Assembly (NCBI GenBank): GCA_017433295.1
Contig: JAFRHL010000006.1
Location: 1 to 64,000, forward strand
Length of the DNA: 64,000 nt
Origin: Eubacterium sp.
GTDB taxonomy: Bacteria > Bacillota > Clostridia > Lachnospirales > Lachnospiraceae
Direction of reading: 5' to 3'
This document shows positions 1-64,000 of this stretch, one piece after another (the first letter of the stretch is position 1; every line of letters starts with the position of its first letter). The notes beneath the pieces were generated by a model. It was not told where the DNA came from, searched no databases, and saw nothing but the letters and a program-made list of their open reading frames with translations. Both the position numbers and the translations under genes were made by a program.

Positions 1-967
1 AATATCTGTTATCCCGGATCTCGATTTCCCCCTCACTTACAAGATATTCCAGATGGGCCATGGCTTCACCCATGGCAAACCATTTCTGCTGCTTGGGAGC
101 ATCTTCCCATTTTTTTCCCCGCAGGGACCAGGTGAGAAGGCCCGCAACCTGATAAGCATTTATTCCGGGATGGTCTTTTAAAACAGATAAGACCTGATCC
201 AGCCTTTTTCGATGATGGTTCCTGATCTCCTGGATCCTGGTATATACGGTTTTATTACTTAGATTGCGATGACCCGGAAGGGCTGTTTTGATCTCGTAGC
301 GGGAAATTTTATCCAGATTATCCAGGTACTTTTGCAGACAGTTTTTTGTCAGAGGCCAGGTTACAATGTTGGGAGTAATGTCAAAAAGGATATGATCGCC
401 CAGAAACATGATTTTTTCATCTTCCAGATAAAAGCACATCTGGCCGGGGGTATGTCCCGCCACCTCGATTGCCTCAAAGGTCAGGTCCCCTATATGGATC
501 CGGTCCCCGTCCTTTAAAGTATGTACATGAAATTCCTTTGCGGGAGCATAGATGATGGCCGGATTCTCAAGCTTTGACTGGGCCAGCTCTTCCTCGGGCA
601 TACCCGCCTCAATGAAGATCCTGTCCTGTATCTCCCAGTATTCTCCGTGTATATGCATCCTGTAATAGTTGTATTCGGTTTCGCTCATGAAGATTTTGGA
701 ATCAGGATAATCAAAGTATTCTGCCAGGCCCATGTGGTCCGAATGGAGATGGGTCAGGAGGACATGGGTGTGTCTGGGTGAAATGTTAAGACTCAAAAGA
801 GCATCCATAAGGATCTGCCGGCATTCTTCCAGGTTAAATCCTGTATCTATGATCACACTTTCTTCTCCGCTTTTCATAATATAACAATTCAGATTCTTGA
901 GGGCGGTACCCGGCAGAGGAATACTTGCTTTATAGATGGTCGGAAACTCATGAATTATTTCTGTCAT
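1..967 (-). CDS. MBL-fold metallo-hydrolase, C-terminus beyond the window
   Basis: Reading from ATG at 967 down through position 1 gives 322 codons without a stop, so the gene runs off the left edge. The metallo-beta-lactamase zinc motif is visible as LLTHLHSDHMGL around residue 70 (HxHxDH), followed by a later histidine in VAGHTPGQM and an Asp in FLGDHILFD, the order expected for glyoxalase II-like hydrolases. A C-terminal winged-helix-like extension (DHPGINAYQVAGLL) resembles the one in MBL thioesterase/LACTB2-like proteins. No signal peptide or membrane segment is seen, so it is probably cytosolic. It is divergent from the ydiB-type gene. A role in hydrolysing CoA or other thioesters of the neighbouring pathway is possible but is inference only. 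Confidence 0.8.
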   Translation of the reverse strand, partial: MTEIIHEFPTIYKASIPLPGTALKNLNCYIMKSGEESVIIDTGFNLEECRQILMDALLSLNISPRHTHVLLTHLHSDHMGLAEYFDYPDSKIFMSETEYNYYRMHIHGEYWEIQDRIFIEAGMPEEELAQSKLENPAIIYAPAKEFHVHTLKDGDRIHIGDLTFEAIEVAGHTPGQMCFYLEDEKIMFLGDHILFDITPNIVTWPLTKNCLQKYLDNLDKISRYEIKTALPGHRNLSNKTVYTRIQEIRNHHRKRLDQVLSVLKDHPGINAYQVAGLLTWSLRGKKWEDAPKQQKWFAMGEAMAHLEYLVSEGEIEIRDNRY

Positions 968-1152
968 TTATGTCATCCTTTCTCGAAAAAGGGTTTATTA
1001 TATCTATCAATCATTATACAGAAGTCTTTGCCGGCCATCCAATCATTTTTACTTTGGTCCGTTTTTTATCTCATCATAAAAAACTATAGGTTCAGCCGGG
1101 CTTTTGTCATGAAAAGCAATAGGAAAATAAACTGGTTTAGAGAATTAATGTC

Positions 1153-1181
1153 TGATACAATGAAATCAGAGATGATACAAA
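1153..1181 (+). promoter_or_regulatory. Possible extended -10 promoter for the ydiB-aroD genes
   Basis: In the 285-bp divergent gap there are two similar TGATACAA elements (1153-1161 TGATACAAT and 1173-1181 TGATACAAA), each fitting an extended -10 box (TGN-TANNNT). No good -35 box is found 17 bp upstream, so an activator may be needed. Nothing else is recognisable in 968-1252. Confidence 0.3.
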
Positions 1182-1252
1182 ACGCATCGGTAAATCATAG
1201 CTACACGATCACATGAGGAAAAGGAAGAAAAAGCAGAAAGGAGCATATGATC

Positions 1253-2131
1253 ATGGCAGAAAGAATTACAGGACATACTGAGCTTATAGGCCTGATGGCC
1301 TATCCCATCAGACATTCCAGTTCCCCCGCCATGCAGAACGAAGCTTTTGCAAAGATGGGCTTTGACTACGCTTATCTGGCCTTTGAGGTGGATGCCGATG
1401 AAATTGAAGATGCAGTAAAAGCGATCCGGACCCTGAAGATGAGGGGTTCTAATGTTTCCATGCCCAATAAAACCATAGTGGGGCAGTATCTGGACGAGCT
1501 TTCTCCGGCGACCAGGCTCTGTGGAGCAGTGAATACCATCGTCAATGACGGAGGGCATCTGACCGGACACATAACGGATGGGATCGGCTTTATGGCCTCT
1601 CTTAAGGACAATAACATCGATCCGGTCGGGAAAAAAATGACCATCTGCGGATGCGGCGGCGCGGCCACGGCCATTGAGATTCAGGCTGCTCTGGACGGTG
1701 TGGCGGAAATATCCATTTTTAACCTGAAGGATTCTTTCTGGGACCGGGGACTTGAAACGGTGGAAAAGATCAATAAAAACACCGGTGCCAGAGCAGCCCT
1801 TTATGATCTGTCGGATAAAGAGCTGCTGAAGAAGGAAATGGATTCCAGTTACCTGTTTGTCAACGGCACTGGTGCCGGAATGAAACCCCTTGAAGATGTT
1901 TCCGTGGTTCCGGACATCTCCTTCTTCCGCCCGGAACTTATTGTTGTGGACGTGCCTTATTCTCCGGCAGAGACTAAGATGAGAAAAATGGCCAAAGAGG
2001 CGGGCTGTAAGACCATGAACGGACTGGGAATGATGCTTTTCCAGGGCTCGGCGGCCTTTGAGCTCTGGACAGGAAAGCCCATGCCCATAGAATATATGAA
2101 GGATATCCTGCACATCTCCTATGATGATTAA
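1253..2131 (+). CDS. ydiB: Quinate/shikimate dehydrogenase, YdiB type
   Basis: Expected to catalyse NAD(P)-dependent oxidation/reduction of quinate or shikimate at C3, in the cytosol. The 292-residue protein follows E. coli YdiB closely from memory: LIGLMAYPIRHS near residue 11, VSMPNK with the catalytic Lys73, TDG with Asp109, the nucleotide-binding GCGGAA at 133-138, NGT..GMKPLE near 204 and LFQG near 262. Differences seen: the usual NTDG reads ITDG, and the NRR cofactor loop reads NLKD (157-160), which could change cofactor preference. ATG 1253 is preferred to ATG 1247 because the AAAGGAG at 1238-1243 lies 9 bp upstream of it rather than 3. The gene lies 86 bp before aroD, as ydiB does in E. 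coli. YdiB rather than biosynthetic AroE is favoured by the MAYPIRHS and SMPNK style. Confidence 0.88.
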   Translation: MAERITGHTELIGLMAYPIRHSSSPAMQNEAFAKMGFDYAYLAFEVDADEIEDAVKAIRTLKMRGSNVSMPNKTIVGQYLDELSPATRLCGAVNTIVNDGGHLTGHITDGIGFMASLKDNNIDPVGKKMTICGCGGAATAIEIQAALDGVAEISIFNLKDSFWDRGLETVEKINKNTGARAALYDLSDKELLKKEMDSSYLFVNGTGAGMKPLEDVSVVPDISFFRPELIVVDVPYSPAETKMRKMAKEAGCKTMNGLGMMLFQGSAAFELWTGKPMPIEYMKDILHISYDD

Positions 2132-2217
2132 AGACAGATCTTCGCAAACCGGCGGCCGGGCAGACATAAGCTGGCGCAGCCGCATTTAAGGATAAGCCGG
2201 AAGGAAAGGATAGTAAT

Positions 2218-2979
2218 ATGACTGTTGTAAAGGTAAGAAATACTGTAATTGGTGAGGGAATTCCAAAAATATGTGTACCCGTAGTGGGAGTCAGCAGGGA
2301 GGATATACTGGAACAGGCTGCCGGCCTTAAGGGTCTGCCGGTTGATCTGGTGGAGTGGAGAACTGACTGGTTTGAATCCGTATTGGACCGGGAGAAGCTT
2401 CTGGGTGTCTTAAAGGAGCTCAGGGAACTTCTGGAGGACACTCCTTTGCTGATGACCTTCCGTACCTCAAAGGAGGGGGGAGAAAAGGAAATTGACCCGG
2501 AAACCTATGCCCGGATCAACATGGAAGCGGCCCGTTCAGGCTATGTGGATCTCATTGATGTGGAAGCTTTTACCGGAGATGAAATCGTGGCTCATATTAT
2601 AGAAGAAGCCCATAAAGCAGGGGTGAAGGTGGTGGCTTCAAACCATGATTTTGATAAGACCCCCGGCAAAGAGGATATAGTGGGCCGTTTAAGAAAAATG
2701 CAGGAGCTGGGTGCCGATATCCCCAAGATTGCCGTAATGCCCCGGAGTAAAAAGGATGTTCTCACACTTCTGGCCGCCACAGAGGAAATGAGTTCAAAGT
2801 ATGCGGACCGTCCCATCATAACCATGTCCATGGCCGGAACCGGCGTCATCAGCCGCCTTTGCGGAGAGGTGTTCGGATCGGCCCTGACCTTTGGTGCTGC
2901 GGCAAAGGCTTCCGCTCCCGGACAGATGGGCGTGGAGGAACTTAATACAGTTCTTAAGTTACTGCATATGGCCTTGTGA
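2218..2979 (+). CDS. aroD: Type I 3-dehydroquinate dehydratase
   Basis: Interconverts 3-dehydroquinate and 3-dehydroshikimate through a Schiff base. The 253-residue protein has full family length, and the catalytic residues fall at the E. coli numbers: Glu86 (SKEGG), His143 (ASNHDFDKTP) and Lys170 (ADIPKIAVMP). The C-terminal lid FGAAAKASAPGQM is also present. A GGAAAGGA ribosome binding site precedes ATG 2218. It follows the YdiB-type dehydrogenase on the same strand and is probably cotranscribed with it, so the pair can convert quinate to dehydroquinate and dehydroshikimate to shikimate. No other shikimate-pathway gene is nearby, which argues for a catabolic rather than biosynthetic role; this last point is inference. 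Confidence 0.94.
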   Translation: MTVVKVRNTVIGEGIPKICVPVVGVSREDILEQAAGLKGLPVDLVEWRTDWFESVLDREKLLGVLKELRELLEDTPLLMTFRTSKEGGEKEIDPETYARINMEAARSGYVDLIDVEAFTGDEIVAHIIEEAHKAGVKVVASNHDFDKTPGKEDIVGRLRKMQELGADIPKIAVMPRSKKDVLTLLAATEEMSSKYADRPIITMSMAGTGVISRLCGEVFGSALTFGAAAKASAPGQMGVEELNTVLKLLHMAL

Positions 2980-3078
2980 TCGGTAAAAATGTGTTCTTTT
3001 ATCCTGTTTGTTACCCTGAACCTTTTTAATTTATAGTTTTTTGCTATGAATTGTGAAAAATGACAAGTAAGAAACGAT

Positions 3079-3107
3079 TTGTTGCATTTGCACTGTGCAA
3101 GTATAAT
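3079..3107 (+). promoter_or_regulatory. Sigma-A type promoter of the acyl-CoA dehydrogenase gene
   Basis: TTGTTG at 3079-3084, 17-bp spacer, TATAAT at 3102-3107. The start would be near 3114, leaving an untranslated leader of about 120 nt. The 256-bp gap 2980-3235 therefore looks like a new transcription unit rather than read-through only. Confidence 0.65.
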
Positions 3108-3153
3108 AGAATCAGTGATGAATCTATTCACTTACCATCTAATAATTAACAAA

Positions 3154-3211
3154 GCGACAGCCGGCATCTTGGACTCTTGTGATTTTCTCTGAAGCAGATG
3201 CCCGCGGTTGC
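3154..3211 (+). promoter_or_regulatory. Leader hairpin just upstream of the acyl-CoA dehydrogenase RBS
   Basis: Bases 3154-3169 pair with 3196-3211; the inner GGCATCT/AGATGCC block is perfect and 14 of 16 positions pair overall (one G-T). The loop is about 26 nt. There is no T-run after it, so it is not an ordinary terminator. It ends 11 nt before the AAGGAGG at 3223-3229. Protection of the mRNA 5' end or a binding site are both possible. Confidence 0.55.
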
Positions 3212-3235
3212 AAGTAGGGGAAAAGGAGGAACAAT

Positions 3236-4447
3236 ATGAAATTAACAGAACAGCAGTTTCAGGATTATTTAATTCAGATCCGTGAGTTAGCTGAAGGTCC
3301 TTTTGATGAGATGCAGAAAGAGATCGAGATTACTAACACATTCCCGCAGGAATTCTATGACACAGCAATTAAGAACGACCTCTATCGTTTCGCTCTTCCG
3401 GAAGAGTACGGCGGATTCGGATTAAGCGAAAAGCAGATCCTGATGGTTCAGGAAGAGTTCTCCCGCGGACCTGGTGGAATGCGTATGCACTTACATCATG
3501 CTGCTGACCTTGACTGGAGAATTCTTGATGACTTCGGAAGTGATGAGTTAAAAGCTCAGTACATGGACAAGTTCCAGGACAAGACAATCTATGTTAACTT
3601 CGCTCTGACAGAGAGAACCGGTGGTACAGGCGCTGACCTTCATACTATCGCTCTGAAAGATCCGGATGATCCTGATTACTACATCATCAATGGTGAGAAG
3701 ACTCTTATCTCCCATACAGACTGCTCCGACTTTACATACCTGATCGTAAAGACAGATCCGGATTCTGATAAGGATGAGTCTCTTTCCGCATTCTTCGTAG
3801 ATGTTAACACACCTGGATTTGAGATCATTCCGATGTCCCATATGATGGGCTGCCGTGGTGCAGGACATGCTGACCTTAAGTTCACAAACATGAGAGTTCA
3901 TAAGAAATTCATGCTTGGTAAAGAAGGACAGGGTCTTGAAGTAGCTATGCATTCTCTGGCTGTTTCCCGCGCTCATATTGCTGTTTCCAACCTTGGTATG
4001 GCTCAGCGTATGCTTGAGATGACAATCGCACGTTCTCATGACCGTGTAACATTCGGCAAACCTCTTTGCAAGAGACAGAAGATTCAGCAGGATATCGCAG
4101 ACATGGGCACAAAGATCAACGCTCTTCGTCTTATGATCTGGGATTTCGCTGAGGATTATGATGCAGGCAAGAACATCGATATGAAGGCTGCTATGTGCAA
4201 GCTCTTTTCCATCGACACAGTTCGTGAAGTATCTGACGCTATGCTTGAGATCTTCGGTGGTATCGGCTACTTCGAAGACAACAATGGCGTAAGAAGACCT
4301 GACGGATCCGACTATGGCCCGGTAGAACGTCTGTATCGTGACTGCCGTGCTATGTGGCTTGAGGAAGGTCCTCGTACCGTTCAGAGACTTACTGCTTTCC
4401 GTGGCCTTGACAAGTGTGGCGGACGTATCGAGTATATTCACAAATAA
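3236..4447 (+). CDS. Acyl-CoA dehydrogenase family flavoprotein (CaiA/YdiO-like)
   Basis: FAD-dependent oxidoreductase expected to oxidise an acyl-CoA or, in anaerobes, reduce an enoyl-CoA. The 403 residues cover the N-terminal helical domain, the beta domain (VNFALTERTGGTGAD near 119-133) and the C-terminal helical domain (RVTFGKPLCKRQKIQQDIADM). The general-base position is Glu377, in WLEEGPRTVQR, matching the YEGTSEIQR region of CaiA-like members. An insertion around RPDGSDYGPVERLYRD is unusual. Codons are strikingly rich in CGT, GCT and CTT, like glpK and nifJ here, which suggests high expression. No electron-transfer flavoprotein genes are nearby, so the electron partner is unknown. The CoA-transferase downstream should supply its thioester substrate. 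The substrate cannot be read from the sequence; a hydroaromatic acyl-CoA is suggested by ydiB-aroD. Confidence 0.85.
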   Translation: MKLTEQQFQDYLIQIRELAEGPFDEMQKEIEITNTFPQEFYDTAIKNDLYRFALPEEYGGFGLSEKQILMVQEEFSRGPGGMRMHLHHAADLDWRILDDFGSDELKAQYMDKFQDKTIYVNFALTERTGGTGADLHTIALKDPDDPDYYIINGEKTLISHTDCSDFTYLIVKTDPDSDKDESLSAFFVDVNTPGFEIIPMSHMMGCRGAGHADLKFTNMRVHKKFMLGKEGQGLEVAMHSLAVSRAHIAVSNLGMAQRMLEMTIARSHDRVTFGKPLCKRQKIQQDIADMGTKINALRLMIWDFAEDYDAGKNIDMKAAMCKLFSIDTVREVSDAMLEIFGGIGYFEDNNGVRRPDGSDYGPVERLYRDCRAMWLEEGPRTVQRLTAFRGLDKCGGRIEYIHK

Positions 4448-4488
4448 GATCTGCGTATTGAAAAGTATATGATGGAAGTGAGCATGAT

Positions 4489-4510
4489 GTGGTCCGGCCT
4501 GGCCGGATCA
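4489..4510 (+). promoter_or_regulatory. Intercistronic palindromic hairpin
   Basis: TCCGGCC-T-GGCCGGA at 4493-4507 is a perfect palindrome and extends by further pairs to about 4490-4510. There is no T-run. It lies 42 bp after the acyl-CoA dehydrogenase stop and may protect the 3' end of that message or cause partial termination. Confidence 0.5.
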
Positions 4511-4556
4511 GGCTCGAGTTTCCTGAATTATAGTTGGAAGTAGATAAAAAGAACAT

Positions 4557-4592
4557 TTACGTCCATTCTGAAGTGTTTCGGGATGGACGTAA
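4557..4592 (+). promoter_or_regulatory. Strong 16-bp hairpin directly upstream of the CoA-transferase RBS
   Basis: TTACGTCCATTCTGAA (4557-4572) pairs with 4577-4592 around a GTGT loop; the outer 10 bp are perfect and three inner pairs are G-T. It ends 10 nt before the GAAAGG ribosome binding site, copying the arrangement seen before the upstream gene. No T-run follows, so RNA processing or stability control is more likely than termination. Confidence 0.6.
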
Positions 4593-4617
4593 GTTATATC
4601 TGAAAGGAAATGTTGAT

Positions 4618-5838
4618 ATGAAACCATTAGAAGGCGTTAAAGTTGTTGACCTTACTACATTCCTTGCAGCTCCTACCTGTGCCCGCGTTCTTGGTGAATG
4701 GGGTGCCGATGTCATTAAGGTGGAGGCAGGAAAAGGTGATCCCGGACGTACTCAGGGCGCGGTATTTGGCATGCCCTATACAGATGAGGAAAACCTGGGA
4801 TTTGATATGTCCAATATGAATAAGAGATTCATGACGATCAACCTGAAGAACCCGAAGGGTATGGAGGTCATGGATAAGCTTCTTAAAGATGCTGATGTTT
4901 TCATTACCAATATCCGTTCCAAATCCTTAAAGAAGCTGTGGCTGGATTATGAAACAGTTTCTGAAAAGTATCCCCAGGTGATCTGGACCCAGTGCCTTGG
5001 CTATGGTGAAAAGGGACCGGAGAAGGACAGCGCGGGATTTGATGTTACCTGTTATATGGCTCGTGGTGGTGTATACGGAACCACTGTTAACAAGGGCAGT
5101 GCTCCCATGATCCCTACCAATGGTTTTGGTGATTTCCAGGTATCCCTTTGTCTGGCATCCGGTATCTGCGCGGCACTCTTTAACCGCAATCGTACCGGTA
5201 AGGGCGACAAGGTTACAGTAAGTCTCCATCATGCCGCTGTATTCTTCTTAAGTACCGGTATGGTATCCGCCCAGTATGGAAATCCCTATCCCAAGAGCCG
5301 TTTTGAAGTAATAGCTCCTACAAACAACGTATATCGTACAAAAGATGACAAGCTGCTGGCCATGTGTGCACCGGAGTATGACCGTGATTACAATAAAATC
5401 ATGAAACTGGTGGGCCGTGAGGACCTTATTGATAATCCGGATTACTGTAACTGTGACCGGATGAATGAGCTTGGAAAGAACCGTGAGGTTGTGGAAGCCT
5501 TAGACGGAGCCATCGCAAAGTTTGATCTTGCGGATATCATCAAGATCTTTAAGGATAATGATGTTCCATGCGAAAGATGTATGGAGCCCAATGACATCTA
5601 TGAAGATGAGCAGGTATGGGCCAATGAGGTTATGACCAAGCTTGACTGTCCTTCCGGAAAGAGAAATATTCCGACCAATCCGGTTAAGTTCGGAAGCTTT
5701 AAGCCTGATTTTAAGGTGACCAGAGCCCAGGGTTCCGATACAGAGGAAATCTTAAAGGAACTCGGATATGATGATGGCCAGATCGCTGAGTATATTGCAG
5801 AGGGCGCTGTGCAGGGCAAGAAGGCTCTGGGACAGTAA
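4618..5838 (+). CDS. Class III (CaiB/BaiF/Frc family) acyl-CoA transferase
   Basis: Moves CoA between carboxylic acids through a glutamyl/aspartyl-CoA intermediate, here presumably activating the substrate of the acyl-CoA dehydrogenase. With start ATG 4618 (GAAAGG site at 4602-4607) the protein has 406 residues and begins at the family N-terminus, MKPLEGVKVVDLTTF. The longer frame from TTG 4534 would read through the hairpin and has no good RBS. The probable catalytic residue is Asp172 in GFGDF, equivalent to Asp169 of formyl-CoA transferase; the following RTGKGDKVTVSL is the usual sequence. Full length, no membrane segments, cytosolic. It is 28 bp upstream of a TctC-type binding protein, so uptake and activation are probably one operon. 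E. coli uses the unrelated class I enzyme YdiF at the matching place. Confidence 0.9.
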   Translation: MKPLEGVKVVDLTTFLAAPTCARVLGEWGADVIKVEAGKGDPGRTQGAVFGMPYTDEENLGFDMSNMNKRFMTINLKNPKGMEVMDKLLKDADVFITNIRSKSLKKLWLDYETVSEKYPQVIWTQCLGYGEKGPEKDSAGFDVTCYMARGGVYGTTVNKGSAPMIPTNGFGDFQVSLCLASGICAALFNRNRTGKGDKVTVSLHHAAVFFLSTGMVSAQYGNPYPKSRFEVIAPTNNVYRTKDDKLLAMCAPEYDRDYNKIMKLVGREDLIDNPDYCNCDRMNELGKNREVVEALDGAIAKFDLADIIKIFKDNDVPCERCMEPNDIYEDEQVWANEVMTKLDCPSGKRNIPTNPVKFGSFKPDFKVTRAQGSDTEEILKELGYDDGQIAEYIAEGAVQGKKALGQ

Positions 5839-5865
5839 GCTCATACATAGTTGGGAGTTGATTTC

Positions 5866-6906
5866 GTGAAGAATTATACAAAGGTAATCATCGCGATTCT
5901 GTTCGTCGTGAGTACCATTGTGGCGGGAAACGAGATCTATAAGGTGATACACTCCTACACCGCAGAATATCCGGATAATAATATCAACGGCTATGTGGCC
6001 TGGGGGGCAGGCGGGCCCACCGATACGGTGAGCCGCGCCCTGGCTGTCTATGCGGCTGAAGAGCTTCATACCAATATTATCATCCAGAATAAAACCGGTG
6101 CTACGGGAAGCGTGGCAACAGAGTTTGTAAAGAGACAGGATGCCAATGGATATTCCATTCTTTTTAATTCGGAGAATCCCCCATTATATAAGGTAATGGG
6201 TATCTCCGCCATCGATTATGATGATTTCTATCCTGTCATCATTGCGGGACAGCAGACGGCAGTTCTGGTTGTTGCGCCGGATTCCAAATACAATACCATC
6301 GAGGAACTGTTTGCGGATGCCGATGCCAGGCCGGGCAAGATCAACCTTGCCACCACCGGTGCCGGAGGTCTGACTTCCAATGTGGCTGCCATGCTGGAGG
6401 CCACCAGCAAGGTGAAGTTTAACCAGGTCCCCTATGATGGTGATTCTGCTGTATTGACAGCCATTATTGGTGGGAATGCAGATGTAACGATTGTTAATTA
6501 TTCTTCCGCCGTAGATTATGTTGCGGACGGAAAAGTTAAAATTTTAACGGTCTTTTCTGATGAGAGACTGGCAGGTGAGCCTGACAGTCCCACCATCTGC
6601 GAATCCTACCCGGAATACAAGGATTATTTCCCGTGGGGAACCTTTGTGGGTGTATTTGTTGACAAAGACTGTCCGGACAAGGTAAAAGAAACCCTGTCTG
6701 CCGCCTTCAGGAAGGGCTGGGAGAAGGAAGGTTTCCAGCAGTTCTTATCAGAGCATTACATCACACCTCTGGGTATCTCCGGAGACGAGGCCTCTGCCTA
6801 CATTAAAAAATGGCAGCAGACCACCTGCTGGATTCTTTATGAAGCCGGTCAGACCATGTATTCGCCGGAGGACTGCGGTATTCCGAGAGCGGGAGAGGAG
6901 GAATGA
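5866..6906 (+). CDS. tctC: TctC/Bug-type solute-binding protein of a tripartite tricarboxylate transporter
   Basis: Extracytoplasmic receptor for a carboxylate. GTG 5866 is chosen because GGGAG lies 8 bp upstream; this gives 346 residues. A single N-terminal hydrophobic stretch (about residues 5-20) has no lipobox Cys, so the protein is anchored by an uncleaved helix or released after signal peptidase I cleavage. Family hallmarks seen are GYVAWGAGGPTDTVSR near residue 40, the QNKTGATGSVATEFV carboxylate-binding loop, and NLATTGAGGLTSN. The real substrate cannot be read. It is followed directly by tctB and tctA with gaps of 3 and 14 bp, making a complete TTT system linked to the CoA-transferase. 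Confidence 0.88.
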   Translation: MKNYTKVIIAILFVVSTIVAGNEIYKVIHSYTAEYPDNNINGYVAWGAGGPTDTVSRALAVYAAEELHTNIIIQNKTGATGSVATEFVKRQDANGYSILFNSENPPLYKVMGISAIDYDDFYPVIIAGQQTAVLVVAPDSKYNTIEELFADADARPGKINLATTGAGGLTSNVAAMLEATSKVKFNQVPYDGDSAVLTAIIGGNADVTIVNYSSAVDYVADGKVKILTVFSDERLAGEPDSPTICESYPEYKDYFPWGTFVGVFVDKDCPDKVKETLSAAFRKGWEKEGFQQFLSEHYITPLGISGDEASAYIKKWQQTTCWILYEAGQTMYSPEDCGIPRAGEEE

Positions 6907-6909
6907 TCT

Positions 6910-7335
6910 ATGAAAGGTGAAAAGAATTTCAGCTATATTATTCTTGCTCTGTCTGTTCTGTTTCTTATAGGTTCATTAACGATCCTGCCATTTAAAGAGA
7001 TCACCATTACATCACCTGCAGGCTATGCCATCTTCATGTCCATCCTGTGCGTGATCGTAAGCTGTGTGATCGTTTTCGGTAAAAAGTTTGAGACGGACAT
7101 AGATGATTCAAAGCATGTGTTTGACTCCACCATCGTGGCTTTCATCCTCATGCTGATCCTGTATGTTGCCGCCATCATGTTCCTTCATTATACAATTGCG
7201 ACGCTGTTGTTTATATTTGCCGCTGTCTTCTATCTGAGAAGGGACAGCTTTAAGCAGGCAGTGCTGATCTCTTATATCAGTACCTTTATGATCCTGCTGG
7301 TATTTAAATATATCTTCAGTGTCATCATGCCCTAA
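6910..7335 (+). CDS. tctB: TctB-type small membrane subunit
   Basis: A 141-residue protein with four hydrophobic segments (roughly 9-27, 37-57, 75-97 and 101-138), the size and layout of the small poorly conserved TctB subunit of tripartite tricarboxylate transporters. The long C-terminal hydrophobic region is broken by YLRRDSFKQA. Position between tctC and tctA is the main support. A GAGGAGG-like RBS overlaps the end of tctC. Confidence 0.85.
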   Translation: MKGEKNFSYIILALSVLFLIGSLTILPFKEITITSPAGYAIFMSILCVIVSCVIVFGKKFETDIDDSKHVFDSTIVAFILMLILYVAAIMFLHYTIATLLFIFAAVFYLRRDSFKQAVLISYISTFMILLVFKYIFSVIMP

Positions 7336-7349
7336 AGGAGACCAAAGCT

Positions 7350-8801
7350 ATGACAGTTATTTTGTACAAAATTCTATTTGTGGCCCTTGGTGTCTTTGCG
7401 GGAATCTATGTAGGAGCGATACCGGGATTATCCGTAACCATGGCTGCCTCCCTGCTGATCTCCATGACCTACAGCTGGCAGGTGGACAATGCCCTGGCCC
7501 TGATGATGGGAGTCTGGGTAGGCGGAGTTTACGGCGGATCCCGCGCGGCGATCCTTCTTAATATTCCCGGGGCCCCGGCAGCGGTGGCTACCACCTTTGA
7601 CGGTTATCCCCTGGCACAGAAGGGTGAGGCAGGAAAGGCCATTGCGGTCAGCACCATCATGTCTGTTCTGGGCGGTATGTTTGGTCTTGTGATCATGCTG
7701 ATCGCCGCCCCCTATATTTCAAAAGTAGCAGTAAAGTTCAGCCCCAAGGATTATCTGCTCCTGCTCTTAATGGGCCTTATGCTGGTGGGCAGTCTTGGAG
7801 GCAAATCGGTCTGGAAGGGAATCCTCACTGCCCTCATCGGCCTTATGCTGGCCGTAGTGGGTACAGACCCCATTACCGGACTCAACCGTTTTACCTTCGG
7901 TATCTCTGATATGAGAACCGGTCTGAGCTATATCAGTGTTATGATCGGTATGTTCGGTATCGGTGAAGCCCTCTTCCAGCTTCTCCACAGAGACCGTCCC
8001 ATTGTTAAACAGGATGTCTTAAAGATCCGGCCACCTAAGGAAGTCCTGATCAGGATGCTTCCCTTAAGTCTTCGCAGTGGTCTGGTGGGAACCGTAGTAG
8101 GTGCCCTGCCGGGAGCCGGCGGCGACCTGGCAGCATTATTATCCTACGACTTTGCCAAGAGGACCGTGAAGAATCCGGAAGTGCCCTTTGGAGAAGGAGC
8201 CTATGAGGGAATCGTAGCTCCCGAATCAGCCAACAACGCGGCTGTCGGCGGCGCTTTGATCCCCATGCTGACCCTGGGTATTCCGGGAGACTCCGTCACA
8301 GCCATCATGATCGGAGCTTTGTCCATACATAATATCAAGGCCGGCCCCACACTGATGAGTACCATGCCCGAGATTTTCAGCAATCTGGCCTGGCTGCTTC
8401 TGGCAGCCAATATCTTCCTGCTGATCTTCGGCCTTACCGGCATCAGGATCTTCAGTAAGCTGGTGGAGCTGCCAAGAGAGATCCTCATGCCGCTGATCAT
8501 GGTCATATCAGTTATAGGAAGTTATTCCATCGGCGGCAATGTGATCGATATTGTGTGGACCGTGGTATTCGGTATCATCGGATATTTTATGAAGTGCTTT
8601 GACTATCCGGTGGGACCTCTGGTTCTGGGACTGATCCTGGGACCCAATCTGGAGCTTTATTTCCGCAGAGCCATCATGAGCGCGGGATCTGTGGGCGGAA
8701 TGTTTGTGGACATCTTCACAAGTCCCTTCTCCCTTGTCCTGGTGGTACTGCTTGCATTAATGATCGTTTCTCAGGTCAGAATGTCAAAACCGGAGAAATG
8801 A
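7350..8801 (+). CDS. tctA: TctA-type large permease subunit
   Basis: The 483-residue polytopic membrane protein has the two internal repeats of the TctA family: GAIPGLSVTMAASLLISMTY near residue 24 and GALPGAGGDLAALLSYDFAK near 253, each carrying the PG(L/A) motif. About 11-12 hydrophobic segments can be counted. Other family sequences are NIPGAPAAVATTFDGYPLA and LGIPGDSVTAIMIGAL. Normal length. It should carry the acid bound by TctC, driven by an ion gradient. An AAAGGAG site precedes ATG 7350. The 113-bp gap after it holds an AT-rich hairpin (ATGTAT/ATACAT, 8815-8830) that is too weak to call a terminator. Confidence 0.93.
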   Translation: MTVILYKILFVALGVFAGIYVGAIPGLSVTMAASLLISMTYSWQVDNALALMMGVWVGGVYGGSRAAILLNIPGAPAAVATTFDGYPLAQKGEAGKAIAVSTIMSVLGGMFGLVIMLIAAPYISKVAVKFSPKDYLLLLLMGLMLVGSLGGKSVWKGILTALIGLMLAVVGTDPITGLNRFTFGISDMRTGLSYISVMIGMFGIGEALFQLLHRDRPIVKQDVLKIRPPKEVLIRMLPLSLRSGLVGTVVGALPGAGGDLAALLSYDFAKRTVKNPEVPFGEGAYEGIVAPESANNAAVGGALIPMLTLGIPGDSVTAIMIGALSIHNIKAGPTLMSTMPEIFSNLAWLLLAANIFLLIFGLTGIRIFSKLVELPREILMPLIMVISVIGSYSIGGNVIDIVWTVVFGIIGYFMKCFDYPVGPLVLGLILGPNLELYFRRAIMSAGSVGGMFVDIFTSPFSLVLVVLLALMIVSQVRMSKPEK

Positions 8802-8914
8802 CAGAATGTATTTTTATACATTTATAATAAGAATAATTGTATATACGGGTGGAGATTACGGCGTCCGTTATATAATTATATAAAAAACATTTTTTTAAGA
8901 AAGGAAACAAATCA

Positions 8915-10240
8915 ATGAGAGCGAAAAAGTATTTCTTAACACTCGCTGTTGTATACCTTGCTTATTTTACACATGGTATGCAGGCTATTTTGCTTTCCCA
9001 GAATAACGTGCACTTTGCGGCCCAGTGGGGATTTAACATGTCTGATCCCGCATCTGAGGCTTATGCGGCAGGTATTGCTGCTGTTGCCAGTGTTATCGCT
9101 TATACTGGTTTAGCTAAGTTCCTCACAGTATGGATCTGTGGTGAGATTTCCGATAAGATCGGCCGTAAGATCATGGTTATGATCGGTGCCATCATGTATG
9201 TAGCTGCTTTCTTCGGATGTCTTTATACCCACAGTATCACCGTAGCGAAAGTTTGTGCATTCTTAATGGGTGCTGCCACATCCTTCTTTGATGGTTCTCT
9301 TTATGCAGCAGCTCAGGAATCCTGGATCAAAGCTCCGGGTGCAGCAACTATCCTCATCAAAGGATTTATCTCCATCTCCGGTATGGCATACCCGATCCTG
9401 GTTGCATCCCTCGGTGCTCAGGGCGGAGACGCATGGAAGATGGGTATCTTCTTCCCCGCAATCTGCGCAGTAGTTCTCTGTGTCATTGCCTTCATTGCTC
9501 CCTATTCCTACGACGAAGAGCTCAAGGAAAGGAAAGCTTCCGGTGTTGTTGAGAAGAAGGAGAAAGGTGCTCTCGATGCAGACGCTCAGTTAGCAGCAGA
9601 CCGTTTCAAGGTTCCTGCTCCCAAGTGGCTGGTAGTTCCGCTGGCTCTTATGGGATTTATCAACATGTCCACCATGTATTCTGCTCAGCAGTTCTTAAAG
9701 ACATACGGTATGGAGTACTGTGGTCTTACTGAGATGAAGGCAGCTTCCATGTCTTCCCTGTACACATTTGGTTCTCTTGCAGCCGTTATCATCTGGGCTA
9801 TCGCTCTTGCAGCCCTCCGCTGGAGAACTCTTAAAGTGCTGGTAATCGACCTTTGTGGTTCTATCTGCTGTTATGCACTTGCCGTACTTGCTACCAATAC
9901 AGCTCTGATCATGCTTGCCTGCGTAGGTATCGGTTTCTTCGCTGCCGGCGGTGCTCTTCAGTGTGGTGTTACTCTTATTCAGGAATTCCATCCCGGTCCT
10001 AAAGGCCGTAACCTTGGTATTTACTATACCTTCATGGGTCTTTCCGGATATGTAATGCCTTTGATCTCCGGAGCTCTTACTGCTTCTCACGGAGCCGGCC
10101 AGGGTGCCAGATTATCTCTTGGAATCAACCTGATCTTCGCAGCCGTAGGTCTTGCCTTCTGTCTGTATCTGGTTGCAAATTACAAGAAGTGGTTTGGTGT
10201 AACAGCCTTCTCCAAGAAGGGACCGGACGACATCTATTAA
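8915..10240 (+). CDS. MFS transporter of the YdiN/YdiM type
   Basis: A 441-residue, 12-segment major facilitator. From memory it matches E. coli YdiN at several blocks: YLAYFTHGMQAILLSQNN (N-terminus), EISDKIGRKIMVMIGAIMY (loop 2-3 signature) and GIGFFAAGGALQCGV near helix 10. A long charged loop (about 200-230, KERKASGVVEKKEKGALDAD) separates the two six-helix halves. YdiN/YdiM flank ydiB in E. coli, so this carrier likely moves a quinate/shikimate-like substrate or its end product; that is inference. Codon usage is CGT/GCT rich, suggesting high expression. A TATAAT-like box lies at 8871-8876 but no -35 is clear, so the promoter may need an activator. A terminator follows, closing the island. 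Confidence 0.88.
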   Translation: MRAKKYFLTLAVVYLAYFTHGMQAILLSQNNVHFAAQWGFNMSDPASEAYAAGIAAVASVIAYTGLAKFLTVWICGEISDKIGRKIMVMIGAIMYVAAFFGCLYTHSITVAKVCAFLMGAATSFFDGSLYAAAQESWIKAPGAATILIKGFISISGMAYPILVASLGAQGGDAWKMGIFFPAICAVVLCVIAFIAPYSYDEELKERKASGVVEKKEKGALDADAQLAADRFKVPAPKWLVVPLALMGFINMSTMYSAQQFLKTYGMEYCGLTEMKAASMSSLYTFGSLAAVIIWAIALAALRWRTLKVLVIDLCGSICCYALAVLATNTALIMLACVGIGFFAAGGALQCGVTLIQEFHPGPKGRNLGIYYTFMGLSGYVMPLISGALTASHGAGQGARLSLGINLIFAAVGLAFCLYLVANYKKWFGVTAFSKKGPDDIY

Positions 10241-10312
10241 TCTTTAAAAAGTAATCTTTAAAAGCATAAAAGAACCATGCTTTTGAAAAGATGACATAAT
10301 ACTCCTTTTTAA

Positions 10313-10366
10313 TCCCTCCGGGCAGTTCCTGTTTCAGTACAGGGGCAGTCGGGAGGGGTTTTTTAT
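10313..10366 (+). terminator. Rho-independent terminator after the MFS gene
   Basis: CCCTCC (10314-10319) pairs with GGGAGG near 10351, with an inner CCTGT/ACAGG stem, followed by GGGGTTTTTTATTT. It closes the acyl-CoA/transport island. Confidence 0.85.
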
Positions 10367-10427
10367 TTATAAGTCCAGTCGCAATACAGGGACATCGGAC
10401 CGCTTACGTACTTTGTTTATTAACCTG

Positions 10428-10456
10428 TTGATTTGAAATATGAAAAGTAGTAAAAT
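10428..10456 (+). promoter_or_regulatory. Promoter of the cupin gene
   Basis: TTGATT at 10428-10433, 17-bp spacer, TAAAAT at 10451-10456; the start would be near 10463, about 35 nt before the cupin ATG. Confidence 0.55.
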
Positions 10457-10497
10457 AAGGAGAAAACCATTAAAGAAAGAATTGAGGAGGTATTCAT

Positions 10498-10842
10498 ATG
10501 GTAAGAAAACCGATTCTTGAGATCAGAGAAGGTATAGGAAACGGAAAGGGTCCTGCCCGGCTGTATCATATTGTTCCTAAGGAAGATCTGTATGGGCATG
10601 GACGGATGTATGCCAAGGTTGAACTGCCAGCTGGGTCCAATATAGGCTGGCATCAGCATGTGGGGGAGACAGAGCCTTACTTTATTCTGGAGGGTGAGGG
10701 AATCTTTACTGATAATGACGGAACTAAGACCCATGTATTCCCCGGGGATGTATGCACTATCCTTCCGGGTCATTATCATTCCCTGGATAATGCGTCAGAG
10801 ACAGAGCCCCTTGTATTAATGGCTTTGATTTATAATGACTAA
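10498..10842 (+). CDS. Small single-domain cupin protein
   Basis: A 114-residue cupin barrel. The first cupin motif reads GWHQHVGETEPYFILEGEG (His pair plus Glu metal ligands) and the second PGDVCTILPGHYHSLDN (His). Such proteins bind a divalent metal and a small ligand; members include isomerases, dioxygenases and sensors, so no reaction can be assigned. GAGGAGGT precedes ATG 10498. It has its own promoter and lies outside the preceding operon, though a sugar- or acid-related role near the ydi-like island is possible. Confidence 0.85.
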   Translation: MVRKPILEIREGIGNGKGPARLYHIVPKEDLYGHGRMYAKVELPAGSNIGWHQHVGETEPYFILEGEGIFTDNDGTKTHVFPGDVCTILPGHYHSLDNASETEPLVLMALIYND

Positions 10843-10900
10843 GGAGATTCCGGTTGAATAACCTGAAGAACCCGATTGAGAAAAAAGCAGGAGAAAAGCT

Positions 10901-12346
10901 TTGCAGAAAAAGAAAAAAACAAAAATAAACAGGGGAGCAGGAGGAAAAAAGACCTTAAGCCTTTCTGACAAAAGCCTGAGATATATATGCCTTGCCTTTC
11001 TTCTGCTCCTGTTGTTTTTCTATATAAGAGGCTTTCTGTATTATAGAAATCACTTTCACAGAAATACTTATATCAACGGCGTGTCCATGAAGGGAAAGAC
11101 TGTGGAGGAGGCAGAGAGGTATTTTAATGAGGATTTTGCTTCCCATGATATAAAGCTTGTGGAAAAGGAGAGGACAGAAACCATCAGGGCCAGGGAGGTT
11201 GTGGAGGAGATATCCACCAATGGGCAGGTTCAGAAGATTTTTAACAGACTTCATGCCTGGAACTGGTTTACAGATCTTTTTGGCAAAGAAAAGTATACGG
11301 TGACCCTTGAGGCAGATTATGATGAAGCCAGACTTCGAACCATCGTTAACGGTCTTGACTGTTTCAAACCGTCAAATGTCACTGAACCCCGGGATGCTCA
11401 TATTGTGCCGGGGAAAAAAGCCTATAAGATCGTTCCGGAGGTAATCGGCAATCAGGTGGACAAGGAGGGACTTTTAAAGAGTCTTGAGACTGCCATCAGC
11501 CAGAATATCACAAAGATCGATCTTGAGAAAGAAGATCTTTATGTGCTGCCCCGGGTCTATGCAAAGGATAAGGCTATCAAGAAAGCTCTTAAAGAGGCGA
11601 ATAAGTATGCTCTCTCGCAGGTCATCTATGATTTCAACAGAAAAACAGAGACCGTAGATTACGCCCTTTTTAAAGACTGGATCGTCTTTTCAGAGGACCT
11701 TAAAGTATCTGTGGATGAGGATAAGATATCAGAGTACATTCTCGGCCTTGCCGCAAAGTACAACACCATGGGAAGGGCACATCATTTCAAGACCTCATCA
11801 GGAAAGATCATCCGGATCGATGATGGGGATTACGGGTGGAAGGTCGATACGAAAAAGGAGAAGAAACAACTGGCTTCGGATATACAATCCGGAAAAAAGA
11901 TAAGCCGGAAACCTTTTTATTCCTATGAAGCCATGGGTTATTATTCCAAAGTCGATGATATAGGGAATTCCTATGTGGAGGTTGACATCCGCAGCCAGAA
12001 GCTCTGGCTCTATATCAATGGCAGATGCAAGATGAGGTCGGCGGTAGTTACCGGAGATGTGAAGAGACATTATGACACGGAGAAGGGGGTTTACAGTATA
12101 ACCTATAAAGAGTCCCCGTCGACACTTACCGGTGTCAATTCCAACGGAAGCGCCTATTCCTCGGATGTGAAATACTGGATGCCCTTTAACGGCAACCAGG
12201 GACTGCATGATGCTCCCTGGCGCATGACCTTTGGCGGCTCTGAATACGAAGGGAACGGTTCCCACGGCTGTGTAAACTGTCCTGTAAAGACCGCGAAGGT
12301 TCTTTATGATAATGTAAAGGCAGGTTTTCCGGTGGTGATTTACTGA
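10901..12346 (+). CDS. Membrane-anchored L,D-transpeptidase (YkuD domain)
   Basis: Cross-links or modifies peptidoglycan by a cysteine transpeptidase mechanism outside the cell. The 481-residue protein has a basic cytosolic tail, one transmembrane helix at about 30-46, a long extracellular region with two putative peptidoglycan-binding repeats (about 55-340), and a C-terminal YkuD domain. The catalytic motif is SHGCVNC with Cys457; the upstream histidine is in GLHDAPW. It starts at TTG 10901 with AGGAG 7 bp upstream. The layout matches the ErfK/YbiS/YcfS/YnhG group with a PG-binding-4 domain found in many Clostridia. It follows the cupin by 58 bp and may share its transcript. Confidence 0.9.
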   Translation: MQKKKKTKINRGAGGKKTLSLSDKSLRYICLAFLLLLLFFYIRGFLYYRNHFHRNTYINGVSMKGKTVEEAERYFNEDFASHDIKLVEKERTETIRAREVVEEISTNGQVQKIFNRLHAWNWFTDLFGKEKYTVTLEADYDEARLRTIVNGLDCFKPSNVTEPRDAHIVPGKKAYKIVPEVIGNQVDKEGLLKSLETAISQNITKIDLEKEDLYVLPRVYAKDKAIKKALKEANKYALSQVIYDFNRKTETVDYALFKDWIVFSEDLKVSVDEDKISEYILGLAAKYNTMGRAHHFKTSSGKIIRIDDGDYGWKVDTKKEKKQLASDIQSGKKISRKPFYSYEAMGYYSKVDDIGNSYVEVDIRSQKLWLYINGRCKMRSAVVTGDVKRHYDTEKGVYSITYKESPSTLTGVNSNGSAYSSDVKYWMPFNGNQGLHDAPWRMTFGGSEYEGNGSHGCVNCPVKTAKVLYDNVKAGFPVVIY

Positions 12347-12377
12347 TAAAAGATCGTCTGAGTGAGGTTATTTGAGG

Positions 12378-12947
12378 ATGAGTACAGATCATATGTCAGA
12401 AGAGCTGAAGCGCAGCCCGAGCGAAATCGCTGAAGCGGTTTCGATTGATAAGAAGGGAGGCAGGAGGCGTCCTATTCGCTCCAGGGTAAACAAGCTGGGG
12501 TCGGACGTCATTTCAACGCCTGAGTTTCGGGAAACCTATAACCGGAGACATCATTTAACTACCAGCGTGGCCAGACACAGCATCCGGGTAGCCGGAGTCT
12601 GTGTGGTTTTGTCTGCCGGTGCCGACGTTCTTGGAATCAAGGTGGACAGAAAACTGCTGATCGTTGCTGCCCTGTGCCATGATCTGGGTATGCTGAACAG
12701 GGATACTTACCGCACAGCCAGGGAGACATACCGTCAGCATCCGGTGGATGCGGTACCCATCATAGAAGAAAGTCTGGGTATCCATGATGAGAAGCTGAAT
12801 AATGCAGTGGAAGCTCATATGTATCCATTAAATGGTACCAGACCCAGGAGTAAAGAAGCGGTGATGCTTATCATTGCGGATAAAATAGGAAGCGTGATGG
12901 ACCTGTTTGCATTTGATCATATCCGGTCATCGGGGAAAGGATCATAA
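12378..12947 (+). CDS. HD-domain phosphohydrolase-like protein
   Basis: The 189-residue cytosolic protein carries an HD domain: His in SVARHSIRVAG, the HD doublet in ALCHDLGMLNRD, a later His in VEAHMYPLNG and Asp in IIADKIGSV. These are the metal ligands of nucleotide or phosphate-ester hydrolases; the substrate is unknown. ATG 12378 is preferred over TTG 12372 because GTGAGG lies 10 bp upstream. The N-terminal 30 residues are basic and disordered-looking and contain one copy of a dispersed DNA repeat (12421-12449), so the true start could be downstream, but no better start codon is visible. Confidence 0.75.
   Translation: MSTDHMSEELKRSPSEIAEAVSIDKKGGRRRPIRSRVNKLGSDVISTPEFRETYNRRHHLTTSVARHSIRVAGVCVVLSAGADVLGIKVDRKLLIVAALCHDLGMLNRDTYRTARETYRQHPVDAVPIIEESLGIHDEKLNNAVEAHMYPLNGTRPRSKEAVMLIIADKIGSVMDLFAFDHIRSSGKGS
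12421..12449. repeat. Dispersed repeat copy A (GCGAAATCGC / TTTCGATTGAT)
   Basis: GCGAAATCGC at 12421-12430 is followed by GCGGTTTCGATTGAT (12435-12449), forming an inverted repeat. The same TTTCGATTGAT core occurs at 35796, 46706 and, inverted, 60888; a related palindrome is at 17800. Confidence 0.5.
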
Positions 12948-12999
12948 CTAGATTATATTGGAATCATTTGATGGTAATAACATTTATAAGGAGAATATC

Positions 13000-15066
13000 A
13001 TGGCAAAAGCGATAATGGTACAGGGAACCATGTCCAATTCCGGAAAATCCTTTGTGACAGCCGGCTTATGCCGGGTATTTAAGCAGGATGGCTATAAGGT
13101 AGCCCCTTTTAAATCCCAGAATATGGCATTGAATTCTTATATTACGACAGAAGGGCTGGAGATCGGCCGGGCCCAGGCAATGCAGGCAGAAGCCGCTATG
13201 GTGGAACCTACCCACTGGATGAATCCCATCCTTTTAAAGCCCACAAGCAATATGGGCTCCCAGGTCATTGTAAATGGGGAAGTCTATGATAATTTAAGTG
13301 CTCAGGCTTACTATAAGATGAAGGACAGTCTGGCTCCGGAGGTAAAGAGGGCTTTTGATCATCTTGCTGCGGAGAACGATATTATTGTGATAGAGGGTGC
13401 CGGCTCACCGGCGGAGATCAATCTGGCTGAAAATGATATCGTCAATATGGGCATGGCAAAGATGGCGGATGCCCCGGTCATCCTGGTGGCAGACATTGAC
13501 CGGGGAGGTGTCTTTGCCTCGGCCTACGGTACCATCAAGCTGCTTCCCCCGGAGGAGCAGGACCGCTTCTGCGGTATTGTCATAAATAAATTCCGGGGAG
13601 ATGTGGAGATCTTGAAGCCCGGCCTGAAAATGCTTGAAGACCTTACGGGAAAGCCGGTGCTGGGCGTTCTTCCCATGGAAAAGATCGATATTGATGATGA
13701 GGACAGCCTGTCAGACCGGCTGAACCAGAAGACCATCACTGAGGGAATCGATGTGGCGGTGATACGTCTCCCCCATATTTCCAATTTCACGGATTTCAGT
13801 GTATTTGAACTGATCGATGGGGTATCCCTGCGATATGTGACTGACAAAAGAGAACTGGGTAATCCGGATCTGATTTTACTGCCCGGCACAAAGAATACCA
13901 TGTCTGATATGGAATGGTTAATTGAAAGCGGGCTGGAGGGGGCCATTATCCGGGCTGCCGGGACCACCAGGGTGATCGGTATCTGCGGAGGCTTCCAGCT
14001 TCTGGGAAAGGAGCTGCATGATCCTGACGGGGTAGAACACGGGGGTGATATGAGGGGACTTGGCCTTCTTGATATTTCCACCGTTTTTCAGGGTGATAAA
14101 ACCCGGACCCGGATTCACGGCAGTATGAAGGCAGAGCATAACCTTTATAATCTTAACGATCGTGACCTGACGGGTTACGAGATCCACATGGGCACCACCA
14201 CCAATCTGGGAGATGCGGTGGCCCTGATCGATCTGGAAGATGGCAGAACAGATGCCTATATGACAAAGGACGGACGAATCTGGGGCAGCTATCTGCACGG
14301 TATCTTTGACAATGAGGAGCTGGTTTTTGCCCTGGTAAATGATATAATGAGAGAGAAGGGTATCGACCCCTCGGATAATCGTTTAAGCATCGCAGAATAT
14401 AAAGAAGTCCAGTATAATAAGCTGGCGGATATGATCCGGAATAACCTGGATATGGAGAAGATCTACCGGATCCTGTTCGGTCAGGAGAAGGCGGACGAGC
14501 CGGGGGAAATGGAGCTGCGATGCGGCGGCAGGCCGGACGATACATCGGGCCGGGGCTGTGTCCACATTTACTGTGGAGACGGCAAAGGAAAGACCACCTG
14601 TATTATGGGGCTTACTGTCAGGGCAGCGGGCAGCGGGAAAAAGATCCTGCTCCACCAGTTCTTAAAGGATGACAGCTCCAGTGAGCGCCGCATAGTGGAT
14701 GAACTGCCGGAGGTCACCGTGATCCCCGGAGGGAAGATGGACAAATTCACCTTCCAGATGAATGAGCAGGAGCTGTTTGAACTCCACGCGGCCAACGATG
14801 ATATGCTGGACCAGATCACAGAGCTGGCGGGTGACTTTGATATGGTGGTACTGGATGAAAGTATTTATGCCATTGATAAAGGACTGCTGACGGAAGAAAA
14901 GCTTCTGGAATTTCTGAAAAACAGGCCCCCGCACCTGGAAGTGGTGCTTTCAGGGAGAAATCCTTCGAAGGCCCTCATGGACCGGGCAGACTATGTCTCG
15001 GAAATCCGAAAGATTAAACATCCCTTCGACCGGGGATTAAGTTCCAGAGTGGGAATTGAGCTGTAG
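13000..15066 (+). CDS. cobQ: Fused cobyric acid synthase and corrinoid adenosyltransferase
   Basis: Two enzymes of late cobalamin synthesis in one 688-residue chain. Residues 1 to about 500 are CobQ/CbiP: the ATP-binding MVQGTMSNSGKSF at the N-terminus, VIEGAGSPAEINL, and the class I glutamine amidotransferase Cys in VIGICGGFQLLG with His in YLHGIF. After a short hydrophilic linker (EKADEPGEMELRCGG) residues about 520-688 form a CobA/BtuR-type ATP:corrinoid adenosyltransferase with Walker A CGDGKGKTT and MVVLDES. ATG 13000 has AAGGAG 6 bp upstream. Normally these are separate proteins. The next genes are a precorrin-2 dehydrogenase and hemB, so the context is tetrapyrrole synthesis. No cobalamin riboswitch was seen upstream. 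Confidence 0.92.
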   Translation: MAKAIMVQGTMSNSGKSFVTAGLCRVFKQDGYKVAPFKSQNMALNSYITTEGLEIGRAQAMQAEAAMVEPTHWMNPILLKPTSNMGSQVIVNGEVYDNLSAQAYYKMKDSLAPEVKRAFDHLAAENDIIVIEGAGSPAEINLAENDIVNMGMAKMADAPVILVADIDRGGVFASAYGTIKLLPPEEQDRFCGIVINKFRGDVEILKPGLKMLEDLTGKPVLGVLPMEKIDIDDEDSLSDRLNQKTITEGIDVAVIRLPHISNFTDFSVFELIDGVSLRYVTDKRELGNPDLILLPGTKNTMSDMEWLIESGLEGAIIRAAGTTRVIGICGGFQLLGKELHDPDGVEHGGDMRGLGLLDISTVFQGDKTRTRIHGSMKAEHNLYNLNDRDLTGYEIHMGTTTNLGDAVALIDLEDGRTDAYMTKDGRIWGSYLHGIFDNEELVFALVNDIMREKGIDPSDNRLSIAEYKEVQYNKLADMIRNNLDMEKIYRILFGQEKADEPGEMELRCGGRPDDTSGRGCVHIYCGDGKGKTTCIMGLTVRAAGSGKKILLHQFLKDDSSSERRIVDELPEVTVIPGGKMDKFTFQMNEQELFELHAANDDMLDQITELAGDFDMVVLDESIYAIDKGLLTEEKLLEFLKNRPPHLEVVLSGRNPSKALMDRADYVSEIRKIKHPFDRGLSSRVGIEL

Positions 15067-15068
15067 CT

Positions 15069-15722
15069 ATGGCGTATTTTCCATTGTTTATAGATATAAA
15101 AGAGAAGAAATGTCTTGTAATCGGCGGAGGGAAGGTGGCTAAGAGAAAGGTGGATACCCTTCTCATGTATGATGCCCATGTGCATGTAGTCAGTCCGGAG
15201 ATCTGCCGGGAGATTCGGGAGGCGCTTGGCGGGGAGGTGCATGAAGGCTGTATCTGCCGGGAGGCGGTCCTGTCCCCCCCGGAGATGGAAGAGGAGATCC
15301 GGGAGTCGGTGCTGGTTGTCGCAGCAACGGGAAGCCGGGAAACCAATCACCAGGTCTCCGGGATCTGCCACAGGCTGGGGATACCGGTAAATGTAGTGGA
15401 TGCTCCCTTGGAATGCACCTTTCTTTTTCCGGCAGTGGTCAAAAAGGGAGAGATCAGTATCGGGATCAATACCGGAGGCTCCAGTCCTATTGTATCATCG
15501 GTTATCCGCCGGGAGACGGAAGAAAATGTTCCGGATTATTACGCGGATATCGCACTGCAGCTGGGAGAACTGAAAAGCAGACTTAAAAAGACTGTCCCGG
15601 AGGTTGCTCTGCGGCGGCATTATCTGAAAAAAGCAGCAGCCATGGCATTTATTGAGAGGAGAACACTGTATAAGGAAGAACTCCAGGAGATTTTGAAAGA
15701 AGAGACAGGAAATAAAACATGA
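15069..15722 (+). CDS. Precorrin-2 dehydrogenase/sirohydrochlorin ferrochelatase (Met8/CysG N-domain type)
   Basis: NAD-dependent oxidation of precorrin-2 to sirohydrochlorin, with possible metal chelation. The 217-residue protein opens with YFPLFIDIKEKKCLVIGGGK, a Rossmann GGGKVA motif, and continues with VVAATG, VNVVDAPLECTFLFPAV and GISTGGSSP-like sequence (GINTGGSSPIVSSVIR), all diagnostic. No SAM methyltransferase domain is attached. It starts 2 bp after cobQ and overlaps the GNAT gene by 4 bp, so translation is coupled. It supplies the siroheme/cobalamin branch. Confidence 0.93.
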   Translation: MAYFPLFIDIKEKKCLVIGGGKVAKRKVDTLLMYDAHVHVVSPEICREIREALGGEVHEGCICREAVLSPPEMEEEIRESVLVVAATGSRETNHQVSGICHRLGIPVNVVDAPLECTFLFPAVVKKGEISIGINTGGSSPIVSSVIRRETEENVPDYYADIALQLGELKSRLKKTVPEVALRRHYLKKAAAMAFIERRTLYKEELQEILKEETGNKT

Positions 15723-16138
15723 TTGAACTGGTTGAGGATAAGCTTGATATCGACACTTATCTCAGACTGAGGCATGCCGTAAACTTTCATCCCCTTACAA
15801 GGGACCAGGCAAGACGGGCTCTTGATAACAGTCTTTATACCCTGGTGGCTTTCAGGGACGGAAAGGCGGTGGGCATGGGCCGGATCGTGGGAGACGGAGC
15901 GGTGATCTGCTATGTGCAGGATCTGATCATTCTCCCGGAGGTCCAGGGACAGGGCATCGGCAGTCTGATACTTGAGACCTTAAAAAGCTTTGTAATGAAT
16001 ATCGGTTTTCCCGGCACCATGATGATGTTTGATCTGATGTGTGCCAGGGGCCGGGAAGAATTTTACCGGAAGCATGGATTTATTTCCCGCCCCACAGATA
16101 CCCTGGGACCGGGAATGATCCAGTATCTGGAATTATAG
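15719..16138 (+). CDS. GNAT family N-acetyltransferase
   Basis: A 139-residue acetyltransferase with the acetyl-CoA binding motif VQGQGIGSLIL near residue 80 and a C-terminal FYRKHGFISRP. Substrate unknown; the sequence style is that of small YitI/ElaA-like amine acetyltransferases. It overlaps the preceding gene by 4 bp (ATGA), so it is in the tetrapyrrole operon, but no functional link to that pathway is evident. Confidence 0.88.
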   Translation: MIELVEDKLDIDTYLRLRHAVNFHPLTRDQARRALDNSLYTLVAFRDGKAVGMGRIVGDGAVICYVQDLIILPEVQGQGIGSLILETLKSFVMNIGFPGTMMMFDLMCARGREEFYRKHGFISRPTDTLGPGMIQYLEL

Positions 16139-16198
16139 TCAGTATGCTGCTTTCGGGCGGTATTACATAAAGCACATTACTGTGAGGAGGTATTTATC

Positions 16199-17173
16199 AT
16201 GATACGAAGAAGACGTTTACGTTCCACACCTGGTATGAGAGCGCTGGTAAGGGAGACATCCATAGGGGTCAATGACCTGATTTATCCCCTGTTCGTCCAG
16301 GAAGGGAAGGATATCAAGAATCCGGTTCCTTCCATGCCGGGAATCTATCAGTACAGTATTGACAGGCTGGATGAGGAGCTTGACCGTATCCGGGAAGCCG
16401 GTATTAAGGCGGTGCTGCTCTTTGGTGTGCCCGAGCACAAGGATGAATGCGGTTCTGAGGCTTATAATGAGCACGGGATCATCCAGGAAGCCATCCGTTA
16501 TATCAAGAAGGTATTTCCTGAACTGGTGGTGATCGCCGACATTTGTCTTTGCGAATATACATCTCACGGTCACTGCGGGCTGATCAAGGACGGGGAGATC
16601 TTAAACGACGAGACCCTTCCGCTGCTGGCAAAGACGGCTGTTACCTGCGCCCGGGCAGGAGCCGACATGGTTGCCCCCTCCAACATGATGGACGGGCATG
16701 TGGCTGCCATCCGGGAAGCCCTGGACGAAGCAGGACTGGCCACCACGCCAATTATGGCCTACAGTGCAAAAATGGCTTCCGGCTATTATGGCCCCTTCAG
16801 GGATGCGGCTCACTCCGCACCGGGCTTCGGCGACCGTAAAACCTATCAGATGGATTATCATAATGGAAGAGAAGCGATGCGTGATATCTGGGATGATATC
16901 GACGAGGGTGCTGACATCATCATTGTAAAACCGGCCCTGGCCTACCTGGATATCCTGAAAACGGCTTCCATGGAAACCAATATGCCTTTATGTGCATATA
17001 ATGTAAGTGGTGAATACTCCATCGTAAAGGCAGCAGCGGCCAACGGCTGGGTAGATGAGAAAAAGCTGGTCATGGAAAATATGATCGGCATGAAACGGGC
17101 AGGAGCCCACATGATCATCACCTATCATGCCCTGGATGTGGCAAAATGGCTGAAGGAGGACTATAATCACTGA
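16199..17173 (+). CDS. hemB: Delta-aminolevulinic acid dehydratase (porphobilinogen synthase)
   Basis: Condenses two 5-aminolevulinate to porphobilinogen, the first common tetrapyrrole. The 324-residue protein has the Zn-binding cysteines in ICLCEYTSHGHCG (three Cys, the zinc-dependent type), the catalytic Schiff-base lysines in AYSAKMASGYYGPFRDA and IIVKPALAYLD, and the RRRRLR N-terminal arm. GAGGAGG precedes ATG 16199. Complete. Together with the precorrin-2 dehydrogenase and CobQ fusion it marks this as a tetrapyrrole locus; hemA, hemC and hemD are not in the window. Confidence 0.97.
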   Translation: MIRRRRLRSTPGMRALVRETSIGVNDLIYPLFVQEGKDIKNPVPSMPGIYQYSIDRLDEELDRIREAGIKAVLLFGVPEHKDECGSEAYNEHGIIQEAIRYIKKVFPELVVIADICLCEYTSHGHCGLIKDGEILNDETLPLLAKTAVTCARAGADMVAPSNMMDGHVAAIREALDEAGLATTPIMAYSAKMASGYYGPFRDAAHSAPGFGDRKTYQMDYHNGREAMRDIWDDIDEGADIIIVKPALAYLDILKTASMETNMPLCAYNVSGEYSIVKAAAANGWVDEKKLVMENMIGMKRAGAHMIITYHALDVAKWLKEDYNH

Positions 17174-17176
17174 CTG

Positions 17177-17217
17177 TAATTACAAATATTTAACAATATA
17201 TTAAATATTTGTAATTA
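17177..17217. repeat. Perfect 17-bp AT-rich inverted repeat
   Basis: TAATTACAAATATTTAA (17177-17193), 7-nt loop, then its exact complement at 17201-17217. It starts just after the hemB stop and ends 2 bp before the -35 box of the next promoter. No T-run and no G or C pairing strength for a terminator, so a protein-binding operator is plausible. Confidence 0.7.
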
Positions 17218-17219
17218 TA

Positions 17220-17248
17220 TTGACTTCTTTCGACAAATGATATATAAA
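17220..17248 (+). promoter_or_regulatory. Promoter of the nfeD-SPFH pair
   Basis: TTGACT at 17220-17225, 17-bp spacer, TATAAA at 17243-17248, giving a start near 17255 and a leader of about 70 nt. The perfect inverted repeat abuts it on the upstream side. Confidence 0.7.
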
Positions 17249-17324
17249 GTGTAGCAAAGGATGACAGAAGAAGTTATCTTTCCGGCTCGAGGGCAGCCGG
17301 ACACTTATAAAAGGGGGTGTACAT

Positions 17325-17753
17325 ATGATAGTGTTTTACTGGCTTATAGCGGCAGCCGTTTTTCTGGCAGCGGAAGTGCTGACTCTGGGGCTAACCAGCA
17401 TATGGTTTGCGGGAGGAGCTCTTATGGGTGCGGTCATGGCCGGACTTAAGTTTCCATTATATGTGCAGCTTTTGGTATTCGCACTGGTATCAGGTGTATT
17501 ATTGCTCCTGACCAGACCTCTGGCCCAGAAGTATTTAAACAGCAAAACCATCCGGACGAATGCGGAGAGCCTGATCGGGGAAACCTGTATAGTGACGGAA
17601 CCCATTGATAATCTTAAAGCGGAAGGACAGGTGAGTATCAATGGTCAGACCTGGACAGCCAGAAGCTTCTCAGACGAAGTCCTGCTGCCCAGGGACCAGC
17701 TGGTCAGCGTGGAAAAGATATCCGGTGTCAAGCTGATCGTTAAGCCTCTGTAG
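17325..17753 (+). CDS. NfeD-family membrane protein
   Basis: A 142-residue protein with three hydrophobic segments in residues 1-70 and a C-terminal OB-fold (about 80-140: GETCIVTEPIDN, GQVSINGQTWTARS, VSVEKISGVKLIVKP). This is the short NfeD1b form, which pairs with an SPFH protein; the SPFH gene follows 115 bp downstream, supporting the call. The pair is associated with membrane microdomain organisation and quality control. AAAGGGGGTG precedes ATG 17325. Confidence 0.88.
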   Translation: MIVFYWLIAAAVFLAAEVLTLGLTSIWFAGGALMGAVMAGLKFPLYVQLLVFALVSGVLLLLTRPLAQKYLNSKTIRTNAESLIGETCIVTEPIDNLKAEGQVSINGQTWTARSFSDEVLLPRDQLVSVEKISGVKLIVKPL

Positions 17754-17799
17754 GGCTTCCCGCCCGGCCTTAATCTCAGATAACAATGGGAAGGCCCGC

Positions 17800-17826
17800 G
17801 CGAAATCGCCGGGCGATTTCGATGGA
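17800..17826. repeat. Dispersed repeat copy B, palindromic GCGAAATCGCC/GGCGATTTCG
   Basis: GCGAAATCGCC (17800-17810) faces GGCGATTTCGATGGAT (from 17812) in the nfeD-SPFH gap. It shares the GCGAAATCGC arm with copy A and the ATTTCGAT core with the other copies. Confidence 0.5.
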
Positions 17827-17868
17827 TACTCACAGGCAAAAATTATATAACAGGAGGAAAAAGTATAT

Positions 17869-18813
17869 ATGAGATTCGTAGGTTTACTTTTACCGATGAT
17901 CATCATCATCTTGATCATCTATCTGCTGACATCCTGTGTAAGGATCGTTCCCCAGGCACAGGCTTATGTTATTGAGAGACTGGGTGCCTATAATGGTACA
18001 TGGTCTGTGGGACTTCATTTCAAGGTGCCCTTTGTTGACCGTGTGGCAAAGAAGGTCCTGCTTAAAGAGCAGGTGGTGGACTTCGCGCCCCAGCCCGTTA
18101 TTACCAAGGATAATGTTACCATGAGGATCGATACGGTAGTTTACTACCAGATCACCGATCCCAAACTCTATGCATACGGTGTGGATAATCCCATCATGGC
18201 CATTGAGAACCTGACTGCTACGACCCTTCGTAACATCATAGGTGACCTGGAGCTGGACGCCACCCTTACTTCCCGTGAGACCATCAACACCAAGATGCGT
18301 TCCACCCTGGATGTGGCTACAGACCCCTGGGGTATCAAGGTAAACCGTGTAGAGCTTAAGAATATCATTCCGCCTTCAGAGATCCAGAATGCCATGGAGA
18401 AGCAGATGAAGGCAGAACGTGAACGTCGTGAAGCCATCCTTCGGGCAGAGGGTGAGAAGAAGTCCTCCGTCCTTCGGGCAGAGGGTCACAAGGAATCCAT
18501 GATCCTTGAAGCCGAGGCTGAGAAGGAAGCGGCCATTCTCCGGGCTGATGCCAAGCGTGAGGCCACTATCAGAGAGGCGGAAGGTGAGGCCGAGGCTATC
18601 CTTAAGATCCAGCAGGCCACCGCAGATGGTCTTAAGGCCATCAAAGCAGCAGGCGCTGATGACTCTGTCATCAAGCTGAAGTCCCTGGAAGCATTCCAGA
18701 AGGCTGCTGACGGAAAGGCAACCAAGATCATTGTGCCTTCCGAGATTCAGGGGCTGGCAGGGCTCGTTACCGCTGTGAAGGAAGTGGCCATCGAGCCTGA
18801 ACAGGGAGAATAA
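17869..18813 (+). CDS. SPFH/band 7 protein (stomatin/QmcA type)
   Basis: A 314-residue membrane-anchored scaffold protein. One N-terminal transmembrane helix (about 5-25) is followed by an SPFH domain (VPQAQAYVIERLGAYNGTW to VNRVELKNIIPP) and a long Ala/Glu-rich coiled coil (about 175-260, repeated RAEGEK/AEAEKEA units) that drives oligomerisation. The tail IVPSEIQGLAGLV is typical of the stomatin/SlipII group. It pairs with the upstream NfeD protein. AGGAGGAAA precedes ATG 17869. The direct repeat CGGGCAGAGGGT in the DNA (18439 and 18475) reflects the coiled-coil repeats. Confidence 0.94.
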   Translation: MRFVGLLLPMIIIILIIYLLTSCVRIVPQAQAYVIERLGAYNGTWSVGLHFKVPFVDRVAKKVLLKEQVVDFAPQPVITKDNVTMRIDTVVYYQITDPKLYAYGVDNPIMAIENLTATTLRNIIGDLELDATLTSRETINTKMRSTLDVATDPWGIKVNRVELKNIIPPSEIQNAMEKQMKAERERREAILRAEGEKKSSVLRAEGHKESMILEAEAEKEAAILRADAKREATIREAEGEAEAILKIQQATADGLKAIKAAGADDSVIKLKSLEAFQKAADGKATKIIVPSEIQGLAGLVTAVKEVAIEPEQGE

Positions 18814-18832
18814 TTGAAGGAGAGGGAGACAG

Positions 18833-18859
18833 GGAGACAGGGGACGGTTCTCTGTCTCC
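18833..18859 (+). repeat. 27-bp palindromic repeat, copy 1 (also terminator-like)
   Basis: GGAGACAG, an 11-nt GGGGACGGTTC-type centre, and CTGTCTCC form an 8-bp hairpin followed by TCTTTTAT, so it can terminate the SPFH transcript. It is inverted relative to copies 2 and 3. Confidence 0.85.
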
Positions 18860-18906
18860 TCTTTTATCATGATTTAGATAGCGGATGAAATGGAAAAAGA
18901 GAAGGA

Positions 18907-18933
18907 GGAGACAGAGAACCGTCCCCTGTCTCC
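18907..18933 (-). repeat. 27-bp palindromic repeat, copy 2
   Basis: Same sequence as copy 1 on the opposite strand, 47 bp away, followed on the + strand by CCTTTTT. Copies 1 and 2 lie between convergent genes and can act as a two-way terminator. Confidence 0.85.
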
Positions 18934-18948
18934 CCTTTTTCTGCAGTT

Positions 18949-19389
18949 TTATATCGGTGACTCCTTTTTCTTCCTGAATTTGATGCTGGATACTATCAGT
19001 GTGATCCCAAATATGAAGAATACAATCCCAAAGGCAATGGGTGTTGTGGGATCGTATTCTTTGGTACTGAAAAGCCCTTTGGTGACCTTGATGGTGTCCC
19101 CCACCCCGGGAAGAGAGTTTTTGCTGCTCCGTTTGATCCGTACATCGGTGGCTTTTTTTGTCTTTCCTTTACTGTCCACATATTTTACCGTTACCTTCTG
19201 GTTATACTTCGTTCTTCTGCCGCTTTTTCTGTTGCCGCTTCTGGTGGTGTAGACATCTGAAGTGATCTCGGTGATGGTTGCGGTGTACCGCTTGGTTCTG
19301 GCAGTCATAAAGATGATCAGGACACTGGCAAGAATCAAGGCAAAGCCCACAAGGAACACGATGAGTCGTCCGTTTTTCTTTCCTTCCAT
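18949..19389 (-). CDS. DUF3592-like two-helix membrane protein
   Basis: A 146-residue protein with a transmembrane helix at about 8-28, an extracytoplasmic beta-rich middle (YTATITEITSD, VTVKYVDSKGKTKKATDV, LPGVGDTIKV) and a second helix at about 118-138 with a basic tail. This layout fits DUF3592-type proteins; function unknown. AAAGGGGGAA precedes the start. It is the only minus-strand gene in this stretch and is bracketed by the 27-bp repeats, which may hint at local insertion, though the codons look ordinary. Confidence 0.72.
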   Translation of the reverse strand: MEGKKNGRLIVFLVGFALILASVLIIFMTARTKRYTATITEITSDVYTTRSGNRKSGRRTKYNQKVTVKYVDSKGKTKKATDVRIKRSSKNSLPGVGDTIKVTKGLFSTKEYDPTTPIAFGIVFFIFGITLIVSSIKFRKKKESPI

Positions 19390-19473
19390 AGAATTTCCCC
19401 CTTTAATTATAATTGTCTTTCTATTTACTTAAAAATAGCATATTTACAGAATGTTTGCAAGAGAAGAAGGGGA

Positions 19474-19500
19474 GGAGACAGAGAACCGTCCCCTGTCTCC
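19474..19500 (-). repeat. 27-bp palindromic repeat, copy 3, next to the LtaS-type gene RBS
   Basis: Same orientation as copy 2. The hairpin extends to 11 bp (GGAGGAGACAG/CTGTCTCCTCC) and ends only 3 bp before the GGAG ribosome binding site of the sulfatase gene. Confidence 0.85.
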
Positions 19501-19513
19501 TCCGGAGTGATTG

Positions 19514-21388
19514 ATGAAGATGAAACATTTCTGGCCTCTGGCCTATTTATTTATTATCTTAAAGACCTTTATTTTCTACTGGCAGACGGACCGCCTGGAT
19601 ATGATGGTGGTCTATGAAGTGCCTTTGCTGACCCTGTTATTTCTGGTAACTGTCTTCGAACTGTTTTCCATTACAGATAATAAGACAGGCAGGATCGCCT
19701 TTTATAGCATATATATACTGATCACGGTCATCATGTTTGGGGATGCTGCTTACAGCAGTTATTTCGGGAAATATGCTTCGGTGAATCAGTTATTTCAGCT
19801 GGGCAGTCTGAAGCAGATCGCCGAAGACGGGGGAGTGATCGGGGCGACGGTGAATCCCGGATGCCTGCTTTTGTGGCTGGATGTTCCTTTTGTCTTTCAT
19901 TATTACAAAGAGAGGATGAAAGACAGCATTCCCTTTAAAGACAGGTCTGTCCGAAAACTCCTTATCTGGGCGATCCCCCATGCCATATTGTTTATCGCAG
20001 CCCTTGGCGGCTGGATCTATTATGGTTTTAATCCCGACAATTACCGTGCTGTCCAGAAAGTCAACCATATTGAGATTTTTACATGGCATACCAATGATAT
20101 CCTGGTAAATGTCGTGGGCAGACTGCACCGGGGGGAGGCTGATGAGGAAAAACTGAAAAAGGCAATGGATGAGAATGTGCCGAAATCCCGCGGGGATAAT
20201 TATAAAGGTGCTGCAAAGGGGATGAACCTGATCTTAATCCAGACGGAATCCCTGAATGATTTCCCCATCGGGGCCGCCTATAACGGGCAGGAACTGACAC
20301 CCAACTTAAATGAACTGAGAAAGAAGGACACCCTTTATTTCAACCATTTTTATTCCACCACAGGGGTGGGTAATACTGCCGATGCGGAGTTCTCTGCCTT
20401 AAACAGCCTTTATGCAAATGATGAGAGGGAGTGCTACCGCAAGTATGTGGATAATACCTTCAACGGTCTGCCCTGGCTAATGAGGAAGCAGGGTTATGAG
20501 GCTATGGCCTTTCATGGTTATATAAAAACCTTCTGGAACAGAGACGAGGCATACCGGAACCAGGGCTTCCAGCATTTTTATTCAGAAGAGGAGCTGGAGC
20601 TTACGGAAAAATCCGGCTTCGGACTTACCGACAAAGAATTGTTCCGTCAGTCTGTGGATATTTTAAAGGAAAGGAAAAAGCCCTTTTTCAGTTTTATGAT
20701 CACCCTGACCAACCATATCCCCTATGAACTGGATCAGGAGCTTGCCAGCCTGGAACTGAAAGAGGAGGATAAGGATACTACCTTCGGCCGGTATCTGCAG
20801 ACCGTCCGCTATACGGATGAGGCTTTTGGAGAGCTGATCCGCTATCTGAAGGAGGCGGATCTCTATGAAAATACCATGATCGTGATCTACGGAGACCATC
20901 AGGGTATGAACAAGGAAACCGTGTCTGTGTATAACCAGATGACCAGATTTCTGGGAAAGTCCTATGACTTTGATGAAATGCTGAATGTACCGCTCTTTAT
21001 CCATATACCCGGCCTGAATGACGCTAAAACATATACAACTGTAGGAGGGCAGGTGGATATTCTTCCCACCATTGCCAATCTGATGGATTTTGAGATCCCC
21101 CAGCCCTATGTGTTCGGCCATGACCTGATAAATGCCGAGGAAGGATTTGTGGCGCAGATCTCATATATCGGAAAAAACTCCTTCATCACAGATGACAATG
21201 ACATGCTTTTTGCCATTGGAAAAGACGGGACGGTGGAATCCGGCAGAGTGATGGACCTTTCCACAGGAAAGGAAATGAATCTGAATGTGCCCCTTTGCCA
21301 AAAGTATTCTGACCGGGCCGAAAAGCTGCTTGACACCTGCAGAGAGGTACTGGATTATAACCTGATCGCGGAGTATGTGACACATTGA
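19514..21388 (+). CDS. LtaS-family sulfatase / phosphoglycerol transferase
   Basis: A 624-residue membrane enzyme related to lipoteichoic acid synthase. About five N-terminal helices (residues 1-170) lead to an extracellular alkaline-phosphatase-fold domain. The nucleophile is Thr288 in GVGNTADAEFSALNS; metal ligands are in LIQTESLND and IYGDHQGMN. It likely moves glycerol phosphate from phosphatidylglycerol to a polymer or glycolipid, but some family members are general phosphoethanolamine/glycerol transferases. ATG 19514 is chosen because GGAG lies 6 bp upstream. A palindromic repeat sits immediately upstream and could reduce read-through or mask the RBS. Confidence 0.9.
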   Translation: MKMKHFWPLAYLFIILKTFIFYWQTDRLDMMVVYEVPLLTLLFLVTVFELFSITDNKTGRIAFYSIYILITVIMFGDAAYSSYFGKYASVNQLFQLGSLKQIAEDGGVIGATVNPGCLLLWLDVPFVFHYYKERMKDSIPFKDRSVRKLLIWAIPHAILFIAALGGWIYYGFNPDNYRAVQKVNHIEIFTWHTNDILVNVVGRLHRGEADEEKLKKAMDENVPKSRGDNYKGAAKGMNLILIQTESLNDFPIGAAYNGQELTPNLNELRKKDTLYFNHFYSTTGVGNTADAEFSALNSLYANDERECYRKYVDNTFNGLPWLMRKQGYEAMAFHGYIKTFWNRDEAYRNQGFQHFYSEEELELTEKSGFGLTDKELFRQSVDILKERKKPFFSFMITLTNHIPYELDQELASLELKEEDKDTTFGRYLQTVRYTDEAFGELIRYLKEADLYENTMIVIYGDHQGMNKETVSVYNQMTRFLGKSYDFDEMLNVPLFIHIPGLNDAKTYTTVGGQVDILPTIANLMDFEIPQPYVFGHDLINAEEGFVAQISYIGKNSFITDDNDMLFAIGKDGTVESGRVMDLSTGKEMNLNVPLCQKYSDRAEKLLDTCREVLDYNLIAEYVTH

Positions 21389-21410
21389 CCGGTTTCTTGA
21401 TGAGGTCAGG

Positions 21411-21440
21411 AGGATTCCGGCGGAATATCCTTTGTTTTCC
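21411..21440 (+). terminator. Terminator after the LtaS-type gene
   Basis: AGGATTCCG and CGGAATATCCT form an imperfect hairpin followed by TTTGTTTTCC. Confidence 0.5.
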
Positions 21441-21469
21441 TTGACATTTTCATGAAAATTTGATACAAA
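21441..21469 (+). promoter_or_regulatory. Promoter of the ornithine carbamoyltransferase gene
   Basis: TTGACA at 21441-21446, 17-bp spacer, TACAAA at 21464-21469 with an upstream TG that makes an extended -10. No ARG-box palindrome was recognised in the leader 21476-21532. Confidence 0.65.
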
Positions 21470-21532
21470 TTTTCCATGTTAACAGGTGTCATCGGGACGG
21501 TTTGCCGTTACGAATAAAAGGAGGTCGGAGAA

Positions 21533-22519
21533 ATGGATCTTAAGGGCCGCAGCTTTTTAACGCTGCTTGATTTTAATAAAGAGGAAATCCGCTATATGCT
21601 GGATCTGGCTCATCAGCTGAAAAAGAAAAAGAAGGATGGGATAAGAGGAGAAGAACTGAAAGGAAAGAATATCGTTCTGATCTTTGACAAATCTTCAACC
21701 AGGACCCGGTGTTCCTTTGAAGTGGCCGCTGCAGATGAAGGTGCCCATGTGACCTACCTGTCCAATTCCCATATGAATAAGAAGGAGTCTCTGGAGGATA
21801 CAGCAAAGGTGTTCGGGCGGATGTTTGATGCCATTGAGTACCGTGGCTTCGGCCAGGATATCGTAGAGGACCTGGCTAAGTACTCAGGGGTGCCGGTGTG
21901 GAACGGCCTTACGGATGTGGATCATCCCACTCAGGTGCTGGCGGATTTTATGACCATCGAAGAACACATTGATAAACCCCTTGAGGAGATAAACCTGACC
22001 TTTGTGGGAGACCTGTCTGATAATGTGATGTATGCCCTCATGTACGGCAGTGCCATTATGGGGGTCAATTTTAAGGCAGTCGGCCCTGAAAAAACAGTCT
22101 GTGATCCGGAGGTCCTTGCAGTTTCCCGCAGGCTTGCCGCCGTCAGCGGGGCAAAGATCACCATCTCCCATGATCCGGAGGATGTAAAGGGCTCTGACGT
22201 TATATATACAGATATCTGGGTGAGTATGGGGGAAGCGGAAGATCTGTATCCCGAGAGGGTAAAAGCACTGACACCCTTTAAAGTTACCACGAAGATGATG
22301 GAAGATACAGGTAATGATCAGTGTCTCTTTATGCACTGCCTTCCGGCCTATCATGACTTTGAGACCAGTGTGGCAAGGGATATGCGGGACCGACTGGGCC
22401 TGGATATACGGGAGGTGGAAGATACGGTATTCCGTTCGGAAAACTCGGTAGTATTTGATGAGGCTGAAAACCGGATGCATTCCATCAAGGCCGTGATGGT
22501 GGCGACACTGGGACGATAA
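21533..22519 (+). CDS. argF: Ornithine carbamoyltransferase
   Basis: Makes citrulline from ornithine and carbamoyl phosphate (or the reverse in the arginine deiminase pathway). The 328-residue protein has the carbamoyl-phosphate motif SSTRTRCSFEVAA, the ornithine loop HCLPA in FMHCLPAYHD, and DHPTQVLADF. Complete. AAGGAGG precedes ATG 21533. No arginine deiminase or other arg genes are adjacent, so the direction (argF or arcB) cannot be settled from context. It begins an ordinary housekeeping run continuing with birA 2 bp downstream. Confidence 0.95.
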   Translation: MDLKGRSFLTLLDFNKEEIRYMLDLAHQLKKKKKDGIRGEELKGKNIVLIFDKSSTRTRCSFEVAAADEGAHVTYLSNSHMNKKESLEDTAKVFGRMFDAIEYRGFGQDIVEDLAKYSGVPVWNGLTDVDHPTQVLADFMTIEEHIDKPLEEINLTFVGDLSDNVMYALMYGSAIMGVNFKAVGPEKTVCDPEVLAVSRRLAAVSGAKITISHDPEDVKGSDVIYTDIWVSMGEAEDLYPERVKALTPFKVTTKMMEDTGNDQCLFMHCLPAYHDFETSVARDMRDRLGLDIREVEDTVFRSENSVVFDEAENRMHSIKAVMVATLGR

Positions 22520-22521
22520 AT

Positions 22522-23502
22522 ATGAAAGAAAAGATTCTGGCATTTTTGAGAAACCGGGACGGTTTTGTATCCGGTCAGACAATTTGTGAAGAGCTGGGAG
22601 TATCAAGAACTGCCATATGGAAATACATCAATGTCCTCAGAGAGGAAGGGTATGAGATAGAGTCGGTAACCAGAAAAGGCTACCGTCTCCTGCAAAGCCC
22701 GGATGTCGTTACCCGGGAGGAATTACTGGGATATCTTCCCGCCCATGTTCTTGCCGGGGAGATCCGCTATTATAATACGGTGGATTCTACCAATGAAGCA
22801 GCCAAGAGGGCAGCTTCCGCCGGCATTTCCGCAGAAAGCATCTTTATTGCCGACCGGCAGACCTCCGGCAAAGGCAGGCGGGGGCGGGTATGGAGTTCAC
22901 CCGGGGGAGAGGATGTATTCTTTTCGATACTCCTCCGCCCCGATCTTTCTCCGGAGGCCGCTCCTTTGCTGACTCTGGTGGCCGCCCTGGCGGCTGTGGA
23001 AACCGCCGGGAAACACAGCGGGGAAGCCTGTCAGATCAAATGGCCCAATGATATCGTACTCCATGATAAAAAGATATGCGGCATTTTGACGGAAATGAGT
23101 GTGGAGATGGATGAGATCGACTGTGTCGTTGTAGGAGTGGGATTTAATCTCAACCGGCTGCAGTTTGACAGCGAGATTGAGGATATGGCCGGCTCCATCA
23201 GGAAGGAGACCGGGAAAAGGATCATCCGCGCGGCTTTTCTGGCAGATTTTATCCAGATATTTATGGATAAATATCACCGTTTTCTGGAAGAAGAGAGTTT
23301 CTCTATGTTTGTGGAAGCCTATAATGATCACCTGATCAATAAAGGCCGTCAGGTCAGGCTTGTCCGCCGGGGTCAGGAGCTTTTAAGGACCGCTCTGGGG
23401 ATCAATGAAAAGGGAGAGCTGATCCTTGAGGATGAAAACGGCACAATAGAAACAGTCCTCTCGGGAGAGGTCTCGGTCAGAGGACTGTACGGATATGTTT
23501 AG
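22522..23502 (+). CDS. birA: Biotin-[acetyl-CoA-carboxylase] ligase / biotin repressor
   Basis: Attaches biotin to carboxylase carrier proteins and may repress biotin genes. The 326-residue protein has an N-terminal helix-turn-helix (GQTICEELGVSRTAIWKYINV), the central ligase domain with biotinyl-AMP loop DRQTSGKGRRGRVWSSP, KWPNDIVL, and a C-terminal SH3-like domain (about 275-326). It starts 2 bp after argF and is followed 8 bp later by the next gene, so it is in one operon with them. Confidence 0.95.
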   Translation: MKEKILAFLRNRDGFVSGQTICEELGVSRTAIWKYINVLREEGYEIESVTRKGYRLLQSPDVVTREELLGYLPAHVLAGEIRYYNTVDSTNEAAKRAASAGISAESIFIADRQTSGKGRRGRVWSSPGGEDVFFSILLRPDLSPEAAPLLTLVAALAAVETAGKHSGEACQIKWPNDIVLHDKKICGILTEMSVEMDEIDCVVVGVGFNLNRLQFDSEIEDMAGSIRKETGKRIIRAAFLADFIQIFMDKYHRFLEEESFSMFVEAYNDHLINKGRQVRLVRRGQELLRTALGINEKGELILEDENGTIETVLSGEVSVRGLYGYV

Positions 23503-23510
23503 GAGGAGCC

Positions 23511-23864
23511 ATGACAGAAGATAAAAGGATTCTCTGTGGTGCCAGCAGCTATAAAGAACTCTTCTACTTCAATCCGGAGTTTGATTCTCTGCCTGATGCC
23601 GTAAAGGATGAACTCAGGATCATGTGCGTGCTCTTTACCTCTGATGTGGGAGGTATTCTGCGTCTGGAGTTTGATGCTTCGGGTAATCTGAATTTTGCTG
23701 TGGAGTCGAGGGAAGATGATTTTTTCTTTGACGAGATCGGCAGTGTACTGAAAATAAAGCAGCTGCAGCGGGAAAAGACGGAACTGCTGACCAGTCTGGA
23801 GACATATTACAAAGTCTTCTTTTTAGGGGAAGACATGGAGGAAGATCATGCTAATAGGGATTGA
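23511..23864 (+). CDS. Conserved hypothetical protein between birA and coaX
   Basis: A 117-residue soluble protein with no signal peptide or membrane segment. Sequence features are an acidic, mixed alpha/beta composition, [24 protein letters not shown]-type opening and a C-terminal amphipathic helix ([22 protein letters not shown]). I do not recognise a functional family. It has AGGAGG 5 bp before its ATG and overlaps coaX by 17 bp, so it is a genuine operon member. The position beside biotin and CoA genes gives no direct clue. Confidence 0.8.
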
Positions 23865-24615
23865 TATCGGCAACACAGACATTACATTCGGTTTATTTCA
23901 GGGGAAAAAGCTTTGCGATACCTTCAGAATGAGGAGTAAGGTTAATCGTACATCGGATGAATACGGTATGTTTATTCTCGATGAACTTCTTTATAAAGGA
24001 TACAGCAAAGAAGAAGTAAATGCCGCCATCATAGCTTCCGTGGTGCCTGCCGTCAATCATTCTTTCACCAGTGGCATTATTAAGTATTTCGGAGTAAAGC
24101 CAATCATTGTGGGGGCGGGAATCCGCACCGGAATTAAAATAAAAACCATGAATCCGCAGCTGACCGGAGCAGACAGGATCGTAGATGCCGTAGCCGGTTA
24201 TGAGCTTTACGGAGGTCCCGTGATCACTGCGGATTTCGGCACAGCCACCACCATAGACCTGGTTACCAAAGCAGGAGAATTTGTCGGAGGTGTTATAGTG
24301 CCGGGGATCCGGACCGCCGCCAAAGAGCTCTCCCTGCAGGCAGCCAAGCTTCCTGAAATAGAAATACGGAAACCGGATAATATCATTGCCAAAGAAACGG
24401 TCAGCAGCATGCAGGCCGGCCTTGTATACGGTTATATCGGACAGACTGAATATATTATCAGGAAAATGAAGGAAGAATCCGGCTATGACAAGGTAACTGT
24501 TGTGGCCACAGGCGGCCTGGGAAAAATGATTGCAGAAGAGACAGATTGTATTGATTATTACGACAGCAACCTTACCCTGAAAGGGCTTCAGATCATCTAT
24601 GATAAACAGCGGTGA
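23848..24615 (+). CDS. coaX: Type III pantothenate kinase
   Basis: Phosphorylates pantothenate in the first step of CoA synthesis. The 255-residue ASKHA-fold kinase has the phosphate-1 motif [31 protein letters not shown], the phosphate-2 motif [22 protein letters not shown] and the C-terminal ATGGLG. The Asp residues DIGNT and DRIVD are the usual metal and catalytic positions. Complete. It overlaps its neighbour upstream by 17 bp and ends next to the dus gene. Confidence 0.95.
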
Positions 24616-24619
24616 GACC

Positions 24620-25609
24620 ATGTCCGGAACTGAAACAGCCGTTAAGGAAATATACGGATCTGATTTTCCCGTGATCCTGGCCCCCATGGCAGGCATCACT
24701 GACCTGCCCTTCCGCCTTCTCTGTAAAGAACAGGGGGCAGATGCCATGATCACAGAGATGATCAGCGCCAAAGCCCTGTATTATGGCAATAAAAATACGA
24801 CACCTCTGATGCAGACCCTGAAAGAGGAAGCACCTGTGGGTGTGCAGATATTCGGGTCAGACCCCGAACTGATGGGCCGGATGGCCCATAAGATCGAAGA
24901 TAAGGGTTTTGCTTTCATTGATATCAACATGGGCTGTCCCGTCCCGAAAATCGTGAACAATCATGAAGGATCGGCCCTGATGCTTGCCCCCGAACTTGCC
25001 GGTAAGATCGTCCATGAGGTGGCGGGATCTGTTTCCCTTCCGGTCACCGTCAAGTTTCGTGCCGGCTTTGACGAGACCCATAAGAATGCCGTGGAATTTG
25101 CCCGGATTCTGGAGGAAAACGGTGCTTCGGCCCTGGCAGTCCACGCAAGGACCAGGGAGCAGTATTACAGCGGGAAGGCTGATTGGGGCATCATAAAGAG
25201 AGTAAAAGAAGCAGTTTCGGTGCCGGTGATAGGAAATGGCGACCTGTTCTGCGGCAGGGATGTTCTTAAGATGAAAGAAATCACCGGATGTGACGGAGTG
25301 ATGATAGGCAGAGGGGCAAAAGGAAATCCCTGGATTTTCAGGGAGATCAGGGCGGCTTTAAATGGGGAGCCCCATCCTGCGGCGCCTGATGCCTCCCAGG
25401 TTATCGAAATGATTCTGCAGCAGGCCCGGCTGGGGGTACATTACAAAGGTGAGTATACAGCTATTCGGGAGATGAGGAAACACACGGCCTGGTATACCAC
25501 AGGCATGCCGGGATCTTCTAAACTCCGAGCCGCAGTGAACCATGTATCATCTTTTGAAGCTCTGGAGAATTTGCTGCGGTCAGGTGTAAATGTTATAGAA
25601 ATGACTTAA
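24620..25609 (+). CDS. dusB: tRNA-dihydrouridine synthase (DusB type)
   Basis: FMN-dependent reduction of uridine to dihydrouridine in tRNA. The TIM barrel begins PVILAPMAGITDLPFRLLC, followed by VGVQIFGSDPELM, INMGCPVPKIVNNHEGSAL with the catalytic Cys, and KFRAGFD, VHARTREQYYSG and MIGRGAKGNPWIF. ATG 24620 (GGTGAG nearby) gives 329 residues in the family's usual range; an in-frame ATG at 24599, overlapping coaX, is an alternative. Ends 106 bp before greA, which has its own promoter. Confidence 0.92.
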   Translation: MSGTETAVKEIYGSDFPVILAPMAGITDLPFRLLCKEQGADAMITEMISAKALYYGNKNTTPLMQTLKEEAPVGVQIFGSDPELMGRMAHKIEDKGFAFIDINMGCPVPKIVNNHEGSALMLAPELAGKIVHEVAGSVSLPVTVKFRAGFDETHKNAVEFARILEENGASALAVHARTREQYYSGKADWGIIKRVKEAVSVPVIGNGDLFCGRDVLKMKEITGCDGVMIGRGAKGNPWIFREIRAALNGEPHPAAPDASQVIEMILQQARLGVHYKGEYTAIREMRKHTAWYTTGMPGSSKLRAAVNHVSSFEALENLLRSGVNVIEMT

Positions 25610-25643
25610 AGGACAAACAGAATGAAAAAGGCTTTTTGCTTTA

Positions 25644-25672
25644 TTGACATTGACTCCTTTTTGTCCTATAAT
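25644..25672 (+). promoter_or_regulatory. Perfect consensus sigma-A promoter of greA
   Basis: TTGACA at 25644-25649, 17-bp spacer and TATAAT at 25667-25672: both hexamers match consensus exactly. The start would be near 25679, about 37 nt before the greA ATG. This is the best promoter in the window. Confidence 0.9.
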
Positions 25673-25715
25673 AGTCTGACGCAGGAAAATAAGTTGAGAG
25701 AGGTGTATAGTAATA

Positions 25716-26210
25716 ATGGTTGATACCAAGAAGCATATCCTTACAGTTAAGGGGATGAAAGCTCTGGAGGATGAACTGCAGGAGCTGAAGGTGGTTAAAC
25801 GTAAGGAGATCGCTCAGAAGATCAAGGAAGCCCGGGAACAGGGAGATCTTTCGGAGAATGCGGAATATGATGCAGCCAAGGATGAACAGCGCTCCATAGA
25901 ATCCCGTATTGAAGAACTGGAGAAGATCATCAAGAATGCGGAGGTCATCGACGAAAGCGCTATTGACAGCGATACCGTGAGCATCGGTTCTACCGTGAAG
26001 TTCCACGATAACGAATTTGATGAAGATCTGGAGTACAGGATCGTAGGATCTACAGAGTCGGATATATTAAAGGGACTGATTTCCAATGAGTCTCCTCTTG
26101 GAAAAGCTCTCATCGGTTCAAGGATCGGTGAGGAGATAGAGGTGGAAGGAGCAGACGGCTACAGCTCCACATACAAGATTCTTGAGATCTACAGGGCAGA
26201 AGATATTTAA
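25716..26210 (+). CDS. greA: Transcription elongation factor GreA
   Basis: Rescues backtracked RNA polymerase by stimulating transcript cleavage. The 164-residue protein has the N-terminal antiparallel coiled coil with the acidic tip REQGDLSENAEYDAAKDEQ and the C-terminal FKBP-like domain (FHDNEFDEDLEYRIVG to GKALIGSRIGEE). Complete. In many Firmicutes greA is followed by lysS, but here a terminator follows. GAGAGAGG lies about 12 bp before ATG 25716. Confidence 0.97.
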   Translation: MVDTKKHILTVKGMKALEDELQELKVVKRKEIAQKIKEAREQGDLSENAEYDAAKDEQRSIESRIEELEKIIKNAEVIDESAIDSDTVSIGSTVKFHDNEFDEDLEYRIVGSTESDILKGLISNESPLGKALIGSRIGEEIEVEGADGYSSTYKILEIYRAEDI

Positions 26211-26230
26211 ACGAACTGATACGAGAAAAT

Positions 26231-26270
26231 AAGCAGAGAGTACGTTAAAAAGTATTCTCTGCTTTTGTTT
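26231..26270 (+). terminator. Rho-independent terminator after greA
   Basis: GCAGAGA (from 26233) pairs with TCTCTGC ending at 26262, imperfect middle, followed by TTTTGTTTTG. Confidence 0.8.
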
Positions 26271-26349
26271 TGTCACATGAGGCTGATAAATTATTAAACT
26301 TATTTAATATTTTATTCATGGTTTTTTCCTGTAATTCCTCAGACTTTCA

Positions 26350-26358
26350 TGGTATACT
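26350..26358 (+). promoter_or_regulatory. Extended -10 promoter before the 26.4-kb gene pair
   Basis: TGG-TATACT at 26350-26358 fits an extended -10 element; no clear -35 is present. The start would be near 26365. Confidence 0.5.
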
Positions 26359-26364
26359 AAAAAT

Positions 26365-26418
26365 GTTTGTGGAGTTTACAAACCCGGTTCTTGAAATGCC
26401 CCGAGTGTTTCAATGACC
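26365..26418 (+). promoter_or_regulatory. Two-hairpin structured leader
   Basis: Hairpin 1 is GTTTGT/ACAAAC at 26365-26383; hairpin 2 pairs GGT and TTGAAA (26386-26396) with TTTCAA and ACC (26408-26418). They begin at the predicted transcript start and end 17 nt before the RBS. I do not recognise a known riboswitch class. Confidence 0.4.
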
Positions 26419-26446
26419 TTATAAACAGATGTACCGGAGGCAGAAT

Positions 26447-26863
26447 TTGATAGACACAAAAAAGGTCACCATGATGACCGGACTTGCTATATATGAACAG
26501 GGTCAGGGGAAAGAGGAGAGAAAGCTGCGCAGGTACAGCCGGAGAGTATATCTTGATATCCGGCGTCTGATTAGCTTTTTATGCCTGACAGCAGCTTATA
26601 TCCTGACAGCGGGATTATTCTGTCTTCGCTATATAGATGACATCTTTTCCCAGGGCTTCGGATATAATTACAGATCATTATTGCTGCGCCTGGGCCTTAT
26701 CTACCTGCTGACTATTGCTGTCGGTATGATAATAATGGAACGCATCTATAAAAGAAGATACGATACGATGATAGAGAATCTGAAAAAGTATGATAAGGAT
26801 CTGTATGAGCTGGACAAATACCTGAAGGAACAAAAGGGGCCGGGAAAGCATACAGGATCATAA
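26447..26863 (+). CDS. Two-helix membrane protein of unknown function
   Basis: TTG 26447 has GGAGG 6 bp upstream and is preferred over ATG 26429, which has no RBS. The 138-residue protein has a basic amphipathic N-terminus (MIDTKKVTMMTGLAIYEQGQ, KEERKLRRYSRR), two transmembrane helices (about 47-68 and 84-102) and a charged C-terminal helix (YDTMIENLKKYDKDLYELDKY). I do not recognise a family with known function. It lies 54 bp before another membrane protein and upstream of cdaA, so a link with c-di-AMP signalling or the cell envelope is conceivable but unproven. Confidence 0.7.
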   Translation: MIDTKKVTMMTGLAIYEQGQGKEERKLRRYSRRVYLDIRRLISFLCLTAAYILTAGLFCLRYIDDIFSQGFGYNYRSLLLRLGLIYLLTIAVGMIIMERIYKRRYDTMIENLKKYDKDLYELDKYLKEQKGPGKHTGS

Positions 26864-26917
26864 TTCTTAAACAGCAGAAAACGACAATCAGGCATATTAA
26901 CAGGAAGCAGGATTATT

Positions 26918-27925
26918 ATGGCACAGTTAATCGATCTGAAGGAGAATATATTCGCATTTTACAGGAAGAATGGTGTATATATACGGCCGGCGCTTAAAGT
27001 AGTATTATCATTTTTACTTCTCCTGTTTTTTTCAAAAATGTTCGGATATAACTCCAGAATAAACAAAATATACATATTTGCGGTGATTTCTGCCATGCAG
27101 GCCGTTATGCCCATTTCTTTTATTTTCTATGTATCGGCCATCCTGATTGCCGGAAACCTGTGGATAGTATCGCCGGAGATCATGTTTGTTTTTCTTGCGG
27201 TCATTGCGGCCTGCTGGCTGGCAGTGGCGCGCATGGACCGCAGATATACGCTGCTGGCAGTACTGACTCCGGTTCTTTTCTTCCTTAAAGTGGAGTATCT
27301 GCTGCCTGTGGCAGCCGGCATGGTAGTGGGGATCGGCGGCGTCCTGCCTGTGGCAGGCGGCATTATGATCTATTATATCAGTCTGTATACCCGTGAAGTG
27401 AGCAATCTTCTGGCGACCACCAGCGGTAATGAGACCGGACTGGGAATGCAGAGGATGATCCAGCTGCTGTCGATAGACAGGGGACTGCTGGTTATAATGG
27501 TTTCTTTCTGCCTGGTAGTGTTTATTTCCGCAGTTTTATACAGAATGTTCCATGAGAGAGCCTGGGTTTTTACTGTGATAATCGGCAATGTGGCCCTGGC
27601 GCTGCTTCTTTTATCCGGCCGTTTGATCTTTGAACTGGATTATACCATATGGCGAGTATTCCTGGAATGCATTCTGGCAGTAGGGATAGCCGGTATATAT
27701 CAGTTTTTCCGGGGAATCGGCGATGTCAGCAGAATGGAAAAAGTAACATTTGAAGATGACGAGTACATATACTATGTAAAAGCAGTTCCCAAGATAAAGG
27801 TTTCCCTTACAGAAAGAAGTGTTACCCGGATCCAGCCCGAGGAGTCCTCTTCCAATGAAGAGGACGATGGAGGCCGGAAAGCAGGTCAGGAAACCGGGGA
27901 GCAGGACGGCACAGGTGAGACATAA
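26918..27925 (+). CDS. Polytopic membrane protein of unknown function upstream of cdaA
   Basis: A 335-residue protein with about eight to nine hydrophobic segments between residues 20 and 265, followed by a cytosolic tail containing VTFEDDEYIYYVKAVPKIKV and a low-complexity acidic end (EESSSNEEDDGGRKAGQE). No transporter signature is recognised. It ends 9 bp before cdaA, so it is almost certainly cotranscribed with the c-di-AMP genes and may sense or adjust envelope state for them; that is inference from position only. Confidence 0.75.
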   Translation: MAQLIDLKENIFAFYRKNGVYIRPALKVVLSFLLLLFFSKMFGYNSRINKIYIFAVISAMQAVMPISFIFYVSAILIAGNLWIVSPEIMFVFLAVIAACWLAVARMDRRYTLLAVLTPVLFFLKVEYLLPVAAGMVVGIGGVLPVAGGIMIYYISLYTREVSNLLATTSGNETGLGMQRMIQLLSIDRGLLVIMVSFCLVVFISAVLYRMFHERAWVFTVIIGNVALALLLLSGRLIFELDYTIWRVFLECILAVGIAGIYQFFRGIGDVSRMEKVTFEDDEYIYYVKAVPKIKVSLTERSVTRIQPEESSSNEEDDGGRKAGQETGEQDGTGET

Positions 27926-27934
27926 GGAGCAATA

Positions 27935-28825
27935 ATGAATATCGAACATCTACAGAAAATGATTGAAAAGTATTTATATTGGTTGTCCCTGCCATCCATT
28001 GGTTTTACGGATATTCTTGAGATCATTATTATCAGTGTCATTATATATCAGGTTATTAAATGGGTACAGCTTACCAGGGCCTGGACCCTGTTCAAAGGGA
28101 TCATTGTCCTGCTGCTGTTTGCTTTTTTTGCCGCTGTTTTCCAGCTGAACACTATTTCCTGGCTGCTGTCGAACTCCCTGGGGGTCGGCATTACTGCTGC
28201 CATTATTATTTTCCAGCCTGAATTGCGGCGGGCTCTGGAACAGCTGGGAAGACAGAATATTGTTACAAAGTTTCTGTTTACACAAAATGATTACCGGGAC
28301 ACCGGTTCTACCATCACTGACAGGACCATAAATGAGATCGTCAGAGCTTCCTTTGAGATGGGAATGGTTAAGACAGGAGCCCTGATGGTGATCGAACAGA
28401 AGGTTGCCCTGGGTGAGTATGAAAGAACAGGGATTACGATAGACGGCATGCTGACCAGTCAGCTGCTGATCAATATATTTGAGCATAATACACCTTTACA
28501 TGACGGCGCTGTCATTATCCGGGGAAACAGGATCATTTCCGCAACCTGTTATCTGCCTCTTTCTGATAATATGGATCTGGGAAAGGAATACGGGACCAGG
28601 CACCGGGCGGCACTGGGTATCAGTGAAGTCTCGGACAGCCTGACCATCGTTGTTTCCGAGGAGACCGGCGCGGTATCTGTCGCCCTGGACGGAAGGCTCT
28701 ACCGGAATCTCAGCAGGAAGGAGCTTTTGGATAAGCTGGCTCCTCTTAAGACGGAAGATGTAAATATCGATGTATTCAGGAAATGGAAAGGTCTGTTGAG
28801 AAATGAAAGACAAAATGATGAATAA
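27935..28825 (+). CDS. cdaA: Diadenylate cyclase CdaA
   Basis: Makes cyclic di-AMP from ATP at the membrane. The 296-residue protein has three N-terminal transmembrane helices (about 20-85) and a DAC domain with the catalytic HDGA motif at 189-192 (PLHDGAVIIRG) and the RHR motif at 222-224 (GTRHRAALGISEVSD). Length and layout match CdaA/DacA of Firmicutes. It overlaps the YbbR-domain gene cdaR by 23 bp, the standard arrangement; glmM, often next, is absent here. Confidence 0.97.
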   Translation: MNIEHLQKMIEKYLYWLSLPSIGFTDILEIIIISVIIYQVIKWVQLTRAWTLFKGIIVLLLFAFFAAVFQLNTISWLLSNSLGVGITAAIIIFQPELRRALEQLGRQNIVTKFLFTQNDYRDTGSTITDRTINEIVRASFEMGMVKTGALMVIEQKVALGEYERTGITIDGMLTSQLLINIFEHNTPLHDGAVIIRGNRIISATCYLPLSDNMDLGKEYGTRHRAALGISEVSDSLTIVVSEETGAVSVALDGRLYRNLSRKELLDKLAPLKTEDVNIDVFRKWKGLLRNERQNDE

Positions 28826-30026
28826 TACCGGCATGAAGATTCTTTCCGTAATGATTGCTATTCTGATTTGGCTTCTGGTGGCCAACACCAATGATCCGGT
28901 GGTGACAAAGAAGTTTTCTGATATTTCCGTGAAGGTGATAAATGACAATGTACTGACAGATGAAGGATATGCCTACGAAATAACCGAAGGAGAAGCGGTT
29001 ACCATTACTGTCAGGGGGAAGAACAGCATTGTCGGAGGTCTTTCCGCATCGGATTTTCAGGCGGTGGCTGACTTTTCCAAGTTATCAAAGGTGGATGCCA
29101 TTCCCATTGATGTCACTGTGAAAAAGTATTCTGACCAGCTGGAGCTGTCTCTGGGCAATGTCAACACCATGAAGATCCGGGAGGAAAAGGTCACCAGCAC
29201 CAGTGTACCTGTAAATGTTGATGTGAAAGGAGAAGCTGCTGAAGGGTATGCCATCGGAAAAGCCTACGGGACACCTAACTTGGTTAAGGTTACCGGACCT
29301 GAGAACATGCTGAATAATATTAAAGAAATTAAAGCAGAGGTCAAGGTAGATGGTATTTCAGAGGATGTAACGACTACGGTCAAACCTGTACTGTATGATA
29401 AGGAAGGCAATGTGGTCGACAGCAACCAGATCGACATGGATGCTTCTACTATCAGCGTTTTTATCGAGGTGTGGAAAACGAAATCCGTTAAGGTGAACCT
29501 GGATGTCTCCGGGAAACCTGCATCGGGACATGTCCTGGTGAATTTTGATTATGAACCCAAAAAGATAACAATTGCCGCACCGGACAGCATACTTAAAAAT
29601 CTGGAGGAGATTGATCTGGGTAATATCGATCTGGATGGTCTCACAGAGAACTATGAATCTGATTTTAATATTACAGAACACATTCAGGAGGATGATGTTA
29701 TCCTGGTGGATGAGACATCTGATATTAAAGTAAAAGCCACCATCGAAAAGATCATTAACAGAACACTGGGCTTTACCGCCAAAGATATAACCATAAAAGG
29801 TAATAATAATAACAGGGAAGTTACTTTTGATAAAGCCAACAAATATTCCATGACCATAGAGGGGGCATCTTCTGTTATCAATAATCTGAGGATCTCGGAT
29901 TTTGATCCCTGGATCAATGTCGAAGGTCTGGAAGAAGGGGAACATGAGCTGACTGTACATGTAAAAGAACTTGAGGGAGTTACCGTGGAGCAGACAGCGA
30001 TAATAAAAGTTACTCTGGGAGAATAA
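28803..30026 (+). CDS. cdaR: CdaR, YbbR-domain regulator of CdaA
   Basis: Membrane-anchored extracytoplasmic partner that modulates CdaA activity. The 407-residue protein has one N-terminal signal-anchor (about 10-28, ILSVMIAILIWLLVANTND) and four YbbR-type beta-rich repeats, each opening with a V.V.V or K..V.V pattern (about 45-120, 125-210, 220-305 and 310-405). Overlap of 23 bp with cdaA indicates translational coupling. Full length. Confidence 0.95.
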   Translation: MKDKMMNNTGMKILSVMIAILIWLLVANTNDPVVTKKFSDISVKVINDNVLTDEGYAYEITEGEAVTITVRGKNSIVGGLSASDFQAVADFSKLSKVDAIPIDVTVKKYSDQLELSLGNVNTMKIREEKVTSTSVPVNVDVKGEAAEGYAIGKAYGTPNLVKVTGPENMLNNIKEIKAEVKVDGISEDVTTTVKPVLYDKEGNVVDSNQIDMDASTISVFIEVWKTKSVKVNLDVSGKPASGHVLVNFDYEPKKITIAAPDSILKNLEEIDLGNIDLDGLTENYESDFNITEHIQEDDVILVDETSDIKVKATIEKIINRTLGFTAKDITIKGNNNNREVTFDKANKYSMTIEGASSVINNLRISDFDPWINVEGLEEGEHELTVHVKELEGVTVEQTAIIKVTLGE

Positions 30027-30029
30027 AAT

Positions 30030-30557
30030 ATGAAACAAAAGACAGAAATACTGTTGTGCAAAGCTTTTATGGAGCTTATGAAGAAGTACCCGTTTCCCAA
30101 AATAACCATTCAGAAGATCGCATCTCAATGCGGTGTGAATCGTCAGACCTTTTATTATCATTTTGACAATATTTATGATCTGATGGCGTCTTCTTTTGAG
30201 TATGAACTGATTTATGAATGTCATATGTATGATGAGGATTCCTGGGAGGGGGTAATGAAACGGTTCCTGAAATGGATGAAAGAAAACCGTGTCATCATTA
30301 AAAATATCCTGACCAATATTGAGTCCCGCTATCTCAGGCAGGCAATGTATCCTATGATCAGAAGATGCCTGGAAGATAAATACCGGCCTAATATCATCAT
30401 CCGGCATGATTCGGACATTGATGATGAATTTATGCACCGGTTTCTTACCTATGGCATAACGCAGTATATCATGGAGTGGGCAGAAAATGACTTTAAAGAA
30501 AGCATCAATTCGATGACCGGTCAGTTTCTTCTGGTCCTTAAGAAGCTCTACAGCTGA
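30030..30557 (+). CDS. TetR-family regulator, DhaS-like
   Basis: A 175-residue regulator with an N-terminal helix-turn-helix ending ITIQKIASQCGVNRQTFYYHF (residues about 25-45). The C-terminal part (WEGVMKRFLKWMKENR, ILTNIESRYLRQAMYP, ITQYIMEWAENDF) resembles the TetR-C-8 group that includes DhaS, the activator of dihydroxyacetone kinase genes. It starts 3 bp after cdaR and is 9 bp before the methyltransferase gene. glpK lies 1 kb downstream, so a glycerol/dihydroxyacetone link is possible but weak. Confidence 0.85.
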   Translation: MKQKTEILLCKAFMELMKKYPFPKITIQKIASQCGVNRQTFYYHFDNIYDLMASSFEYELIYECHMYDEDSWEGVMKRFLKWMKENRVIIKNILTNIESRYLRQAMYPMIRRCLEDKYRPNIIIRHDSDIDDEFMHRFLTYGITQYIMEWAENDFKESINSMTGQFLLVLKKLYS

Positions 30558-30566
30558 GAGGCGGTT

Positions 30567-31340
30567 ATGATTTCAAGTATTTCAAATGAAAAAATAAAGA
30601 ATGTGGTTCATCTCAGAAAAAGCGCAAAGGCCCGAAGGATCCAGGAGTGTTTTCTGGTGGAAGGTCCCAGGATGTTTTTTGAGATACCGGTTTCACTGCT
30701 GCGGGAGGTCTATGTTACGGAAGAATTCAGTCGTAAATATGCAGATAGACTGAAAGGGTATTCCTATGAGCTGATCACGGAGAAAGTGTGCTGCCACCTT
30801 TCCGATACTAAAACCCCCCAGGGGGTGGTTGCTGTGGTGGGGCGCAGGAACTGTTCCCTGGAGGATATGACCGGGAGAGATGGCAAAGCCTGCATCATAG
30901 TCCTTGAGAACCTTCAGGACCCGGGGAATATGGGTACAGTCATGAGAACCGCCGAGGCTGCCGGTGTGACCGGGATCATTATGAACAAGGGGACGGTGGA
31001 TCCCTATAATCCGAAAGTAATAAGGTCAACAATGGGTGCGGTTTTCCGCATCCCTTTTCTTGAGACGGAGGATCTTGCCGCAGATATAGGTTTCCTGAAG
31101 GAAAGAGGCATTGCCGTATATGCCGCTCACCTTGAGGGAGATGTGTTTTATCATTGCGATTTCAGCAGGCCCTGTGCCTTTCTGGTGGGAAATGAGGGGA
31201 ACGGACTGACAAGAGAAACAGCTTCCCTGGCTGACTTTAAGATAAGGATTCCCATGGAAGGAAGTATCGAGTCTCTTAATGCCGGTGTGGCCGCTTCGCT
31301 GCTGATGTATGAGGCCTTAAGACAGCGAAGATGGAGCTGA
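30567..31340 (+). CDS. TrmH/SpoU-family RNA 2'-O-methyltransferase
   Basis: SAM-dependent ribose methylation of rRNA or tRNA. The 257-residue protein has an N-terminal L30e-like substrate domain (about 1-90) and a trefoil-knot SPOUT domain with motif 1 LENLQDPGNMGTVMRTAEAAG, here quoted in part, motif 2 FLVGNEGNGL and motif 3 IPMEGSIESLNAGVAASLLMY. It resembles RlmB/YsgA-type enzymes usually found near pheS in Firmicutes; pheS is 10 kb away here. Target nucleotide unknown. Confidence 0.92.
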   Translation: MISSISNEKIKNVVHLRKSAKARRIQECFLVEGPRMFFEIPVSLLREVYVTEEFSRKYADRLKGYSYELITEKVCCHLSDTKTPQGVVAVVGRRNCSLEDMTGRDGKACIIVLENLQDPGNMGTVMRTAEAAGVTGIIMNKGTVDPYNPKVIRSTMGAVFRIPFLETEDLAADIGFLKERGIAVYAAHLEGDVFYHCDFSRPCAFLVGNEGNGLTRETASLADFKIRIPMEGSIESLNAGVAASLLMYEALRQRRWS

Positions 31341-31520
31341 AGCTTTTTATTTGTATGAAATGACGGAATAATATAAATGTGATAGAAATTCAGTTATATA
31401 ATGTGTCCAGAATAGCAGTGAAAATATCTTCCTATGCCATACAAAAAGACCATAAAAACACGACAAACATCCGGAATTGTATAAATACATATATTGGCGA
31501 TTATGTTATTATATATACGG

Positions 31521-31545
31521 TAGCCGGATAGAAGTTTTCTGGCTA
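31521..31545 (+). promoter_or_regulatory. Small hairpin in the glpK leader
   Basis: TAGCCGGA (31521-31528) pairs with TCTGGCTA (31538-31545) with one G-T pair. It lies 20 nt before AAGGAGG. The 239-bp gap 31341-31579 also has AT-rich -10 like sequences but no promoter I can place with confidence. Confidence 0.35.
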
Positions 31546-31546
31546 A

Positions 31547-33076
<1,530 letters not shown>

Positions 33077-33143
33077 TTCTTATCCCGAAGCGATTGCGTG
33101 ATATATCGTATTTAGCTTATAATCCTGTAAAGGATGAAACAGG

Positions 33144-33173
33144 GCCGGCAATTATTTGCCGGCTCTTTTTTTT
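33144..33173 (+). terminator. Rho-independent terminator after glpK
   Basis: GCCGGCAA (33144-33151), 4-nt loop, TTGCCGGC (33156-33163), then TCTTTTTTTT. Confidence 0.92.
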
Positions 33174-33252
33174 AATTTATCTAATGTTTGTCATAACAAC
33201 CTCCTGTAAGGAAGTGCAATATTTAGTATGAAGCACATAACAAATGTCTTTA

Positions 33253-33282
33253 TTGACTAATTTTTACAGGCTGGTATATAGT
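33253..33282 (+). promoter_or_regulatory. Promoter of the cation efflux gene
   Basis: TTGACT at 33253-33258 with TATATA at 33275-33280 (16-bp spacer) or TATAGT at 33277-33282 (18 bp). The leader to ATG 33397 is about 110 nt. The rest of the 320-bp gap 33077-33396 holds only the glpK terminator. Confidence 0.6.
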
Positions 33283-33396
33283 ATATCTTGCCCAATGAAC
33301 CCAATGAAGATAGCATGGATCGTTCTGCTTAAAATCAGCTTCCGCAATCCTGTATATCGTCATAGTATAAATAAGAATAGACCGGGAGGCTTTGTT

Positions 33397-34284
33397 ATGA
33401 ATCCACAGGAAAGTAAAAAGATTGCCATGCACATTTCCAATATCAGTATTGCTACCAATGTTGGATTGTCTTTACTTAAGATGATCGCCGGAGTCATTGC
33501 CCACTCCAGTGCCATGATCTCCGATGCAGTACATTCACTTTCTGATGTCCTAAGTACCTTTGTAGTTATGATCGGAATTCATATTTCCAGTAAAGAGTCA
33601 GACCAGGGACATCAGTACGGGCATGAAAGGTTCGAATGTGTGGCATCCATCATTCTTTCCAGTATGCTGGCCCTTACCGGGGCAGGTATCGGCTATTCCG
33701 GCATTAAGACTATTATCAGCGGAACCGGCACCCTGAAGGCTCCGGGAATGCTGGCCCTCATTGCTGCTGCAGTATCTATTGTTGTAAAAGAACTTTTATT
33801 CTGGTATACTAAGATTGGTGCGGAGAAGATCAAATCAGGAGCCCTCATGGCAGATGCCTGGCATCACAGATCGGATGCCCTTTCATCAGTGGGCAGTTTA
33901 CTGGGTATCGGCGCCGCCAGGCTGGGATACCCCATCTTTGATCCGCTGGCAGGTATCCTGATTTGTTTGTTTATTTTTAAGGCAGCTTATGATATTTTTA
34001 AGGATGCGGTAGATAAGATGGTTGATGCCTCAGTGGATGATTCCATCATTGAGGAGATGAGGAAAGTGATCCTTGCCCAGGAAGGGGTTATGGGAATCGA
34101 TGTCATAAGAACCCGCATGTTCGGATCCAGATATTATGTGGATGTGGAGATATCCGCAGATCCCGACCTGAACCTGGAGGAAGCCCATGCCATTGCTCAC
34201 AGGGTCCATGATAAGATAGAAGACACATTCAAAGAGGCGAAGCATGTGATGGTACATGTGAATCCATGTACGCAGGGATCATAA
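33397..34284 (+). CDS. Cation diffusion facilitator family transporter
   Basis: Exports divalent metal ions (Zn, Fe, Mn or Co) in exchange for protons. ATG 33397 follows GGGAGG by 7 bp; the longer open frame from 33244 lies in promoter DNA and is rejected. The 295-residue protein has six helices, metal-site motifs SDAVHSLSDVLS (helix 2, HxxxD) and DAWHHRSDALSS (helix 5, HxxxD), and a C-terminal cytosolic domain (about 205-295) ending HVNPC. The HxxxD pairs suggest zinc or related ions. Monocistronic or followed by the MBL gene 40 bp on. Confidence 0.93.
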   Translation: MNPQESKKIAMHISNISIATNVGLSLLKMIAGVIAHSSAMISDAVHSLSDVLSTFVVMIGIHISSKESDQGHQYGHERFECVASIILSSMLALTGAGIGYSGIKTIISGTGTLKAPGMLALIAAAVSIVVKELLFWYTKIGAEKIKSGALMADAWHHRSDALSSVGSLLGIGAARLGYPIFDPLAGILICLFIFKAAYDIFKDAVDKMVDASVDDSIIEEMRKVILAQEGVMGIDVIRTRMFGSRYYVDVEISADPDLNLEEAHAIAHRVHDKIEDTFKEAKHVMVHVNPCTQGS

Positions 34285-34324
34285 GTCCTTTGGAAGAGAG
34301 GTCATTTTTGATAAGGGGACAGAT

Positions 34325-35041
34325 ATGGATAAAAGATGTATTGTAACCTATATTAAGCACAGCGGCGTTTTAGTGGAGACAAAAAGCAGTTATCTTCTGT
34401 TTGATTACTGGGAAGGAGAATTGCCGGACCTTGATTTTGGAAAGGATCTGTATATATTTTCATCCCATATACATCGTGACCATTATACGAAGAGTATTTT
34501 TAAGCTGGAGAACAGGTGCATCAATGTTGAATATATTCTGTCTTCCGATATCAGGAGAGGAAGCAGGGAATGGCGGAAAGCAGAGAATGTAACCTTCATC
34601 GCTCCCTGCAGCCGGAAAAAGTCAGGCAGACTGGAGATTCGGACCTACCGGTCAACAGATGCCGGTGTTGCGTTTCTGGTAAAAATTGACGGATTGACCA
34701 TCTATCACGCCGGGGATCTTCACTGGTGGTACTGGCCGGAGGATCCCAGGGAGGATAATGAGGGGAGAAGAAAGAATAATTATCTGAAGGAGATTCATAA
34801 GCTGGAAGGTGAATCCCCTGATATTTCCTTCGTGGTACTAGACCCCAGACAGAAGGATGCGGGAGGCTATGGCATGGACCAGTTCCTGGCCCATGTACAC
34901 AGCCATTACGTTTTTCCCATTCATTTCTGGGAGAATTATGAGTATGTGAGAAACTATATAGATAAAAATGAATCTAAATATCCTGCGGTATGTCTGAAAA
35001 TGATCAGCCGGCAGGGAGAAAGATTTGAGATAGAGTTTTGA
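34325..35041 (+). CDS. MBL-fold metallo-hydrolase
   Basis: A 238-residue protein with the zinc motif SSHIHRDHY near residue 46 (HxHxDH), a later Asp/His in YHAGDLHWWYWPED and a final His in PIHFWENY. It is of the UlaG/L-ascorbate-lactonase-like or YtkL-like group (COG2220 style), whose substrates are mostly unknown. No signal peptide, so cytosolic. It follows the cation transporter by 40 bp and converges on queC. Confidence 0.85.
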   Translation: MDKRCIVTYIKHSGVLVETKSSYLLFDYWEGELPDLDFGKDLYIFSSHIHRDHYTKSIFKLENRCINVEYILSSDIRRGSREWRKAENVTFIAPCSRKKSGRLEIRTYRSTDAGVAFLVKIDGLTIYHAGDLHWWYWPEDPREDNEGRRKNNYLKEIHKLEGESPDISFVVLDPRQKDAGGYGMDQFLAHVHSHYVFPIHFWENYEYVRNYIDKNESKYPAVCLKMISRQGERFEIEF

Positions 35042-35082
35042 TTGATTATACAGCCGGCCTGAACATAGAAACGGTTTATTGT

Positions 35083-35748
35083 TCATCGGGATGAGAGGTA
35101 TGCTTTCATCCCTTTCATACGAAGCTTGCAGGCCGGGCAGCTGCCACAGCCATCCCCCCGGATTCCATTATAGCAGGTCAGGGTCTCATGGCGGATGATG
35201 TCAAATACTCCCAGTCGGTCTGCCAGAGCCCAGGTCTCTTTTTTGTCGAGCCACATCAATGGAGTGATGATGTCAAAGGGATAATCCATGGCAAGATTTA
35301 GGGTTGTGTTTAAAGACTTTATAAAAATATCCCTGCAATCCGGATATCCGGAAAAATCACTTTGGGACACCCCGGTGATAATATCCGTGATACCCCTCTG
35401 TTTGGCAAAGACAGCAGCATAGGATAAAAACAAATGATTGCGTCCGTCCACGAAAGAATTCGGGGTTCCCGATTCCGGGGCATTCTCATCCACCGGGATA
35501 TCAGCTCTGGTAAGAGAATTGGGAGCCAGCTGATTTAAAAGGCTCATATCCATAATATAGTGTTCCACATTATGATTGCGGCAGATCTCCCGGGCGCAGT
35601 CCAGTTCTTTGATATGTCTTTGTCCGTAGTCGAAGGAAAGGGCAATGACAGACTCATATCTGTCAAGGGCCCAGAAAAGGCAGGTGGTACTGTCCTGTCC
35701 TCCGCTGAATACAACCACAGCATCTTTGCTGTTTTTTCGTTCCTGCAT
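35083..35748 (-). CDS. queC: 7-cyano-7-deazaguanine (preQ0) synthase
   Basis: Converts 7-carboxy-7-deazaguanine to preQ0 with ATP and ammonia. Motifs: PP-loop [40 protein letters not shown] and the zinc cluster [10 protein letters not shown] at the C-terminus. I choose ATG at 35748 because AGAAAGGA lies 8 bp upstream, giving 221 residues, the usual length. A longer frame starting at 35835 overlaps folE and would add 29 atypical residues encoded by a dispersed DNA repeat. Last gene of the queD-queE-folE-queC operon. Confidence 0.94.
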
Positions 35749-35795
35749 TTTTACGATCCTTTCTGTAAACCGTTGGATGTCAATCTCAGTCGAGG

Positions 35796-35813
35796 TGATT
35801 TCGATTGATTTGA
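35796..35813. repeat. Dispersed repeat copy C
   Basis: TGATTTCGATTGATTTGA, identical over 18 bp to copy D at 46706-46723. It lies in the folE-queC gap if queC starts at 35748. Confidence 0.55.
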
Positions 35814-35834
35814 CAGCAGCGGCCTGCTTCTCCA

Positions 35835-36425
35835 TTACTGGTTTATCATCATATAGAGCCGGTTCTGTAATCCGGGATCCGTCTCAAAACGCCCTCTTAA
35901 AGTTGTCGTGACAGTAACGGCACTTTCTTTTTTTACTCCTCTGGCAGCCATACAGCTGTGGGTCCCCCGGATAATGACAGCAATATCTGCGGATCCGGAG
36001 GCCTCCTCCATGATCTCTGCGATGTCCAGACCCAGTCTTTCCTGCAGCTGAAGTCTTTTGGCCGCCATATCACAGATCCTTGCGATCTTGCTGAGACCCA
36101 GGACCCGGTCTTCGGGAATATAGGCTACGGAAACTGTCATGTTATACATTAAGGCGATGTGATGCTCACAATAGCTGAAGACAGGGATATCTTTGACCAT
36201 TACGATATCCTTGCTATCAGGCGTCGCTGCCAGATCATCTTTGAAAGATTTATTAAACATGGCAGCAATCTCATGGTTGGAATAATTCATGCCTTCAAAT
36301 ACTTCTTCATACATTCGGGCTACTCTTTCAGGAGTATCCTTCAATCCCTCTCTGTCAGGATCGTCACCCAGGGCAATGAGAATGCCCCGGATATGCTCCT
36401 GTATTGCTTCTTTATCGATTGCCAT
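35835..36425 (-). CDS. folE: GTP cyclohydrolase I
   Basis: Turns GTP into 7,8-dihydroneopterin triphosphate, the first step shared by folate and queuosine synthesis. The 196-residue protein has [22 protein letters not shown] (zinc Cys and His; quoted in part elsewhere), [22 protein letters not shown], and the second zinc Cys region [12 protein letters not shown]. Full length, zinc-dependent FolE1. AAGGAGAA precedes the ATG. Being between queE and queC, it is the preQ0-pathway copy. Confidence 0.97.
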
Positions 36426-36446
36426 AATACATTCTCCTTATTAATA

Positions 36447-37133
36447 TCAGACACCTCTCCGGTCCGGAGGCCAGATAAATTTATGCAGCTGCAGCTGCAG
36501 ACGGGCATCGTTCCAGTGATGGCTTATCATGTAGTCTACGATCTCTGCCGGTTCAATTCGTAAGAAAACAGGACTCAGGTAAACCCGGCATTTTTCCGCA
36601 AGACGGTATCGCTGACATATTTCAAAGGCTTTATCGAGATCTTTGCGGCTGCTCACCACAAATTTTACCGTGTCCTTATTCGTAAGTAAAGAGTAATTCC
36701 CGGTCAACATATAGGATTCCATGCCGCTTTCCGGACATTTGTAATCCAGAGTGAAGGAAGGCCTGGGTTTCAGCAGATGAAAGGGGGAAATGTCCACACT
36801 GCCGTTTGTCTCGATCTCCAGCTCCATTCCCGCTGTACCCACCGCTTCAATCAACCGGGAAATCTCAGGAACAAGCAGGGGTTCGCCCCCGGTCAGTGTA
36901 ACATATTTTACTTTCTGGTCCAGCAGCCAGTCAATAAGCTCCGGAAGACTGCAGGACATGACAGGGCAGTTCTTCTCATTGGCCCAGGAAGTATCGCAGT
37001 AGCTGCAGGAAAGATTACATCCCTTCATGCGGATGAAAGCAGCAGGGAGACCGGCTTTCCTTCCTTCGCCGTTAATGCTGACAAAACGTTCCGCCACCGG
37101 AAATGTAACAGGAGCTTCTCTGTCAAAAGTCAT
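36447..37133 (-). CDS. queE: 7-carboxy-7-deazaguanine synthase, radical SAM
   Basis: Rearranges 6-carboxy-tetrahydropterin to 7-carboxy-7-deazaguanine. The 228-residue protein has FVSINGEGRKAGLPAAFIR, the radical SAM cluster GCNLSCSYCDTSW (CxxxCxxC), and TLTGGEPLL. It overlaps queD by 4 bp (ATGA), so the two are translationally coupled. The C-terminal QLQLHKFIWP matches the QueE dimer tail. Complete. Confidence 0.95.
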   Translation of the reverse strand: MTFDREAPVTFPVAERFVSINGEGRKAGLPAAFIRMKGCNLSCSYCDTSWANEKNCPVMSCSLPELIDWLLDQKVKYVTLTGGEPLLVPEISRLIEAVGTAGMELEIETNGSVDISPFHLLKPRPSFTLDYKCPESGMESYMLTGNYSLLTNKDTVKFVVSSRKDLDKAFEICQRYRLAEKCRVYLSPVFLRIEPAEIVDYMISHHWNDARLQLQLHKFIWPPDRRGV

Positions 37134-37558
37134 AGCCCGGCCTCTTCCCAGGTGGCGCAGTTCTCCGGTGTCTCATAGACAGACACGCTGATCACCGGAA
37201 AGCCTCCTTCTTTAAGCTTTAGAAAAAAATATTCGGCAAAGCGCTCGGCAGTGGGACGAAAAGGAAACTCCCGGATGGCGAAGGCCTCTTCTTTAAGGGC
37301 CTTAAGAGTTTCCGGCTTCAGGGATCCTTTTTCTATGATCAGGGTATGGTCCATGGTGTCCGTCATCTTTTTCAGAGAATCTTTAAAATCCCCAAAGTCC
37401 AGGACCATGTCCCGGGTCTGTCCGACCCTGTTTAGCTCTTTGGCGCCGATCCTTGCTATGACCCGCCATCTGTGTCCGTGCAGATTACGGCATTTCCCCT
37501 CATAGCCGCTCAGGAAATGGGCGGCATCGAAGGAATTTTCTGTTTCTAAAATATACAT
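37130..37558 (-). CDS. queD: 6-carboxy-5,6,7,8-tetrahydropterin synthase
   Basis: Uses dihydroneopterin triphosphate made by FolE. The 142-residue protein has the zinc ligands in FDAAHFLSGYEGKCRNLHGHRW, quoted here in pieces: AAHFL and NLHGHRW, catalytic Cys in GKCRN, DFGDFKDSLK, MDHTLI and PTAERFAEYFF. First gene of the operon; TAAGGAG sits inside the tail of a leader terminator, which suggests attenuation. Confidence 0.95.
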   Translation of the reverse strand: MYILETENSFDAAHFLSGYEGKCRNLHGHRWRVIARIGAKELNRVGQTRDMVLDFGDFKDSLKKMTDTMDHTLIIEKGSLKPETLKALKEEAFAIREFPFRPTAERFAEYFFLKLKEGGFPVISVSVYETPENCATWEEAGL

Positions 37559-37576
37559 TTTCTATTTTCTCCTTAA

Positions 37577-37606
37577 ATAAAAAAGATGCTGTAAGACCAC
37601 AGCATC
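37577..37606 (-). terminator. Attenuator-type terminator in the queD leader
   Basis: On the minus strand GATGCTGT-GGTCTT-ACAGCATC is followed by TTTTTTATTT and then at once by the queD RBS. A perfect 8-bp terminator between promoter and first gene points to regulated read-through. Confidence 0.8.
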
Positions 37607-37649
37607 CCCGAATTTTAAAATAAAGATTGTGCAGTCCCGGTTTTATTTA

Positions 37650-37678
37650 AAGACAGGAAGGTACAAATGAACTGTCTT
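37650..37678 (-). promoter_or_regulatory. 5' leader hairpin, possible preQ1-type riboswitch P1
   Basis: On the minus strand AAGACAG (37678-37672), a 15-nt loop beginning TTC, then CTGTCTT and an A-rich tail (TTAAATAAAACC). It sits at the predicted transcript start. The TTC loop start and A-rich tail recall preQ1-I, but the pseudoknot pairing is not convincing. Confidence 0.4.
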
Positions 37679-37687
37679 ACGGATGAG

Positions 37688-37716
37688 AGTGTAGCATGAT
37701 TAAAGTAGTTTGTAAA
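37688..37716 (-). promoter_or_regulatory. Promoter of the queD-queE-folE-queC operon
   Basis: On the minus strand TTTACA (37716-37711), 17-bp spacer, TACACT (37693-37688); start near 37681, giving a 120-nt leader. Confidence 0.65.
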
Positions 37717-37738
37717 GATTTAAAAATAGTGGTATACT
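37710..37738 (+). promoter_or_regulatory. Promoter of the DUF5662-type gene
   Basis: TTGTAA at 37710-37715, 17-bp spacer, TATACT at 37733-37738. Its -35 box overlaps that of the divergent queD promoter. Confidence 0.6.
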
Positions 37739-37821
37739 GATAAAGGAAATTGCCGGGGCCATTCCGGTTCCTCTTCGCGGCCGGCCCGGTAAATCGACAT
37801 TATAGAAGATCGGAGATAAAG

Positions 37822-38400
37822 ATGGATTTCTTGGGACATTTAAAAACAATTGATCATCATAAATATTTAGTAACAAAGATGTGCTTTCAGGTGGGCTTGT
37901 ATAAACAGGGGATACTCCATGACCTGTCAAAATATCACCCGGTAGAGTTTATCCCCGGGGTCATTTATTACCAGGGGGACCGCAGTCCCATCGCAAGGGA
38001 GAAAGAGGTTAAGGGACTGTCAAGGGGATGGCTGCATCATAAGGGACGTAATCCGCATCACTTTGAATACTGGATCGATTACACCGTAGTAAAAAAGGGG
38101 GCGGTCCTTACAGGTATGAAGATGTCCAGAAAATACGTGGCGGAGATGGTCATTGACAGAATATGCGCCAGCAAAAATTATCAGAAAGAGAACTATACCG
38201 ACAGGAGCGCCCTGGAATACTATATGAAGACCAGGCCGGCCATGATCATTCACAAAGAGTCGGATTTCCTTGCCAGATACCTGATGACCATGCTGGCCGT
38301 AAAGGGAGAAAAGTATTTTATCCGGTATATGAAGCATGTACTCCTGAAGAATAAAGAGGGGGATTATCATGTGGTGGACGGACACCTGATACTGGATTAG
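37822..38400 (+). CDS. DUF5662-type protein
   Basis: A 192-residue soluble protein starting MDFLGHLKTIDHHKYLV at ATG 37822 (CGGAGAT upstream). It contains histidine/aspartate-rich stretches, ILHDLSKYHP and HHKGRNPHHFEYW, which recall an HD-like metal site, and HLILD at the end. This matches my memory of DUF5662, common in Lachnospiraceae, with no assigned function. It stands alone with its own promoter between the que operon and 6S RNA. Confidence 0.8.
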   Translation: MDFLGHLKTIDHHKYLVTKMCFQVGLYKQGILHDLSKYHPVEFIPGVIYYQGDRSPIAREKEVKGLSRGWLHHKGRNPHHFEYWIDYTVVKKGAVLTGMKMSRKYVAEMVIDRICASKNYQKENYTDRSALEYYMKTRPAMIIHKESDFLARYLMTMLAVKGEKYFIRYMKHVLLKNKEGDYHVVDGHLILD

Positions 38401-38463
38401 TCCTCTCTTCTGATGTGGGCATAAATTGCTTTGCAGATTCCGGCTGAATGATATATTTTTTTC

Positions 38464-38492
38464 TTGAAATTTATATATATTTACGATATAGT
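38464..38492 (+). promoter_or_regulatory. Promoter of 6S RNA
   Basis: TTGAAA at 38464-38469, 17-bp spacer, TATAGT at 38487-38492; start near 38499. Confidence 0.65.
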
Positions 38493-38498
38493 AATCAT

Positions 38499-38732
38499 AT
38501 AAATAAATAGCCTGGGATGTTCGAGAACCCCTGCTATTTTGAACCTACATTTTTGAATTTGGGAAACTGATATCTGTGGAAGGATGGCAGGCCTTATTTT
38601 TACTTTACTCACAGAGGAAGTCAGAGGGCCACATGTAGTTACCCACCTGGCTTGGGCTAGGACTCAAAATTGCAGGATACGGCATTTTGGGCATTCATTA
38701 TAAGCCGCCTCATTTTGTGGGGCGGTTTTTTT
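38499..38732 (+). ncRNA. ssrS: 6S RNA (SsrS)
   Basis: The non-coding gap 38401-38760 holds a structured RNA. Its closing stem is GCCTGGGATG (38510-38519) with CATTTTGGGC (38683-38692), all ten positions pairing with wobbles. The 5' block GATGTTCGAGAACCCC and the central TTTGAACCTACATTTTTG with GGGAAACTG fit the large-bulge sequence style of clostridial 6S RNA, which binds and regulates the housekeeping RNA polymerase holoenzyme. A promoter precedes it and a terminator (GCCGCC/GGGCGG then TTTTTTT, 38704-38732) follows. No open reading frame covers it. Confidence 0.75.
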
Positions 38733-38760
38733 GAATGTATTTATTATCGGAGAGGAAACC

Positions 38761-39693
38761 ATGAGTATCAGAAGTAAAATTGAGCAGATCTATGAGCTTG
38801 TGATGGATTTTATAAAAAAGTGCAGCGATGATCATGTCACAGCCTTTGGTGCCATGTCGGCATTCTTCATTCTTCTGTCCATTTTCCCCTTTTTGATCTT
38901 TTTCCTTACATTAACCAAGTATGCTCCTTATACCAAGGAGGATGTTATTAATATTCTGGTTAATATCCTGGCCTTTGAACGGAAAGGCATGATTGTATTA
39001 ATTGTAAATGAGATTTACAGTAAAACCGGGGCTTCCGTATTCACTCTCTCTATTATTGCGGCACTATGGTCATCCTCCCGGGGTGTGTATTCCATAGTAA
39101 AGGGCCTGAATTCGGTCTATGACATTGAAGATAACCGCAATTATATTATTGTGCGGATCTTCAGTATGTTTTGTACGGTTATTTTTGCTGTAATGATCAT
39201 AGCAATGCTGATCCTGTGGGTTTTTGGTAATGTACTTTACCATTATATCTGCAGTAAGATTCCTGTGCTCTCCTCCGTGGCGCGATATTTTTTCAATGAA
39301 AGGGTGTTCATGTCTTTAATTGTACTGACCATCATTTTTATGATCATATACAGATTTGTCCCTGACCGGAAATCTTCATTCTTAAGACAGTGGCCCGGGG
39401 CCCTCCTGGCATCACTGGGCTGGATTGGTGTGTCATTCCTCTGCTCTCTGTATATGGACGGATTCACTTCATTTTCTTATGTTTATGGAAGTATGGCCGG
39501 TATCATGATCCTGCTTTTATGGTTATATTTTTGTATGTCCATGGTTTTTTACGGGGCAGAGTTCAATTATTTTCTGGAAAATAAAAAGAACTATCATAAC
39601 CTTGTCCTCATATTCAGGCATGACAAAAGGGCTTCTGTAAGAAAGCGGAAAAAAATGAGACGAAAAAAAGAGGATGAACAAATACACAGTTGA
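38761..39693 (+). CDS. YihY/BrkB-family inner membrane protein
   Basis: A 310-residue protein with six transmembrane helices and the family patterns AFGAMSAFFILLSIFPFLIF, ALWSSSRGVYSIVKGLNSVY and PGALLASLGWIGVSFL. The Lys/Arg-rich C-terminus (VRKRKKMRRKKEDE) is cytosolic. The family has been called ribonuclease BN in error; its function is unknown, possibly transport. ATG 38761 with GAGAGG upstream is preferred to TTG 38731, which lies in the 6S terminator. Confidence 0.92.
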   Translation: MSIRSKIEQIYELVMDFIKKCSDDHVTAFGAMSAFFILLSIFPFLIFFLTLTKYAPYTKEDVINILVNILAFERKGMIVLIVNEIYSKTGASVFTLSIIAALWSSSRGVYSIVKGLNSVYDIEDNRNYIIVRIFSMFCTVIFAVMIIAMLILWVFGNVLYHYICSKIPVLSSVARYFFNERVFMSLIVLTIIFMIIYRFVPDRKSSFLRQWPGALLASLGWIGVSFLCSLYMDGFTSFSYVYGSMAGIMILLLWLYFCMSMVFYGAEFNYFLENKKNYHNLVLIFRHDKRASVRKRKKMRRKKEDEQIHS

Positions 39694-39710
39694 AAGGGAT
39701 CAGGAAGGAC

Positions 39711-40325
39711 ATGTATTTATTAAATAAAAAACAGATTGATGATATCACAGATTATATTTTTCTGGAGGATCCTGTAACAAAAGCAGATGCGATATTTATT
39801 CCCGGCTGCGCCCGGCCGGACCACACCGAGGAGGCTGCCCGGCTTTACCGGGAGGGTGTCGCTCCCCTGCTGCTTCCTTCAGGAGGTTATACAAAGCTGG
39901 AGGGAGGCTTTCGTGGTGTGAGATCAGGTGGAGACCGTTATGGCAGTGACTTTGAATGTGAGGCAGATTTTCTGAAAGCAGTCCTCATGGCCAATGGGGT
40001 TCCGGAAGCTGCCATTCTCACGGAAAGAGAGGCCACTTATACGCTGGAGAATGCGGAAAAGACCAGAGTGCTTCTGGAAGAAAAAGGCCTGATGGATAAG
40101 ATCCATAAAGCAGTCCTCTGCTGCAAAGCCCATCACGCCAGGAGATCTTATCTCTACTATAACATGGTATTTCCTGAACTTACGATCCTGGTCCACCCCG
40201 TGCCGGTGGACGGCGCAGACCGGGAAAGCTGGTATAAGACAGAGAAGGGACGAAAGCTGGTTTTCGGAGAGCTGTCCAGAATGGGGCAGCAGCTTTTGAT
40301 GATGGAAGGAAGAATTAAATATTAA
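39711..40325 (+). CDS. YdcF/ElyC-like DUF218 protein
   Basis: A 204-residue soluble protein with the DUF218 fold pattern: DAIFIPGCARPDH, LLLPSGGYT, ECEADFLKAVLMANGVP, EREATYTLENAEKTR and LCCKAHHARRSYLYY. DUF218 members take part in envelope polysaccharide metabolism (ElyC, SanA) or have unknown roles; here no membrane anchor is present. ATG 39711 is preferred to TTG 39690. It overlaps or nearly abuts the yihY-type gene. Confidence 0.87.
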   Translation: MYLLNKKQIDDITDYIFLEDPVTKADAIFIPGCARPDHTEEAARLYREGVAPLLLPSGGYTKLEGGFRGVRSGGDRYGSDFECEADFLKAVLMANGVPEAAILTEREATYTLENAEKTRVLLEEKGLMDKIHKAVLCCKAHHARRSYLYYNMVFPELTILVHPVPVDGADRESWYKTEKGRKLVFGELSRMGQQLLMMEGRIKY

Positions 40326-40346
40326 AGTCCGGGAATGATTTCTCTC

Positions 40347-40376
40347 TTGACATTGGGGACCGGGTTGCGTTAGAAT
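40347..40376 (+). promoter_or_regulatory. Promoter before the pheS leader
   Basis: TTGACA at 40347-40352, 18-bp spacer, TAGAAT at 40371-40376; start near 40383. Confidence 0.6.
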
Positions 40377-40382
40377 GTTTCT

Positions 40383-40468
40383 ATTCGGGGTCATTATCTC
40401 AGGAATCAGGGTGGTACCGCGGTTTATTATCGTCCCTTTTGTTATATGACAAAAGGGATTTTGTTTTA
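40383..40468 (+). promoter_or_regulatory. Short T-box leader of pheST
   Basis: The T-box core AGGGTGGTACCGCGG lies at 40408-40422. Its TGGT bulge matches the ACCA end of tRNA-Phe. A terminator follows (TCCCTTTTGT, 40433-40442, with ACAAAAGGGA, 40449-40458, then TTTTGTTTT), and the AGGG of the core can instead pair with TCCCT to antiterminate. From the predicted start only 25 nt precede the core, leaving no room for a normal stem I with specifier loop. Uncharged tRNA-Phe should relieve termination if the element still works. Confidence 0.8.
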
Positions 40469-40493
40469 TATTATAAGGAAAAGGAGTAAAAGA

Positions 40494-41513
40494 ATGAAAG
40501 AAAAGCTGGAACAGATCAAACAAAGGGCTCTGGAGGCGATCACGGAGGCAGCAGATTTGGATTGCCTGAATGATATCAGGGTTTCTTTCCTTGGAAAAAA
40601 GGGTGAATTATCCAAGATTTTAAAAGGTATGAAGGATGTGGCTCCTGAAGACCGTCCCAAGGTTGGACAGATGGTCAATGAAGCCAGAAATAAAATCGAA
40701 ACGGAGCTGGAGCGGGAGATGGAGATCATCCAGAGACAGATCCGGGAAGAGAAAATGAAGGCGGAAGTAATCGACGTCACTCTGCCTGGAACCCAGGTAA
40801 ACGTGGGACACCGTCATCCCAATCAGATTGCCCTGGATGATCTGGAGAGAGTATTTATCGGCATGGGCTATGAAGTGGTGGAAGGCCCTGAAATCGAATA
40901 TGACAGATATAATTTTGAGCTGCTCAATATCCCTGAGAACCACCCTGCCAAGGATGAGCAGGACACCTTCTATATCACAAAGGATATCCTTCTGCGTACT
41001 CAGACCTCTCCGGTTCAGGCCCGTATCATGGAAACAGGCCGCATGCCCATTCGTATCATCGCTCCGGGTCGTGTGTTCCGGTCTGATGAGGTGGATGCCA
41101 CCCACTCTCCCTCCTTCCATCAGGTAGAAGGACTGGTGGTGGACAAGGGGATCACATTTGCTGATCTTAAGGGAACTCTGCAGCAGTGGGCCCAGGAATT
41201 CTTCGGCCCTGATACCAAAGTAAAGTTCCGCCCCCATCATTTTCCTTTTACCGAGCCAAGCGCTGAGGTGGATGTATCCTGCTTCAAGTGCGGCGGCAAA
41301 GGCTGCCGTATGTGCAAAGGCAGCGGCTGGATCGAGATTCTCGGCTGCGGCATGGTTCACCCCAAGGTGCTTTCAGACTGCGGAATCGATCCGGAAGTAT
41401 ATTCCGGCTTTGCCTTCGGTATCGGTCTGGAGAGAATTGCCCTGCTGAAATATGAGATTGATGATATGCGCCTTTTATATGAGAACGATGTACGTTTCTT
41501 AAAGCAGTTCTGA
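40494..41513 (+). CDS. pheS: Phenylalanyl-tRNA synthetase alpha subunit
   Basis: Catalytic subunit of the alpha2-beta2 enzyme that charges tRNA-Phe. The 339-residue protein starts at ATG 40494 (AAGGAG 7 bp upstream) with the N-terminal coiled coil (about 1-85), then class II motif 2 FRSDEVDATHSPSFHQ and motif 3 GFAFGIGLERIALLKY. The CFKCGGKGCRMCKGSGW stretch in the middle is a Cys-rich, possibly zinc-binding, insertion seen in many clostridial PheS. Transcribed with pheT, 131 bp downstream. Confidence 0.97.
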   Translation: MKEKLEQIKQRALEAITEAADLDCLNDIRVSFLGKKGELSKILKGMKDVAPEDRPKVGQMVNEARNKIETELEREMEIIQRQIREEKMKAEVIDVTLPGTQVNVGHRHPNQIALDDLERVFIGMGYEVVEGPEIEYDRYNFELLNIPENHPAKDEQDTFYITKDILLRTQTSPVQARIMETGRMPIRIIAPGRVFRSDEVDATHSPSFHQVEGLVVDKGITFADLKGTLQQWAQEFFGPDTKVKFRPHHFPFTEPSAEVDVSCFKCGGKGCRMCKGSGWIEILGCGMVHPKVLSDCGIDPEVYSGFAFGIGLERIALLKYEIDDMRLLYENDVRFLKQF

Positions 41514-41644
41514 CCGGCTGGATCAGGAGAGCGAAAGAGCGCTGCAATCTTAACTATCTGTAAACATCCATGTTTTCATGCGTCCCCATGGCCGCATGAC
41601 ACCGGATTTATATCATATAATTATAATATTGAAGGAGTAAGAGA

Positions 41645-44071
41645 ATGAATACACCTATTTCATGGATTAAAGCCTATGTTCCTGATCTGGACTGTTCTGT
41701 TCAGGAATATGTTGATAAAATGACCCTCTCCGGTTCCCATGTGGAGAATGTCGTATATCTGGATAAAAATCTGGAAAAAATTGTGGTGGGAAAGATTGTA
41801 AAGTTAGAAAAGCATCCCGATGCGGATAAGCTGGTGGTCTGCCAGGTGGATGTGGGCGCAGAAGTAACCCAGATCGTTACCGGTGCTCCCAACGTGTTTG
41901 AAGGCGCTCTGGTGCCGGTGGTCCTGGATGGCGGCAGGGTGGCAGGAGGCCATGACGGAAGTCCCAATCCGGAAAACGGAATCCGGATCAAAAAGGGCAA
42001 GCTGAGAGGTGTGGTCTCCAACGGAATGATGTGTTCTGTGGAGGAGCTGGGCAGCAGCCGTGATATGTATCCCGAGGCGCCGGAGAACGGTATTTACATT
42101 TTTGATGAGAAGAAGGGCGTTAAGCCCGGCGATGATGCGGTAGCAGCCCTGGGACTCAGGGATGCGGTGGTGGAATTTGAGATCACCTCCAACCGTGTGG
42201 ACTGCTTTTCCATGATCGGTATGGCCAGAGAAGCAGCCGCTACCTTTGAAAAACCCTTCTATCTGCCGGAAGTAAAGGAAAGCGGCAATCAGGAGGATGT
42301 CAATGACTATATTGCCGTAGAGGTTTTAGATGAGACTCTGTGTCCCCGTTTCTGCGCCAGAGTTGTGAAAAACATCAAGCTGGCTCCTTCACCCGAATGG
42401 ATGCAGCGGCGTCTGGCTGCCATGGGGATCCGCCCCATCAATAATATCGTGGATATCACCAATTATGTAATGGAGGAGTACGGCCAGCCCATGCATGCCT
42501 ATGATCTGGATACCATCCGGGGGCATAAGATCATTGTGAAACGCGCTGAGGACGGGGATGTATTCACCACCCTGGATGGTCAGGAAAGACATCTGGACCA
42601 CGATGTGCTGATGATCAATGATGCGGAAGGCCCTGTGGGTATTGCCGGAATCATGGGCGGAGAAAATTCCATGGTGACGGATTCCATTAAGACCATGCTT
42701 TTTGAGGCGGCCAATTTTGACGGGACCAATGTTCGTCTCTCTTCAAAAAGGATCGGTATGCGGACAGATGCCTCCGGCAAATTTGAAAAGGGCCTTGACC
42801 CGGAAAATGCACTGGCTGCCATCAACAGAGCCTGCCAGCTGGTAGAAGAGCTGGGTGCCGGACAGGTGGTCGGAGGCTGTGTAGATGTTTATCCAAACCC
42901 GGTTAAGCCTGTGGCCCTGCCATTTGAACCGGACAAATATAACAGACTTCTGGGAACTGATATCCCAAAAGAAAAAATGCTTGAATACTTTGACCGGCTG
43001 GAGCTTATATATCATGAAGACAGCAACATGATCGATATTCCCTCTTTCCGGCAGGATCTTCGCTGCCAGGCCGACCTGGCCGAAGAGGTGGCAAGATTCT
43101 TCGGATACGATAACATTCCTACCACCCTGCCCAGGGGAGAGTCCACCATCGGTAAGAAATCTTTAGGCGGAAGAGTAGAAGAGATCTGCCGCATTGTGGC
43201 TGAACAGAATGGTTTCTGCGAAGGCATGTGCTACTCCTTCGAGAGCCCCAAAGTATTTGACAAGCTGCTCATACCGGCAGATGATCCGCTTCGCAGGGCC
43301 ATTGTGATTGCCAACCCGCTGGGCGAGGATTACAGCATCATGAGGACGATTGAGCTGAACGGCATCCTTACATCCCTGGCTGCCAACTACAATCACAGAA
43401 ATAAAAATGTCCGCCTCTATGAGCTTGGAAATGTCTACCTGCCAAAAGCTCTGCCCCTTACAGAGCTTCCGGACGAGAGGAAGAAGCTGACCCTGGGTAT
43501 GTACGGTGATTGTGATTTCTTCCTGCTGAAAGGAGTGCTGGAAGAATTATTCCTCAAGCTCGGCCTTCATGACAGAGTCAGCTGGGAGCCGTCCAAAGAA
43601 AAAACCTTCTTACATCCGGGAGGGCAGGCCCTCATCTATGTGAACGGCCAGTACGCCGGTTTTATCGGCCAGGTCCATCCGGAGGTCTGTGATAATTATA
43701 ATTTGAAATGTAAAGCATATGTGGCGGGTATAGACCTTGTATCTCTGCTTGACAAAGTCAGCTTTGATTACAAATATAAGGGTGTGGCGAAGTATCCTGC
43801 CGTGAACCGTGACCTGAGTCTGGTCATGCAGAAAGAAATCTTTGTAGGACATGTGGAAAAGGTTTTGAAGGAGCAGGGCGGAAGACTCCTTGAAAGCATT
43901 CAGCTCTTTGATGTATATGAAGGGGATCAGATTGCCGAAGGTTATAAATCCGTTGCCTTCAGCCTGACTTTCCGGGCCGGGGACAGAAGCCTTGAGACCG
44001 GGGAGGTCAACAAGATCGTGGACAGGATCCTGGCGGAACTTGAAAAGATGGGAATTGAGATCCGGTCATGA
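41645..44071 (+). CDS. pheT: Phenylalanyl-tRNA synthetase beta subunit
   Basis: The 808-residue subunit has an N-terminal tRNA-binding OB domain (about 40-160), B3/B4 editing domain (about 210-390, including [20 protein letters not shown] near 185), B5 domain (about 410-480), catalytic-like core and a C-terminal ferredoxin-fold anticodon-binding domain (about 715-808, [20 protein letters not shown]). AAGGAGTAAGAG precedes ATG 41645. The 131-bp gap after pheS contains a small hairpin (CATGCG/CGCATG, 41577-41598) but no terminator. Confidence 0.97.
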
Positions 44072-45090
44072 TGAAAACCAGTGATTTTTATTTTGATTTA
44101 CCCCAGGAGATGATTGCCCAGGATCCCCTTGCCGACCGGTCTTCCTCCAGGCTGATGGTCCTGGACCGGGAAACAGGGGAAGTCACCCACCGGATTTTTA
44201 AAGACATTACAGAGTATCTTCGGCCGGGTGACTGCCTGGTCATCAATGACACCAAGGTGATCCCGGCCCGCCTCATCGGCGTCCGGGAGGGCACCGGCGG
44301 GAAGGTGGAACTGCTTCTTTTAAAGCGCAGGGAAAATGATATCTGGGAGACACTGGTAAAACCCGGTAAGAAATGCCGTGCCGGTGTTCGTCTGACTTTT
44401 GGAAACGGAGAACTGGAAGCTGAAATCCGGGAAGTCCTGCCCGACGGCAACCGCCTGGTCCGGTTCTCCTATGAGGGGATCTTTGAGGAGGTCCTTGACC
44501 GTCTGGGCCAGATGCCCCTGCCGCCCTATATCACCCACAAGCTTGAGGATAAAAACCGATATCAGACTGTATATGCCAGGTACGAGGGGTCTGCCGCGGC
44601 TCCCACCGCGGGTCTTCATTTTACAGAAGAGCTGCTGGAGGAGATCCGGCAGAAGGGAGTATATATTGCCAGAGTGACCCTCCATGTGGGACTGGGCACC
44701 TTCCGGCCGGTTAAAGTAGATAATGTCCTTGACCATCACATGCATTCAGAGTATTATCATGTCAGCAGGGAAGCCGCGGATATGATTAATGGGGCAAAAC
44801 GGTCAGGTGGCCGGATTATCTCTGTGGGGACCACAAGCACCCGGACCCTGGAATCGGTGGCCCTGCCGGACGGAACCATTGTTCCCGGCAGCGGCAACAC
44901 GGAGATATTCATTTATCCCGGCTACCGTTTTAAAGCCATTGACTGCCTGATCACCAACTTTCACCTTCCGGAATCCACCCTGCTGATGCTGGTAAGTGCC
45001 CTGGCAGGGAGAGAACATGTGCTGGCTGCCTATGAGGAGGCAGTAAGGGAAGGCTATCGCTTTTTCTCTTTGGAGATGCCATGTTTATAA
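44068..45090 (+). CDS. queA: tRNA preQ1(34) S-adenosylmethionine ribosyltransferase-isomerase
   Basis: Adds the cyclopentene-ring precursor from SAM to preQ1 in tRNA wobble position 34, giving epoxyqueuosine. The 340-residue protein opens [18 protein letters not shown], then [39 protein letters not shown] and [16 protein letters not shown], all family signatures. Its ATG overlaps the pheT stop by 4 bp. It is the tRNA-modifying partner of the queD-queE-folE-queC genes 7 kb upstream; tgt is not in the window. Confidence 0.97.
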
Positions 45091-45111
45091 AATAGTGAGT
45101 GAGGTTATAAT

Positions 45112-46512
45112 ATGAGGAATTATAAAAGACCCCTGAACCGCAGTATCACTATAGGATGTATTATTTTCATCATAGCTCTCTGCATTCTCCTTAGTGTGGC
45201 AAACCTGTCTCTTTACAGGACATATGTCTACAATGATTATCGCGTTTATATAAGAGAAATACTTGACTATACCATGTCCCGGATCGATGGGGATGATCTT
45301 AAAAAATGCATTGATACCCGGCAGGAAAGTGAGAAATATAAAGAAACACTTCTGTTTATGGATAACCTTATGGACCACTTTAAGGAAATTCACTATTTCT
45401 ATGCTGTACTTCCCCTCAACACAGAGGATAAGGGAAATGTGATGAGTGTTTTTTCCGCGGAGCGGTATCACGACAGATATGTGGATACGGAGGGAAACCT
45501 TTATCTGGGCTGGATCTCGGATACGGAGTTCGATTCAGAAACAGCCGCCCAGTTTTTTGAAATTTTAAATGGGGACGGTATCATTTTCTTTGAGGAGGAG
45601 ACTGAATGGGGGACCGATTATACCGGAGCTGTGCCGATCAGGGATTCTCAGGGAAAGGCGATAGCAGTCCTTGCGGTTGACATAGATATATCTTTCATTC
45701 ATGACATGATCCTCAGGTATGCAGCTGTCAACATTGGCATTATCTCCTTGGCAGGTCTTCTCTTCATCACTGTCTTTCTGCTGTGGGCAAGGAGAAACAT
45801 AACAAGTCCGATCAGAGAACTGGAAACGAGAGCAGCCGGTTTTGTCGGCCACAGTCACGGACAGAGGGATGTTGAAGCACTGACATTTGAAGCACCTGAG
45901 ATTAAGGAAGACAATGAGATAAAAGCCCTGTCCGAGGCTGTTGTCAAGATGGTCCAGGATATGCGTGATTATGTCTCCGATATCATTAATGCCGAGAACA
46001 AGGCAGCAAATATGCAGGAGCTTGCCAATCGGGACGCTCTTACCGGAATCAGGAATAAAACTGCCTATGATACGGAAATCCATCGTATTGAGAAATTGAT
46101 GGAAGAGGGAGATACAAAGGTTGGTCTGGCCATCATAGATCTTAATTTTCTTAAAAGGATCAATGACAGCTATGGACATGACAAGGGTGACATCGCGATA
46201 AAGAAGCTCTCCGGGCTGATATGCCGGACTTTCAGTCACAGTGCCGTATTCCGTATAGGAGGAGATGAATTTGTTGTCATACTCCGGGGCAGTGATCATG
46301 ACCGGTTCGACCAGCTGATGGAACAATTTCACCAGGAACTGGCTGAGATGAATGAAGATGACACGTTAATGCCCTGGGAGAATATTTCAGCGGCCATAGG
46401 CGCTGCCTTCTACGACGAGACCCTTGACGATGATATATACAGTGTTTTCAAACGTGCGGACCAGAATATGTATGATCACAAAAAGGTAATGAAGGCAGTA
46501 CGTGAAGATTAA
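45112..46512 (+). CDS. Membrane-anchored GGDEF diguanylate cyclase
   Basis: Makes c-di-GMP in response to an extracellular signal. The 466-residue protein has transmembrane helices at about 12-33 and 202-225 flanking a Cache-like sensor (about 35-200), a short HAMP-like linker and coiled coil (SDIINAENKAANMQELANRD), and a C-terminal GGDEF domain. The active-site motif FRIGGDEFVVIL is intact at residues 383-387, so it should be active. It has its own RBS (GAGTGAGG) and is followed by a terminator. The signal is unknown. Confidence 0.93.
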   Translation: MRNYKRPLNRSITIGCIIFIIALCILLSVANLSLYRTYVYNDYRVYIREILDYTMSRIDGDDLKKCIDTRQESEKYKETLLFMDNLMDHFKEIHYFYAVLPLNTEDKGNVMSVFSAERYHDRYVDTEGNLYLGWISDTEFDSETAAQFFEILNGDGIIFFEEETEWGTDYTGAVPIRDSQGKAIAVLAVDIDISFIHDMILRYAAVNIGIISLAGLLFITVFLLWARRNITSPIRELETRAAGFVGHSHGQRDVEALTFEAPEIKEDNEIKALSEAVVKMVQDMRDYVSDIINAENKAANMQELANRDALTGIRNKTAYDTEIHRIEKLMEEGDTKVGLAIIDLNFLKRINDSYGHDKGDIAIKKLSGLICRTFSHSAVFRIGGDEFVVILRGSDHDRFDQLMEQFHQELAEMNEDDTLMPWENISAAIGAAFYDETLDDDIYSVFKRADQNMYDHKKVMKAVRED

Positions 46513-46541
46513 GAACCGACCGGAGCGTAGATTAGAAAACG

Positions 46542-46569
46542 GAGCACTATCATATGTGCTCTTTTTTTT
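46542..46569 (+). terminator. Terminator after the GGDEF gene
   Basis: GAGCAC (46542-46547) and GTGCTC (46556-46561), then TTTTTTTT. Confidence 0.9.
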
Positions 46570-46664
46570 ATGTCCTGAGACCATGTATATCAAATCGCAG
46601 ACCTCGCTGCAGGATTGTTATTATGGCCTGAAATGGAAAATAATATAAAAAATACTATTTTTTG

Positions 46665-46692
46665 TTGACAAATATATAAAGAGTGTTATGAT
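46665..46692 (+). promoter_or_regulatory. Promoter of the MBL/prepilin peptidase pair
   Basis: TTGACA at 46665-46670, 16-bp spacer, TATGAT at 46687-46692; start near 46699, leader about 70 nt. Confidence 0.65.
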
Positions 46693-46705
46693 AAGAATAC
46701 GGTGA

Positions 46706-46723
46706 TGATTTCGATTGATTTGA
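46706..46723. repeat. Dispersed repeat copy D
   Basis: TGATTTCGATTGATTTGA, identical to copy C. It lies in the leader of the MBL gene just after the predicted start. Confidence 0.55.
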
Positions 46724-46771
46724 TTATTCATAAGCGCGGGGTTAAAGAGTGCTTTTAAGATTGGAGGGAAT

Positions 46772-47671
46772 ATGGTCTGGAAATTAACGACGTTGATTGA
46801 GAATCATGGAGATAAAGAAGGAGTACTAGCCTGTGAACATGGACTCTCGGTACTGATTGAAGGGGAAGGCTTCCGCATGTTGATGGATACCGGCCAGAGC
46901 GGTGCATTTTATGAGAATGCGGAAAAAATGGGCCTGTCCCTTGCAGATCTTGACTGTCTGCTGCTGAGCCATGCCCATTATGACCACACCGGGGGCCTGT
47001 TCCGCCTTATTAACAGAGGATCCATGCCGAAAAAGGTCTATGTCGGACGTCATTTTTTCAGGAAGTGTTATCACAGAAAGGCTGATGGACACATGAAGTT
47101 TATCGGCATGAAGTTCGACCGGCAGATCCTGCATGAGCTTGGAGTTCCTGTAGAGGAGATCTGTACGGATTCCCTGGACATTGCCGGGGGAGTCACGTTA
47201 TACCGGAATTTTGAGCAGATTACTGACTATGAGAAACTGAACCCGGATTTTTTCTACCAGGAAGAGGACTCTGTCTGTGCTCCCTTTGGCCGCTGCGCAG
47301 ACAGCCTGAACTATATACCGGACTCCTTTGAGGATGAGACAGCGGTGGCTCTTGATACCGGAGAAGGACTTTTCGTGGTGGCAGGATGTTCCCATCCCGG
47401 CATTGTGAATATTCTCACCACAATATCCGCAAGAAGCGGCAGGAAGATATGCGGAGTGATCGGAGGAACCCATCTGGTGGATGCTGATGAGACCAGGGTT
47501 CGAAAAACGGCAGAAGATTTTAAGAAGCTGGGTATCCGTTATGTGGGGGTATCCCATTGTACGGGAGATCAGAATCTGAGGATCCTTAAAGAGTGTTTCG
47601 GTGAGGGGTTTGTTTTTAACTGCACCGGGAATGTAATTGAATTATCATGGCAGCTTTCCGGATTATCCTGA
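46772..47671 (+). CDS. MBL-fold metallo-hydrolase (COG1237 style)
   Basis: A 299-residue protein with N-terminal TLIENHGDKEG and EHGLSVLIE, the zinc motif LLLSHAHYDHTGGL near residue 70, and GCSHPGIVNIL with the third His. This layout fits the group annotated as 7,8-dihydropterin-6-methyl-aminobenzene-phosphate synthase-like or MBL hydrolases, whose bacterial substrates are unknown. Cytosolic. It overlaps the prepilin peptidase gene by 25 bp. TGGAGGGAA precedes ATG 46772. Confidence 0.88.
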   Translation: MVWKLTTLIENHGDKEGVLACEHGLSVLIEGEGFRMLMDTGQSGAFYENAEKMGLSLADLDCLLLSHAHYDHTGGLFRLINRGSMPKKVYVGRHFFRKCYHRKADGHMKFIGMKFDRQILHELGVPVEEICTDSLDIAGGVTLYRNFEQITDYEKLNPDFFYQEEDSVCAPFGRCADSLNYIPDSFEDETAVALDTGEGLFVVAGCSHPGIVNILTTISARSGRKICGVIGGTHLVDADETRVRKTAEDFKKLGIRYVGVSHCTGDQNLRILKECFGEGFVFNCTGNVIELSWQLSGLS

Positions 47672-48123
47672 CCCTGCTCTGGCTGACTGCCCTCATAAGA
47701 ATTGCCCTTACCGACCTGAAGACCCTGCAGATCCCTGACCGGTGGAATCTGATCCTGGCAGTCGCAGGCATACTGTCCTCATTTGTTAATATGGACAGAG
47801 GTCCTGCAGAACAAGTGGCGGGCGCTTTTATTATCAGTTTACCTATGCTGATAACGGATCTTGTTATTCCCGGCGGCTTTGGGGGAGGGGATATAAAGCT
47901 GATGGCGGCGGCGGGACTGTTCCTCGGATGGAAGAAAGAAGTGCTGGCGGCGCTGCTGGCATTTTCGGCTGCAGGTCTTTTTGCAGTTTATCTGCTGCTG
48001 ACGGGGAAGGCCGGGCGGAAGGACTGTTTTGCCTTTGGCCCTTTTCTCTGCGGCGGTCTTGCCTTTTCAGCCCTTGCGGGAGACAGGGTGGTTATGTGGT
48101 ATATGAGCCATCTTTTGTATTAG
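47647..48123 (+). CDS. A24-type prepilin peptidase-like membrane protein
   Basis: A 158-residue protein with five to six hydrophobic segments and both catalytic aspartates of A24 aspartic proteases: ALTDLKTLQIPD-like IALTDLKTLQIPDRWN in the first loop and GGFGGGDIKLMAAAG in the second (GxGD). There is no N-terminal methyltransferase domain, so it is the short TadV/CpaA-like form. No pilin or tight-adherence genes are nearby, which makes the client unclear. The start overlaps the MBL gene by 25 bp. Confidence 0.87.
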   Translation: MAAFRIILTLLWLTALIRIALTDLKTLQIPDRWNLILAVAGILSSFVNMDRGPAEQVAGAFIISLPMLITDLVIPGGFGGGDIKLMAAAGLFLGWKKEVLAALLAFSAAGLFAVYLLLTGKAGRKDCFAFGPFLCGGLAFSALAGDRVVMWYMSHLLY

Positions 48124-48277
48124 CTTTTGAACATGTGCAATTTCCCTTTACTTTGAAGATGATTAATGTTAAAATTATGTCGGATTATTAACCAAACTTA
48201 AGTAACCTTTCAAGCCCTGTCCGGGTGTTTTCGGAGGCTTTCAAGGGATTACAATTATTTTTTAAGGAGGAATTATC

Positions 48278-51200
48278 ATGCCTAGAGCAAAACAGTCCAT
48301 GGATGGTAATACCGCAGCTGCTCATGTTGCTTATGCTTATACTGAGGTTGCAGCGATCTATCCTATCACCCCATCCAGTCCAATGGCAGACTCTGTTGAC
48401 CAGTGGGCAGCAGCAGGTCAGGAGAATATTTTCGGCAATCAGGTTGTTGTTAGTGAACTTCAGTCTGAAGCAGGTGCAGCAGGTGCTGTTCACGGTTCTC
48501 TTGCCACAGGTGCCCTTACCACTACTTTTACTGCATCCCAGGGACTTCTTCTTATGATCCCCAATATGTACAAGATTGCTGCAGAGCAGTTACCTTGCGT
48601 ATTTGATGTTTCCGCACGTACAGTTTCCACACACGCCCTGAACATTTTTGGTGATCACAGTGACGTTTATGCCTGTCGTCAGACCGGTTTCGCCATGCTG
48701 TGCGAGACCAATCCTCAGGAAGTTATGGACTTAAGTCCCGTTGCCCATCTTGCGGCACTGGAGGGTAAGGTTCCCTTTATTAACTTCTTCGATGGTTTCC
48801 GTACTTCCCATGAGATCCAGAAGATTGAGAAATGGGACTATGCAGATCTTAAGGAAATGTGCCCCATGGACAAGGTTGAAGAGTTCCGTGCCCACGCCCT
48901 GAACCCGACCAAGCCCACCATGCGTGGATCTCACGAGAATGATGATGTGTTCTTCCAGCACAGAGAGGCATGTAACAGTGTTTACGATGCGCTTCCTGCT
49001 GTTGTTGAGAAGTACATGAACAAGATTAATGAGAAGTTAGGTACAGACTACAGTCTGTTTAACTATTACGGTGCTCCGGATGCTGACCGTGTCATCATTG
49101 CCATGGGCTCCATCAATGATGTGATTGAAGAAGTCATTGATTACCTGAACGCAAGAGGCGAGAAGGTAGGTCTTGTCAAGGTACGTCTGTACCGTCCGTG
49201 GGTACCGGGTGCCCTGGTTAAGGCTATTCCTGCAACCGCTAAGAAGATTGCCGTTCTTGACCGTACAAAAGAGCCCGGATCACTGGGTGAGCCTTTATTC
49301 CTTGATGTTGCCGCTACACTTCGTGAAGCAGGCCTTAATGACATCACCCTGATCGGCGGACGTTACGGCCTCGGTTCCAAGGATACACCGCCTTCAAGTG
49401 TATTTGCAGTTTACTCCGAACTGGCCAAGGACGATCCCAAGGCACGCTTTACCATCGGTATCGTGGATGATGTGACCAACCTTTCTCTTGACGAGGTTAA
49501 ACCCGCGCCCATTACTTCCGCAGAGGGTACTGTTGAGTGTAAGTTCTGGGGTCTCGGCGGAGATGGAACCGTTGGTGCCAACAAGAACTCCACCAAGATC
49601 ATCGGTGACCATACCGATAAGTTTATCCAGGCTTATTTCCAGTATGACTCCAAGAAGACCGGAGGTATCACCATCTCCCATCTTCGTTTCGGCGACAAGC
49701 CCATCAAGAGCCCCTACTACATCAACCAGGCTGACTTTGTTGCATGTCACAATCCATCCTATGTTGTAAAGGGCTACAGGATGGTTCAGGATGTGAAGCC
49801 GGGCGGCGTATTCATGATCAACTGCCAGTGGTCTGATGAAGAATTAGACAAGCATATGCCGGCAGAGGCCAAGAAGTACATCGCGGATAATAACATCCAG
49901 TTATATACCATTAACGCTATTGACAAGGCAATCGAGATCGGTATGGGCAAGCGTACCAATACGATCCTTCAGTCCGCCTTCTTTAAGCTGGCCAATGTTA
50001 TGCCCATCGATGACGCTGTAGAGTTTATGAAAGCAGCAGCCAAGAAGTCCTACAGCAAGAAGGGCGATGCAGTTGTTGAGATGAACTACAAGGCTATTGA
50101 TGCCGGTGTAGACGCCACTCATAAAGTAGAGATTCCCGAATCCTGGAAGAATCCTGAAGCAGATGCTCCGGCTCCCGAGAAGACAGGACGTCCCGCCACT
50201 GTCAAGATGGTTACAGAGCTCCTTGACCCCATCGGAAAGATGGATGGCTACAGACTTCCCGTATCTGCATTTGCTGATAAGGCAGACGGTCAGTTCGAGA
50301 TCGGTGCTTCCGCATATGAGAAGCGTGGTACTGCTGTTACTGTTCCCACATGGGATCCTGAGAAGTGTATCCAGTGTAACCAGTGCGCATTCGTTTGTTC
50401 CCATGCAACCATTCGTCCGTTTATCTTAACTGATGAAGAAGTTGCTGCAGCTCCTGCTAATATTAAGCTGGCTGATTCCAAGCATCTTGCAGGTGCAAAA
50501 TACACCATGTCGGTTTCTCCGTTAGACTGTATGGGATGTGGTGAGTGTATTACCGTATGTCCCAAGGCTGCCATTTCCATGGTTCCGCAGGAATCCCAGG
50601 CAGCAGAGCAGCCGGTATTTGATTACCTGGTAGCCAATGTAGGAAAGAAACAGACCAAGTTTGCTGATAACACAGTGATCGGTTCCCAGTACAACCAGCC
50701 GCTGCTTGAGTTCTCCGGCTCCTGCGCAGGATGTGCAGAGACATCCTATGCCCGCCTGATCACTCAGCTTTTCGGTGAGCAGATGTACATCAGTAACGCT
50801 ACAGGATGTTCCTCCATCTGGGGCGGACCTGCAGCTACATCACCATATACAGTAAACAAAGACTCCTTACAGGGTCCTGCATGGTCCAACTCCCTCTTTG
50901 AGGACAATGCCGAGCATGGTTATGGTATGGCTCTGGGCCACAAAGTATTAAGAGAGCATACCATTGAGAAGGTTGCAAAGATGGCTGAGTCTGACAAGGC
51001 CACAGCAGAGTTCAAGGCAGCTTTCGAAGTATTCATGGAAACCAAGGAAGATACCAAGGCCAATGCTCCTGCAGCCAAGGCTTTGATCGCCGAGATTGAG
51101 AAAGCAGCAGCAAATGGCTGCCCGGATGCTCCGGAAGTTCTTGAGATGAAGCAGTATCTGGCCAAGAAATCCATCTGGATCTTCGGTGGTGACGGATGGG

Positions 51201-51823
51201 CATATGATATCGGTTACGGCGGACTGGACCACGTACTGGCTTCCGGTGAGAACGTAAACGTTATGGTATTTGACACAGAGATGTACTCCAACACCGGCGG
51301 ACAGGCCTCCAAGGCTTCCAATATCGGTGAGGTTTGCCAGTTCGCGGCAGCAGGTAAGGAGATCAAGAAGAAGAGCCTTACTGAGATCGCCATGACCTAC
51401 GGTTACGTATATGTTGCCCAGATCGCTCTTGGTGCTAATCCTGCCCAGGCAGTTAAGTGCATCGCCGAGGCTGAGGCATATGACGGACCATCCCTCATCA
51501 TCGGTTACGCTCCCTGTGAGCTCCACGGTATCGCCAAGGGTGGTATGAACCATTGCCAGGATGAGATGAAGAAGGCAGTTAAGGCCGGTTACTGGAACCT
51601 CTTCTCCTTCGATCCCGCCAAGAAGGCAGCTGGTAAGAACCCGTTCACACTGACAAGCAAGGCTCCGGACGGAAGCTATCAGGATTTCCTGAACAACGAA
51701 GCACGTTACACCCGTCTGATCAAGCCGTTCCCGGAGAGAGCAGAAAGACTCTTCGCCGCTTCCGAGGAAGCTGCAAAAGAGCGCTTCGAACATCTCCAGA
51801 AGCTGGTTGAGCTTTACAAATAA
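48278..51823 (+). CDS. nifJ: Pyruvate:ferredoxin (flavodoxin) oxidoreductase
   Basis: Oxidative decarboxylation of pyruvate to acetyl-CoA with reduction of ferredoxin, the central fermentation step. The 1181-residue homodimer-type enzyme contains domain I (MDGNTAAAHVAYAYTEVAAIYPITPSSPM-type opening, quoted in part), domain III gamma part, two [4Fe-4S] motifs starting at Cys697 (CIQCNQCAFVC) and Cys751 (CMGCGECITVC), the proximal-cluster Cys in SGSCAGCAETSY, and the TPP motif from Gly971 (GDGWAYDIGYGGLDH) with MYSNTGGQASKA. AAGGAGG precedes ATG 48278. CGT-rich codons indicate heavy expression. A TTGAAG/TAAAAT promoter near 48153-48175 is possible. A terminator follows, so it is monocistronic. 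Confidence 0.98.
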   Translation: MPRAKQSMDGNTAAAHVAYAYTEVAAIYPITPSSPMADSVDQWAAAGQENIFGNQVVVSELQSEAGAAGAVHGSLATGALTTTFTASQGLLLMIPNMYKIAAEQLPCVFDVSARTVSTHALNIFGDHSDVYACRQTGFAMLCETNPQEVMDLSPVAHLAALEGKVPFINFFDGFRTSHEIQKIEKWDYADLKEMCPMDKVEEFRAHALNPTKPTMRGSHENDDVFFQHREACNSVYDALPAVVEKYMNKINEKLGTDYSLFNYYGAPDADRVIIAMGSINDVIEEVIDYLNARGEKVGLVKVRLYRPWVPGALVKAIPATAKKIAVLDRTKEPGSLGEPLFLDVAATLREAGLNDITLIGGRYGLGSKDTPPSSVFAVYSELAKDDPKARFTIGIVDDVTNLSLDEVKPAPITSAEGTVECKFWGLGGDGTVGANKNSTKIIGDHTDKFIQAYFQYDSKKTGGITISHLRFGDKPIKSPYYINQADFVACHNPSYVVKGYRMVQDVKPGGVFMINCQWSDEELDKHMPAEAKKYIADNNIQLYTINAIDKAIEIGMGKRTNTILQSAFFKLANVMPIDDAVEFMKAAAKKSYSKKGDAVVEMNYKAIDAGVDATHKVEIPESWKNPEADAPAPEKTGRPATVKMVTELLDPIGKMDGYRLPVSAFADKADGQFEIGASAYEKRGTAVTVPTWDPEKCIQCNQCAFVCSHATIRPFILTDEEVAAAPANIKLADSKHLAGAKYTMSVSPLDCMGCGECITVCPKAAISMVPQESQAAEQPVFDYLVANVGKKQTKFADNTVIGSQYNQPLLEFSGSCAGCAETSYARLITQLFGEQMYISNATGCSSIWGGPAATSPYTVNKDSLQGPAWSNSLFEDNAEHGYGMALGHKVLREHTIEKVAKMAESDKATAEFKAAFEVFMETKEDTKANAPAAKALIAEIEKAAANGCPDAPEVLEMKQYLAKKSIWIFGGDGWAYDIGYGGLDHVLASGENVNVMVFDTEMYSNTGGQASKASNIGEVCQFAAAGKEIKKKSLTEIAMTYGYVYVAQIALGANPAQAVKCIAEAEAYDGPSLIIGYAPCELHGIAKGGMNHCQDEMKKAVKAGYWNLFSFDPAKKAAGKNPFTLTSKAPDGSYQDFLNNEARYTRLIKPFPERAERLFAASEEAAKERFEHLQKLVELYK

Positions 51824-51921
51824 TAGTCGGGAGACAATTATCGTCTGCTGATTAAAAGGATGGCCCGGGTTATTCCTTGCGGGGATAAAGGGCAAGATCC
51901 TTTAGCATAACATGATTTAAG

Positions 51922-51970
51922 AAAAAGACCATTTCCATGGAGTTTTCTTCTGGGAAATGGTCTTTTTTTT
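51922..51970 (+). terminator. Terminator after nifJ
   Basis: AAAGACCATTTCC (from 51924) pairs with GGAAATGGTCTTT, then TTTTTT; long stem of about 13 bp. Confidence 0.93.
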
Positions 51971-51982
51971 CGTGAGAAACCA

Positions 51983-51991
51983 TGATATAAT
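51983..51991 (+). promoter_or_regulatory. Extended -10 promoter of the fibronectin-like gene
   Basis: TGA-TATAAT at 51983-51991, just past the nifJ terminator. The leader to ATG 52121 would be about 120 nt; nothing else is recognised in 51992-52120. Confidence 0.45.
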
Positions 51992-52120
51992 AAATAACAT
52001 AAAGTGAGTACTGAGTTAATTATCCATCTTGATCTTACAAAAGGAAAGGAGGTAGGGCTGCCGGCAAAAAATATATAAAGTTTCAATATTAATGTTGACT
52101 AAATAAGAGGGGGTATTTAT

Positions 52121-52912
52121 ATGAAAAGATCATCATATCTACAGCTTAAGCTGACCTTATTTTTCCTTTTTTTCTGCCTGACAGCGTCTGTTTCAAGGCC
52201 TTGTGCTGCCGCATCATTTACACGCACCAGACCGAAGCTGAATATTCTCAGTGCATATATGAATAATGCGGTTTACCTGAAATGGAATAAGGTTAGGGGT
52301 GCAAAAAAGTACGAGATCCAGAGAGCTAAGATCAACCCTAAGAAAAGGAACACCGTGGGGAAATGGAAAAGATGGGCAGTGACCAGGAACACAAGTATCA
52401 AAAAGAGAGCTGCCGGTGATTTCAGGTACAGAGTTCGGGCGATCAGTGGTAATAAGACGAGCCTGTGGTCTGCATCAAAGAGAATTTTCGGCGCTAACGG
52501 AGTGATAACGAACGTGGTTTACGAAAAGCCTATGTTCTATATCTTTGGTGGGACCCTGAATTTCCGTGTATTAATAACTAATAGAACTCAATCGCAAATG
52601 GGATTCGTAAAAACCGGATCACAGAGTACGATTTATGCAATTGATACAAGTACAAACAAGGTTGTAAAATCATGGCCGGGCCATCTGTATATAGCCGAAA
52701 GCTATGGCTATGCAAAACAGGTTAATCCGGGAAAGAAGCAGTCGGTATATTTTTATTGCAGCATGGATGAAGATGAATATGAACAATATAAGAATTACAA
52801 ATTCATGGTCACTGCCAGTTTCTACCCCAATCCCTGGGTAGAACCTATATCAACTGTTATGGCTGTTGCATGTACAACAAATGTGGCAGAATCCGCTATT
52901 GCGGGTAAGTAA
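52121..52912 (+). CDS. Secreted protein with a fibronectin type III-like domain
   Basis: A 263-residue exported protein. Signal peptide about 1-31 (LTLFFLFFCLTASVSRPCAAA). Residues about 36-115 have the FN3-like pattern AVYLKWNKVRGAKKYEIQRA then FRYRVRAISGNKTSLWSASK. The C-terminal half (about 125-255) is beta-rich and unassigned (FYIFGGTLNFRVLITN, YFYCSMDEDEYEQYKN). FN3-like W(K)V.GA..YEIQR modules are common in clostridial surface proteins. No sortase or cell-wall binding motif is seen, so it is probably soluble or loosely attached. Basic overall. Confidence 0.82.
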   Translation: MKRSSYLQLKLTLFFLFFCLTASVSRPCAAASFTRTRPKLNILSAYMNNAVYLKWNKVRGAKKYEIQRAKINPKKRNTVGKWKRWAVTRNTSIKKRAAGDFRYRVRAISGNKTSLWSASKRIFGANGVITNVVYEKPMFYIFGGTLNFRVLITNRTQSQMGFVKTGSQSTIYAIDTSTNKVVKSWPGHLYIAESYGYAKQVNPGKKQSVYFYCSMDEDEYEQYKNYKFMVTASFYPNPWVEPISTVMAVACTTNVAESAIAGK

Positions 52913-52916
52913 AAAG

Positions 52917-53028
52917 AGAATGGGGCTGCCCCATAAAACAGTGATTCCCACACTGTCGGGATTCCATGTGTTATACATGAATACCTGACGGTGTGGGAAT
53001 CACTATTCAGGGCGTTGTCCCATTTTTA
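52917..53028. repeat. 110-bp near-palindromic element, MITE-like
   Basis: The two arms of about 50 bp are imperfect inverted repeats: GTGATTCCCACAC (52941-52953) faces GTGTGGGAATCAC (52991-53003), with an inner ATTCCATGT/ACATGAAT stem and outer AATGGGGC / GTCCCATT arms. It fills the gap between two convergent genes and may also stop transcription from both sides. Confidence 0.75.
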
Positions 53029-53030
53029 TA

Positions 53031-54782
53031 TTATCGGGGATCCGTGTATCTGGCCCCTTCCCATTCAATGCCCTTATCCTCGGTAATAATCCGTGATTCC
53101 GACATGGGAAGCGGTTTTGAGAAGTAGTATCCCTGGGCTCTCTCACAGCCGATGGCCTTGAGAAAATCAAAGTGTTCTTTCGTCTCGACCCCTTCCTGCA
53201 GCGGCTGGGCTCCAAGGCTTTGTGCCGCCCGTACAATATAGCGGATCAATTCTCCTGTTTTTGGATGGCGGTCATAGGTTCGTAAGAATTCCAGATCCAT
53301 CTTCAGCACATCAAAATCGTACTCCAGCAGATTCGTAAGAGAGGAATAGCCGCTGCCGAAGTCATCTACCCAGATGTTATAGCCAGCTTTGCGGAATTTT
53401 TCCACCCCTTCATGGAGCAGGGATGAGTTTTCGATCAGGGCGCTTTCCGTGATCTCAATATCCAGAATATCTCTGGGAAGGCCGTAGCGGGACCGGAAAC
53501 GTTCTGTCAGCTCAAAAACATCACAAAGTTCAAAATCCAGCCGGGAGAGGTTGATGGATATGGGAACGATGGGTTTTCCCTCTTCCATGAGGATATAGAG
53601 ATCTTCACAGACCTTCCTGATCACGAAAATATCCACCTTGTGGATCATATGATATTCTTCCAGGGGAACAATAAACTGGGAGGGAGAGAGCATTCCCATC
53701 TTCGGGTCATCCCATCTGGCCAGAGCTTCGTAGCCGCAGATTTTCCCGGTGGAGACTCTCACGACAGGCTGGTAGAATACCTTCAGGTATTCCTTTTCCA
53801 CGGCAGTATCAATGTTGTCCAGGACATACTGCTGCATACGCAGACGTTCATGAATTCCCGGCTCATAAAAGTCATATATTTTATCATAGCGCCGTTTGAT
53901 CATGTTGCAGGTCAGCCTGGCGTAATCACAGGCAAGGCCTGCTTCTGTGCAGTCTTCTTCCAGTATGTAAATTCCGGCTTTGATCTCTATCCGGATCCCA
54001 TCAAAGATCTTAAGCAGGGCATCATGAATGCGTTCCACGTGTATTTCCACATTCCGGGCATCAGTGCATACTACAAAATGGTCATTGGAGAAGCGGGCAA
54101 TGACAGCCTGGTCAAATTCTTTTCGTATGGTATAGGCCGTCCGGCAGAGAAGGTCATCTCCCTTTTGAAAACCGTAGTTTTCATTAAACATTCTGAAATT
54201 CACAATATCAAAATGTACAAAAGCAGGCTTTCCTCCGTTACAGAGTCCTCCTTTTTCAAAGACTTCCTTCTGGACTGTCTCGTAAAAGGCTGTCATATTT
54301 AGAAGGCCGGTAAGCTTGTCAGTATTTCTGTTCATGGTTAACAGCTGGGCTTCTGCGAAGCTGTTGCGTCCCCGGTTGTAATAATCGTCCTTATCCAGGT
54401 CTACGATGTAAACATAAAAATACCTCTTCCCGTCCTTCCCATGGAGTAAATGTCCGAAATCCTCCACATAGCGGATCTTGCCCTGCTTTGTTACGATCCG
54501 GTAGCGGACATAGTCATGTATTTTCTGGCTGTTAAACACCTGGGCAAGGATATCATTTTCAATCTTTATATAATCCTCAGGATGAACCATCCCGCGAAAG
54601 CTGTTGCCTGTAAACTCCCGGAATTCCTCCATTGTGCTGCATCCGTACAGTTCGATGATGTTCTGTTCCGCAAAAAGTATCTCCATATCCCCATCGGCAT
54701 TGTAGATGAAAAAGCCGCCGGGCAGGCCTGTCGGGATATACTTTTCATCCGGCTTTACAGTGAATTTATTATCAGTGTTCAT
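53031..54782 (-). CDS. PAS-GGDEF-EAL c-di-GMP phosphodiesterase with degenerate GGDEF
   Basis: A 583-residue soluble protein. Residues about 15-125 form a PAS fold (FFIYNADGDMEILFAEQNII to VYIVDLD), about 155-300 a GGDEF domain whose signature reads ARFSNDHFVV instead of GGDEF, so it is probably inactive, and about 315-575 an EAL domain. The EAL catalytic Glu is Glu352 (GYEALARWDD); ISINLSRLDF, IEITES, VDDFGSGYSS and VLKMD are kept, so hydrolysis of c-di-GMP is likely. AGGAGG precedes the start. With the two GGDEF genes at 45 and 62 kb it suggests an active c-di-GMP network. Confidence 0.93.
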   Translation of the reverse strand: MNTDNKFTVKPDEKYIPTGLPGGFFIYNADGDMEILFAEQNIIELYGCSTMEEFREFTGNSFRGMVHPEDYIKIENDILAQVFNSQKIHDYVRYRIVTKQGKIRYVEDFGHLLHGKDGKRYFYVYIVDLDKDDYYNRGRNSFAEAQLLTMNRNTDKLTGLLNMTAFYETVQKEVFEKGGLCNGGKPAFVHFDIVNFRMFNENYGFQKGDDLLCRTAYTIRKEFDQAVIARFSNDHFVVCTDARNVEIHVERIHDALLKIFDGIRIEIKAGIYILEEDCTEAGLACDYARLTCNMIKRRYDKIYDFYEPGIHERLRMQQYVLDNIDTAVEKEYLKVFYQPVVRVSTGKICGYEALARWDDPKMGMLSPSQFIVPLEEYHMIHKVDIFVIRKVCEDLYILMEEGKPIVPISINLSRLDFELCDVFELTERFRSRYGLPRDILDIEITESALIENSSLLHEGVEKFRKAGYNIWVDDFGSGYSSLTNLLEYDFDVLKMDLEFLRTYDRHPKTGELIRYIVRAAQSLGAQPLQEGVETKEHFDFLKAIGCERAQGYYFSKPLPMSESRIITEDKGIEWEGARYTDPR

Positions 54783-55043
54783 TCAAAAACCTCCTGACAT
54801 TATGATATCACTCTCTGTATAAGAAAAAGATCTGTGTAACAATAAAGAAATCCCCGATAAAAATAATTATAGTCATTCACAGCAGTTTTCGCAAGTAGGG
54901 ACAGAATATAAATAATAGTAATAATATATAAATGTGGAAAAACCGTGTAGAACATGGTATAGTTATAAGACGATTTGTTGATATTTATTTCTGTTAACCA
55001 GCACTCCGTTAATTTATAACGAAATAGAGGGAGGGTACATATT

Positions 55044-55724
55044 TTGAATGAAATAATACTGGTGGCTGCAGCGTTATTTCTTACTCTCTTCTGCCTGATC
55101 TGCACTGTTATCGCACTAATTTACTGTTGAACAGACGGCCTGTTCAGAGGACAGATGTACTCTGCGCTTCATAATGGAAGATACCGGGATCGGCATGGAT
55201 CAGGACTACATTCCCAAACTTTTTGAAGCCTTTTCCCAGGAAGATCTGACATCCACCAATCAATATGGCGGAAGCGGTCTTGGAATGGCCATTACCAAAA
55301 ATATTGTTGAGATGATGGGCGGGGAGATCAAAGTGGAAAGTGAAAAAGGGCTTGGTTCAACCTTTATAGTTTCCGTATCACTTACACGGGTTCCGAAAGA
55401 AAGCATCCCCATGCCTGTGAAAGAAGAATTGCCGGCAGAAGCGCTTTCTCTTGAAGGGCGGCACCTGCTGGTCGTGGAGGACAATGATCTGAACGCCGAA
55501 ATACTGATCGACCTGCTGGAAATGGAGGATATCAGTACTGAGTGGGCGGAAAACGGGCGGATCGCGGTGATGCAAAGACCGTTCCCATCATTGCCCTCAC
55601 GGCCAACGCCTTTGAAGAAGACGTGCAGCAATGCATTCAGGCAGGCATGGATGCCCATCTGTCCAAGCCTGTAGATATTGACAAGCTTAAGGAAACCCTT
55701 TCCCGGCTGCTGGCTGATAAATAA
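55044..55724 (+). pseudogene. Remnant of a hybrid sensor histidine kinase
   Basis: From TTG 55044 a short frame encodes a single membrane helix (NEIILVAAALFLTLFCLIC) and stops at 55129. In another frame the end of a histidine-kinase ATPase domain follows: RFIMEDTGIGMDQDY (G1 box), LFEAFSQEDLT, GGSGLGMAITKNIVEMMGG (G2). A receiver domain begins VVEDNDLNAEILIDLLEME but breaks at about 55565 where the phospho-acceptor Asp region is missing, then resumes in another frame as VPIIALTANAFEEDVQQCI and LSKPVDIDKLKETL up to 55724. The sensor, dimerisation domain and central receiver are deleted, so it is not functional. Confidence 0.85.
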
Positions 55725-55730
55725 ATATAC

Positions 55731-55778
55731 AAAAAGCCGGGATTTCATGCAGTAATACATGAAGTGCCGGCATTTTTG
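55731..55778 (+). terminator. Terminator after the kinase remnant
   Basis: GCCGG with TTCATG faces CATGAA with GCCGGC, followed by ATTTTTGG, a survivor of the original gene's end. Confidence 0.7.
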
Positions 55779-55780
55779 GC

Positions 55781-55809
55781 TTGAATTATCCCTTTAATTG
55801 TTGTACAAT
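55781..55809 (+). promoter_or_regulatory. Promoter of the liv operon
   Basis: TTGAAT at 55781-55786, 17-bp spacer, TACAAT at 55804-55809; start near 55816, leader about 53 nt. Confidence 0.65.
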
Positions 55810-55868
55810 TTTAACAGTAATTTATTGGTTTTCAGTTGTTTGTTGAGCATTTTATGAGGAGGAGACTT

Positions 55869-57044
55869 ATGAAGAAATTAATTGCTCTTACATTATCTGT
55901 TCTGCTTGTCCTCAGCTTCTGCGCAGGCTGTGGCGGAGGTGGTGCCGCGGATTCCGGCGATACCATCCGGATCGGTGTATTTGAACCTGCTTCCGGAGAC
56001 AACGGTGCCGGCGGCAAGCAGGAGACTCTCGGTATCCAGTATGCAAATAAGGTGCAGCCCACTGTTACTATCGGGGACAAGGAGTACAAGGTTGAACTGG
56101 CCATCGTTGATAATGAGTCCGATAACTCCAAGGCTGTTACGGCAGCCCAGAACCTGGTTTCCCAGGACGTATCCATCGTACTCGGCTCCTATGGCTCCAG
56201 CGTATCCATTGCTGCTTCCGATGTATTTGCAGATGCCGGTATGCCCGCTGTTGGTGTTACCTGTACCAATCCGCAGGTTACAGCTGACTGTGAGCAGTAT
56301 TTCAGGATCTGCTTCCTGGATCCCTTCCAGGGTACGGTTCTTGCCAACTATGCCTATGAGAATGGTATGAGAAAAGCATACTGTCTCTCCAAGCTTGGTG
56401 ATGATTACTCTGTAGGTCTCGTTAATTACTTCGTGGAGGCTTTCAAGGGCCTCGGCGGCGAGGTAGTTGAAGAGCAGTTCCCGGACAAGAACTCAGACTT
56501 TACATCTTACGTTGCCAACGCAAAGAAGGCCGGCTGTGATGTATTCTTCAGCCCTGTATCCACAGAAGCCGCAGCCCTCATCATTGACCAGGCAGAGGCC
56601 CAGTCCCTGGGTATGCCCATCCTGGCAGGTGATACCTGGGATTCCAACGTTATCACAGGCGCCGCAAAGGGCAAGAATGTAGAGATCGTTGTAACCACCT
56701 TCTATCAGGAGGGCGGTAATCCTGAATTTGACGAAGGCATCAAGGCATGGTTTGAGGAAGACGCAGATGCCAAGACCAACAATGGAGGCAATACAGACCT
56801 GGCAGCGGTTACAGCCATGGGATACGATGCTTATTTCGTAGCCCTTGAGGCCCTGAAGGCTGCCGGATCGACAGACCCCGCCGACGTACTTGCCGCTCTG
56901 CCGACACTTAAGGTAAGCGGACTTGTTTGCGGAGACGTTTCCTTCAATGAGACAGGCGATGCCAACAAGACCGAGGCTTTCGTAAAGAAGTGCAATACCC
57001 AGACAGGTGAATGGGAATTCTTAAAGAAGCAGTCTGCTGAATAG
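55869..57044 (+). CDS. livJ: Branched-chain amino acid ABC transporter substrate-binding lipoprotein
   Basis: Extracellular receptor for leucine/isoleucine/valine or related amino acids. ATG 55869 has GAGGAGGAG upstream. The 391-residue precursor has a lipoprotein signal (SVLLVLSFCAGCGGGG), with Cys at about residue 21, and a periplasmic-binding fold type I (IRIGVFEPASGDNGAGGKQ, VSQDVSIVLGSYGSSVSIA, GVTCTNPQ). The ligand set is not certain from sequence. First gene of livJHMGF; a hairpin follows it. Confidence 0.94.
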   Translation: MKKLIALTLSVLLVLSFCAGCGGGGAADSGDTIRIGVFEPASGDNGAGGKQETLGIQYANKVQPTVTIGDKEYKVELAIVDNESDNSKAVTAAQNLVSQDVSIVLGSYGSSVSIAASDVFADAGMPAVGVTCTNPQVTADCEQYFRICFLDPFQGTVLANYAYENGMRKAYCLSKLGDDYSVGLVNYFVEAFKGLGGEVVEEQFPDKNSDFTSYVANAKKAGCDVFFSPVSTEAAALIIDQAEAQSLGMPILAGDTWDSNVITGAAKGKNVEIVVTTFYQEGGNPEFDEGIKAWFEEDADAKTNNGGNTDLAAVTAMGYDAYFVALEALKAAGSTDPADVLAALPTLKVSGLVCGDVSFNETGDANKTEAFVKKCNTQTGEWEFLKKQSAE

Positions 57045-57078
57045 TCGTTATTTGTTGCCGAATGAATTAAAACACATA

Positions 57079-57102
57079 GCGGGAAGCTTCGATGCTTCCC
57101 GC
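57079..57102 (+). promoter_or_regulatory. Intercistronic hairpin between livJ and livH
   Basis: GCGGGAAGC (57079-57087), TTCGAT loop, GCTTCCCGC (57094-57102), then an ACTTATTATT tail. It probably stabilises the livJ message and partly terminates, giving more binding protein than permease. Confidence 0.75.
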
Positions 57103-57129
57103 ACTTATTATTAAAGAAAGAATAGTATT

Positions 57130-58014
57130 ATGGGATTATTACATACATGGCTGCCTTATATACTGGCGGGAATTGCCGTCGGTGGACAATATGCGCTGAT
57201 TGCCATCGGATATACAATGGTCTATGGTATCCTGAGACTGATCAATTTTGCCCACGGTGATGTGTTCATGTGGTCCGGACTTATCATGGTATATCTGATC
57301 ACCGCCCTGCCTCTGGGGGTTTCCGTTATTCTTGTTATCCTTTTTGCCATAGTCCTGGGAACAACAATCGAGAGGGTGGCTTACAGACCCTTAAGATCGG
57401 CCCCCCGTATGTCCATCATGATCTCCGCCATCGGAGTCTCCTATCTTCTGCAGAATTTTGCCCTCTATATCACAGGTGGCCTTACAAAAACTTACCCTTC
57501 CATCAGCTGGCTGCAGAAGACCGTTACAATCGGCTCGGCGACCACAAAGATGGTTACCCTCATTACCCCGGTGCTGACTATAGCCCTTGTTTTCCTTCTG
57601 GTAATGCTGATCAAACATACCAAGATCGGTATGGCCATGCGGGCTGTTTCCCGCGATTTTGATACATCTTCCCTGATGGGAATTGATATAAACAGGGTAA
57701 TTACCGTCACCTTCGTGATCGGCTGCGGACTTGCAGCCATAGGATCCGTACTCTACTTTTCCAATTATACCGGCATCAATCCCATGTCCGGAGCCATGCC
57801 CGGACTTAAGGCTTTTGTTGCCGCGGTATTCGGTGGAATCGGATCGGTGCCGGGAGCTGTTTTGGGCGCTTTTGTTATAGGTATCTGTGAAAACCTAATC
57901 AAAGGTGCCGGATGGACGACCTTCTCGGATGCTTTTACATTTGTACTCCTCATCATAATCCTGATGGTCAAGCCGACAGGTTTATTTGGTGAGAAGAACC
58001 TGGACAAGGTTTAG
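57130..58014 (+). CDS. livH: Branched-chain amino acid ABC transporter permease LivH
   Basis: A 294-residue permease with about eight helices and the LivH patterns GGQYALIAIGYTMVYGILRL, INFAHGDVFMWSG, RPLRSAPRMSIMISAIGVSY and the EAA-like MGIDINRVITVTFVIG. GGIGSVPGAVLGAFVIGICE is at the C-terminal end. It pairs with LivM. The gene is 85 bp after livJ and 13 bp before livM. Confidence 0.95.
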   Translation: MGLLHTWLPYILAGIAVGGQYALIAIGYTMVYGILRLINFAHGDVFMWSGLIMVYLITALPLGVSVILVILFAIVLGTTIERVAYRPLRSAPRMSIMISAIGVSYLLQNFALYITGGLTKTYPSISWLQKTVTIGSATTKMVTLITPVLTIALVFLLVMLIKHTKIGMAMRAVSRDFDTSSLMGIDINRVITVTFVIGCGLAAIGSVLYFSNYTGINPMSGAMPGLKAFVAAVFGGIGSVPGAVLGAFVIGICENLIKGAGWTTFSDAFTFVLLIIILMVKPTGLFGEKNLDKV

Positions 58015-58027
58015 AAAGGAGGGCTTT

Positions 58028-59335
58028 ATGGAAAACAAAATTGGCGGCAAAACAAAAACAGCCCTCTCTATAGCCTGCATAGCCGTATTTCTTATTTTTG
58101 TATATGTGGGAGATATTATGATATCTCCGGGTTCCAGTATGAAAATGTTGATCACTGTGATCGAGAAAGGCTCCATATTCGCCCTTGTGGCAGTATCCAT
58201 GAACCTGTTAAATGGTTTTACGGGACTGTTTTCTCTGGGGCAGGCAGGATTTATGCTGATTGGGGCATATACCTACGCAATATTCACTATTCCCGCCGGC
58301 TCACATGACTCTGTATATCAATATTTCAACGGCGGTATTATCAAATGGTCCATTGTTGAGATTCTTGAAAATAAACTGGGTCTGTTCGGACACTATCTGG
58401 GAATGTTTATTCCCATGCTTTTTGCGGGGGTCCTGGTGGCGCTGATCGGCTTTCTGATCGGTATCCCTGTGCTCAGACTTAAATCAGACTATCTTGCCAT
58501 TGCCACTCTGGGTTTTGCGGAGATCATCAGGGCTTTCTTCCAGTGGAATACCCTGGGACCGGTGACAAACGGGTCCAATGTACTTCGTAAATATACTACT
58601 TACAAAAATGCCATATTCCCTGTGGTGATTGCGGGCATTTCCATCGCCATCATTTTGCTGCTCATCAACTCCACCTACGGAAGAGCCTTCCGGGCCATAA
58701 GGGATGACGAGATAGCAGCCGAAGCAATGGGTGTCAACCTTTTTAAACACAAGGAAATGTCTTTTGTCATTTCCTCTTTCTTTGCCGGGATCAGCGGCGC
58801 CCTGCTGGCCATGTTTCAGACCACCATCAGCGCCACACCCTTTACGACGGTAATGACTTACGAGATTCTGCTCATTGTTGTAATCGGCGGAATCGGGTCC
58901 ATCACCGGATCCATAATAGGTGCCTTCCTCTTTACGGCAGCCTCCGAGTGGTGGCTCAGAGGACTTGACGCAGGAAGATGGCTGGGCATATCCTCCAGGC
59001 TTATGCGACCGGGATTTCGAAAAGTTGTCTTTGCCATCCTGATCATGCTCATTGTACTTTTTTATTCCCGTGGAATCATGGGAGACAGGGAATTCAGCTG
59101 GGATGGATTTATCAACTGGTGGAAGACCCGCCCTGCCGCAATCAAAGCCTGGCCTGAAAAGAAGGCTGCTGCCAGAGCCGCCAGGAAAGAAGCAAAGGCT
59201 GTCAAAACTGCAGCGAAAGCAAGAGCAAAGCAGGCCGACCGGGAAAGCGCAGCTGCCAAAGCTTCCGGACAGGCACTGTTTACTCCTCTGCCTTTGGCCG
59301 ATCATGTAGTTGTATTCGATAAGGAGGGCAGGTAA
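58028..59335 (+). CDS. livM: Branched-chain amino acid ABC transporter permease LivM with extended C-terminus
   Basis: ATG 58028 with GGAGGG upstream gives 435 residues. Family patterns are LLNGFTGLFSLGQAGFMLIG, LAIATLGFAEIIR, AFRAIRDDEIAAEAMGVN and IGGIGSITGSIIGAF. The last 70 residues are unusual: after WWKTRPAAIKAW comes a Lys/Ala/Arg-rich tail (EKKAAARAARKEAKAVKTA and so on) ending PLADHVVVFDKEGR. Such a tail is not part of a typical LivM and may contact the ATPases or membrane. It overlaps livG by 1 bp (TAATG). Confidence 0.92.
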   Translation: MENKIGGKTKTALSIACIAVFLIFVYVGDIMISPGSSMKMLITVIEKGSIFALVAVSMNLLNGFTGLFSLGQAGFMLIGAYTYAIFTIPAGSHDSVYQYFNGGIIKWSIVEILENKLGLFGHYLGMFIPMLFAGVLVALIGFLIGIPVLRLKSDYLAIATLGFAEIIRAFFQWNTLGPVTNGSNVLRKYTTYKNAIFPVVIAGISIAIILLLINSTYGRAFRAIRDDEIAAEAMGVNLFKHKEMSFVISSFFAGISGALLAMFQTTISATPFTTVMTYEILLIVVIGGIGSITGSIIGAFLFTAASEWWLRGLDAGRWLGISSRLMRPGFRKVVFAILIMLIVLFYSRGIMGDREFSWDGFINWWKTRPAAIKAWPEKKAAARAARKEAKAVKTAAKARAKQADRESAAAKASGQALFTPLPLADHVVVFDKEGR

Positions 59336-60183
59336 TGGACAATAGACAAGTAGTACTGAGGCTCTCCGATGTTACCATGCAATTCGGCGGGGTCGTTGCG
59401 GTGGACAATCTCAATCTGGAAGTGAAAAAGAATGAGATCGTCGGCCTTATCGGTCCCAACGGTGCCGGAAAGACGACTGCATTCAACTGTATTACAGGCG
59501 TGTACGAGCCCACCAACGGGTCTGTTGAGATCAACGGCCAGGTGGTCATAGAGAACTTCCCCAAAGGAAAGATGAAGGAGGCCTACAAGGGGCGCAACCA
59601 GGGAAAATATACAAGAACCCTGACCATGCTGCCCGATAAGGTCACCAAACTGGGTGTGGCCCGTACTTTCCAGAATATCCGTCTTTTTAAGGGAATGACT
59701 GTTCTGGAAAATGTCATGGTGGCCATGCACATGAACCAGACGGAGTCTGTATTTGGCGCCACATTCAGGAGCCGTAAGGCCCGGGCCCAGGAAAAAGCCA
59801 TGGGGGAAGAGGCCATGGAGCTTTTAAGGAAGGTTGATCTTTATGATAACATGGATGACCTTTCCACTTCCCTGCCCTACGGGAAACAGAGACATCTGGA
59901 GATCGCCAGGGCGCTGGCCACCCATCCCTCCATCCTCCTGCTGGATGAGCCTGCTGCCGGCATGAATCCCCAGGAATCGGATGACCTGATGAAATTCATC
60001 GGCCGTATCAGGGAGGAATTCGACCTGTCGATCCTCATGATAGAGCATCATATGCAGGTGGTTATGGGAATCTGTGAGCACATCTATGTACTTAACTACG
60101 GCGGCCAGATAGCCGACGGTACCCCCGAAGAGATCCAGGCTAACCCTGCAGTAATAGAAGCATATCTGGGAGGCGATGAATAA
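59335..60183 (+). CDS. livG: Branched-chain amino acid ABC transporter ATP-binding protein LivG
   Basis: A 282-residue ABC ATPase with Walker A GPNGAGKTT, Q-loop ARTFQNIRLF, signature LPYGKQRHLEIARAL, Walker B LLLDEPAAGMNPQE and switch His in MIEHHMQVVM. Between the first beta sheet and the Q-loop there is an insertion of about 25 residues (GKMKEAYKGRNQGKYTRTLT), longer than in typical LivG. Overlaps livM by 1 bp and livF by 1 bp. Confidence 0.96.
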   Translation: MDNRQVVLRLSDVTMQFGGVVAVDNLNLEVKKNEIVGLIGPNGAGKTTAFNCITGVYEPTNGSVEINGQVVIENFPKGKMKEAYKGRNQGKYTRTLTMLPDKVTKLGVARTFQNIRLFKGMTVLENVMVAMHMNQTESVFGATFRSRKARAQEKAMGEEAMELLRKVDLYDNMDDLSTSLPYGKQRHLEIARALATHPSILLLDEPAAGMNPQESDDLMKFIGRIREEFDLSILMIEHHMQVVMGICEHIYVLNYGGQIADGTPEEIQANPAVIEAYLGGDE

Positions 60184-60887
60184 TGCTGGCAATTAGAAAT
60201 CTGAATGTACATTATGGCGGGATACACGCCCTAAGAGGCATTGACATCGATGTTCCGGACGGCAGGATCATTTCCCTGATCGGAGCCAACGGCGCAGGGA
60301 AATCCACCACTTTAAAGTCTGTCATGGGCCTTGTCCCCAAATCGGACGGCCGCGTCTTCTGGGATGATACGGAGATAACCTCTCTTAAGACTAAGGATAT
60401 TGTTGCAGAAGGTATCATCCTCTGCCCCGAGGGAAGACGGATATTCCCAGACCTGACAGTGGATGAAAATATTGCTGCCGGTGCTTACTTAAGAAAAGAC
60501 AAGGCGGAGATCGCCAGGGACAGGGAGTGGGTATACAATCTGTTCCCAAGACTTTCCGAGAGAACATGGCAGCTGGGAGCTACCCTCTCCGGTGGAGAAC
60601 AGCAGATGCTGGCCGTGGCCAGGTCCCTGATGTCAAAGCCCAAGCTCCTCATGCTGGATGAGCCGTCCCTGGGACTGGCGCCCCTGGTCATAAAAGACAT
60701 CTTTAATGTTATCCAGAAGATCAAAGAAGACGGAGTAAACATCCTGCTGATCGAGCAGAATGCCAAGGTGGCCCTGGAGATATCTGATTACGCCTACGTA
60801 ATGGAGACCGGCGTCATCACCATGGCAGGTCCCGGGAAGGCCCTGCTTTCTGACCCCAGAGTTCAGCAGGCATATCTGGGCGAATAG
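60183..60887 (+). CDS. livF: Branched-chain amino acid ABC transporter ATP-binding protein LivF
   Basis: A 234-residue ABC ATPase with Walker A GANGAGKSTT, signature LSGGEQQMLAVARSL, Walker B LMLDEPSLGLAP and H-loop-like LIEQNAKVALE (Gln/Asn variant usual for LivF). It ends AYLGE as family members do. Last gene of the livJHMGF operon. Confidence 0.96.
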   Translation: MLAIRNLNVHYGGIHALRGIDIDVPDGRIISLIGANGAGKSTTLKSVMGLVPKSDGRVFWDDTEITSLKTKDIVAEGIILCPEGRRIFPDLTVDENIAAGAYLRKDKAEIARDREWVYNLFPRLSERTWQLGATLSGGEQQMLAVARSLMSKPKLLMLDEPSLGLAPLVIKDIFNVIQKIKEDGVNILLIEQNAKVALEISDYAYVMETGVITMAGPGKALLSDPRVQQAYLGE

Positions 60888-60902
60888 AAAATCAATCGAA
60901 AT
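60888..60902. repeat. Dispersed repeat copy E (inverted)
   Basis: AAAATCAATCGAAAT-type sequence starting at the livF stop; its complement ATTTCGATTGATTT matches copies A, C and D. Confidence 0.5.
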
Positions 60903-60936
60903 AGCTTCGGCGGTTCCCGCCACACCCGATTATGAA

Positions 60937-60975
60937 GAAAAGCCGTTCTTCCACACAAGGAAGTATGGCTTTTTC
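60937..60975 (+). terminator. Terminator of the liv operon
   Basis: GAAAAGCC with CTTCC pairs with GGAAG and GGCTTTTTC; the T-run follows the stem. The remaining 60976-61077 shows nothing recognisable. Confidence 0.75.
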
Positions 60976-61077
60976 ACTGTTTAGGGGGGCGTGTATACCG
61001 GATCGAATACAGCGACTCCCATTGGCATCGGGTGCGGCGGGAAACAGGGCAGCGTAAAAAGTAATAAAAGATTCCTT

Positions 61078-61106
61078 TTGACAAAGAGGTAAGCCTCCTG
61101 TAAAAT
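61078..61106 (+). promoter_or_regulatory. Promoter of the lipoprotein gene
   Basis: TTGACA at 61078-61083, 17-bp spacer, TAAAAT at 61101-61106; start near 61113, leader about 90 nt. Confidence 0.75.
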
Positions 61107-61204
61107 TGACAAAAACGCCGGAGCCATACGAGGGACTCATACACCCTTATGTGGCCGGTATGTAGGTTTATTATGCTGCCGGAATAAAGGGAGGATTTTT
61201 ATAT

Positions 61205-61855
61205 ATGAAGTCATTTAAGAAAACTCTGTTAATATGTATGCTGTGCCTGGCATCTGCCCTTGTTTTTACAGGATGCTCCGATAAAACAAAAAGCAGGGCG
61301 GAGAAACTGGCGGGCCGTTTTTTCACCCCCTCCAGCCTCTCAAATATCGATGATCTGAACCTTGATACTGATGATGGTACAAATTATATCTTTACTTATG
61401 CCGATGAGGAATATAAGGCGGAGTTTTTGACAGACACCTGGAAGATCTATAATTCCTGCCGGATCAAAAATTCAAAAGATATCCTTATGATCTGCAAAGC
61501 TTTATCTGCAGAGCATCCCGTTCCCGGCCGTGACAGGGAGTCTTACAGAACTCCGGAGGATATGGCCTTTGAGTGGGAACAGCACAATATTGCATATGAC
61601 GAATTGCCGGAAGATAACTACTGGAAAGAATCATCCCGGAATGTGGATCTTGACCCTGATGACCAGGGAAAAACTTTCAAGGAGATCTACGAGGACCGCA
61701 CCGGAAAGAAACTGGATCTTGATACCGTGATTGAACATAAAGGCAAGATTACAGAAAAAGTGAAGAAGAAGCTCCGGGAAGAAAACATAGATTCGGATGA
61801 TCTGAGCCTGGAAAAGATCAAAGAAAAGATTAAGGAGTTACTGAAAGATAAATAA
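61205..61855 (+). CDS. Lipoprotein of unknown function
   Basis: A 216-residue lipoprotein precursor with signal LLICMLCLASALVFTGC (lipobox FTGC, Cys about residue 24). The mature part is acidic and soluble, with DDLNLDTDDGTNYIFTYADEEYK and a charged C-terminal coil of repeated Lys/Glu (KIKEKIKELLKDK). I do not recognise a domain. It has its own promoter and precedes a GGDEF gene with a separate promoter. Confidence 0.8.
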   Translation: MKSFKKTLLICMLCLASALVFTGCSDKTKSRAEKLAGRFFTPSSLSNIDDLNLDTDDGTNYIFTYADEEYKAEFLTDTWKIYNSCRIKNSKDILMICKALSAEHPVPGRDRESYRTPEDMAFEWEQHNIAYDELPEDNYWKESSRNVDLDPDDQGKTFKEIYEDRTGKKLDLDTVIEHKGKITEKVKKKLREENIDSDDLSLEKIKEKIKELLKDK

Positions 61856-61869
61856 AAAGGATACTTTAC

Positions 61870-61898
61870 TTGCATTCACAGGAAAAGACGTATAGAAT
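61870..61898 (+). promoter_or_regulatory. Promoter of the second GGDEF gene
   Basis: TTGCAT at 61870-61875, 17-bp spacer, TAGAAT at 61893-61898. A small CGGGT/ACCCG hairpin lies in the leader (61926-61936). Confidence 0.6.
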
Positions 61899-61960
61899 AA
61901 ATACAGTCAGTAACCTGCGATAATTCGGGTTACCCGAAAAGCAGGAAAGGAAGTGTTATT

Positions 61961-63382
61961 GTGAGCAGAAGTAAAGTGACGAAACTGGCCTTTGCCATTG
62001 TATTTATATGTTTTCTCCTTTCAACCTTTGTATCCATGTGGTCCCTGGATCACATGGTACGCCATAATATGAATGAAATGAATAAGATGATGGCTGCCCG
62101 TATCTATGAACAGATCAGCCAGGAGCTGTCGGAACCGCTGCTTTTTTCCAGGACCATGTCCAGTGACAGCTTTCTTGCCAAGGCCATTGAGCAGGAAGGA
62201 TCCTTAACAGAAGAGGAAGCATCCCATATGATGGGGGAGTTCCTTACAGACATGAGGGAAGGCCTGGGATGCGAGAAGGCCTTCGTGGTTTCGGCTGATT
62301 CCCTCCGCTATTATTCTGATAAAGGTCTGGAGAAGGTGGTAGATCCTGACACGGTCGAATATGATAAGTGGTATACGGAGTTTCTGGACCGGAACCGGGA
62401 GTATTATCTTGATGTGGATGTGGATGAACTGAATCGTGATATCTGGACGGTTTTTGCCAACTGCCGGATGGAGAGGGAAGGAAAGCTGCTGGGTGTGTGC
62501 GGTGTCGGAGTTCATATGACCCGGACCCAGGATCTGATCCGTGCCCTGGAGAAAGAATATCAGGTTAAGATTAATCTGATCGATTCAAATGGACTGATCC
62601 AGCTTGATACGGACGAGGGTAATATTGAGAAGGCCTATCTTAAGGATCTGGAGCTGGGCGGCAGCGATAATTCGGATTATATCTGTTCAAAAACCGGCAG
62701 GGGGCAGTATGTCGTAACTAAGTATATCAAGGACCTGGACTGGTATCTGGTGGTTCAAAACAGCGGTGACAATGGGAAGTGGCAGTTTATCAATGTAATC
62801 GTTTTAAATCTGGCTCTCTTTTTCTTTGTCCTGGCAATTCTCATCTTTGCCATCAGAATTATTGCCATGCGGACCATAACCTTGTCGGAGGCTTCTTTTA
62901 AAGACCAGTCTACCCGTCTTCTCAACAGAAGAGCCTTTGAGGAGGAAAAGGCCAGGTTAATGAATAACATGACCCTGGGAGAGGATTTTATCTATGTGAC
63001 CGCGGATGTCAACGGTTTAAAGACAGTTAATGATACTCTGGGACATGCGGCCGGAGATGAACTGATTCAGGGTGCAGCCGCCTGTCTTAAAAAATGTTTC
63101 GGTAAATATGGAAAAATATACCGGATAGGAGGGGATGAATTCGCCCTCATACTGTCTCTGCCGGAAAAAAGGATAGAAGGCCTGAAAAAGGAATTTGAAA
63201 CTGTTATGACAGCCTGGTCCGGTGAGAAAGTAAAGGACCTTTCCGTATCCCTGGGATATGCATCTGCCAGAGAGTTTCCTTCGGAAAATCTGGCGGAATT
63301 AAGCAGGATCTCCGATGAGCGGATGTATGAGGCCAAAGCGGAATATTACCGGGTTTCCGGTAAGGACAGAAGAAAACAGTAA
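61961..63382 (+). CDS. Membrane-anchored GGDEF diguanylate cyclase with Cache sensor
   Basis: GTG 61961 with GGAAAGGAAG upstream gives 473 residues. Helices at about 10-30 and 280-305 flank an extracytoplasmic double-Cache-like sensor (FVVSADSLRYYSDKG, NRDIWTVFANCRME, GVCGVGVHMTRTQDLI). The C-terminal GGDEF domain has the intact motif YRIGGDEFALIL at residue 390 and DQSTRLLNRRAFEEE, so it should make c-di-GMP. The ligand of the sensor is unknown. Followed by a shared terminator. Confidence 0.93.
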   Translation: MSRSKVTKLAFAIVFICFLLSTFVSMWSLDHMVRHNMNEMNKMMAARIYEQISQELSEPLLFSRTMSSDSFLAKAIEQEGSLTEEEASHMMGEFLTDMREGLGCEKAFVVSADSLRYYSDKGLEKVVDPDTVEYDKWYTEFLDRNREYYLDVDVDELNRDIWTVFANCRMEREGKLLGVCGVGVHMTRTQDLIRALEKEYQVKINLIDSNGLIQLDTDEGNIEKAYLKDLELGGSDNSDYICSKTGRGQYVVTKYIKDLDWYLVVQNSGDNGKWQFINVIVLNLALFFFVLAILIFAIRIIAMRTITLSEASFKDQSTRLLNRRAFEEEKARLMNNMTLGEDFIYVTADVNGLKTVNDTLGHAAGDELIQGAAACLKKCFGKYGKIYRIGGDEFALILSLPEKRIEGLKKEFETVMTAWSGEKVKDLSVSLGYASAREFPSENLAELSRISDERMYEAKAEYYRVSGKDRRKQ

Positions 63383-63400
63383 GAAGAAAGATAATAAGGA

Positions 63401-63438
63401 AAACAGCCGGAACCATCATAACGGTTCCGGCTGTTTGA
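63401..63438. terminator. Bidirectional terminator
   Basis: AAACAGCCGGAACC (63401-63414) and GGTTCCGGCTGTTT (63423-63436) form a perfect 14-bp stem with T-tracts on both strands, serving the GGDEF gene and the minus-strand peptide gene. Confidence 0.9.
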
Positions 63439-63454
63439 GTCTGTGACAGCTTTC

Positions 63455-63709
63455 TTATTTAATCAAATTGCTTGCGATCCAGTACTCCCCGACAGCACCG
63501 GGAAGTTTTACCTGCTGCCAGGTAATATTGCCATCATCAACGGATATGCCTGTGGGATATACTTCTGTACCACCCGGGATCTCCTGAAGTACCTCCGAAT
63601 TAATATCTGGTTCCATCCTGCAATTCACATACCCATTACCTTTAACGGTAGCATATCCTCCCACTACCTGATTCAGTTCTTCGAGGTTTATCTTTTTTAC
63701 TTCTGCCAT
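63455..63709 (-). CDS. Double-glycine leader peptide carrying an SH3-like domain
   Basis: An 84-residue peptide with a bacteriocin/ComC-type leader: AEVKKINLEELNQVVGG, ending at the Gly-Gly of residues 17-18. The rest (about 66 residues) reads like a bacterial SH3 domain: GYVNCRMEPDINSEVLQEI, GGTEVYPTG, TWQQVKLPG and EYWIASNLIK. Leaders of this kind are cut and exported by peptidase-containing ABC transporters, which are not in the window. A very strong AAAGGAGG lies upstream. It has its own regulated-looking promoter and a terminator. Toxin, adhesin or signal are all possible; no function is claimed. Confidence 0.8.
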   Translation of the reverse strand: MAEVKKINLEELNQVVGGYATVKGNGYVNCRMEPDINSEVLQEIPGGTEVYPTGISVDDGNITWQQVKLPGAVGEYWIASNLIK

Positions 63710-63763
63710 TTTATGTTCCTCCTTTATTTGCTCTTTTTTGCTTGCTCTTTGTTTGTTGAGCTG

Positions 63764-63797
63764 AGTATATCACAGGGATTGTCACAGTAGTGTCACA
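63764..63797 (-). promoter_or_regulatory. Promoter with three direct repeats, for the SH3 leader peptide
   Basis: On the minus strand TGTGACA (63797-63791), TGTGACA (63786-63780) and TGTGATA (63774-63768) repeat with 11- and 12-bp periods; a TATACT -10 box is at 63769-63764 and overlaps the last copy. No good -35 exists, so an activator bound to the repeats is likely. Confidence 0.55.
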
Positions 63798-63996
63798 TAG
63801 CAGATTTTCTTTCTTAGATAATAACATGAATGTCCTGATTCATCAATGAAAATCCGGAAAGAGTATTTTTCTGACCAGAAATTATTCAATAGTTGTTGTG
63901 CCATTGATGCAAATATGATAATATTCTAATAATGACACATTTTTGACAATGATTTATAAATGCTGATACAGCAGTTACAGCCGAAAGGAGATGGTA

Positions 63997-64000
63997 ATGA
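63997..64000 (+). CDS. Start of a gene cut off by the right edge
   Basis: AAAGGAG at 63984-63990 is followed 6 bp later by ATG 63997, the last codon visible. Only the start is present, so no product can be named. The 63798-63983 stretch upstream is AT-rich with a TTGACA at 63943 but no clear -10. Confidence 0.3.

What the first reader, a model, noticed from the sequence alone, without database searches (positions are those of the whole stretch)
1253..10240. Hydroaromatic acyl-CoA island resembling the E. coli ydi region
YdiB-type dehydrogenase, AroD, acyl-CoA dehydrogenase, a CoA-transferase and a YdiN/YdiM-type MFS carrier occur together, as in the E. coli ydiN-ydiB-aroD-ydiF-ydiO region, although the CoA-transferase is class III instead of class I and a TctCBA transporter is added. 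The shared gene set in distant phyla suggests a common pathway: quinate/shikimate are taken up, interconverted, activated to a CoA thioester and reduced or dehydrogenated. That would be anaerobic use of hydroaromatic plant acids, perhaps as electron sinks or towards cyclohexene/benzoate-type acids. The seen part is gene content and motifs; the pathway is inference.
Basis: partly seen in the sequence, partly recalled or inferred. Interest (0 to 1): 0.72.

Follow-up and report, generated by a model that had tools for sequence, protein, structure and literature searches.

The report
Gut-bacterial quinate/shikimate CoA-redox island
A block of genes that recurs in anaerobic bacteria from different phyla looks built to take up plant acids such as quinate and shikimate, attach them to coenzyme A and use the ring as a place to put (or draw) electrons; it resembles a poorly understood stretch of the E. 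coli chromosome, but what it really makes is untested.

Summary
Window 1247-10240 (+) encodes a YdiB-clade shikimate/quinate dehydrogenase (SDH), type I AroD, an acyl-CoA dehydrogenase (ACAD1), a class III CoA-transferase, TctCBA and an MFS carrier distantly like YdiM/YdiN. Two Oscillospiraceae-type loci hold these families side by side (Etf not seen); Halanaerobium salsuginis has a similar contiguous set plus a second SDH and an AroQ elsewhere. P194 is a superoxide-reductase relative with an invariant CX4CX2CX3C and, outside Halanaerobium, no iron-site motif; in 299 same-family genomes it occurs in exactly the 6 with ACAD1. Best reading: an anaerobic CoA-recycling redox pathway for quinate/shikimate, working like Cai/Car. 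Against or open: 33 of 39 other ACAD1 places lack a clear SDH nearby; here SDH/AroD may also serve biosynthesis; YdiO and YdiF are not orthologous; direction and product are inferred.

The parts
2..967 (-). MBL-fold hydrolase (PF00753), divergent neighbour; possible member only
   Evidence: Pfam; an MBL gene lies near ACAD1 in 5 of 40 fetched places at 36-39% identity
1247..2131 (+). SDH-A: YdiB-clade shikimate/quinate dehydrogenase (start may be 1253)
   Evidence: tree
2218..2979 (+). AroD: type I 3-dehydroquinate dehydratase
   Evidence: only DHQ dehydratase found in the genome
3236..4447 (+). ACAD1: acyl-CoA dehydrogenase family with the catalytic Glu kept and its own conserved motifs
   Evidence: 62-97% identical relatives in Bacillota and Actinomycetota
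4534..5838 (+). class III (CaiB/BaiF-type) CoA-transferase (true start may be downstream of the TTG)
   Evidence: near ACAD1 in 35 of 40 fetched places
5851..6906 (+). TctC solute-binding protein
   Evidence: PF03401
6910..7335 (+). TctB small membrane subunit
   Evidence: PF07331
7350..8801 (+). TctA large membrane subunit
   Evidence: PF01970
8915..10240 (+). MFS carrier, best E. coli ydi matches YdiM/YdiN (29-30%)
   Evidence: near ACAD1 in 16 of 40 fetched places

Best explanation
The window holds half of an accessory, probably horizontally spread island for the anaerobic redox conversion of hydroaromatic plant acids; the other half is on contig C45 of the same genome. Proposed working: the MFS and Tct carriers take up quinate/shikimate; SDH-A and AroD interconvert quinate, 3-dehydroquinate, 3-dehydroshikimate and shikimate (enzyme families shown, substrates inferred); the FadK-clade ligase primes the cycle with ATP and the class III CoA-transferase then hands CoA from the outgoing product to the incoming acid (inferred from Cai/Car-type systems); ACAD1 and ACAD2, with EtfBA, exchange electrons at the ring carbons next to the thioester, and the Old Yellow Enzyme acts on the enone form (inferred). 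No thiolase was found and no ring-opening set was noticed, so the C7 ring is probably excreted rather than used as carbon. I think net reduction (an electron sink, towards dihydroshikimate or more deoxygenated cyclohexane carboxylates) is the likelier direction. P194 is probably a metal-binding partner of ACAD1. LysR is the likely regulator.
For: Families. C45 order EtfA end-SDH2-OYE-ACAD2-ligase-P194-LysR. One contiguous locus (L014; also L013) holds Tct, OYE, ACAD2, ACAD1, CoA-T, MFS, SDH-A, AroD, SDH-B, LysR, P194, ligase; H. salsuginis holds ACAD1-CoA-T-ACAD2-EtfBA-FadK-LysR-P194-OYE-LysR-SDH-YdiM-AroD plus a TRAP carrier, with a second, AroE-like SDH and an AroQ on another contig, so its island SDH/AroD look dispensable for biosynthesis. 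SDH tree: window with H. salsuginis and L013/L014 island SDHs 100/99, then G168 SDHs that sit in OYE-SDH-YdiM modules, then E. coli YdiB 94/94. E. coli FadK falls with the island ligases, apart from CaiC, FadD, EntE; a Sporomusa termitida plasmid island has a ligase 55% identical to E. coli FadK near ACAD1-P194-ACAD2-EtfBA. Catalytic Glu kept in ACAD1. P194-ACAD1: 6 of 6 versus 0 of 293 genomes. With one query sequence each, no thiolase in the fetched islands and a crotonase only in the two Slackia loci L017/L018.
Against: SDH/AroD accompany only a minority of ACAD1 places; six of the eight genomes (G168, G421, G434, G497, G505, G549) have their SDHs away from ACAD1. In this genome SDH/AroD may be housekeeping. 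The Sporomusa island shows UbiD, SDR and ADH and no annotated SDH/AroD, so the core may serve other ring acids. No thioester of shikimate or quinate, no activity and no expression was shown. ACAD homology does not tell reduction from oxidation.
Confidence: 0.5

Rival explanations
1. The island runs towards the aromatic ring: shikimate-type acids are activated, dehydrated and dehydrogenated by the two ACADs to benzoate or hydroxybenzoates (then sometimes decarboxylated).
For: Shikimate to benzoate + 3 H2O needs only 2 H, to protocatechuate releases 2 H. UbiD decarboxylase in the Sporomusa island. Two ACADs as in cyclohexanecarboxylate/benzoate routes (recalled).
Against: Neither ACAD reached the cyclohexanecarbonyl-CoA dehydrogenase cut-off (178.2 and 318.8 versus 650 bits). 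Catalytic Glu kept in ACAD1, whereas the 1,4-eliminating cyclohexene-CoA enzyme lacks it (recalled).
Confidence: 0.2
2. SDH and AroD are just the aromatic-biosynthesis pair of this organism, lying by accident beside an enoate-CoA reductase cluster for another acid.
For: One AroD, no AroQ, two SDHs (the other on C45) and a chorismate synthase in the genome; aroD of the E. coli ydi region is likewise annotated as a 3-dehydroquinate dehydratase and is the biosynthetic one (recalled). Most ACAD1 places lack the pair.
Against: An AroE-like SDH and an AroQ elsewhere in H. salsuginis, which has the same island; the pair recurs near ACAD1 in four lineages, the window's included; the SDH is of the YdiB clade. 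Dual use would not exclude the pathway.
Confidence: 0.15
3. The core is a hydroxycinnamate (caffeate-like) reductase; SDH/AroD handle the quinate half of chlorogenic acid.
For: Ligase + CoA-transferase + ACAD + EtfBA is the plan of caffeate respiration (recalled); CarC 6fah is among the matches of ACAD1 and ACAD2.
Against: No esterase was noticed among the genes scanned (not searched for as such); an Old Yellow Enzyme and two SDHs are not needed; ACAD1 forms its own tight family.
Confidence: 0.12
4. It is a medium-chain fatty acid system, as the name FadK suggests.
For: The ligase scores 648.9 bits on NCBIfam's medium-chain fatty-acid--CoA ligase model PRK06087, cut-off 736.
Against: No thiolase, crotonase only in 2 Slackia loci (one query each); SDH/AroD/OYE unexplained.
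Confidence: 0.03

Closest known systems
E. coli K-12 ydiM-ydiN-ydiB-aroD-ydiF-ydiO-ydiP-ydiQRST-fadK region
   Same: YdiB-clade SDH, AroD, MFS, FadK-clade ligase, Etf and an ACAD plus a CoA-transferase in the neighbourhood; matches to all four of YdiQRST near ACAD1 in Curtanaerobium (40-54%) and Cellulomonas citrea (29-45%), to three in Hugonella
   Different: CoA-transferase of another class, ACAD not orthologous to YdiO (28%); no OYE, P194 or Tct gene in the E. coli stretch read; regulator LysR here, YdiP not matched
E. coli cai operon + fix (crotonobetaine reduction)
   Same: ACAD, CaiB-type CoA-transferase, ligase, fixA next door
   Different: 24-29% ACAD, 22% CoA-T, 25% ligase identity; no CaiD-like hydratase in window 1-16000 or C45; SDH, AroD, OYE added
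Caffeate respiration (CarABCDE, Acetobacterium woodii; recalled)
   Same: ligase, CoA-transferase, ACAD, EtfBA
   Different: class of CoA-transferase (recalled), two ACADs, hydroaromatic enzymes
Thn enzymes of anaerobic naphthalene degradation (PMC11659651, abstract and outline seen)
   Same: CoA-transferase and ACADs acting on cyclohexane carboxyl-CoA acids
   Different: family I CoA-transferase, intramolecular transfer, other substrate
Bile acid 7-dehydroxylation (bai; recalled)
   Same: CoA ligase, class III CoA-T, MFS, BaiCD-like OYE (448.1 bits, cut-off 825)
   Different: OYE below the cut-off; ACADs and shikimate enzymes instead of steroid ones
Superoxide reductase / desulfoferrodoxin (for P194)
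   Different: iron-site motif HPMxxxH only in the Halanaerobium copy (1 of 21 rows; 2 of 33 with its duplicate); invariant tetra-Cys motif added

Membership tests
E. coli ydi-type island | YdiB-clade quinate/shikimate dehydrogenase | tested here: met
   48% identity; tree support 94/94
E. coli ydi-type island | AroD beside it | tested here: met
E. coli ydi-type island | FadK-clade ligase | tested here: met
   on C45, not in the window; 38% to FadK, groups with it (three outgroup ligases only, long branches)
E. coli ydi-type island | YdiM/YdiN orthologue | tested here: inconclusive
   29-30% identity, no NCBIfam cut-off met
E. coli ydi-type island | class I CoA-transferase YdiF | tested here: not met
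   class III, PF02515; YdiF has no BLASTP match
E. coli ydi-type island | YdiO orthologue | tested here: not met
   28-29%; PRK12341 169 of 537 bits; the column of the catalytic Glu reads Gly in YdiO
E. coli ydi-type island | YdiQR/YdiST electron transfer | tested here: inconclusive
   only a 47-residue EtfA end on C45
Cai/Car-type CoA-recycling enoate reductase | ACAD + CoA-transferase + ligase + Etf together | tested here: met
   (split over two contigs here, in one stretch in relatives such as L044, L050-L054, L056)
Cai/Car-type CoA-recycling enoate reductase | reduction of an enoyl-CoA coupled to CoA transfer | not testable with these tools
   needs enzyme assays
Cyclohexanecarboxylate degradation (cyclohexane-1-carbonyl-CoA dehydrogenase) | equivalog NF043006 / TIGR03207 | tested here: not met
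   ACAD1 178.2 and 129.3, ACAD2 318.8 and 172.1; cut-offs 650 and 575.35
Biosynthetic AroE/AroD pair | only copies in a genome with the chorismate pathway | tested here: inconclusive
   single AroD, no AroQ, chorismate synthase present; assembly 91% complete; second SDH on C45
Superoxide reductase (P194) | His/Cys iron site (site recalled; tested by the motif HPMxxxH) | tested here: not met
   motif in 1 of 21 aligned rows, only in the H. salsuginis copy

The most novel reading that the evidence does not exclude
This island is the missing genetic basis of the long-known (recalled) microbial conversion of quinate/shikimate to cyclohexane carboxylates or benzoate in rumen and gut, built on CoA thioesters, two ACADs, an Old Yellow Enzyme and a superoxide-reductase-derived metalloprotein; the E. 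coli ydi-fadK region is a cousin, so FadK is at heart a ligase for cyclic acids.
Probability: 0.3. Interest if true: 0.82.

Novelty: new variant of a known kind. Interest (0 to 1): 0.66.

Why it matters
Quinate, free or in chlorogenic acid, is a common plant acid, and its microbial conversion feeds host benzoate and hippurate (recalled). Genes for an anaerobic, CoA-linked route did not show in the listings of the ten full-text searches made here. The island gives testable candidates, would explain why ydiB-aroD sits with acyl-CoA genes in E. coli, and names a marker pair (ACAD1 + P194) for finding it in metagenomes.

Tried and rejected
Orthology of ACAD1/ACAD2 with YdiO: rejected (28-29%, different conserved active-site columns). 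Fatty-acid oxidation: rejected for lack of thiolase and, mostly, crotonase (one query sequence each, so remote homologues could be missed). Physical linkage of C45 and the window contig: no overlap and no shared 15-mers between the two sequences; linkage rests on gene content of relatives only, and in the near relative L007 LysR and the MBL gene lie in other orientations. Promoter/terminator scan of 900-11000: 11 promoter-like sites against 17.1 in shuffles, 13 terminator-like against 9.0; no use. The cupin gene at 10498 and the genes after it: no sign that they belong. A first binomial used 8 of 41; replaced by 7 of 40 and 6 of 40, because the H. salsuginis SDH lies 12 kb from ACAD1, outside a 20-kb stretch. 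The 40 are the 39 distinct places plus the window. L011's divergent SDH and L026's SDH fragment were not counted as SDH. Literature: ten searches, listings only, except PMC11659651 (abstract, outline) and PMC4585142 (passages); none of what I saw described this island, but subscription papers are mostly missing from the library. Family scans of the MBL gene gave no function. The Foldseek 'pdb' search was not run; VIA-align was. The second structure job was not used, so ACAD1 was not modelled.
Full report
OBSERVATION. The SDH's best solved match by sequence is a shikimate dehydrogenase, 3tnl, then quinate/shikimate dehydrogenases including YdiB. E. coli's ydi region was read directly and compared.

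THE OTHER HALF. The own genome (2.9 Mb, 56 contigs, 91% complete) has a second SDH, 45% identical, and a second ACAD, 32% identical, on one 8-kb contig, C45; a further ACAD (31%) lies on C44 and was not pursued. C45 reads: EtfA C-terminus (47 aa, 64% identical to the island EtfA of H. salsuginis), SDH2, Old Yellow Enzyme (best NCBIfam model BaiCD, 448.1 bits, below its cut-off of 825), ACAD2, AMP ligase (medium-chain fatty-acid--CoA ligase model PRK06087, which I recall as the FadK model, 648.9 bits, cut-off 736; next-best 332.4), P194, LysR.

RELATIVES. A scan of genome contigs with ACAD1 gave 33 loci; searches of 391 class, 299 family and 398 phylum genomes (the samples share some genomes) found it in 2, 6 and 2, the own genome counted each time, so it is rare and scattered. 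In 40 fetched places, window not among them and the H. salsuginis place counted twice, the companions by tblastn are: CoA-transferase 35, P194 32 (33 by profile), ligase 30, LysR 28, ACAD2 19, MFS 16, Tct 6, SDH 5, AroD 4, OYE 4. H. salsuginis adds SDH and AroD further along its contig, making 6 and 5 of 39 distinct places. Several places are cut by contig ends. L013 and L014 hold the window and C45 families (Etf not detected) in one stretch. In the ACAD1 tree H. salsuginis groups with Cellulomonas and two other Actinomycetota (100/98, root drawn at the midpoint), and Bacillota and Actinomycetota each need two changes; that is compatible with transfer but does not prove it.

SDH AND FADK TREES. 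The window SDH groups with the island SDHs of H. salsuginis and L013/L014 (100/99), next to SDHs of genome G168 that sit in two OYE-SDH-YdiM-like modules, and with E. coli YdiB (94/94). E. coli FadK falls with the island ligases, apart from CaiC, FadD and EntE (long outgroup branches). A Sporomusa termitida plasmid carries ACAD1-P194-LysR-MFS-MFS-SDR-ADH-CaiB-UbiD-ACAD2-EtfBA-FadK-CoA-T, its FadK 55% identical to E. coli's.

ACAD1. 171 positions are at least 95% conserved in 43 sequences from two phyla, with the catalytic Glu (EEG; its role is recalled) and motifs GPGGMRMHLH and SHTDC that ACAD2 lacks. By analogy with MCAD (recalled) the first motif lies in the acyl pocket, which would suit a polar ring; this was not modelled.

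MECHANISM. Shown: families, neighbourhoods, conservation. Inferred: substrates, thioester formation, direction. Formula balance: shikimate to dihydroshikimate takes 2 H, to cyclohexanecarboxylate 8 H, to benzoate 2 H; to protocatechuate gives 2 H. With one query sequence each, no thiolase was found in the fetched places and a crotonase only in two Slackia loci, against use of the ring as carbon by ordinary beta-oxidation; ring-cleavage enzymes and esterases were not searched for. I favour reduction as electron sink because of the likeness to Cai/Car systems and the OYE; aromatisation remains open.

LIMITS. Most ACAD1 places lack SDH/AroD, so the core may act on shikimate itself or on other ring acids. 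In the own genome the pair may also serve biosynthesis, as aroD does in E. coli (recalled). A review's passages report that ydiB, aroD and ydiN rise together in a shikimate-producing E. coli under carbon limitation and that YdiN was proposed as a carrier (PMC4585142, passages), which fits but is not proof.

Noticed in passing
window 12958-15066 (+): CobQ-like cobyric acid synthase fused to a BtuR/CobO corrinoid adenosyltransferase in one frame.
   Followed up: partly
window 15069-17173 (+): NAD-binding protein of the siroheme type (by recall), GNAT acetyltransferase and ALAD follow, a tetrapyrrole block.
   Followed up: no
L040:6440-7045 and relatives: P194, a superoxide-reductase-derived family with an invariant tetra-Cys motif; the own copy has no Pfam match.
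   Followed up: partly
L073 (G168) 596-10292: Two tandem copies of an OYE-SDH-YdiM-like module, about 1.8 Mb from the ACAD1 island of that genome.
   Followed up: partly
L096 (Sporomusa termitida plasmid pSPTER): Plasmid-borne version of the island with UbiD decarboxylase, SDR and ADH.
   Followed up: partly
L030/L031 (Pelosinus): ACAD1-P194 followed by a 4Fe-4S/CCG protein, without CoA-transferase or ligase detected.
   Followed up: no
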